Shown here: one piece after another, positions 1 to 32,686 of the stretch
Layout of the letters: each line of letters begins with the position of its first letter
Position numbering within the stretch: the first letter of the stretch is position 1
Source of the DNA: Calditrichota bacterium
GTDB taxonomy: Bacteria > Calditrichota > Calditrichia > RBG-13-44-9 > J042
Direction of reading: 5' to 3'
Assembly: GCA_013150955.1 (NCBI GenBank)
Contig: JAADJD010000061.1
Span: 1-32,686, forward strand
Length of the DNA: 32,686 nucleotides
Notes under the pieces: model-generated
Told to the model about the DNA's origin: nothing
What the model saw: the letters and a program-made list of their open reading frames with translations, nothing else
The model's database searches: none
Made by a program: the position numbers and the translations under genes

Positions 1-330
1 GTGAATACCGGCTTACCTTAATGGAATTGCGAAACCTTAAAAATTCATCCTAACAATAAAATTACACAAAATAAACCCAGATTATGCAATAGCCTACGAA
101 TTACACGAATTAAAATGAATAAAAATAATAAAATTCATTGGATGATATCTGGATGAAAATGTGTTTTTTGGTTTATTCGCGATTTTGTAGATATTTTTAG
201 GCTTCATTCGTGTGATTTGCGGTTTAATGCATTATTTGAGATAAATCCATCCCTAAACGACAAAATAAGCCACTTCATAAATATCCCTCAAATCCAGCTT
301 GATTCGTATCTAAGGTAAGCCGGTATTCAC
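1..330. mobile_element. 330-bp segment bounded by perfect 20-bp inverted repeats (MITE-like)
   Basis: The first 20 bases, GTGAATACCGGCTTACCTTA, recur as their exact reverse complement at 311-330. No transposase lies between them; the interior is AT-rich and encloses one full copy of the dispersed 165-bp repeat (76-240). The left arm coincides with the window edge, so the repeat may extend further upstream. A non-autonomous miniature transposable element is the simplest reading, but no flanking target duplication can be seen because the left flank is missing. Confidence 0.5.
76..240 (+). repeat. Dispersed 165-bp palindromic repeat, copy R1
   Basis: Full-length copy in the arbitrary plus orientation, running from CCCAGATTATGCAATAGCC to GCATTATTTGAG. 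The outer arms are imperfect inverted complements of each other (CGAAT/ACACGAAT blocks on the left, ATTCGTGTGATT on the right). The middle holds the directional core TCTGGATGAAAATGTG, which fixes orientation. It lies inside the inverted-repeat-bounded segment 1-330. Confidence 0.9.
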
Positions 331-419
331 CTTACCGCAGCTCATAATCTCGTTTATCCTAGCTAAACGTCCCCTTAATATTCACCCAATACCAAGCCCA
401 TTTTGTAATGTTTTTTCAT

Positions 420-692
420 TTACAGTTTGAGAAATAAACCAGTACCTGCGAAGCATAACCCAGCAGCCTTTCTAAAAATCAAATCATTTTGTGCATCTAA
501 TTCTTCTTTTTCCCATACAACCCAATTTTGATAGTAGAATTTTGCTAAACCCTGTAATATCAAAAGGATATCCTCAACCCAAAATGGGCAATTTGTCACT
601 ACAATGCATGGATGGTGGGTCTGGAGGTATCTAACAACTCGAAAATCTTTAATTGCTGAACATGGGTTCGGGTGAGGGCTTTGCGTCTTCTG
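420..692 (-). pseudogene. Unrecognised ORF or gene remnant (about 90 codons open, no ATG start)
   Basis: On the minus strand a frame stays open for 90 codons from 692 to a TAA at 420-422. It reads like protein: a Cys/Trp-rich stretch (VVTNCPFWVEDILLILQGL) is followed by an amphipathic end (FRKAAGLCFAGTGLFLKL). No ATG exists in the frame. A GTG at 597-599 would give 59 residues. The neighbouring frame upstream (about 640-800) also contains short protein-like runs broken by stops, as in a frameshifted relic. I do not recognise the family. It could be chance, because the DNA is AT-rich and unselected. Confidence 0.25.
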
Positions 693-1000
693 TCATCGCT
701 TTCACATGCAATCACCATGATCCCCTTTAATTGCTACATGGCCTTCGTCCCGCTCAGCTTGAGCTTGGCAATCCGACGTTCGAATAATAGCGCCTCTAAA
801 AGCTATAAAAATCTAAGTTGAAGAACATCGCCTTTTACCAGCGAGGTTTCGCCTCAAAACAGCAGGAGGCTAAATTATAAACCCAATTCGTGCCTTAGCC
901 TGCGAATGAACACAAACAAATATACCAAACCACACTTGACTATCTATGAATAAAACGATGAAATTCGCAATGCTTGTTGCCTCCCCCCACCCTCAATTTC
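693..1000. other. Non-coding stretch downstream of hypE
   Basis: No gene is supported here. It holds the upstream, stop-interrupted part of the possible relic described at 420-692 and a degenerate repeat arm at 881-930. No convincing terminator for the hyp operon is visible. Confidence 0.6.
881..930 (+). repeat. Degenerate left-arm fragment of the dispersed repeat
   Basis: ACCCAATTCGTGCCTTAGCC followed by TGCGAATGAACACAAACAAA matches the left arm of the dispersed repeat with several differences. The core and right arm are missing. Confidence 0.55.
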
Positions 1001-2071
1001 TCAACAAATTCGTGGCAACTGCTCGCCGCTGATCATGTCCAGGATGCGCCGGGTGCCAATCTGACTGTGCAGTACCACCACCGGACGATCCGCTGAACGC
1101 ACCTGCCCGATAACAGCCGCCTGTTCCGACACCGCATGTCGGCGCAGAATCTCCACCGCACGGTCCGCATCTTTTTCGGCTACAAAGGCAACAAAGCGTC
1201 CCTCGTTTGCGATGTAGAGCGGATCCAGGCCCAGGATTTCACAAGCGGCCCGCACATCATCGCGGATCGGAATGGCCCGTTCATCAATTTCTATCTGCAC
1301 CCCGGCTGATTCCGCCAGTTCGTTGGTTGCACTGGCCAACCCGCCACGGGTCAAATCGCGCAGACAATGTACATCCACTCCCGCCTGTAACAGATCCTGA
1401 ATGGGCCCGGCCACCGGGGCGCTATCGCTTTCAATAACGCTCTCAAATTCCAGACCCTCGCGCATTGCCATGATGGCAATTCCGTGCCGCCCCAGATCGC
1501 CACTCACAATAATCACATCGCCCTCCGAAATTCTCTGCGGGCGAACATCCACTCCCTCTGCGACCACCCCCACGCCGGAGGTATTGATAAAAATACCGTC
1601 TCCCTTTCCTTTATCCACCACCTTGGTATCGCCGGTGACAATCTGCACGCCACAATGATCCGCCGCGGCTTTCATCGACTGTACAATCTGCCATAGCGTT
1701 TCCATGGAGAGCCCTTCTTCCAGGATAAATCCCACGCTCAGGTACAGCGGACGGGCTCCACACATGGCCAGATCGTTCACGGTTCCGTGTACGGCCAGAG
1801 ACCCGATATCGCCACCCGGAAAGAAAATGGGATTGATGACATACGAATCGGTGGTAAACGCCAGCCGCTTGCCCTCCAGCGAAAAAACCGCGCCATCGTG
1901 TCCGGCATCCAACAGGGGATTAGCAAACGTAGGGCCAAACATTTTCTGAATTAGCTGATGCATGAGTTTGCCGCCGCCCCCATGGGCCAGTAACACCTGT
2001 GGATATTCCTGAATGGGAATGGGGCAAACGGGCCCCATGCTGAAATCGGCACGCTGCTGTTTGTTGTTCAT
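1001..2071 (-). CDS. hypE: Hydrogenase maturation protein HypE (carbamoyl dehydratase)
   Basis: HypE dehydrates a carbamoyl group on its C-terminal cysteine thiol to thiocyanate, the source of the CN ligands of the [NiFe] active-site iron. The 356-residue protein has the family length. It has the N-terminal [13 protein letters not shown] segment (about 29-41), the [18 protein letters not shown] region (about 73-90) typical of the AIR-synthase-like ATP fold, and the diagnostic C-terminal PRIC with Cys356 as the last residue. It is the last gene of hypA-hypB-hypC-hypD-hypE, 98 bp after hypD. An AGGAGGG lies 12 nt before the ATG, slightly far. The partner HypF is not in the window. Identification is secure. 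Confidence 0.97.
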
Positions 2072-2169
2072 CTTGCCCGTGAACCCTCCTGAAATTTTAC
2101 CCTGGCTCTTACACTGGCCTGAAAATCAAGCCGTTTAATCGGTTCAACCTTTACCGGGCTCTCCGGCAT

Positions 2170-3255
2170 TCAGGCCCTGCGGTAACGATAATAAGCGGCA
2201 CAGGCGCCTTCCGAGGAAACCATGGGAGCGCCCCGGGGATGTTCTGGCGTACAATCGGTGGCAAACAGGGAACACTCATTGGGCTTCTTCACCCCCTGCA
2301 ACACCAATCCGGCAATGCATTCACTGGATTCATCCGCCGTGTAATCGGCAATATCGAAGCGCTTTTCGGCATCAAAGTGTGCATACTTGGGCTGGAATCC
2401 CAGACCACTCTGCGGAATTTCTCCCACACCGCGCCATTTACGCGGCACTACTCGAAACACTTCCTGAATCAATTGCTGGGCCGGGCGATTGCCTTCCTTA
2501 CGCACCGTACGGGTGTACTGGTTTTCCACTTCTGCCCGCCCCTCTTCCAGTTGTTTGATGCACATGTAGACGCCCTGTAGAATGTCCAGGGGTTCAAATC
2601 CCGTCACCACAATGGGCACCCGATATTTTTTTGCCAGTGGAATGTATTCGTGATAACCCATCACGGCGCAGACATGCCCGGCGGCCAGAAATCCCTGCAC
2701 TTTGTTATTGGGCGACGACAGGATGGTTTCAATTGCGGGTGGCACCAGAACGTGCGAAACCAGTAACGAGAAATTTTTCAAGCCCTTCTGTTCCGCCTGG
2801 TAAACGGCCATTGCCGTGGTTGGCGCGGTGGTTTCAAATCCCACCGCAAAAAACACCACTTCTTTATCGGGATTTTTTTCGGCAATTTTCACTGCATCCA
2901 GCGGGGAGTAGACCATGCGCACATCCCCGCCCTCGGCCTTCACGGTGAACAGGTCTTTCTGAGAACCCGGAACCCGCAACATGTCTCCAAAGGAACAAAA
3001 TATCACATTCGGCCGGGAGGCGATATAGATGGCCTTATCGATCAACTCCAGCGGGGTGACGCACACGGGGCACCCGGGGCCGTGTACCAATGTGATCTGT
3101 TCCGGCAACAAATTGTCAATGCCAAATTTCACGATGGCATGGGTTTGTCCCCCGCAAACCTCCATGATCGTCCACGGACGGGTGGTGATTTGATGAATGG
3201 CCTTTGAGATTTTCCGGGCGGCTTCGGCATCTCGATATTCTTCCATAAATTTCAT
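2170..3255 (-). CDS. hypD: Hydrogenase maturation protein HypD (Fe-(CN)2-CO scaffold)
   Basis: HypD, with HypC, is the scaffold on which Fe(CN)2CO is assembled before insertion into the large subunit. Visible hallmarks are CGGQTHAI with Cys34 (the cyanide/iron ligand position), [10 protein letters not shown] with Cys62 and Cys65 (redox-active CxxC), and a C-terminal run of spaced cysteines ([31 protein letters not shown]) that binds a [4Fe-4S] cluster. The 361 residues fit the family. Its ATG overlaps the hypC stop as ATGA and follows a GAGGAGG ribosome site inside hypC, so translation is probably coupled to hypC. Confidence 0.97.
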
Positions 3256-3506
3256 TCTTCGCCCTCCTCTAATTCGTCCAGAGCAGAGATTTGTTTTAGA
3301 TACTCAAATACCTGCCGGGCTTCCTGCTCATCCACCACACTAATGGCAAACCCCACGTGCACCATCACATAATCCCCCACCTTTGCCTCCGGTACATACG
3401 CCAGATTCACTTCTTTAACAATGCCTCCAAAATTCACCTTGCCGGTGCGGAAGACGGGATCGTCTCCCTGAATGCTTTCGATTTTACCGGGAACGGCCAG
3501 ACACAC
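3252..3506 (-). CDS. hypC: Hydrogenase maturation chaperone HypC, GTG start
   Basis: HypC carries the iron precursor with HypD and delivers it to the hydrogenase large subunit. Function requires Met1 followed directly by Cys2. The frame extends upstream to a TTG at 3536, but the GTG at 3504-3506 gives [10 protein letters not shown], puts Cys at position 2, and has AGGAGG seven bases upstream. I therefore take GTG as the start, for 84 residues. His50 in VMVHVGFAI is the second conserved metal-ligand region. The acidic tail (LDELEEGEE) overlaps the start of hypD. A 175-bp gap without a gene separates it from hypB. Confidence 0.95.
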
Positions 3507-3681
3507 AGGTAACCCTCCTTTTGCTTTGATCTTCAATTTCTCAAACAGACCCGTTCCGGGGACAGTTCACCAACGCAGCGTTTCCCCCAATCTATCCGCA
3601 GTCGTCGTTTGCATCATCCCGTTGCAGGAAAAATTCGGCCTATTTTTTTCCTTGTTCTTTCCCTTCATTCGAGCGATTCAG

Positions 3682-4341
3682 CTACGCGGTCGATTTGGGG
3701 ATTAGCGACTCCAACCACCGAATCCAATCCTCCAGCCCCTCCCCCGTGCGTGCCGACAACTCAAAGAACCGCAAATCGGGGTTGATGCCACGGGCATAAT
3801 CCCGGGCCTTTTGAATGTCAAAATCCACATAAGGAAGCAAGTCAATCTTGTTGATGACGCACACATGGGCCACCCGGAACATGGGTGGATATTTTAACGG
3901 CTTATCATCTCCTTCGGTGGTGCTGATAATGACCACCTTCAGGTTTTCTCCCAGGTCGTAGTTGGCCGGACAAACCAGATTGCCTACATTTTCGATGAAC
4001 AGCAGATCCAGCGCATCCAGTTCAAAATTTGCCACGGCTTCCTGCACCAGATTGGCTTCCAGATGGCACCCCCCACGGGTTACCACCTGAACAACCGGCA
4101 CGTGGTGTTTGGCAATTCGCCGGGCATCGTTGTCGGTCTGGACATCCCCTTCCACCACGGCCACACGATAACGATTGGCCAGCTTTTCCAGCGTGCGTTC
4201 CAGCAACGTGGTCTTTCCAGCACCAGGAGAACTTAATAAATTCAAGACCGTTAAATTGGCCTGTTTAAAGCGCTGACGATTTTCGGCCGCAATGTCATCG
4301 TTTTTCTTTAAGATCTTGCGTTCAACGGTTAATACTTTCAT
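3682..4341 (-). CDS. hypB: Hydrogenase nickel-insertion GTPase HypB
   Basis: HypB is a SIMIBI-class GTPase that works with HypA to insert nickel into the large subunit. The 219-residue protein starts at the ATG overlapping the hypA stop (ATGA). The longer upstream extension in this frame runs through hypA and is not real. Motifs are a P-loop GAGKT (40-44), GGCH with Cys92-His93 and Cys124 in NLVCPAN (the G-domain metal site), and guanine-specificity NKID (164-167). It lacks the N-terminal CxxCGC motif and the His-rich nickel-storage stretch, so it is the minimal form. It is probably translationally coupled to hypA. Confidence 0.96.
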   Translation of the reverse strand: MKVLTVERKILKKNDDIAAENRQRFKQANLTVLNLLSSPGAGKTTLLERTLEKLANRYRVAVVEGDVQTDNDARRIAKHHVPVVQVVTRGGCHLEANLVQEAVANFELDALDLLFIENVGNLVCPANYDLGENLKVVIISTTEGDDKPLKYPPMFRVAHVCVINKIDLLPYVDFDIQKARDYARGINPDLRFFELSARTGEGLEDWIRWLESLIPKSTA

Positions 4342-4682
4342 TCTTCCACCTCCAGTTCGCTGACCTGCAATTCCTGTCCCTGAAGCAAATGAACCCGGGT
4401 ACTTTCGCAAAAAGGGCAGATAAAAAATGGTGTTTCCGGCGAAAATTCCCGTCCACAGGCCTGACAGACGGCGCGTACGGGCACGGTCTGAATCACCAGT
4501 TCCGAATCCCCCAGTTCGGTACCTTCGGTAATTGCGCGATAACAAAATTGAAGCGACTCGGGCACTACAGCCACCAGCTCGCCAATCCGGACCACCACTT
4601 TCAGTACCCTGTGGGCTTTCTGTTCCTGCAACACCTCTTCCACAATCTGAACAATACTCTGCGCCACCGACATCTCGTGCAT
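4338..4682 (-). CDS. hypA: Hydrogenase nickel metallochaperone HypA
   Basis: HypA delivers Ni(II) to the hydrogenase large-subunit precursor. The 114-residue protein begins MHEMSVAQSIVQ, keeping His2 and Glu3 of the nickel site. It has the structural zinc site Cys73-x2-Cys76 and Cys89-x2-Cys92 (VCQACG, ICPFCE). It is the first gene of the hyp operon. The ribosome site is weak (GTGGATG). The 174-bp region up to 4856 separates it from the divergent maturation protease and must contain both promoters, but I could not assign convincing -35/-10 boxes. Confidence 0.97.
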   Translation of the reverse strand: MHEMSVAQSIVQIVEEVLQEQKAHRVLKVVVRIGELVAVVPESLQFCYRAITEGTELGDSELVIQTVPVRAVCQACGREFSPETPFFICPFCESTRVHLLQGQELQVSELEVEE

Positions 4683-4856
4683 GGTTCATCCACTTTCCCT
4701 GTTTTCTGTATACATATTAATCAATCCGGGAATAAAAAAAAAGAGCCTTTTATCCGCAATTCCCTTTTCCCGGGATCTTTCCCTTCCGCAACCGGGGGGC
4801 TTGTGTTGAACGCCCGGAATGCGTAACTTGAACCCAAAAACAATGGCGAATGGCGT

Positions 4857-5321
4857 ATGGCACAAAAAAAGACGCTGGTACTGGGCATCGGAAACATTTT
4901 GATGGGCGACGAAGGCATTGGGGTTCATGCGGTGCAATATCTGGAAAGGCACCATGCCCGGCCGGATGTGGATTATCTGGACGGGGGTACCGGTGGTTTC
5001 CATTTGATGGAATATTTTCAATCCTACGATCATGTGATCCTTATCGATGCCACGCTGGATAATCAGCCTGCGGGAACCATTCAGGTGCTGCATCCTCGAT
5101 TTTCCAGCGACTATCCTCCCACTTTGACGGCTCACGACATTGGTCTGAAGGACATGCTGGATGCGATCCATCTGTTACAGCAGCAACCGCGCATTACGCT
5201 GGTGGCCATTTCCATCCCATCGCTGGGGGCCTTGTCCACAGAACTGTCTCCCGAATTGCAACAAAAACTTCCGGAAATCGCCGACACCGTTCTCCGGATT
5301 GTGTCCGAGTCCTCGGGGTAA
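4857..5321 (+). CDS. hyaD: [NiFe]-hydrogenase maturation endopeptidase (HyaD/HybD/HupD family)
   Basis: This protease removes the C-terminal peptide of the hydrogenase large subunit after nickel insertion. The family fold is evident in VLGIGNILMGDEGIGVHAV (8-26), and the nickel-sensing ligands are at Glu19, Asp64 (LIDATLD) and His93 (TAHDIG). At 154 residues it has normal length. It is the only hydrogenase gene on the plus strand and diverges from hypA. Its likely substrate is the large subunit encoded at 6449-8170, which keeps a cleavable 15-residue tail after DPCxxCxxH. No Shine-Dalgarno sequence is obvious before the ATG. Confidence 0.94.
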   Translation: MAQKKTLVLGIGNILMGDEGIGVHAVQYLERHHARPDVDYLDGGTGGFHLMEYFQSYDHVILIDATLDNQPAGTIQVLHPRFSSDYPPTLTAHDIGLKDMLDAIHLLQQQPRITLVAISIPSLGALSTELSPELQQKLPEIADTVLRIVSESSG

Positions 5322-5391
5322 ATCGGTTCCCTTCTCGACGGCAAATAAAGCCAAAGGTTTCAGACACATCCCGGGCCCAACCCCCATTCAA

Positions 5392-5439
5392 CCCAGATTA
5401 CGCAATAGACCCCGAATGACACGAATGAACACAAATAAA
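5392..5439 (+). repeat. Extra left arm of the dispersed repeat
   Basis: A solo left arm (CCCAGATTACGCAATAGACC, then CGAATGACACGAATGAACAC) sits directly before full copy R2, as a tandem duplication of the arm would. Confidence 0.8.
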
Positions 5440-5604
5440 CCCAAATTATGCAATAAACCGCGAATTACACGAATTAACACCAATAAAAATAGTAAAATGC
5501 ACTTGATTCTTTCTGGATGAAAATGTTTTCCAGGATATATTCGCTATTTTGTTGATTTTTTTCGAATTCATTCGCGTGATTTATGGTTTAACGCTTTATT
5601 TGGG
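5440..5604 (+). repeat. Dispersed 165-bp palindromic repeat, copy R2
   Basis: Full copy, exactly 165 bp like R1, from CCCAAATTATGCAATAAACC to CGCTTTATTTGGG. The core TTCTGGATGAAAATG gives plus orientation. The left arm shows CGAAT-N4-CGAAT phasing. Confidence 0.9.
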
Positions 5605-5703
5605 ATTATTTAAGTTCAATCCGTTCTGGGGTAAAGATGCGGATTTGCTTACTCGCTTCACCCCGGGTGATTCGTTCTGTGGTGCTTTTGTTTGAGTTCA
5701 TAC

Positions 5704-5736
5704 AAAAAAGCCCCGCCGGGTGGACGGGGCTTTTTT
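5704..5736. terminator. Bidirectional intrinsic terminator after the hydrogenase operon
   Basis: A perfect 12-bp stem, AAAAAAGCCCCG (5704-5715) with CGGGGCTTTTTT (5725-5736), closes a 9-nt loop. It lies 17 bp beyond the stop of the cytochrome b gene on the minus strand, where the U-run is formed by the complement of the A-run. It can also stop plus-strand transcripts reading through from the maturation protease gene. Confidence 0.93.
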
Positions 5737-5752
5737 CAAACCCGGGACGGGG

Positions 5753-6436
5753 CTACTCCACACTCTCCTTCTCCACAAATTTCCAGCCCCCCACCATGGA
5801 AGAGGTGGTTCCACGGGCTTCCACGTAATCATGATAAAAGACCAGGTATACGTGGATCATGGCCACGATAATGAAAAACCACATCATGATGTGATGCCAC
5901 TGGCGGACGGCGAAATCGCCTCCCATCAGGGGAACCACCCAGGCAAACAAATTCGCCAGCCAGCTGTGACTCATGGCCGCATACATGCCAAATCCGGTAA
6001 ACACCTGAAACAGAAACGCCAGGAAGAGCAGAAAATAGGTGAATCCCGCCAAGGCATTATGGCCAATGGATGGCAACGGCTTCTCCCGAATCTGCAAAAT
6101 GTCGATGCGCAGAACATCCAGAATTTCCTGCCACTGCTTCCGCGTATAGGGAATGAAATTCTTCCAGTTGGCATACTGGTTACCCACGAATCCCCAGTAA
6201 ATCCGAAACAGAAAGTTGAAGAAAAATATGTAGGCAAACAGAAAGTGGAGAAACCGCACCGTTCCAAACCAGTACTGAAAGGACGCTTCCGCATTGGTTT
6301 TAATCGCCAGCGGATTCCCGATCAAATATCCGGTTGCTGCCAGCACCAGAATACTCACAAAATTGATCCAGTGGTAAATGCGGACTGGCATTTCCCAGAC
6401 GTAAACCCGTTCGACGGTATTTTTCTTTTGCTTCAT
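5753..6436 (-). CDS. hyaC: Hydrogenase b-type cytochrome subunit (HyaC/HupC/HupZ family)
   Basis: This membrane diheme cytochrome b anchors the periplasmic hydrogenase and passes electrons to the quinone pool. In 227 residues there are four hydrophobic segments (about 20-42, 60-82, 128-152, 178-202). The start motif VYVWEMPVRIYHWIN is typical. Candidate heme ligands are His22, His64, His181/182 and His195. The gene follows the large subunit at 12 bp with AGGAGG eight bases before its ATG and ends just before a strong terminator, so it is the last gene of a three-gene operon. Having a membrane cytochrome fits a respiratory uptake hydrogenase. Confidence 0.93.
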   Translation of the reverse strand: MKQKKNTVERVYVWEMPVRIYHWINFVSILVLAATGYLIGNPLAIKTNAEASFQYWFGTVRFLHFLFAYIFFFNFLFRIYWGFVGNQYANWKNFIPYTRKQWQEILDVLRIDILQIREKPLPSIGHNALAGFTYFLLFLAFLFQVFTGFGMYAAMSHSWLANLFAWVVPLMGGDFAVRQWHHIMMWFFIIVAMIHVYLVFYHDYVEARGTTSSMVGGWKFVEKESVE

Positions 6437-6448
6437 CGCCAGCCCCTC

Positions 6449-8170
6449 CTACATAAAGGTTACTTGATGCAGATGTTCACCGTTGGGATCGTACAGGTGC
6501 ACCGCACAGGCGATACAGGGATCAAAAGAGTGGATGGTACGCAGAATTTCCAGCGGTTGCTTGGGATCCGCCATGGGGGTTCCAATCAGGGACGCCTCGT
6601 AGGCGGATCGCTGGCCTTTGGGATCGCGGGGAGAAGCGTTCCAGGTGCTGGGTACCACCAGCTGATAATTGGCTATCTTCTTGTCTTTGATGACGATCCA
6701 GTGCGCCAGTGCACCGCGAGGCGCTTCCGTAAAGCCCACCCCTTTGGCCTCTTTCGGCCAGGTATCGGGATCCCATTTTTCGGTGTTTGCCATGCGGGTA
6801 TCCCCATTTTTAATATTGCTCATCAGCTGGTCATAGAATTCTTTCATCCAGTGGGCTACCAATCGGGTTTCCAGTCCGCGAGCCGCGGTGCGTCCTAATG
6901 TGGAGAACAGTGCCGTAATGGGCGCATTCAATTGACCCAGTGCCTCGTGGACCACTTCTTTCACATCCTCCCGCCCACTGGCATAAGCAACCAGCATTCG
7001 CGCAAGGGGACCGACTTCCATGGGATGATCTTTCCAGCGCGGTGTCTTCAACCAGCTGTATTTGCTATCCACATTCAGGTAATCGTACGGCGGTTTGGGA
7101 CCGGTGTAATTGAATTCCGTTTCCCCTTCCCATGGATGCAGCGATTTGTCATCACCCACGCTATATTTGTACCAGGAATGGGTAACATATTCACGCACCT
7201 GATCGGGATCATCCCCTTTCACTTCATGGACTTCATTCAGGTTGCGATTTAAGATGGCCCCCCGCGGGAATTTGTAACTGGAAGGATCGTTGTAGCCATT
7301 TGTGGGCAGGTCGCCATAGGCCAGATAATTCTTTAACCCACCACCAATGGCAAACCACTCTTTGTAGAAGGAGGCAATCGCCAGAAGATCCGGTAAATAA
7401 ACCTGCTCCACAAAATCAATGGCATCATTGATCAGAGTTCCCACATAGGCCAGGCGCTCGGCATTAATGGCGTTGGCATCGTCCAGGTTAATGGCGCAGG
7501 GGGCACCCCCAACCAGATAATTCGGATGCGGATTCTTTCCACCAAAGATGGTATGCACTTTTACGATTTCCTTCTGCCATTCCAGCGCTTCCAGATAGTG
7601 GGCCACAGCCAGCAAATTGACTTCTGGAGGTAATTTGTATGCCGGATGTCCCCAGTAGGCATTGGCAAAAATCCCCAGCTGTCCGCTCTCCACAAATGCC
7701 TTTAAACGATCCTGCACGGCCTTAAAATATTTGGGGGAGCTTTTGGGCCAGCTGGAAATTTTGCGGGCAATGCTGGCCGTTTCGCTGGGATTGGCCTTCA
7801 GGGCACTGACCACATCCACCCAATCCAGAGCATGCAGGTGATAAAAATGCACCACATGGTCCTGCAAATACTGAGCACAAAACATTAGATTGCGCACCAG
7901 CTCCGCATTGGGAGGCACGGTAATGCCCAGGGCATTTTCCACCGTTCGGACGGAAGCCAATGCATGCACCGTGGTGCACACACCACACGCTCGCTCGGTA
8001 AATGCCCAGGCATCGCGCGGATCCCGTCCTTTCAAAATAATCTCGAATCCCCGGACCATGGTCCCCGAGGAAAAGGCATCCACAATTTTACCATTCTTTA
8101 ATTCGGCTTCTATGCGTAAATGGCCTTCAATTCGCGTGATGGGATCAACAACGATACGGGTAGCCATCAT
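6449..8170 (-). CDS. hyaB: [NiFe]-hydrogenase large (catalytic) subunit, group 1
   Basis: The subunit holds the NiFe(CN)2CO site and oxidises H2. The four nickel cysteines are Cys62 and Cys65 (ERACGVCTTVH) and Cys552 and Cys555 (DPCIACAVH). His558 marks the maturation cleavage point, leaving a 15-residue tail (LYDPNGEHLHQVTFM) to be removed by the HyaD-type protease. The 573 residues fit group 1 enzymes. Two in-frame ATGs lie together at the start. The second (8165-8167) is better spaced from AGGAGG, so the true protein may begin MATRIVVD. The start overlaps the small-subunit stop, implying coupled synthesis. Confidence 0.97.
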   Translation of the reverse strand: MMATRIVVDPITRIEGHLRIEAELKNGKIVDAFSSGTMVRGFEIILKGRDPRDAWAFTERACGVCTTVHALASVRTVENALGITVPPNAELVRNLMFCAQYLQDHVVHFYHLHALDWVDVVSALKANPSETASIARKISSWPKSSPKYFKAVQDRLKAFVESGQLGIFANAYWGHPAYKLPPEVNLLAVAHYLEALEWQKEIVKVHTIFGGKNPHPNYLVGGAPCAINLDDANAINAERLAYVGTLINDAIDFVEQVYLPDLLAIASFYKEWFAIGGGLKNYLAYGDLPTNGYNDPSSYKFPRGAILNRNLNEVHEVKGDDPDQVREYVTHSWYKYSVGDDKSLHPWEGETEFNYTGPKPPYDYLNVDSKYSWLKTPRWKDHPMEVGPLARMLVAYASGREDVKEVVHEALGQLNAPITALFSTLGRTAARGLETRLVAHWMKEFYDQLMSNIKNGDTRMANTEKWDPDTWPKEAKGVGFTEAPRGALAHWIVIKDKKIANYQLVVPSTWNASPRDPKGQRSAYEASLIGTPMADPKQPLEILRTIHSFDPCIACAVHLYDPNGEHLHQVTFM

Positions 8171-9303
8171 TCACCTCCTTCCTTTTTTTCGGTCGAGGTG
8201 GTGTTTTCGGGCAGGCTATTCTCAATATTGGATTTAATGAGTTTGCGTTTGCGGATATTGGTGGAGATGGCATGTGCAGCTATGCCACCCAGGGTAATCG
8301 CTCCAACGATGGTTCCCACCCGATCGGCTGTGGTCTCGATACCAAAGCCCGGAAAGGAAGCCAGATGCCGATAAAACGGGCCATTATCCCAGAAGTTCTC
8401 TTCGCTGCACCCAATACAACCATGACCCGATTGAATGGGATAACTGACCCCATTGTTCCATTTGATAATTCCACAGGAATTGTAGGTCACCGGGCCCCGG
8501 CATCCCATTTTGTACAGGCAATAGCCTTTTTTGGCGTTTTCGTCATCCCAGGATTCCACAAACAATCCCGCATCGTAATACGGCCGACGATAGCAGGAAT
8601 CGTGAACCCGTTTGGAATAGAACGCCTTGGGACGACCCAGCCCATCCAGCTGGGGTAAGCGTTCAAAGGCCAGGACGTGGATGATGACCCCTGCCATCAC
8701 CTCGGCAATGGGGGGACATCCCGGGACTTTAATGATGGGCTTACCGGACACCACTTTGTGCACCGGCGTGGCACCGGTGGGATTGGGATTGGATGCCTGA
8801 ATACATCCGTTGGACGCACAGCTTCCCCAGGCAATGATGGCCTTGGCACCTTCGGCCGCTTCCCGGACAATGTCCAGCGCGGTGCGTCCACCAATCGTAC
8901 AATAAATGCCCCCATCCTTTGTGGGCACCGAACCCTCCACGGTCATGATGTATTGTCCGTGGTACTTTTTCATGGTCTCGTGAAGGGCTTCTTCTGCCTG
9001 AAATCCCGCTGCAGCCTGCAACGTCTCCGTATAATCCAGCGATATCCGATCCAGAATGATGTCCGCTACAATCGGATGCGAAGAACGCAGAAACGATTCG
9101 CTACAACAGGTACATTCCTGAAAATGAAACCACACCACCGGGGGACGGGGCTTGGTCTCCAGTGCCTTCACCACGGCAGATATACCACTGGAATGAATCC
9201 CGATAGCTGCCGAAATATAGGCACAAAATTTCAAGAAGTCCCGCCGTGAGTATCCCCGCTCCTGCATCTTTTCCCAGAAGGTAGGTAGGGCTTTGTCGGG
9301 CAT
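8167..9303 (-). CDS. hyaA: [NiFe]-hydrogenase small subunit, Tat-exported, six-cysteine (O2-tolerant type)
   Basis: The small subunit carries three Fe-S clusters from the NiFe site to the cytochrome. A twin-arginine signal (SRRDFLKF, 19-26) exports the folded dimer to the periplasm. The proximal-cluster region reads ECTCCSES (Cys64, Cys66, Cys67), SCASNGC (Cys162, Cys167) and PGCPP (Cys196). Ordinary enzymes have Gly at the positions of Cys66 and Cys167, and both extra cysteines are known to create the [4Fe-3S] cluster of O2-tolerant group 1d enzymes. Distal cluster ligands are His234, Cys237, Cys262 and Cys268. Medial ligands are Cys277, Cys296 and Cys299. A C-terminal helix (about 328-348) anchors it. 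AGGAGG lies six bases before the ATG. Confidence 0.96.
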   Translation of the reverse strand: MPDKALPTFWEKMQERGYSRRDFLKFCAYISAAIGIHSSGISAVVKALETKPRPPVVWFHFQECTCCSESFLRSSHPIVADIILDRISLDYTETLQAAAGFQAEEALHETMKKYHGQYIMTVEGSVPTKDGGIYCTIGGRTALDIVREAAEGAKAIIAWGSCASNGCIQASNPNPTGATPVHKVVSGKPIIKVPGCPPIAEVMAGVIIHVLAFERLPQLDGLGRPKAFYSKRVHDSCYRRPYYDAGLFVESWDDENAKKGYCLYKMGCRGPVTYNSCGIIKWNNGVSYPIQSGHGCIGCSEENFWDNGPFYRHLASFPGFGIETTADRVGTIVGAITLGGIAAHAISTNIRKRKLIKSNIENSLPENTTSTEKKEGGE

Positions 9304-9697
9304 GCTTCACCTCCTCCTTTAAAATGAATGGTTCCACCATTTATTTAAACACCCATCCACCATTCTCAAATGGTGATCACATTCGGTGTTTTATGCGGCC
9401 TTAAACGTGGACATCACATTCTGCACAAGTGAAGGCGAAGCACCCAAAAAGCAAAACCGGATTGTAAAATTCGTCGCTCCTCCAATGACCCGGAAACCGG
9501 AATTAAAACGCCACACGGTGTCAATCTATAGCCAATTTTTGCCAAAATCCAAAAAGTTGATCGAGTTTACTCGTTAAAAAAAAACTAAACAATGACGATT
9601 CTCAGAAAAAAAACTGATTTAGAGCAACAAATTCCGCCCGAAGCACCACTCTGCCCCTGTTTTCAAGTCTTTTTCATCGAATTTTTTGTTTTTATCA
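9304..9697. other. Hydrogenase operon leader and upstream non-coding region
   Basis: No gene is supported. The part nearest the small-subunit start holds paired palindromes (9327-9341 and 9358-9375) and an AGGAGG ribosome site. A TTGGCA...TATAGAT string on the minus strand near 9530-9550 has wrong spacing for sigma-70 and is one base short for sigma-54, so I do not call a promoter. Confidence 0.6.
9327..9380 (-). promoter_or_regulatory. Paired palindromes upstream of the hydrogenase operon (candidate operators)
   Basis: AATGGT-TCC-ACCATT (9327-9341) and CACCATT-CTCA-AATGGTG (9358-9375) share the same half-site and have centres about 32 bp apart, close to three helical turns. A further perfect palindrome GTGATCAC lies at 9373-9380 and overlaps the second. 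They sit just upstream of the ribosome site of the small-subunit gene. They could bind a regulator or form small RNA hairpins in the leader; the regulator is unknown. Confidence 0.45.
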
Positions 9698-9818
9698 GGA
9701 AACCGCGAACCACGCGAATGAATCCCAAAACACATTTTCATCCAGACACAATCCAATTTATTTTATTGATTTTATTTGCGTTAATTCGTGTCATTCGTAG
9801 GCTATTGCTTAATCTGGG
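9698..9818 (-). repeat. Dispersed palindromic repeat, copy R3 (truncated)
   Basis: Minus-orientation copy of about 121 bp. The core (TTTTCATCCAGACACAATCC) and one arm are complete, and the outer 20-40 bp of the other arm are missing. Its intact end, CTTAATCTGGGATTATT, runs into the stop codon of the T9SS gene at 9820-9822. Confidence 0.85.
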
Positions 9819-9819
9819 A

Positions 9820-12609
9820 TTATTTGACCAGCACCATGCGCTTCAAATCTGAAAACGATCCTGCAGACAGGCGATAGAAATACACCCCGCTGGGAACGAC
9901 CTGTCCACTGTTGTCCCGTCCATTCCACCACACGCTGTAACGTCCCGGTTGATGAAATCCCTGCACCAGTCGGGCAATCTCTCTTCCCTGCACATCATAA
10001 ACAATCAATTGGACATCGGCGGCCCTGGGTAACTCAAATTCAATCCGGGTGGAAGCATTAAACGGATTGGGATAATTCTGCTTCAACTGAAACTGACGAA
10101 CGGTCTGCACCGGTTCTTCCTCCACTTTCACCACGGACACATTAGTGCTGAACACGCCGTTGCCGTGGGTAGCGGCAACCACCAGGCCATCTTTCGGACG
10201 GGACACAATCATATCCACCACCGCATAACCGATAGTGGTGGGCGCTTCCAGCTCCCAGACGGTGTTGGGCCCGTTCAATTGGGCTGTGGAATACACGCCG
10301 CGAGAGGTTCCCACAAAATAGACGGTGGCATTCTCCAGGGGCACAATCTCTGCCCAGCGTACAGAAGGCCCGGCACCCGTCCCATCGGGATTTTCTTCCA
10401 GATTTCCACTGATATTCTCCCAGGTGCTGCCGCCATCGGTGCTGCGCCACAGACTGATCACATTGTAATTGGAAAACACCACAATCAACTCGTTGCCGTC
10501 CTGGGGATTCACAGCAATGGAGTTGATGTAACCGCCGGGAAAATCCGGCCCGGTAATCTCCACCGGTGTGGGATCTCCCGTATGGGCATTGTCCAGCCGG
10601 AAAACCTTCCCCAGACTGGTGCCGTAGTACAATCGATGCGCCGGTCTGATATTGGTGGCTTCCAGGGCGGTAATGGAACCATTGCTTAAAACTGTATTGG
10701 ACAATTTCTGCCAGTTGGTGGAGGTGGGATTTTGCTGAAAAGAAGGAATCTGAGTCAGGTCACTGTTGCGCCAGATGGCATCCCAACCGGCGTAGTACAT
10801 GATTTTCGAAATCTTCGCATCCAGAATAAATGGATTGATGAAAAGGTGATCGGTTACGCCTGCCGGATCCACCTGAGCCCAGGTCAGCCAGCCGCCACTG
10901 CTGTTCAGCGTGACCCGAAAGACGGTACCATTTTGCCAGGAAAAGTAGTAATATTTCTTCCCCGGTGCGATGGCGCAATGGCCACCATCGCCGCCCAGCT
11001 GTTTTTGCCAGTTCGCAGTGGCAGAAACCGTGGTTACCCGCCAGGTACCATTGTCCTGCATGCCCCCAACCAGCTCCGAATCCCCGTGCGCCGAGGTGTC
11101 CAGCGCAATGGTGTAAAATTGCGTGGTGTAATAGCCCCGGTTTAACGAGGCCCACACCACCGTTGATGCCATCACGTTCTCGGTGACACTAACGCCACCA
11201 TCGTGTCCGGAAAGCAATTTGGAGGAATTGGAGGGATAAAACACCAGCGCATGTTGATCGGGATGATGGTTGGGATACCAGCTGTAATCTTTCTTGCTGG
11301 CATTATAGCCACCAATCCAGCGATAGTTTCCACTGGTGGCGAATCCATCTTCGGAAATATACAGGTTGGTGCCCCCGATTAGCACCACATTTTCGTTATC
11401 CGGTTTAACTTTGATGACCAGATTATATGAGGACTGGGAATCGAAATTCTCCACCGGTGCATTGCTATTGTACGGCAGGTTGTTGGATCGATTTTCCCAC
11501 TGTCCCCCGCTTCCACTCCCATCGCCGCTGATGTAGGTGTATTTCCACAGGCTGTGGCCGTTCTTTCCAGAGCCGGGAGTGTCGCCCAGAAAATACACCA
11601 CGTTTTCGTTGGATGGCGCAATGCCAATGACCACCCGGTTGTATGTGGCAGGCCAGCCGGAGGGGGTTATATTCACCCAGTTGATCCCATCCGTCGATCG
11701 CCAAACGCCCTTTTTGTCCCCATCGCTACTCAAGGTGGCATAAAGCACCCCGGTGGAGGTGATGGCCACATCCACGTATCGGGAATAATTCGATTGGCCG
11801 GATATCAACACCGCCTGCCAGGAATTGCCTCCATCGGTGCTGCGCCAGATCCCCCCGTAAGTGGCCGCATAAATTTCATCCTCGCTGGTATTAGAAACAT
11901 CGATCACCAGATTCCAGACGTAATCAAAAAAATTATCGAAAGTTTGCGGTCGACGGGTGGAGGTTGCGGGCAAAATAAACCAGGTCTTTCCGCCATCCAC
12001 CGATTTAAAAATGCCATCGCCCCGGTAGGGATCGGCCATTAAACCCGCGCTGTTTCCACGAAGTTCCCCCGTCCCATAGTACCAGATGTGCGTCTTACCC
12101 GGCCGGGTATCCTGAACCAGGCAGGTGACACTCTGCAAAGTATCGGGAATGGTGGTGCGCGTCCAGCTATTGCCACCATCGGTGGAACGCCACATGCCGC
12201 CGGATACGCCACCGGCCAGGATGATGTTCTCATCGGTGACATCCAGTGCCAGTGCCCGTGTGCGGCCACCCAGATTATACGGCCCGCGACCCGTCCAATT
12301 GGACACCACCACCTGTTGAAATTGCCCGCCTTTCTGAAACCGTAACAGCGGATACCCATCTCCCCGAACCGGAAGAGTTTTCACGTAGGCCAGCTCTCGT
12401 TCGCGGATGTCATCGGGAATCCGGCCTGTTTGAGGATCCTTCAGGCGCTCCATTTCAAAACGAATCCGTGCCTGCGGATCATCTTTTGTGCCCACACTGG
12501 CCTTATGCGACGGTTTACGTACCGTCTGCGTCATTTTCCGGTCGGATTGCCAGATCAAAAACATCATCAAAAAAACCACACTGACCACATAAAAAAGAAT
12601 CCGCTTCAT
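9820..12609 (-). CDS. Secreted BNR/sortilin-like repeat protein with T9SS type A sorting domain
   Basis: This is a large exported protein of 929 residues. An N-terminal hydrophobic segment (about 4-20) serves as signal peptide. The body is a beta-propeller of the VPS10/sialidase type with Asp-box motifs such as STDGGNSW (first at 142-149), SVDGGKTW and STDGGSTW. The last ~88 residues form a Por-type sorting domain: QNYPNPFNASTRIEFELP, a GREIARLV strand, SGVYFYRL and a final KRMVLVK. It should cross the outer membrane through the type IX secretion system and be surface-attached or released. Its ligand or activity cannot be told. No neighbour is functionally linked. The stop codon abuts repeat R3. 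Confidence 0.9.
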   Translation of the reverse strand: MKRILFYVVSVVFLMMFLIWQSDRKMTQTVRKPSHKASVGTKDDPQARIRFEMERLKDPQTGRIPDDIRERELAYVKTLPVRGDGYPLLRFQKGGQFQQVVVSNWTGRGPYNLGGRTRALALDVTDENIILAGGVSGGMWRSTDGGNSWTRTTIPDTLQSVTCLVQDTRPGKTHIWYYGTGELRGNSAGLMADPYRGDGIFKSVDGGKTWFILPATSTRRPQTFDNFFDYVWNLVIDVSNTSEDEIYAATYGGIWRSTDGGNSWQAVLISGQSNYSRYVDVAITSTGVLYATLSSDGDKKGVWRSTDGINWVNITPSGWPATYNRVVIGIAPSNENVVYFLGDTPGSGKNGHSLWKYTYISGDGSGSGGQWENRSNNLPYNSNAPVENFDSQSSYNLVIKVKPDNENVVLIGGTNLYISEDGFATSGNYRWIGGYNASKKDYSWYPNHHPDQHALVFYPSNSSKLLSGHDGGVSVTENVMASTVVWASLNRGYYTTQFYTIALDTSAHGDSELVGGMQDNGTWRVTTVSATANWQKQLGGDGGHCAIAPGKKYYYFSWQNGTVFRVTLNSSGGWLTWAQVDPAGVTDHLFINPFILDAKISKIMYYAGWDAIWRNSDLTQIPSFQQNPTSTNWQKLSNTVLSNGSITALEATNIRPAHRLYYGTSLGKVFRLDNAHTGDPTPVEITGPDFPGGYINSIAVNPQDGNELIVVFSNYNVISLWRSTDGGSTWENISGNLEENPDGTGAGPSVRWAEIVPLENATVYFVGTSRGVYSTAQLNGPNTVWELEAPTTIGYAVVDMIVSRPKDGLVVAATHGNGVFSTNVSVVKVEEEPVQTVRQFQLKQNYPNPFNASTRIEFELPRAADVQLIVYDVQGREIARLVQGFHQPGRYSVWWNGRDNSGQVVPSGVYFYRLSAGSFSDLKRMVLVK

Positions 12610-12850
12610 GCTTACCCCTATAATTAAATTTGATTGTTCTATTTTAATAAATTTTTCAACCTTTGTATGGGATTTAAATCATATCGCTTAAGATTTCGAA
12701 GCGCTTTTTGAATGGTCACTCTTTTCTGAACGATCCCCGGGGAATCCATCCATTCGATCCTGTTTATTCAGACAGTTTCGTTGAATAGGATTATCGTATT
12801 CCAACGGTAAGATGTTTACCCAGAAACACGAAATTCATTGCGGTATTAAT
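12610..12850. other. Upstream region of the T9SS cargo gene
   Basis: AT-rich DNA next to the start of the T9SS gene presumably holds its promoter. No assignable boxes, gene or structured RNA were found. Dispersed-repeat DNA begins at 12851 and continues to 13295. Confidence 0.5.
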
Positions 12851-12930
12851 TCCAGATTATGCTTTAACCCAAATTATGTTTTAAACCACGAATCACACGA
12901 ATAAACGCGAATAAAAACAAACTTTTAGAA
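12851..12930 (+). repeat. Extra left arm(s) of the dispersed repeat
   Basis: TCCAGATTATGCTTTAACCC followed by a second start, AAATTATGTTTTAAACCACG, and CGAATCACACGAATAAACGCG. A duplicated, partly degenerate arm precedes full copy R4. Confidence 0.75.
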
Positions 12931-12942
12931 GATGATATTATT

Positions 12943-13106
12943 CCAAATTAAGCAATAGCCTACCAATGACACGAATTCACACAAATAAAGCCAATAAAAT
13001 ACATTGGATTGTGTCTGGATGAAAATATGCTCCAGGGTTTATTCGCGATTTTGTAGATATTTTTTGGTTTCATTCGCGTGATTCGCGGTTAAATGCATTA
13101 TTTGGG
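12943..13106 (+). repeat. Dispersed palindromic repeat, copy R4
   Basis: Full copy of 164 bp from CCAAATTAAGCAATAGCC to GCATTATTTGGG. The core GTGTCTGGATGAAAATATG gives plus orientation. It is followed by a short echo of its own end (GCATGATTTGGG, 13113-13124). Confidence 0.9.
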
Positions 13107-13245
13107 TTTAGTGCATGATTTGGGATTCTATTAACTCCAGGCTTTAGCCAGAAGAATGGATGACGTAACGGATGAATGGTTAACCGTTTTTACGGTTTTC
13201 TAAATACTCGCTTTATCCTAAAAGTAGCACAACAAGTTTTATTAC

Positions 13246-13295
13246 TTGTTTGTGTTCATTCGTGTCATTCGCAGGCGAATGTATAATCCGGGTTT
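13246..13295 (-). repeat. Solo arm of the dispersed repeat ending in a stop codon
   Basis: GTTCATTCGTGTCATTCGC and GAATGTATAATCCGGG match the arm of the minus orientation. The TAA of the thioredoxin-like gene (13294-13296) is formed at the outer edge of this arm. Confidence 0.75.
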
Positions 13296-13701
13296 ATGGA
13301 GATGAACCGGCCTTTCCCAGCGATCGTAAGATTCGATTTGCCGGGGTAATGCCAACGAAATAATCCTTAATCACCCGGTTCTCGATTACCACGATGGTGG
13401 GGGTTCCCATGACGCCAAACTTCTGGGCAGTATCCAGATCCTTTCGAACATTAATCCGCACCAGCTGCTTGACCTTTTGTTGAACGGAGGGCAGGAATTG
13501 CTCCTGAGTGCGGCAGGCCCTACATGCGGGACTGTAAAAATACACCACCACCTGATCCGCCTGGCGAATGGCCCGTGCCAGAGCCCCTTTGACCTCCGGC
13601 ACCGGCTTTCCCCGCCGTCGCCAGCCGCGCATCCGGAACATTACCTGCATGAAAATGAAAAAGCCAATAATGACCAGAAGTATAATCACCGGTACGGGCA
13701 T
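13294..13701 (-). CDS. Membrane-anchored thioredoxin-like protein
   Basis: An N-terminal transmembrane helix (about 3-21) followed by positive residues (RMRGWRRRGK) anchors a thioredoxin fold. The active site is Cys60-Arg-Ala-Cys63 (SPACRACRTQ) and the cis-Pro loop is GTPTIV (Pro101). The 135-residue length fits. It is the last gene of a five-gene operon with methyltransferase, rhodanese, DUF1858 and DUF6132 genes, so it probably reduces or transfers thiols for those proteins. The positive-inside rule places the domain in the cytoplasm, which is inference. The CRAC pair is unlike the usual CGPC and suggests a specialised partner. Confidence 0.85.
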   Translation of the reverse strand: MPVPVIILLVIIGFFIFMQVMFRMRGWRRRGKPVPEVKGALARAIRQADQVVVYFYSPACRACRTQEQFLPSVQQKVKQLVRINVRKDLDTAQKFGVMGTPTIVVIENRVIKDYFVGITPANRILRSLGKAGSSP

Positions 13702-13710
13702 GGTTTTCCC

Positions 13711-13911
13711 TCATTCCTTTCGCTTTCTCCGAAACAGATCTCGATTCCATCCAATCACCAGGCCGGTGAACACACCATACCCGGTCATGATATAGGGATT
13801 GCTGCTAAGCGGGCAGGAGCCCGTGCGACATCCGATGAAATAATAATATGCAAATCCCAGTGCGCCGCCCACCACAGCAAAAATGCTTAATTTAATCCAG
13901 CTATTCTTCAT
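13711..13911 (-). CDS. DUF6132 family small membrane protein
   Basis: A 66-residue protein with two hydrophobic segments (about 8-27 and 43-54) around the motif YYFIGCRTGSCPLSSNPY, which places Cys28 and Cys33 at a membrane face. This matches the DUF6132 family as I remember it. Function is unknown. The start overlaps the end of the DUF1858 gene by 11 bp, and the thioredoxin gene follows after 9 bp, so these genes are co-transcribed. The C-terminus is strongly basic (RRKRKE). Confidence 0.8.
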   Translation of the reverse strand: MKNSWIKLSIFAVVGGALGFAYYYFIGCRTGSCPLSSNPYIMTGYGVFTGLVIGWNRDLFRRKRKE

Positions 13912-14137
13912 GTTCTGCCTGTTCCTTCTGCATCACCAATTGGTTAAGTTTCTGTAGAATCTCATCCAGATTCTCAATGCCTTTCTCGCGGGCATTTTCT
14001 TCCAGCGTTCCCCAGACAGGCTCACCGCAGGCAATACACTTGATGCCATATTCCATCAACGGCCGCACCAGCTCGGGGTACTTCTGGACAATCTCTTCGA
14101 TCGTCGTGTCCGGTTTAATTTTAAGCTCCAGGGTCAT
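13901..14137 (-). CDS. DUF1858 domain protein with CxxC
   Basis: A 78-residue soluble helical protein. The sequence IEEIVQKYPELVRPLMEYGIKCIACGEPVWGTLEENAREKGI is characteristic of DUF1858, a domain often found alone or with redox enzymes and hybrid-cluster proteins. Cys34 and Cys37 form a CxxC pair that could bind a metal or carry sulfur. AGGAGG lies about seven bases before the ATG. It stands between the rhodanese and DUF6132 genes. The biochemical role is not established. Confidence 0.85.
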   Translation of the reverse strand: MTLELKIKPDTTIEEIVQKYPELVRPLMEYGIKCIACGEPVWGTLEENAREKGIENLDEILQKLNQLVMQKEQAEHEE

Positions 14138-14171
14138 GGTCTGCCCTCCTTACCCGGAAAAGGTGCTGCGA

Positions 14172-14618
14172 TTATTTTTCCACGGGATACCCCTTTTGAT
14201 TCCAGGCGCGCATCCCACCCATCATATTGATCAGGTTTTTGAAGCCTTTCTCCTGCAGGAATTCCGCCGCCACCCGACTGCGATTGCCACTGCGGCATAC
14301 CAGCACAATTTTCTTATCACTGTTTTTCAGCGATTCAATTTCCTGTACCCAGTTTTCAATCTCCTGCAGGGGACGCAATTCGGCTCCGGGAATGTGTCCC
14401 AGCTCGCCAATGTATTCCGCCGGCGTGCGCACATCGATTAAGACGTAATTGGTATCTTTCTGCATCAATTCGTATACCTGATCCACGTTCAGATGCTGGA
14501 TGGCCGCCTGCTCCACCCCGGCCTGTTGTTGGGTCTGTGCCTGTTCATCTCCGGAACATCCCAGCGCAAAAATCGCAAATATACCGATCAGTAAAATCAC
14601 ACTGAATTTCTTACTCAT
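14172..14618 (-). CDS. Rhodanese-like lipoprotein (sulfurtransferase)
   Basis: A 148-residue single-domain rhodanese with a lipoprotein signal: MSKKFSVILLIGIFAIFALGC, with lipidated Cys21. It should sit on the periplasmic face of the inner membrane or on the outer membrane. The active loop is CRSGNRS with the persulfide-forming Cys108, preceded by the usual IDVRTPAEY (61-69). It likely moves sulfane sulfur or handles polysulfide. The ATG overlaps the methyltransferase stop (ATGA), showing operon membership. Confidence 0.9.
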   Translation of the reverse strand: MSKKFSVILLIGIFAIFALGCSGDEQAQTQQQAGVEQAAIQHLNVDQVYELMQKDTNYVLIDVRTPAEYIGELGHIPGAELRPLQEIENWVQEIESLKNSDKKIVLVCRSGNRSRVAAEFLQEKGFKNLINMMGGMRAWNQKGYPVEK

Positions 14619-15187
14619 GATGCCACCTCTCGTTTATGGGTGATTATTTGGTAAAACCGATCATTTTGATAAGTTACCGCATATTCATTAAATCCCGCTT
14701 CCCGCAACAGTTGCAGGGTCTGCTGCCTGGGTAACCGATCCCATCGCTGAACCGTCTGCCTTTGCGGATCCCACTGCCATTCTACCACCATTGCCCATGC
14801 ACCGGGTTTTAGCACCCGCAAGACTTCCTGCAGGAGTTCCTGTCGCTGCCGGGATTCATGCAGCACAAAGGCCAGTACAGCACCATCCACACTGTTCGAA
14901 CGGAGTGGGAAATGCACAGCGGTTACCAGAAGCAAAAAACATCCCGCCGGAAGTCCCTGCGATTTAAAGTGCTTTATGACAGCGGCATTCACATCCAGTG
15001 CCAGAACCCTGCCGGAAGATCCCAGGCGAGCGGCCAGAGCACGGGTAAAATAGCCCTTCCCACAGCCCACATCCAGAATCAGATCACCGGGACGCAGGGA
15101 AACCGCCTGCAAAAGCTGGTGGGGTGATGCTTCTCGATAACGATCAGGCAACGCCGCATCTATTTCCAGGGTCGGATTGTTCATCAT
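14615..15187 (-). CDS. Class I SAM-dependent methyltransferase
   Basis: A 190-residue methyltransferase with motif I LILDVGCGKGYFTRALA (37-51), acidic post-I region LALDVNA and later LRVLKPGAWAMVVEW, as in the Methyltransf_11/25 families. The substrate is unknown. It is the first gene of the operon leading to the rhodanese, DUF1858, DUF6132 and thioredoxin genes, which hints at a sulfur or metalloid substrate, but that is inference. Two ATGs are adjacent at the start and no clear ribosome site is present. Confidence 0.87.
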   Translation of the reverse strand: MMNNPTLEIDAALPDRYREASPHQLLQAVSLRPGDLILDVGCGKGYFTRALAARLGSSGRVLALDVNAAVIKHFKSQGLPAGCFLLLVTAVHFPLRSNSVDGAVLAFVLHESRQRQELLQEVLRVLKPGAWAMVVEWQWDPQRQTVQRWDRLPRQQTLQLLREAGFNEYAVTYQNDRFYQIITHKREVAS

Positions 15188-15518
15188 GGTAAACTATTCC
15201 CATCCGTCACGTAATACAGTTAAATGCCGCTGATCCGAAAAAGTTACAGCTCCTCCACATTGCTCCTCCGGACGGCCTCAATTTACATATTGCCCGGTAA
15301 ATCCCCAAACAGATCCAGCAAAATTCAACCCGGATGATGCATTACACCATGAATTACACGAATGAACACGAATAAAAATAATAAAATGCATTTGATTCTA
15401 TCTGCATGAAAAAATTTTCCCAGATATGTTAGCTATTTTGTTGATTTTTTTCGAATTCATTCGCGTGATTCGCGGTTTCATGCATTATTTTGGTGTATCC
15501 GTTAACAATGCCTGGAAG
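15188..15518. other. Gap holding repeat copy R5 and the redox-operon upstream region
   Basis: No gene. Positions 15188-15328 must contain the promoter of the methyltransferase-led operon, though no boxes stand out. The rest is repeat copy R5. Confidence 0.6.
15329..15494 (+). repeat. Dispersed palindromic repeat, copy R5
   Basis: Full copy (166 bp) from CCCGGATGATGCATTACACC to GCATTATTTTGGT, in plus orientation (TCTGCATGAAAAAAT core). Its left arm shows CGAATGAACACGAATAAAA phasing. Most similar to R2 in the right half (GCTATTTTGTTGATTTTTTT). Confidence 0.9.
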
Positions 15519-17129
15519 TTAATCGATGCGGGCGGGATTATTCCAGTAAAACTGGGTGATGCCCGAATTGGTGGCCACCCACAGATAATCCCCATCCAGC
15601 AGCACAAAATGGCAATAGTTGTCCAGCAATCCATCGTTGGTGGTGTACAGGCGCCAGTAGCGCCGCTTTTTATCGTATTTCAACAGGCCTTCCTCGGTGG
15701 CCACCCACACGCTTTGCTGATTGACCTTAATATCCCGCATTCGCCCCTTAATTTCCATGCCAATTTGCGGGAAACTTTCCCAGCGTCCGGTACGGACATC
15801 CAGCCACATGATTCCCGATGGGGTTGAAAACCAGACTTCGCTGCCAAAGCTCCCCACAGCGGTGATGTACACGTCAGAGAGGGCGGCCTGACTGGGCACG
15901 AATTCCCAGCGGGGTGGATTGGGCACCCGACGAAAAATTCCCCGATTGGTGGCCACCCACAGGGTGTCGTTCTGGCGGGCAAAGCGATTGATGGAGATAT
16001 TTCGCAACCGTTTATCGGTCACCCGCTTTACCAGTCCCGTTCGTGTATCGATGGCGTTAATGCCCTGGTCAGTGGCTACAAACAGCTCGTCCCCCAGCAA
16101 TAAAATGTCGTTCACCTGATTGCTCCACAATCCATGTACCAGGTTGAAGTTAAACCACCGGTCTCGATAGGTGTCGTACACGGAAACGCCGTATCGGGTA
16201 CCAAACCAGACGGAATCGCCATCCACTTGAATGGCGGTAACCTCGTCGCTGGGGAGCTGGCTGATCCAGCGAGCCTCAAAGTATTCCCATCCGCCATCGT
16301 GATTACGCCAGTGCACAATACCGGGACGATCCATCCGCTGCCACAATCCCCCAATCCACAGATCGTCCCCCTGAAACGCCAGCGCCTGCGGATAAATATC
16401 GGACAATCCCAGGGCAAAAAAATCTGCCCGTGCCGAATACAGCTGCCCCAATCCAATGCCAAACTTATCCACCAGAAACCAGATGCGATCCCATTCATCC
16501 TTTAAAAAACCAATGATGGGAAATTCCCGAAAGAAAGGATCCACCAGCATCCAGTCCCCGGTAATGGTATACGGGCCGTTGGCAAAAAACATGGGGAGCA
16601 GTTTCAGGAAGCGGGCATCGTAAAACCGATTCACCTGGATCTGCTTGCCGGTGTCGGGAGCAGAAATGCGAGGAAACCGATAGGGCCAGTAGCCCACCTG
16701 CGAACGGCTGATCCATTCCTGACGTGCCGCATCAAATACGGCGGTATCCCGGCGGGTAATGGCCCACAGCAAGCTGGTCTCCGGATCATAAATCACATTG
16801 TAGACTTCATTTTCGGGCAAACCGTTACTGGTGGTAAAAGGGTAATCCCAGTGCTCTTCGTACAAATGGTAACGGAGAATGCCGCCGTCCAGGCTACTGA
16901 AATAAATGTACTGGGTACCCATGGTCACGGAAGTAATGCGGCGGGCTTTGGTGAAGCTGACCCAATCATCCAGCGCGTAATGCAGGCGGCGTTCATGTTC
17001 GTTACGGAAGGAAAAGCGACGCACATATTGCGAAAATAAAACATCCGTCCCCCCGGCCAGCACCAACGCAAACACCAGCAATAAGCGAAACCAATCTAAT
17101 ATGGATCGAGTTTTGAACCAGTCCGTCAT
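15519..17129 (-). CDS. Periplasmic beta-propeller protein (two-component regulator propeller repeats)
   Basis: A 536-residue exported protein. The frame extends to a TTG at 17138, but the ATG at 17127-17129 has AGGA ten bases upstream and is preferred. After a hydrophobic signal segment (LLLVFALVLAGG, about 14-25) the rest is made of repeating strands with LWVATNRGIF, VWFGTRYGVSVYD and LFVATDQGINAID units, typical of reg_prop propellers found in hybrid sensor kinases and in stand-alone T9SS-linked proteins of Bacteroidota-like bacteria. No kinase, sorting or membrane domain follows. Ligand unknown. It is transcribed on its own. Confidence 0.8.
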   Translation of the reverse strand: MTDWFKTRSILDWFRLLLVFALVLAGGTDVLFSQYVRRFSFRNEHERRLHYALDDWVSFTKARRITSVTMGTQYIYFSSLDGGILRYHLYEEHWDYPFTTSNGLPENEVYNVIYDPETSLLWAITRRDTAVFDAARQEWISRSQVGYWPYRFPRISAPDTGKQIQVNRFYDARFLKLLPMFFANGPYTITGDWMLVDPFFREFPIIGFLKDEWDRIWFLVDKFGIGLGQLYSARADFFALGLSDIYPQALAFQGDDLWIGGLWQRMDRPGIVHWRNHDGGWEYFEARWISQLPSDEVTAIQVDGDSVWFGTRYGVSVYDTYRDRWFNFNLVHGLWSNQVNDILLLGDELFVATDQGINAIDTRTGLVKRVTDKRLRNISINRFARQNDTLWVATNRGIFRRVPNPPRWEFVPSQAALSDVYITAVGSFGSEVWFSTPSGIMWLDVRTGRWESFPQIGMEIKGRMRDIKVNQQSVWVATEEGLLKYDKKRRYWRLYTTNDGLLDNYCHFVLLDGDYLWVATNSGITQFYWNNPARID

Positions 17130-17263
17130 ACAAAACAATTCCTGTTTAAGCGAACGATCTTTTTGCCCCTAATTTGCGGCAACCATTTGTTTTTGCGCGA
17201 AACCGACAGGGCCATCCCGGTTCCGATTTTCCCTATCCTGCATTCTGGCACTCGGGGGAAATT

Positions 17264-17279
17264 CCCCGCTACAGCGGGG
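17264..17279 (-). terminator. Hairpin directly after the YjbQ-family gene
   Basis: CCCCGC (17264-17269), loop TACA, GCGGGG (17274-17279) form a GC-rich stem just after the stop codon at 17281-17283 on the minus strand, followed by AATTT. The U-run is short, so termination strength is uncertain. An alternative palindrome GGGGAAATTCCCC overlaps it. Confidence 0.5.
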
Positions 17280-17280
17280 C

Positions 17281-17694
17281 CTATTCGCCCATCACCTTCA
17301 CAATCACCCGCTTGCGGCGCTGTCCATCAAATTCAGCGTAGTAAATCTGCTGCCAGGGTCCCAGATCCAGGTGACCATTGGTAATGGGGACAATCACCTC
17401 ATGGTGAATCAACAGGCTTTTCAAATGGGCATCGCCATTGGTTTCCCCGGTGCGATGATGCCGGTAATCCGGACGGAAGGGAGCCAGTTTTTCCAGCCAT
17501 TCGTCAATATCCTGTATCAGTCCGCTCTCGGCATCGTTCACATAAACTCCGGCGGTGATGTGCATGGCGCTCACCAGCACCATGCCTTCCTTCACCCCGC
17601 TTTTGCGGACAATCTCTTCCACCGTATCCGTAATATTGATATATTCCCGTTTCTTTTCGGTGTTAAACCACAGGTATTCGGTCAAGAACTTCAT
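17281..17694 (-). CDS. yjbQ: YjbQ/UPF0047 family protein
   Basis: A 137-residue protein of the UPF0047 family, which has been annotated as a secondary thiamine-phosphate synthase enzyme on weak evidence. Conserved blocks are [47 protein letters not shown] and the RKRVIVKV end. The frame has an ATG at 17703, but it touches the ribosome site GGGAGG. The ATG at 17692-17694, nine bases after it, gives the usual start [10 protein letters not shown]. It lies 18 bp after hflX and is probably co-transcribed with it. Confidence 0.9.
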
Positions 17695-17712
17695 GCCATT
17701 CATCCTCCCGCG

Positions 17713-19023
17713 TTATGCCCGAACTTGATTCCGATAATCCCGAATGGTCTCCCGCACATGGCGTAATATTTTGTATTTATTGGGAATGGTACTGCGAAAC
17801 TGTATGGTGACCACAGAATCACTGAAATTCTCCGATTCCACAATGCCCAGATCGTGCACCAGAGAAATGAGCCCCGAAAACTGTAGCGGAATTACCACTT
17901 CCCCTTCCACGTAATGCTTTTCGATAAAATCGATCAATACGCGCTTCAAATATTCAATTTGAATGTGTCTGGCAGCGCTAATGAAGACGCTGCCCGGAAA
18001 CTCCGCCTTTAATGCCCCGATGATGTGCTTTTCCTTCAGACGATCGATCTTATTAAAAATCATCAGCACGGGCTTATCGGCCACCCCGATTTCCTGCAAC
18101 ACATGATTGACGGTCTGAATCTGCTCTTTGAACTGCGGATGACTGATGTCCACCACATGGAGCAGCAAATCGGCGTCCCGCACTTCATCCAGGGTGCTTT
18201 TAAAGGAGGCGACCAGATGATGGGGCAGTTTGCGGATGAAACCGACCGTATCGCTGAGCAGGATCTGATGGTCGCGATCCAGCCAGACCCGACGCACGGT
18301 GGAATCCAGTGTGGCGAACAACTGATCCTCCACGGTAACCCCGGCATTGGATAGCAGGTTCATGATGGTGGATTTTCCCACGTTGGTGTAGCCGATGAGC
18401 GAGGCCTTGAAAATCCCCTCGCGCCGTTTGCGGCGAATGGAACGTTGCTGATCGATTTTGCTGAGCTCCTTCCGCAGGAATTCAATTCGCTTGCGGATCA
18501 GGCGCCGGTCGGTTTCCAGCTGGGTCTCCCCAGGCCCCTTGGTACCAATACCGCCCACCTGACGGGACAGGTGCGTCCACTGCCGCGTTAAGCGGGGCAA
18601 CAAATACTGCAGCTGGGCCAGTTCCACCTGGGTTTTGGCCTCGCGGGTGCGAGCATGTTTGGCAAAGATGTCCAGAATCAGCGTGCTGCGATCAATAATC
18701 TTGACGCCGGTGGCCTTTTCCAGATTGCGCACCTGTGCCGGGGTTAAATCATCGTCAAAAATCACCGCGGTGACCCCGTGCATTTTTACCAGCTGGGCCA
18801 GCTGCTCCACCTTCCCACTTCCAATAAAATAAGTGGGATTGATTCGATCGCGGTCTTGCATGATTTTATCAACGACCTGAACCCCGGCCGTTCTGGCCAG
18901 AAGTTGTAATTCGGAGAGATTTTCCTCCACTTCCCAGCGGGTCTGGCGTGGAAGGATAACGCCTACCAGGATGGCCTTCTCGTGTGCAGTAAGCTGATCT
19001 TTCTTCAACAAAAAGCCGTACAC
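17713..19023 (-). CDS. hflX: Ribosome-associated GTPase HflX
   Basis: HflX splits stalled or heat-damaged 70S ribosomes. The 436-residue frame has the N-terminal HflX domain (ILVGVILPRQTR; NPTYFIGSGKVEQL; DDDLTPAQVRNLE), the GGxGTKGPGETQLETDRR linker (about 160-180), then a G domain with P-loop GYTNVGKS, DTVGFIRKLPHHLV and NKID. The listed GTG start is only one base after AGGAGG. A TTG four codons later has a more normal spacing, so the exact start is unsure. Followed closely by the yjbQ gene. Confidence 0.95.
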   Translation of the reverse strand: MYGFLLKKDQLTAHEKAILVGVILPRQTRWEVEENLSELQLLARTAGVQVVDKIMQDRDRINPTYFIGSGKVEQLAQLVKMHGVTAVIFDDDLTPAQVRNLEKATGVKIIDRSTLILDIFAKHARTREAKTQVELAQLQYLLPRLTRQWTHLSRQVGGIGTKGPGETQLETDRRLIRKRIEFLRKELSKIDQQRSIRRKRREGIFKASLIGYTNVGKSTIMNLLSNAGVTVEDQLFATLDSTVRRVWLDRDHQILLSDTVGFIRKLPHHLVASFKSTLDEVRDADLLLHVVDISHPQFKEQIQTVNHVLQEIGVADKPVLMIFNKIDRLKEKHIIGALKAEFPGSVFISAARHIQIEYLKRVLIDFIEKHYVEGEVVIPLQFSGLISLVHDLGIVESENFSDSVVTIQFRSTIPNKYKILRHVRETIRDYRNQVRA

Positions 19024-19217
19024 CTCCTATGGTTTTGATTTGATGTTTGGTTTATGAAACGTTTCGGCTGGTTGTTTATGCTCAAAATGGTCACGCGTTT
19101 CCCGTTCGTATGGATATTCATTGTTCCCTCAAACTATCCCTATTATACGGATAAATCCCGGAAAATTTCCATTCCAATCGTTCTGCATTTCACCCCCAGC
19201 CCCGCCTTCCCGATGCC

Positions 19218-21332
19218 TTACCCCTGTGGGGTGGTTTCCAGCATTTCGGGAACGGGCTCTTCCTTCCCTGCGGTGCGTGCCACCGCCATTTCCACCACCA
19301 ACAGCAGCAGCGCCAGCATCAGAAAATACGGCCACAGCTCCCGACCAAATCGCAGGTGCTGAATTTGAGCCGCCACCGGCTGATCCGAAACCAGTATCAC
19401 CCGATCGGGAATCCATCGGGCCAGTTCCTCCTCCGGCACGGTCTCAAATATCGATTCCGCCGGATCCACATTGACCGAAAACAGGGTCAGAATCCGCTTG
19501 CGGTGATAAACACGATAGTTCCCCGGCAATTGCGTCTCTCGAAACTCCAGCAATACCTGCCCTCCCTTCAGCGCGGCATTGAGCCGCACCGTGTGTCCTA
19601 CCGGATCTTTAACCGTAAAATCGAACGGAGCGGTTAAATGACCAAATGTTCCCACAAACGGCTGCCCACAATACAGCTGCACCGGCTCCCCCTGCTGAAA
19701 CAACGCCGAATAGTAAATCATGCGGTAAAACAGGGGAATGACCAGACCTTTCAGCGGCAGGCGCGTAAATCGTTCCTGCAACGGAGACATCATTGCAAAT
19801 ACCAGTCCGCGGGAGGCCGGCCGCAGTACCAGATAGGGCAGGCGATCGCCGGCGGTGATCAGCACCTCAGCCGCCGGGGTGGGCAGAAGTCGCAATCCAG
19901 CGTACACTTCAATCGGATTCAGCTGCGGCGGGGTCTGCTGGAACAACCCTTCGAAAATCGGGTGCTGCCAGCGCAGATGCCGCAAGGTCAGGAACTGTTC
20001 CACGTTCCCCGGTTGCCCCCACATTTCCACCACCTTCCCCAGTCGAAACTGGTCGAAGAAGCGCTGCAGCTCCTTGAATGCGGGACGTTCGGGGGGAATG
20101 AGTAACAATCCGCCCCCGCGATTCACAAATCCTGACAACCGCGAAAGAAACGTTTCGGGATATCCGTCCACCCCTTCCACAATCACAAAATCGAATTCCC
20201 GAAAATCTATGGCTGACCATTTCGTAAAGGCAATTTTCTGGTAACGGAAAATTCCCCGTTCCAGGGCGGGTTGTAAAATGTACGGTACAAAACTGCGAAG
20301 GGTATTGCTGCCCACCAGGTGCAAAATGGCAATCGATTGCGGCACATACAGATGAAAATAGCGGCGATTGTCTTCCAGCAGGGCGTCGCTTTCCAGCTCC
20401 ACATAGCCTTCAATAAAACCGGATTCGGTCAGGGTCACCTGAAAATCGATCGCTTCCCGGCGTCCCGGTGCCACAGATGCTTTTTCCTGCGCCACCCGTT
20501 TGCCATTCAGCACCACAGAAACCAGGCTATTCAAATACCTGTCGCTACCGGGATTGGTGACAAAAGCCCGCAGGTGCAGGGGTTGATTGCGCTCCACCAG
20601 CCGGGTGCGAACTTCCACGCTATCGATGGACAGGTTGTCGGATGCACGATGGGTTAGCGGAATTACCACCACCCGAAAGGCTACCGGCGATAGCTCTTCT
20701 GCAGAGGCACGGGAGAAGGCCGTACGCTGCAGGTCGGACAGCAGGTAAATTTCCCGATTGGCAAACGGCGATTCCTTTAAAATGGCTTCTGCCTGTCGCA
20801 ACGCCGTGACAAGGTCGCTTCTTAAATAATTGGGTTGAATCTTTTTCAGCACATCATCCCACACATCGTCCGAAAAAGCCACGTTTCGAGCCAGCAACGT
20901 GGGGGGGCGGGTCGTCTGAATAACGGTGATCCGATCCCCATTGCGAAACACCGATTTTAAATCCACAAACCGCTGGCGCAGTTCTTCCAGCAAGCTTCCC
21001 GTCAAATGCACCTCGTTCAGGGAAAGGGAATTGTCCAGCAAAATCACCGCCGCAATGGGACTCCGTTCCTGAAAAAATCCCCCATCGCCGGATTTCAGGG
21101 TGGGACGCGCAAATGCCAGCACCAGGCTGATGATGATCAGGGTGCGCAACACCAGCAGGATCCATTGCCGCAGGCGAAACGTGCGCATCTGTTTCCGTTC
21201 CAGACGCTTTAAAAACTGAATGGTACTGAAAGGAACCCGCTTGATCTTGCGGCGACTGAGGAGATGAATGATTAATGGGATGGAGGCGGCAGCAAGGGCA
21301 AATAAAATCGTGGGATTCAGGAACTGGATCAT
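19218..21332 (-). CDS. BatA/vWA-type membrane protein
   Basis: A 704-residue membrane protein. The N-terminal BatA domain (FLNPTILFALAAASIPLIIHLL and RRKIKRVPFSTIQFL) holds two transmembrane helices (about 5-25 and 57-75). A von Willebrand A-like domain follows with a DNSLS MIDAS-type motif at 100-104. A large extracytoplasmic region leads to a C-terminal helix (ELWPYFLMLALLLLVVEMAV). Such proteins are frequent in the FCB group and often accompany MoxR/BatB clusters, which are absent here. Function is unclear; envelope stress or complex assembly is a guess. The ribosome site is weak. Confidence 0.85.
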   Translation of the reverse strand: MIQFLNPTILFALAAASIPLIIHLLSRRKIKRVPFSTIQFLKRLERKQMRTFRLRQWILLVLRTLIIISLVLAFARPTLKSGDGGFFQERSPIAAVILLDNSLSLNEVHLTGSLLEELRQRFVDLKSVFRNGDRITVIQTTRPPTLLARNVAFSDDVWDDVLKKIQPNYLRSDLVTALRQAEAILKESPFANREIYLLSDLQRTAFSRASAEELSPVAFRVVVIPLTHRASDNLSIDSVEVRTRLVERNQPLHLRAFVTNPGSDRYLNSLVSVVLNGKRVAQEKASVAPGRREAIDFQVTLTESGFIEGYVELESDALLEDNRRYFHLYVPQSIAILHLVGSNTLRSFVPYILQPALERGIFRYQKIAFTKWSAIDFREFDFVIVEGVDGYPETFLSRLSGFVNRGGGLLLIPPERPAFKELQRFFDQFRLGKVVEMWGQPGNVEQFLTLRHLRWQHPIFEGLFQQTPPQLNPIEVYAGLRLLPTPAAEVLITAGDRLPYLVLRPASRGLVFAMMSPLQERFTRLPLKGLVIPLFYRMIYYSALFQQGEPVQLYCGQPFVGTFGHLTAPFDFTVKDPVGHTVRLNAALKGGQVLLEFRETQLPGNYRVYHRKRILTLFSVNVDPAESIFETVPEEELARWIPDRVILVSDQPVAAQIQHLRFGRELWPYFLMLALLLLVVEMAVARTAGKEEPVPEMLETTPQG

Positions 21333-21572
21333 TTACCGTTTATTCTTCTCCTAAGATTCAATTTTTAAAATAATAGGGAATACCGACAGAAGCAAATTTT
21401 AAACACGAAAACTGAACGCACCAGTTTTCTAATGACCCTTCGGGGAACCGGAAAAGCCCATGCGTTTTCTTTCACGAATTTTTCTGCCCTGTAACTTTCC
21501 ATTGCATTCCTCATCAAAAGCTAACGTGTGAATGAGAACATGAGAGAAAGAAAATCTAAGGAGGAATAAATC

Positions 21573-21917
21573 ATGTCTAAACCCATCACGGTTACGGATA
21601 GCACTTTTCAGAAGGAAGTGCTGGAATCGCCCATCCCCGTTCTGGTGGATTTTTGGGCACCCTGGTGCGCCCCCTGCCGGATCATTGCTCCGGTGGTGGA
21701 AGAAATTGCCCAGGAATACAGCGGTTTGCTGAAAGTAGCCAAACTGAACACGGATGAAAATCCAGAAACCGCCATGACCTACCACATCATGGGCATTCCC
21801 ACCCTGGGCATTTTTGTGAAGGGTCAAATGGTGGATCAGATTGTGGGGGCGTACCCGAAAGATTTCATCGTGAACAAGCTGAATCAGTACATTCAGCAGG
21901 CTTCCATGAAGAATTAA
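21573..21917 (+). CDS. trxA: Thioredoxin
   Basis: A 114-residue cytoplasmic thioredoxin. The active site is Trp31-Cys32-Ala-Pro-Cys35, with Ala instead of the common Gly. The cis-Pro loop is MGIPTLGIF. A strong AAGGAGG precedes the ATG. It is a single-gene unit with a hairpin terminator just downstream. It may reduce partners of the thiol operon at 13294-15187, but nothing in the sequence shows this. Confidence 0.95.
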   Translation: MSKPITVTDSTFQKEVLESPIPVLVDFWAPWCAPCRIIAPVVEEIAQEYSGLLKVAKLNTDENPETAMTYHIMGIPTLGIFVKGQMVDQIVGAYPKDFIVNKLNQYIQQASMKN

Positions 21918-21944
21918 GGGAAATTTGAACAGGGAGGTTTTCTT

Positions 21945-21978
21945 ATTGCCCGGCCAGAGGGTCGGGCAATTGTATTTT
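21945..21978 (+). terminator. Intrinsic terminator after thioredoxin
   Basis: An 11-bp stem, ATTGCCCGGCC (21945-21955) with GGTCGGGCAAT (21960-21970) including one G-U pair, has a 4-nt loop AGAG and is followed by TGTATTTT. It starts 28 bp after the thioredoxin stop. Confidence 0.75.
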
Positions 21979-22055
21979 GATTTTCCCAAACCGGTCGTTA
22001 AAGCAAAAATTCCCTTAAACGATCCTCACCGGCTTCAACGAATTCTTCCCAATTG

Positions 22056-22142
22056 AACCCAAAAATGCATTAAACCATTTTGTTCCAAATTTTTCTTTAG
22101 CCTACGAATGACAGGAATTAAAACGAATAATAACAATATAAT
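22056..22142 (+). repeat. Degenerate arm of the dispersed repeat
   Basis: ACCCAAAAATGCATTAAACC and AGCCTACGAATGACAGGAAT are arm sequences in two degenerate pieces, immediately before full copy R6. Confidence 0.65.
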
Positions 22143-22306
22143 CCCAGATTAAGCAATAGCCTACGAATGACACGAATTAACACAAATAAAACCAATAAAA
22201 TACATTAGATTGTGTTTGGATGAAAATATGTTCCGGGGTTTATTCGCGATTTTGTGGATATTCTTGTATTCATTCGTGTGATTGGCGGTTAAATGCATCA
22301 TTTGGT
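22143..22306 (+). repeat. Dispersed palindromic repeat, copy R6
   Basis: Full copy of 164 bp from CCCAGATTAAGCAATAGCC to GCATCATTTGG. Core GTGTTTGGATGAAAATATG gives plus orientation. Closely similar to R4 over its whole length. Confidence 0.9.
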
Positions 22307-22499
22307 TTTATAAAAAGTTTCAAAGAAAAGGACGTTTTTACCCGTTGCTGGCGCCGGTTCTTTTTTGAAAAATCTCCTGGCCAACTCTGTTTGGACCCGC
22401 AGGGCCCTTAACCGACTGTTGCCCGCTTGCTGTTGGTTCAAGTGCCGTTGCTAATTCACTTTCTGGACCATGACGGTCTACTGGCTCAACCATTTTTAT

Positions 22500-22663
22500 C
22501 CCAAATAAAGCGTTAAACCACGATTCACGCGAATGGACACAAAAATATTAATAAAATAACGAATAAACCTCGAAGCGAATTTTCATACAGATCCAAATCA
22601 ATGGATTTTATTGTTTTTATTTGTGTTAATTCGTGCAATTCGTGGTCTAAAGCGTAATTTGGG
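22500..22663 (-). repeat. Dispersed palindromic repeat, copy R7
   Basis: Full copy of 164 bp in minus orientation (core TTTTCATACAGATCC), from CCCAAATAAAGCGTTAAACC to GCGTAATTTGGG. Confidence 0.88.
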
Positions 22664-22712
22664 TTTATTTGTGTTCATTCGTGTCATTCGCAGGCGAATG
22701 CACAATCCTGGT
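22664..22712 (-). repeat. Extra arm after R7
   Basis: GTTCATTCGTGTCATTCGC and CACAATCCTGG repeat the outer arm directly after R7. This mirrors the arrangement of the solo arm at 5392-5439 with R2. Confidence 0.75.
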
Positions 22713-22788
22713 TTAATTTTGCACAAATTTCCGTTGCATTTATGGTCTAAATCTCAATATATTTCTAACGTCTAAACCAACATATTTC

Positions 22789-22849
22789 ATGGCGAATCTC
22801 CTGGGTTTTGGATCACCTGAAAGGTCAGCCAGGAGATTCGCCATTTTTT
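22789..22849. terminator. Perfect 16-bp inverted repeat with T-run (terminator-like hairpin)
   Basis: ATGGCGAATCTCCTGG (22789-22804) and its exact complement CCAGGAGATTCGCCAT (22829-22844) flank a 24-nt loop and are followed by TTTTTT. The loop contains a small nested ACCT-GAA-AGGT pair. No gene ends immediately upstream on the plus strand, so it may be a relic terminator, an attenuator for the downstream desulfurase gene, or the end of a lost element. Copy R8 begins about six bases later. Confidence 0.7.
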
Positions 22850-22854
22850 ACTAA

Positions 22855-23003
22855 TCCATGAATTACGCGAATGAAACCCAAAAATATCTACAAGACCGCG
22901 AATAAACCCAGAAACAAATTTTCATCCAGATACAATCCGATGTATTTCATTATTTTCCTTTGTGTTCTTTCGTGTAATTCGTGGTCTAAGACATAATCCG
23001 GGT
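22855..23003 (-). repeat. Dispersed palindromic repeat, copy R8
   Basis: About 149 bp in minus orientation (core TTTTCATCCAGATACAATCC). The outer end next to the hairpin is shortened, and the other end reads GACATAATCCGGG. Confidence 0.85.
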
Positions 23004-23128
23004 TGAACAAAAATTGCAACCCAATGCGCGAATCTCCGCAAGGAATCCCACATTTCTGTGTTAGCCGTTGCATCGCCTTGCTCGTTGCCCGTAAATTTCC
23101 AATCATGGAAACGAAATAAGAGGACACC

Positions 23129-24301
23129 ATGCACGCGGCTCAAAAACGGCAGGTTTACTTGGATTACAGCGCCACCACCCCGGTGGATCAACGGGTACTG
23201 GATGCAATGCTGCCCTATTTTCGGGAAACGTTCGGGAATCCCTCCAGTGCCCATCGGTATGGCAAGGCGGCGCAACAGGCGGTGGAAGCGGCGCGCCAGA
23301 CCCTGGCACGGCTCCTGCATTGTCGGGAGAGTGAAATCGTGTTTACCAGCGGTGGCACCGAATCGGACAACCTGGCCATTCGTGGCGTTGCCCACGCCAG
23401 CCGCGATAAAGGCAATCACATCATCACAAGCCAGGTGGAACACGCCGCGGTTTTGAAAACCTGCCGTCTGCTGGAAAAAGAGGGATTTGCCGTGACCTAC
23501 CTGCCTGTGGATTCACACGGCCGGGTGGATCCCGATCTGGTAGCTGGCGCCATTCGCAAGGAAACGATTCTCATCAGCATCATCCACGGCAATAACGAAG
23601 TGGGCACCATCAATCCCATTCAGGAAATTGGAGCCATCGCCCGCCAGCACGGCATTCCCTTCCATACCGATGCGGTGCAAAGTTTTGGCAAGGTACCCCT
23701 TAACCTGGAAGAAATGCCCATTGATTTGCTATCCCTATCCAGCCATAAGATATATGGCCCCAAAGGAGTAGGGGCGTTGTTCATCCGGCGGGGAACGCCC
23801 ATTCAGCCCATCCTGACCGGAGGTGGCCACGAGATGGGTAAACGGGCAGGCACCCACAACGTTCCGGGCATTGTGGGACTGGCGCGCGCCGCCGAGATCA
23901 TGATCACAGAAATGGCGTCCGAACGTCGGGAGATAGGAGCCCTTCGGGATTACTTCTGGGAACAACTGCGAAAACGCATTGATAACGTGGTGTTGAATGG
24001 CCATCCGGAAAACCGCCTGTACCACAATTTAAACGTTTCCTTCCCCGGTTGTGATGGGGAAGCGTTGCTGATGGCCCTGGACATGTTTGGCATTGCCGTG
24101 TCTACCGGATCGGCCTGCCAGTCCGGCAGCGTGGAACCCTCTCATGTGTTAAAAGCCATGGGGCTGGAAAACGATCGGGGCACATCGGCCCTGCGGTTTA
24201 CACTGGGACGCTACACTACCCGCGAGGACATCGATTACACCCTGGAGGTGCTGGAGCAGGTGGTTCCCCAGCAGCGACAGGCACAGCGGAAACGTCCGTG
24301 A
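23129..24301 (+). CDS. nifS: Cysteine desulfurase (NifS/IscS type)
   Basis: This PLP enzyme takes sulfur from cysteine for Fe-S clusters and other thio-compounds. The 390-residue protein has LDYSATTPVD (11-20), FGNPSSAHRYG, TSGGTESDN, the PLP lysine Lys207 in SSHKIYGPKG, and the sulfur-carrying Cys330 in STGSACQSGSVEPSHVLKAMG, which resembles NifS more than E. coli IscS. GTHNV replaces the usual GTENV. No scaffold gene (iscU/nifU) is adjacent. It could supply the hydrogenase clusters, which is inference. The ribosome site is weak (AGAGGA). Confidence 0.95.
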   Translation: MHAAQKRQVYLDYSATTPVDQRVLDAMLPYFRETFGNPSSAHRYGKAAQQAVEAARQTLARLLHCRESEIVFTSGGTESDNLAIRGVAHASRDKGNHIITSQVEHAAVLKTCRLLEKEGFAVTYLPVDSHGRVDPDLVAGAIRKETILISIIHGNNEVGTINPIQEIGAIARQHGIPFHTDAVQSFGKVPLNLEEMPIDLLSLSSHKIYGPKGVGALFIRRGTPIQPILTGGGHEMGKRAGTHNVPGIVGLARAAEIMITEMASERREIGALRDYFWEQLRKRIDNVVLNGHPENRLYHNLNVSFPGCDGEALLMALDMFGIAVSTGSACQSGSVEPSHVLKAMGLENDRGTSALRFTLGRYTTREDIDYTLEVLEQVVPQQRQAQRKRP

Positions 24302-24330
24302 GGCGGAAGTGTTCGGTTAGCAGCATTAAG

Positions 24331-24513
24331 CCCTGAGAATGCGTTAGACCACGAATTACACGAATTAACACGAATAAAATTAATAAAATACATTGGATTA
24401 TTTCTGGATGAAAATGTGTTTCGTGGTTTTATTCGCGATTTAATTGATATTTTTTGGTTTCATTCGCGTTTTGGTTTCATTCGCGTGTTTCGCGGTTTAT
24501 TGCATTATTTGGG
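24331..24513 (+). repeat. Dispersed palindromic repeat, copy R9 (with internal 18-bp duplication)
   Basis: Plus-orientation copy of 183 bp. It is longer than the others because TTTGGTTTCATTCGCGT occurs twice in a row near 24454-24487. The left arm has the clearest phasing: CGAATTACA, CGAATTAACA, CGAATAAAA. Confidence 0.88.
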
Positions 24514-24517
24514 ATTA

Positions 24518-24630
24518 ACAAAATAGCGAATATATCCGGGAAAACATTTTCATCCAGAGAGAATCAAGTGCATTTTATTATTTTAATTGGTGTTCATTCG
24601 TGTCATTCGTAGGCGAATGCATTATTTGGG
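24518..24630 (-). repeat. Dispersed palindromic repeat, copy R10 (truncated)
   Basis: Minus-orientation copy with core TTTTCATCCAGAGAGAATC and outer end GCATTATTTGGG. It faces R9, so the pair forms a larger inverted structure. The inner arm is shortened. Confidence 0.82.
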
Positions 24631-24696
24631 TTAAAATAGTAGATGAAGCATTCATGATAACCAATCCCTTGCCATCAAAGAAGCGATGAGGCGAAC

Positions 24697-24867
24697 ATGA
24701 AACATTCAAATAAATCGAAAGAAACCCCATCCCGCAATAATACCAGCCGGGACAACCGCCTGATCTGCCCGGTTTGCGGTGCCGAGCTGATTCAGGAAAA
24801 ATGTAAGGTGGTCTGCCGAAGCCCGCAGTGTGTTTACCGCATCATTTTCAATTGTTCCGAGTTCTGA
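24697..24867 (+). CDS. Small zinc-ribbon protein (56 aa)
   Basis: A short gene encoding 56 residues. After a polar Asn/Ser-rich start, CPVCG (Cys24, Cys27) and CRSPQC (Cys40, Cys45) give a four-cysteine zinc-ribbon, followed by VYRIIFNCSEF. The pattern resembles small conserved proteins with a KCKxxC...C..NCSEF tail that I recall from several phyla, but the function is unknown. It lies downstream of the cysteine desulfurase on the same strand, beyond repeats R9/R10. The regular Cys spacing argues for a real gene despite the size. Confidence 0.75.
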   Translation: MKHSNKSKETPSRNNTSRDNRLICPVCGAELIQEKCKVVCRSPQCVYRIIFNCSEF

Positions 24868-24871
24868 TGCC

Positions 24872-24893
24872 ATCCCCGCAGGCGGGATCTTTT
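24872..24893 (+). terminator. Weak hairpin after the zinc-ribbon gene
   Basis: ATCCCCG, loop CAGG, CGGGAT with one bulged C is followed by CTTTT, five bases after the stop codon. Confidence 0.4.
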
Positions 24894-25037
24894 CCATTGC
24901 CAGACGCGTGCCCCTTGTGCTTGCCTGTCACCATTCTCCCGTAACACCCATTCCCGTCCCACCGTGCTGACGGTATCCCACCAAACCGGAAACCGAAGGG
25001 CCGCAGCATTCCCCTTCTGCCACAACGGGAAAATAGC

Positions 25038-27170
25038 TTATCCCTTGCCAATCGTCTTCAATGAGGGGAAAAAGAACAACCGCTTCTGAACCAGTGCCTT
25101 CAGGAGAATTTCCACGTCCAGCAACAGGGACTGGTTCTTCATATAAAACAGGTGGTATCGTTCCATATCATCCGGGATTTGAATTTTTTCCCAGTTCAAT
25201 TGAACCAGTCCGGTAATTCCCGGTTTGTACCAGTATTCGGGGTGAGCCCGGAGGGATGCTTCCGGCGGAAAGGGTGCCCCCACAAAGGAGAGCTTCCCCC
25301 GAAAGATCTCCCAGATCAACAACCAGCGATTCAGTCCCCATTCCGGACGGAACTCATCGATTTGCAGGATGGTTTTTTCTCCTTCTGGGCCAAAATGAAA
25401 GGAAATCCGCCGAATGCGAGACCAGCGGAAGATTAGCAGCGGCAGCAGCACCGGCGCAGCCAATAGCAAACTTAAGCCAGAAAGTCCGATGTCAAAACTT
25501 CGTTTCACAAAGCGATTGAACGGCCGCCCGATGGCGTAATCGATTTCCAGGAAGGGATAATCATCCAGCCGTTCGATGGTGGATTTGCCGATCATAAATT
25601 CGGAGCTGGAAGGCACCATTTTAAATTCCACGCGTGGATCTCGAATCTGGCTCATGGTTCCCAGTATGTGCTCGTAACTCAACGCATCGGTGGCAAAAAT
25701 GACCTGCCGAATGCGGTGAATGCGAATCAATCCCGCCAGGTGATCCAGCGTTCCCAGCACCGGAATATCCGAACGTCCGGGGAATTCCTCCGCATCGCTG
25801 ACCAGAATTACTCCCAGCAATTCGTAGCTCAAATCGCGCATATCACGAATCTTATAATACAAATCCACCACGCCCTGACCATTCCCCACCAGCACCGTGG
25901 GTTTGCTGAACCAGTCGCGTCCCCAGGCGGAACGATCCCCGCTGTAATACCGCTTTAAAATGATCCGCCAGGTAATCATGGCCAGGGGGGAGAGCATTGC
26001 CGCAATCAACACCACCATTCGCGAAAAAGCAAACTGCTTGAGGAAAAACGTTAAGGACGCCAGAAGCAAAAAGGTAATAATGTTGGTTTTGATGATCTCC
26101 TGCACGGACAATCGATGATGCGGATACACCTGCAAATAAAAGGCCGTGCCCAGAAATATGATGGTCGAAATGGCGTGAATGACCCAGTAGCCGGCAAAAA
26201 AGTCCTCCCACCGAAAACCATGCTTAAATTGCATGCGCACGTAAAACGAAAACAAAATGACCAGATTCAAAATCAACACATCCACCAACAATGGGAAATG
26301 TTCCTGGACAAAATTTTTCAGGTAAATAAACACGCCCCGTAAGATAATCCCCAGCACAATCAACCAGCGCACAAAAAAGACGGTGCGGTGGGCATAGTAT
26401 TTCCGGAAAAACTGATAAAGCGCCTTGTTAAACGTAATGACGTAGTCAATGTTGTTTTTCTTTGTGCTTTCCCCTTTGTAATGAATGATCTGGGTGGTGG
26501 GCACGTAGTAAATTTTGTGTCCCGCCTGATTGATCCGGTGGCACAGATCGATGTCCTCGCAATACATGAAGAATTGTTCATCAAAATAGCCCACCTCATC
26601 CAGCACCGATTTTTTAATCATCATGAACGACCCGGAGATGGCGGGAACGGTGTAGGTTTCGTCGGGATTCAGGTAGGTAAGATTGTATTGCCCGAAGATT
26701 CGGCTGCGGGGAAACAATCGGCTGAGTCCCACCACCTTCCAGAAGGCAATCATGGGTGTGGGGATGCTGTGGCGGCAATCAACGGAAAAGGTGCCATCGG
26801 GATTGATGATCTTGCAGGTGGCTGCACTGGCATCCGGATGCGCTTCGAAAAACGCCAGTAATTGGGTGAAGGTATCCTCCTGCACCACCGTATCCGGATT
26901 AATGATGACCACATATTCGCCCTGAACCTGTTTCAAGGCCAGGTTGTTCGCCCGTGCAAACCCCAGATTCACCGGGCTTTCGATTAACTTGACCTGGGGA
27001 AATCGCTTTCGGATGTAGGCCACACTGCCATCCACGGAAGCGTTATCGACAACAAAAATCTCATGCGGGATGGTTTTCAGCGCCCGCTGAAGGGAGATCA
27101 GCGCCTGTTCCAGATATTCCTTCACATTATAATTCACAATCACCACCGATATTTTCGGGCGATTCCCCAT
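25038..27170 (-). CDS. GT2 glycosyltransferase fused to CoA-binding-like and degenerate WbaP-type PGT domain
   Basis: A 710-residue membrane protein. Residues 1-260 are a rhamnosyltransferase-like GT2 domain (VVIVNYNVKEYL; VVDNASVDGS; NPDT at 91-94 as the metal/nucleotide motif; CEDIDLCHR). Next come about five hydrophobic segments (265-400). A Rossmann CoA_binding_3-like domain follows (PTVLVGNGQG, 424-), then a PGT-like domain from about 550 (KRSFDIGLSGLSLLL, GKLSFVGAPFPPE, KPGITGLVQLNW). In active monotopic PGTs this region contains LDELPQ with the catalytic Asp-Glu; here it reads LNRWLL (Asn614, Arg615). The PGT part is therefore probably not catalytic, while the GT2 part looks intact. 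It is 9 bp after the companion fusion gene. Confidence 0.85.
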   Translation of the reverse strand: MGNRPKISVVIVNYNVKEYLEQALISLQRALKTIPHEIFVVDNASVDGSVAYIRKRFPQVKLIESPVNLGFARANNLALKQVQGEYVVIINPDTVVQEDTFTQLLAFFEAHPDASAATCKIINPDGTFSVDCRHSIPTPMIAFWKVVGLSRLFPRSRIFGQYNLTYLNPDETYTVPAISGSFMMIKKSVLDEVGYFDEQFFMYCEDIDLCHRINQAGHKIYYVPTTQIIHYKGESTKKNNIDYVITFNKALYQFFRKYYAHRTVFFVRWLIVLGIILRGVFIYLKNFVQEHFPLLVDVLILNLVILFSFYVRMQFKHGFRWEDFFAGYWVIHAISTIIFLGTAFYLQVYPHHRLSVQEIIKTNIITFLLLASLTFFLKQFAFSRMVVLIAAMLSPLAMITWRIILKRYYSGDRSAWGRDWFSKPTVLVGNGQGVVDLYYKIRDMRDLSYELLGVILVSDAEEFPGRSDIPVLGTLDHLAGLIRIHRIRQVIFATDALSYEHILGTMSQIRDPRVEFKMVPSSSEFMIGKSTIERLDDYPFLEIDYAIGRPFNRFVKRSFDIGLSGLSLLLAAPVLLPLLIFRWSRIRRISFHFGPEGEKTILQIDEFRPEWGLNRWLLIWEIFRGKLSFVGAPFPPEASLRAHPEYWYKPGITGLVQLNWEKIQIPDDMERYHLFYMKNQSLLLDVEILLKALVQKRLFFFPSLKTIGKG

Positions 27171-27179
27171 TGCTCCCCC

Positions 27180-29672
27180 TTAAAACAGCCTGACCCGCCG
27201 TTGAATTAATAATAAAATACTGCGGATGATGATTTGAAAATCCAGCCGGAGTGAAAGATTCTCGATATAATAGATGTCCGATTTAATGCGCTCTTCCAGA
27301 TACTTTTGCCCGGATTCGTACCGATAACGTACCTGAGCCAGGCCAGTTAATCCCGGCCGCACAAACAATCGCCGATGCAGAAACCGAAACCGCTGCTCGT
27401 TGCGCCGATACCAGTCGGGCGACTCTGGCCTGGGGCCCACCACACTCATTTCACCCTTCAAAATGTTGAAAATCTGGGGGAATTTGTAAAACCGTGTTCG
27501 AAACAGGAATTTTCCCAGCGGCGACAGGCGAGAAGCCCGACCTTCTCCAAAATAATACCGCTCCGGAATTTGCCGCCCCATTCGGAAAACGTACAATCGA
27601 AACGGCTGACCAAATTTTCCCAGGGCCGCCACCGAGGTCACCGGAAAGCGCTTAAACTGCCAGGAGATCAACCCCCAGGCACCCAGCACCAGCGGAACGT
27701 TAATGACCAGATTCACCAGGGCAAACAGGATGTCGAAGCCGCGTTTCACAATCCACTGCCAGGGCACCATACGCTCCGGAAAAACCCGCGTCAGCGAATG
27801 GTCATCCACTGCAGAGCGTGATCCAGACAACAAATGATGCAATGCGGGCGTGGTCTTCATCACCACATGAAAGCGATCGCAAATGCTGATGATGTTTAAC
27901 AAATCCGTACGGGAATTTTCCGGTACGGCAATGATGATTTCCTCGATGCCCAGCTGCTGAATCAGGTTCGGCAAATCCCGGTACTCCCCCAGAATGGGCA
28001 ACCCCTCAAACTCGTGCACGCTGCCCTTCTTTTTGACCACGATCCCCTTCACATCATACAACAAATGCGGATTGTTGCGAATGTCCCGCAACAGATTCCT
28101 GGCCTGACGGGTAGCCCCGATTAACAGCGTATTTTTCATAGAGTATTCGAATATGCGTTTGCGCTTCTCCAGTTCGATGATTCCCAGCCGGCCTCCATTG
28201 ACAAAAACCACCATACAAAACCAGTAAAACACCAGAGTGGTTAGCTGGGATGCATTCAGCGGACTGGACGGATCCGTGGTCAAAAATCCCACCAGCACAA
28301 TCCCGAAGGTAATGACGCGGGTGACTCGCAGAGTTTTTTCGAACCGCCCAACATCCCAGGGCATGCTGTACAGCCCATTCAACCAGAACAGTAACACCCA
28401 CCCAATGGTGAAAAACAAAAACACCGGATCCATTAAATAATCCTGCAACGCCCGGATGGTAAACCGGGAAACCCATCCCGATTGAAACTTAAACCAGTAG
28501 GTGAAGTAAAGCGCCAGATTCACCGCAACGAGATCGGATAAAAAGATGAACACCTGGTGCCACAATCGATTCAAATGCAAGGGGGGCGCCTGGTGGGTCT
28601 GACCCGGCTGGACATCCAGCTTTGGATACCGCCGGTAGGCTTCCATGTAACCCAGTCGCCGTGCCCAATAAATAGAGGTCACAAACGTGATCGTGAACAA
28701 CACATAACCGGTAACCTCCAGGTACACCACCATCAACACCCCCAGCACCATGTAGAAAAACGCCACAACATACAGGAGCCAGACGGTGTGCAGATGAGAT
28801 AATCCCAGTTTCAACAACCGATGATGCACGTGTTCCTTATCCGGTTTAAACGGACTCTCGCCCCGTCCCAGACGTCGGAAAAATGAAATCAACGTATCGG
28901 TAACCGGAACCCCAAGCAGTACCAGCGAGGCCAGAAAATACACCTGATGACTGCGCGCCACGCGTAAAGCCTCGATCGAAAAAAAGGCCAGCAGGTAGCC
29001 CAGCTGCAAGCTGCCCACATCCCCCATAAAAATTTTGGCCGGATGATAGTTAAAGCGAAGAAATCCCAGCACGGCGCCAATAGCGGAAATTGAAAGGATC
29101 AATAAAAATAAATTGTGTTGAAGGTACGAGATGATGGCAAATCCAATGAGTGCAATAAGGGAAATGCCACCGGCCAGGCCATCCAGACCATCCAGGAGAT
29201 TCAGGGCATTGATAATAAAAATAATCCACAACACCGTAAAGGGATAAGCCAGCCAGCCGAGGTTCAGGGTGGCTCCTCCGGGACTCACAAACGCCTCGAT
29301 GACACATCCCCCCAGCACAATCAGGACAGCAGCCATAAATTCTCCCAGAAACTTTTGCCAGGAGGACAGTCCCACAACGTCATCCAGCGCGCCGGTAAAC
29401 ACAATCGCCAGCCAGCCCACAAAAAAATAATAGTGGGTTATCCACACATCCCAGGGAAGGATTCTTAAGCCACTGGCAACGATCAAAGAAATGAGAATGG
29501 CCAGAAAAATACCCAATCCACCCAGGACGGGTTTAAACTCCTGGTGCATGCTGCGCGCCGTGGGAAACGAACCAATCCGATACCGGTACGCGACCATGCG
29601 ACAGCAATGAACCGCTAACAGAGCGGCAACCAGCGAAATGGCAAACGGAAGCACCAGGTTCATAAAATTCAT
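27180..29672 (-). CDS. WecA/MraY-type phosphoglycosyltransferase fused to degenerate WbaP-type PGT
   Basis: An 830-residue membrane protein. Residues 1-335 are a polytopic GPT (WecA/TagO-like) that links a sugar phosphate to undecaprenyl phosphate: ALDDVVG (Asp97, Asp98), NALNLLDGLDGLAGG (155-169), GDVGS (217-221) and HVHHRL (281-286) are intact. Residues 370-500 add four or five helices, 512-620 a Rossmann CoA-binding-like domain (NTLLIGATRQ), and 640-830 a WbaP-like PGT with KRGFDILFAL, GEMSVVGPRPE and RPGLTGLAQV. The catalytic LDELPQ is FYKFPQ (Tyr729, Lys730), so this half is predicted inactive. A second ATG three codons in is better spaced from AGGGG. It precedes the GT2 fusion in one operon. 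Confidence 0.87.
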   Translation of the reverse strand: MNFMNLVLPFAISLVAALLAVHCCRMVAYRYRIGSFPTARSMHQEFKPVLGGLGIFLAILISLIVASGLRILPWDVWITHYYFFVGWLAIVFTGALDDVVGLSSWQKFLGEFMAAVLIVLGGCVIEAFVSPGGATLNLGWLAYPFTVLWIIFIINALNLLDGLDGLAGGISLIALIGFAIISYLQHNLFLLILSISAIGAVLGFLRFNYHPAKIFMGDVGSLQLGYLLAFFSIEALRVARSHQVYFLASLVLLGVPVTDTLISFFRRLGRGESPFKPDKEHVHHRLLKLGLSHLHTVWLLYVVAFFYMVLGVLMVVYLEVTGYVLFTITFVTSIYWARRLGYMEAYRRYPKLDVQPGQTHQAPPLHLNRLWHQVFIFLSDLVAVNLALYFTYWFKFQSGWVSRFTIRALQDYLMDPVFLFFTIGWVLLFWLNGLYSMPWDVGRFEKTLRVTRVITFGIVLVGFLTTDPSSPLNASQLTTLVFYWFCMVVFVNGGRLGIIELEKRKRIFEYSMKNTLLIGATRQARNLLRDIRNNPHLLYDVKGIVVKKKGSVHEFEGLPILGEYRDLPNLIQQLGIEEIIIAVPENSRTDLLNIISICDRFHVVMKTTPALHHLLSGSRSAVDDHSLTRVFPERMVPWQWIVKRGFDILFALVNLVINVPLVLGAWGLISWQFKRFPVTSVAALGKFGQPFRLYVFRMGRQIPERYYFGEGRASRLSPLGKFLFRTRFYKFPQIFNILKGEMSVVGPRPESPDWYRRNEQRFRFLHRRLFVRPGLTGLAQVRYRYESGQKYLEERIKSDIYYIENLSLRLDFQIIIRSILLLIQRRVRLF

Positions 29673-29732
29673 CCCCTAATAATGTATCCCTCCATCCGGA
29701 AGAATCCCCCTGCTGACCTTCCAGATTGGCCG

Positions 29733-29768
29733 AATCAATTGCCGGTCATCAATCAATTTCCGGTCATG
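29733..29768. repeat. Tandem 18-bp direct repeat upstream of the fused PGT gene
   Basis: AATCAATTGCCGGTCATC is followed at once by AATCAATTTCCGGTCATG (16 of 18 identical). It lies in the 168-bp gap between the acetyltransferase and the PGT fusion gene and could be an operator with two binding sites or a chance duplication. Confidence 0.5.
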
Positions 29769-29840
29769 GATAGCGCCCCGAAATCGGGCAAGACCTGTGT
29801 AATGGAAGCTCCTCCTCCAGAATGTCCCTGACCCTGAATG

Positions 29841-30338
29841 TTATTTTTCCTGATCCGGGGAATCGTCATCCAGCCGTTTCACGACTCTTGCCGGCACGCC
29901 GGCGACAATCGTCCGGGGGGGAACATCCCGGGTAACCACCGCCCCGGCTCCAACGATAGCCCCTTCCCCGATGGTGACCCCACATAAAATCGTTGCACTA
30001 CTGCCAATGCTGGCGCCTTTCCTGACGTAGGTGGGAATGCACACCCAGTCCTCTTCGGTTTGTAATCGCCCATCCTCGGTGGTGGCACGGGGATATTTGT
30101 CGTTAATAAAAGTAACGTTATGGCCAATAAAACAATTATCCTCGATGTGTACCCCTTCGCAAATAAAGGTGTGGCTGGAAATCTTACAATTCTTCCCGAT
30201 CGTTACGCCTTTCTGGATTTCCACAAATGTGCCAATCTTTGTATTATCTCCAATTTCGCAGCCATACAGATTCACAAATGCGTAAATCTGGACATTCTTT
30301 CCCAGTTTCACATCATCCGTAATATTAACGAACCTCAT
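29841..30338 (-). CDS. Left-handed beta-helix N-acetyltransferase (WbpD/WlbB-like)
   Basis: A 165-residue acyltransferase built of hexapeptide repeats (LGKNVQIYAFVNLYGCEIGDN, IGSSATILCGVTIGEGAIVGAGAVVTRDVPP, GVPARVV). The insertion FINDKYPRATTEDGRLQTEEDW resembles the loop of WbpD/WlbB, which acetylates the 3-amino group of UDP-GlcNAc3NA. Together with the oxidoreductase and aminotransferase upstream, this fits a 2,3-diacetamido uronate pathway. Other sugar O- or N-acetyltransferases remain possible. The ATG overlaps the oxidoreductase stop and has AAGGAGG before it. Confidence 0.85.
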   Translation of the reverse strand: MRFVNITDDVKLGKNVQIYAFVNLYGCEIGDNTKIGTFVEIQKGVTIGKNCKISSHTFICEGVHIEDNCFIGHNVTFINDKYPRATTEDGRLQTEEDWVCIPTYVRKGASIGSSATILCGVTIGEGAIVGAGAVVTRDVPPRTIVAGVPARVVKRLDDDSPDQEK

Positions 30339-31342
30339 AACAGAACCTCCTTGCCACGATTCTTAATCGATTTCTCCGACGCTTCCAGAATACGTACCAC
30401 CAGAAGCCCCAGTTCCCCACCGGAAATGGGGGTTGCCTTTCCCTGAATGCAATCCACAAAATGTTGCATCTCCACCGCAAGCGCCTCCGTCTGGGGAATC
30501 TTCGGGCAGTACATGTCGCCTGTCCGGTACTGAATCAGGGTATTGTAGATTTGATCCGTGGTCTGGATGACCTCGATGCCTTTGTCGTAAACCTTTACTT
30601 TTTCGCTGGGGGAATTGTCATCCCAGACAATCATCTTCCGGGTTCCGCTGATCAACGTCTGGCGAATTTTTACCGGAGACAACCAGTTTACGTGAATATG
30701 GGCGATGAGTTTTTCTGGATAGTAAACCGTCAAATAGGCCACATCCTCCAGCCCATTATCCAGATGATCGGAACCGGTGGCCACCACGGCTTCGGGCAAC
30801 TGATCGATCACATAATTCATGATCGAGATGTCGTGGGGTGCCAGATCCCACAGAACGTTGATGTCATGCTGAAACAGCCCCAGATTGACCCGCACCGAAT
30901 CAAAATAATACAAATCCCCGATCTCTCCACTGGAAACCAGTTCCTTAATTTTCTGAACCGCACCGGTAAACAAAAATGTATGATCCACCAGAAGGGTTAA
31001 ACCTTTCTGTTCAGCCAGATTGATCAACTCCTCCGCCTGCGCAGACGTGGAGGCCATGGGTTTCTCGATCAGGACATGCTTTCCCGCTTTAAGCGTTTCC
31101 AGAGCGATCTCATAGTGGGTAAAAACCGGGGTACAGATGGCCACCGCATCCACATCGGGGTGATGGATGACCTCCCGAAAGTCCCGGGTGGTCTGGATGA
31201 ATGGATACAACGAACGAATGTAATTCAACCGTTCCGGCTTTAAATCGGCACAAATCGGCACCGTGGTATGCGGATTGGCAATGAGGTTGCGCACAATGTT
31301 CGGTCCCCAGTATCCCACACCAATAACTCCCACTTTCAACAT
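30335..31342 (-). CDS. Gfo/Idh/MocA-family sugar oxidoreductase (WlbA/WbpB-like)
   Basis: A 335-residue NAD(P)-dependent oxidoreductase. The Rossmann motif GVGYWG lies at residues 8-13, the catalytic lysine Lys94 is in EKPMAST, and a substrate domain follows with WDLAPHDISIMNY. In WlbA/WbpB the enzyme oxidises C3 of UDP-GlcNAcA to make the 3-keto sugar. The following aminotransferase and acetyltransferase genes support this role, but the substrate is not shown. A 6-dehydrogenase (WbpA) is not in the window. It is coupled to the acetyltransferase by an ATGA overlap. Confidence 0.88.
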   Translation of the reverse strand: MLKVGVIGVGYWGPNIVRNLIANPHTTVPICADLKPERLNYIRSLYPFIQTTRDFREVIHHPDVDAVAICTPVFTHYEIALETLKAGKHVLIEKPMASTSAQAEELINLAEQKGLTLLVDHTFLFTGAVQKIKELVSSGEIGDLYYFDSVRVNLGLFQHDINVLWDLAPHDISIMNYVIDQLPEAVVATGSDHLDNGLEDVAYLTVYYPEKLIAHIHVNWLSPVKIRQTLISGTRKMIVWDDNSPSEKVKVYDKGIEVIQTTDQIYNTLIQYRTGDMYCPKIPQTEALAVEMQHFVDCIQGKATPISGGELGLLVVRILEASEKSIKNRGKEVLL

Positions 31343-31402
31343 ATTTCCTCTCCTTTTATAATAACCGTATCCTTAGAATTCATACATGAAATTACAAAAC
31401 AT

Positions 31403-32509
31403 TTACTTACAACGATAAAAATCACGAATAGAATCTACGACATACTCTATTTGCTCACGATGTAGTTCTGGATACATAGGCAAAGAAATAATTTCTTTCA
31501 TTACTTTCTCGGTGACCGGGAAATCCCCCTCTTTATAACCGAGATATTGATAAGCCTTTTGTAAATGCAATGGATATTTGTAATGGAAACCTGTAGCAAT
31601 ACCTTTATCTTTTAAGAACTGTTGTAATCTCTCGCGTTCTTTCACGCGAACCACAAAAAGATGGTAAACATGCCTGGCATATGGCATTTCACGTGGGAGA
31701 ATCACATTGTCAACATCTTTTAGCAATTCACAATAATAGGCCGCATTTCGACGACGGGCATCATTCCAATTCTCTAAATATTTAAGTTTAATATCTAATA
31801 CCGCTCCTTGGAAGCCCTCCATCCGCATGTTAAAACCTTCTATTTCATGAACATATTTCTCACGCGAACCATGATCCCTAAATTTACGTGCGTAATCCGC
31901 AATTTCATCTGAGTTCGTAGTCAACGCACCCGCTTCACCATAAGCACCCAAATTTTTTCCCGGATAAAAAGAAAATGCCGCAATATCCCCTATTGATCCG
32001 ACGTTTTGTTCTTTGTATTTTGCACCGTGTGCCTGGGCTGCATCTTCAATAACAAATAAATTGTAACGCTTGGCTATTTCCAAAATGGGATCCATATCAG
32101 CTGGTTGTCCATAAAGATGGACCGGTACAATGGCCCGGGTCTTCTTTGTTATGGCCGCTTCTATCTTTTCTGGATCCATATTATAGGAATCTTCTTCTAT
32201 GTCTACAAAAACAGGTTTCCCACCCGCAGCTGTGATTGCTTCTGTTGTTGCAATAAAAGTATTAGGTACTGTAATCACTTCATCTCCTGGTTGAATAATT
32301 GCTTTAACAGAGAGGTAATTTGCGGATGTCCCAGAATTCAAACCAATACAATGTTTTACACCGACATATTTTGAGAAATTTTTTTCAAATCGCTGAACAA
32401 AAGGTCCTAAAATAAAACTGGTATTTTCACATACCATTTCCAGTGAGGATAAAATTTCATCCTTAATTTGATAATATTGCGTTCTGAGATCAACGAATGG
32501 CACTTTCAT
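31403..32509 (-). CDS. DegT/DnrJ/EryC1 sugar aminotransferase (WlbC/WbpE-like), AT-rich
   Basis: A PLP-dependent sugar aminotransferase. The frame opens at a GTG (32515), but the ATG at 32507-32509, six bases after GAGGT, gives MKVPFVDLRTQYY and 368 residues, the common start. Motifs are GLNSGTSANYLSVKA, VIEDAAQAHGAKY and the PLP lysine in FSFYPGKNLGAYGEAGAL (Lys185 from this start). It would aminate the 3-keto sugar made by the oxidoreductase. Its third codon positions are visibly richer in A/T than every neighbouring gene, which suggests more recent acquisition. The 60 bp before the oxidoreductase is also AT-rich. Confidence 0.9.
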   Translation of the reverse strand: MKVPFVDLRTQYYQIKDEILSSLEMVCENTSFILGPFVQRFEKNFSKYVGVKHCIGLNSGTSANYLSVKAIIQPGDEVITVPNTFIATTEAITAAGGKPVFVDIEEDSYNMDPEKIEAAITKKTRAIVPVHLYGQPADMDPILEIAKRYNLFVIEDAAQAHGAKYKEQNVGSIGDIAAFSFYPGKNLGAYGEAGALTTNSDEIADYARKFRDHGSREKYVHEIEGFNMRMEGFQGAVLDIKLKYLENWNDARRRNAAYYCELLKDVDNVILPREMPYARHVYHLFVVRVKERERLQQFLKDKGIATGFHYKYPLHLQKAYQYLGYKEGDFPVTEKVMKEIISLPMYPELHREQIEYVVDSIRDFYRCK

Positions 32510-32686
32510 CTGCACACCTCACATTTTACATTCCACACAATTTAAACGTAAGGAATTAGAATTTAAAAAAGATTTATTCTTAATCATCATTAGAAAAATA
32601 TTTTAATCTTCTTAGAGATTCGAATTATATGCTAAATTATTCAACATTATCCAGCGTTTCAGTTGAAGATTTTCCCCAATATTAAA
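32510..32686. other. AT-rich region upstream of the aminotransferase
   Basis: Non-coding within the window and strongly AT-rich. It presumably carries the promoter of the polysaccharide operon or links to an upstream gene beyond the edge. No firm element can be called. Confidence 0.4.

Follow-up and report, generated by a model that had tools for sequence, protein, structure and literature searches.

The first step of bacterial surface-glycan assembly is carried out by phosphoglycosyltransferases (PGTs), of which the monotopic and the polytopic kind are regarded as unrelated to each other. The polytopic superfamily includes WecA, TagO and MraY (PF00953), whose known members are single-domain proteins (Table 1 of PMC10942596). 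The large monotopic PGTs WbaP, WcaJ and CpsE (TIGR03025, PF13727 + PF02397) consist of a four-helix membrane bundle, a Rossmann domain and a reentrant-helix PGT domain, in which an Asp-Glu pair is the catalytic dyad (PMC10519829). The WbaP chassis dimerises mainly via its Rossmann domain (DUF), which is also a binding site for uridine nucleotides, and WbaP is inhibited by UMP (PMC10942596). A large PGT of Myxococcus is activated by a response regulator that apparently favours its dimer, and the dimerising beta-hairpin of WbaP is absent from Myxococcus EpsZ (PMC12802240). The helix bundle and Rossmann domain also occur on a different catalytic domain in the PglF-like dehydratases, which resemble WbaP at the N-terminus (PMC10942596), and small monotopic PGTs are found fused to sugar-modifying and regulatory domains (PMC12802240).

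The gene product studied here, P1, resembles each of these systems in part. The fold of its N-terminal half is that of the WecA/TagO/MraY superfamily, complete and with every invariant catalytic residue, but, unlike the single-domain members, P1 carries an unrelated PGT module at its C-terminus. This module shows the complete domain order of the large monotopic PGTs, the closest solved structures being WbaP 8t53 and PglC 8e37, whereas it lacks the Asp-Glu dyad and several substrate-binding residues and sits behind a polytopic PGT. As in the PglF-like dehydratases, the helix bundle and Rossmann domain accompany a different catalytic domain, although the chassis of P1 still bears a recognisable, apparently inactive PGT domain; a CoA_binding_3 + Polysacc_synt_2 protein of the PglF-like type was detected in one Calditrichota genome. 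P1 shares with the small monotopic PGT fusions the joining of a priming enzyme to other domains, but it is a polytopic PGT fused to a decayed large monotopic one. Both families are known; the fusion, a phylum-wide pseudo-PGT and reciprocal decay of the two sites were not found described, since the searched, largely open-access literature contained no account of pseudo-PGTs, WecA-WbaP fusions or such decay. A 2021 PNAS network study of monotopic PGTs may list some of these fusions.

Domain layout of P1

The coordinates of P1, of its parts and of the adjoining genes are collected in Table 1. Three Pfam domains were matched above cut-off and in order along the single frame, namely Glycos_transf_4 (residues 82-234, E 4e-41), CoA_binding_3 (residues 474-598, E 9.5e-10) and Bac_transf (residues 643-822, E 1e-38), while the NCBIfam models for WecA (residues 12-341) and TIGR03025 (exopolysaccharide sugar-transferase, residues 379-825) both scored below cut-off. 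The original prediction that two unrelated PGT superfamilies are joined in one protein was thus confirmed, and the residue numbers and motifs it gave are correct.

Table 1. Features of the P1-P2 locus. Positions refer to the window, i.e. the whole stretch of 32,686 nucleotides that was analysed.
Feature	Position	Strand	Basis or remark
P1, 830 aa, WecA-type polytopic PGT fused to a predicted inactive WbaP-type large monotopic PGT	27180..29672	-	single open frame
P1 residues 1-345, polytopic PGT half with intact catalytic residues	28638..29672	-	PF00953, conservation, model
P1 residues 365-510, membrane bundle of four helices in the large monotopic PGT chassis	28143..28580	-	TIGR03025 379-825; Foldseek to WbaP 8t53
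P1 residues 511-632, Rossmann domain (CoA_binding_3; WbaP DUF equivalent)	27777..28142	-	PF13727; Foldseek to 3nkl
P1 residues 633-830, pseudo-monotopic PGT domain	27183..27776	-	PF02397, TM-score to PglC, dN/dS
Tyr729-Lys730 codons replacing the catalytic Asp-Glu	27483..27488	-	PDB alignment to PglC; Calditrichota alignment
P2, 710 aa, GT2 glycosyltransferase fused to a WbaP-type chassis with a decayed PGT	25038..27170	-	adjoins P1
P2 residues 1-250, GT2 catalytic domain	26421..27170	-	motifs NPDT and CEDID conserved
P2 residues 552-700, pseudo-monotopic PGT	25071..25517	-	active-site (dyad) segment deleted; KR..D and PGxTG kept
Hexapeptide acetyltransferase	29841-30338	-	upstream UDP-sugar modification cassette
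Gfo/Idh sugar dehydrogenase	30335-31342	-	upstream cassette
DegT aminotransferase	31403-32515	-	upstream cassette; cassette as a whole 29841..32515

Conservation of the two halves in Calditrichota

The P1 fusion was found in 35 of 40 Calditrichota genomes, near full length in 33 and cut by contig ends in the other 2. Its polytopic half was predicted to be an intact WecA/MraY-type domain, and this is supported by residues D97, D98, N155, N158, D161, D164, H281, H283 and H284, which are invariant in all 35 readable Calditrichota rows; D218 is kept in 33 of these rows and replaced by E in 2. The motif set DD, NxxNxxDGxDG, GD and HxHH is complete in P1. A full-length AlphaFold model returned pLDDT values mostly between 70 and 97 up to residue 320, with helices across residues 3-348 in a multi-helix membrane fold, while its C-terminal half was poor and could not be used because only four sequences covered that part. 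Besides P1, the window's genome encodes one other polytopic PGT, a 371-aa protein taken to be MraY, and exactly two polytopic PGTs are present in each of four further Calditrichota genomes. Therefore, P1 is probably the sole WecA-type (non-MraY polytopic) enzyme in these genomes. Other canonical monotopic PGTs occur in the same genomes, and the two observations together fit the loss of a redundant monotopic site.

The catalytic columns of the monotopic half were evaluated on the PDB alignment to PglC, whose numbering corresponds to the chain numbers minus 4. Tyr729-Lys730 of P1 aligns exactly with the Asp-Glu of LDELPQ, as had been predicted, and no displaced Asp-Glu pair was found near this position or elsewhere in the monotopic domain. 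The column reads Tyr-Lys in 34 of 35 readable Calditrichota orthologues and Asn-Arg in the remaining one, against Asp-Glu in 29 of 29 monotopic PGTs with a canonical site, a comparison set made up of unfused proteins, intact fusions and the mirror-image fusions described below. The original prediction named the loss of the dyad; the lesion is wider. Relative to the 29 canonical proteins, the window and its Calditrichota relatives have lost G675, Q681, R683, K695, M699, R724, D729 and E730, which include the equivalents of PglC Lys59, Met63, Arg88, Asp93 and Glu94, together with the Q-x-R motif. The window has V695, G699 and F724 in place of Lys59, Met63 and Arg88, whose equivalents are lost throughout Calditrichota except in single rows, the Arg88 position being Tyr or Phe in 29 sequences. 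In PglC, Arg88 and Arg145 touch undecaprenyl phosphate (PMC10519829), and a predicted pose places Met63 in contact with uracil (PMC12550135).

The fold positions KR..D, G..MS.VGPRPE and RPGxTGxAQ are kept in the same comparison. Within the 37 Calditrichota sequences from which the column counts were drawn, with readable rows varying by column, the reentrant-helix Lys-Arg (K643 and R644, PglC Lys7-Arg8) is kept in 36/36, P660 (PglC Pro24) in 30/36, and the equivalents of Arg112 and Arg145 in 35/35 and 32/35 respectively. Lys7-Arg8 and Pro24 set the reentrant helix of PglC, and Pro24 matters for polyprenol use (PMC6133551). These per-column counts therefore indicate that the monotopic half of P1 has retained its membrane-seating features and, as judged from sequence, has lost its catalytic centre. 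The Tyr-Lys column itself is among the top 16.5 percent most conserved of the domain, while the neighbouring former catalytic columns drift.

The dN/dS of the pseudo-PGT domain was 0.045 in the nearest pair and 0.08-0.13 in three other pairs, approximate values since two of the four pairs approach saturation at synonymous sites, and close to those of the active half. The pseudo half of P1 is under purifying selection, and a neutral remnant of recent origin is disfavoured both by these values and by the depth of divergence. A separate model of residues 371-830, whose alignment was supplemented with PGTs from viral contigs, gave a mean pLDDT of 82. In Foldseek comparisons the modelled PGT domain matched PglC 8e37 and 8g1n with a target-normalised TM-score of 0.77-0.78, and the whole modelled C-terminal half matched WbaP 8t53 with E 1e-18, with the four-helix bundle, the Rossmann DUF and the reentrant-helix PGT domain in the order of the large monotopic PGTs. 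A single-sequence scan of viral contigs returned no relatives of the P1 C-terminal half. The phylum-wide lesion, a dN/dS matching the active half's and the PglC-like modelled fold agree with the view that the C-terminal half is a retained pseudo-PGT.

Two irregular loci were also recorded. In genome G006 (locus L148) an in-frame TAG interrupts P1 in an otherwise conserved locus. Genome G008 holds two P1-P2 loci in one assembly (L144 and L147), the second of which is probably assembly contamination because it closely resembles the loci of another family (L146).

Fusions in other phyla and the history of the locus

Full-length fusions turned up in two further groups when 290 genomes from across the domain were searched. 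The fusion is present in 2 of 9 genomes of a small phylum (that of G235), and in a second phylum (that of G093, 245 genomes) 12 full-length fusions have two canonical sites, a further four fusions diverge in the N-terminal half and one is cut by a contig end. The intact fusions, 14 in the two phyla, all carry the Asp-Glu dyad (14/14) and the polytopic motifs (14/14). Four fusions (G337, G316, G329 and G368) are the mirror image of P1: their monotopic half is canonical, with IDEVPQ or IDEIPQ and KFRSM, and their polytopic half lacks D97, D98, N155, N158, D164, D218, H281 and H284. This N-terminal half is nevertheless clearly homologous, with E values from 3e-40 to 2e-60 against a profile from which it had been left out. 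A free-standing polytopic PGT accompanies the decayed fusion in three of the four genomes, two of which hold two; none was found in G368, a genome that is 77 percent complete. Proteins with WecA, helices and Rossmann domain and no PGT domain were found as well (L190-L194 and L274-L278, which are such WecA-type and GT2 fusions). The proposal that a pseudo-PGT was kept as a regulatory add-on for a polytopic PGT does not cover the fusions elsewhere, in which both halves look active or, in one lineage, the polytopic half is dead.

In the tree of each half, the unfused sequences are split off from all the fusions. The SH-aLRT support of the unfused side is 98 in the monotopic tree and 86 in the polytopic tree, where it includes the WecA-Rossmann proteins; this latter support for a single origin of the fusion is moderate and comes from 13 to 16 unfused or partly fused sequences. 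The mirror-image proteins cluster together and are nested with the intact fusions of their own phylum (100), and Calditrichota form one clade in the monotopic tree (100). The seryl-tRNA synthetase gene serS lies within about 120 bases after the fusion in the intact and mirror-image loci and directly after P2 in eight Calditrichota loci, and this shared neighbour supports one orthologous locus. The simplest history would start from an early two-headed enzyme in which each site was active; Calditrichota would then have lost the monotopic site, and one lineage of another phylum the polytopic site instead. We infer this direction of loss. The fusion may also have passed between phyla by horizontal transfer.

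Adjoining genes and the proposed role of the inactive half

P2 has a PGT domain more decayed than that of P1. Wherever a Calditrichota contig reaches far enough to contain both genes, they are adjacent, in the same order and on the same strand, and their frames usually overlap. Among the P2-like proteins outside Calditrichota, one has an intact LDELPQ (G187), several are decayed and others are devoid of the PGT domain; the phylum of G093 has a P2-like gene too, unlinked to the fusion. As both GT2 and WecA fusions occur with an intact, decayed or absent PGT domain, the helix bundle and Rossmann module looks like a portable chassis whose PGT domain is the part that decays. The upstream cassette suggests that an acylated amino sugar is part of the glycan product, and the gene for a Wzi-like outer-membrane protein, located beside most P1 orthologues, points to a capsule or exopolysaccharide.

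In the reading proposed here, the WecA-type half of P1 would transfer HexNAc-1-phosphate from a UDP-sugar to undecaprenyl phosphate, and the WbaP-type half would be a non-catalytic membrane chassis composed of four-helix bundle, Rossmann domain and reentrant-helix domain. If it behaves like that of WbaP, the chassis might dimerise the WecA-type half and sense a uridine nucleotide, so that the product UMP would restrain priming. P2, which is translationally coupled to P1, most likely performs the next step and, given the linkage and the shared architecture, P1 may pair with it through the common chassis and hand over the primed lipid. Of the roles originally proposed for the pseudo-PGT, the regulatory or dimerising one remains the most plausible, as a scaffold, because the equivalent module of WbaP dimerises and binds uridine nucleotides (PMC10942596). 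Presentation of polyprenyl phosphate is weakened, since the equivalent of Arg88, which binds this lipid, is Phe or Tyr in most orthologues, while those of Arg145, Pro24 and Lys-Arg stay. We regard as fairly probable the overall reading of P1 as a priming enzyme with a dead half serving as scaffold, derived from a two-headed ancestor that lost one site per lineage. The fuller proposal, in which reciprocal loss across phyla is combined with a product-sensing, dimerising scaffold physically coupling the P1 and P2 steps, is advanced tentatively, at somewhat less than even chances.

Alternatively, the monotopic half might have been repurposed, with Tyr729-Lys730 as a new active or ligand site that, for example, binds undecaprenyl phosphate or another phosphate and hands it to the polytopic half. 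The near-invariance of the Tyr-Lys pair amid drifting former catalytic columns would agree with such a site, as would the retention of the Arg112, Arg145, Pro24 and Lys7-Arg8 equivalents, Arg145 and Pro24 being important for polyprenol phosphate in PglC (PMC10519829, PMC6133551). However, the undecaprenyl phosphate contact Arg88, the uracil contact Met63, Lys59 and Q-x-R have all lost their equivalents, and one orthologue has Asn-Arg. Moreover, we know of no precedent for a mechanism with Tyr-Lys as nucleophile, and we consider a repurposed site unlikely.

The pseudo half might instead be a passive remnant, kept because its removal would destabilise the fused protein or the gene coupling. The GT2 and WecA relatives that have only helices and Rossmann domain demonstrate that the PGT domain can decay and vanish; yet its dN/dS in P1 matches the low values of the active half, the Tyr-Lys pair and many fold positions have stayed conserved despite deep divergence, and no Calditrichota P1 lacking the PGT domain was found save where a contig ends, which makes a passive remnant rather improbable. 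As many of the genomes are metagenome-assembled, two genes could also have been wrongly joined or a sequencing error could have altered the dyad. The same fusion with Tyr-Lys recurs across dozens of genomes, two of which (G004 and G039) were assembled as single contigs, and this refutes an assembly or annotation artefact, to which we assign a negligible probability.

Returning to the scaffold reading, the natural versions with both sites, only the first or only the second intact are a ready-made comparative series, which can show the role of the non-catalytic parts of large PGTs in dimerisation, UMP feedback and recruitment of the next enzyme, a question that the WbaP structure leaves open. 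Moreover, annotation based on Bac_transf or EPS_sugtrans matches will give the catalytic half a wrong name throughout the phylum.

Finally, two other regions of the window were noted. Positions 1001-9303 look like a [NiFe] hydrogenase operon that includes hyp maturation genes, as judged from the translations, and a gene at 9820-12609 on the minus strand encodes a 929-aa secreted repeat protein whose C-terminus resembles, by eye, a type IX secretion sorting domain.
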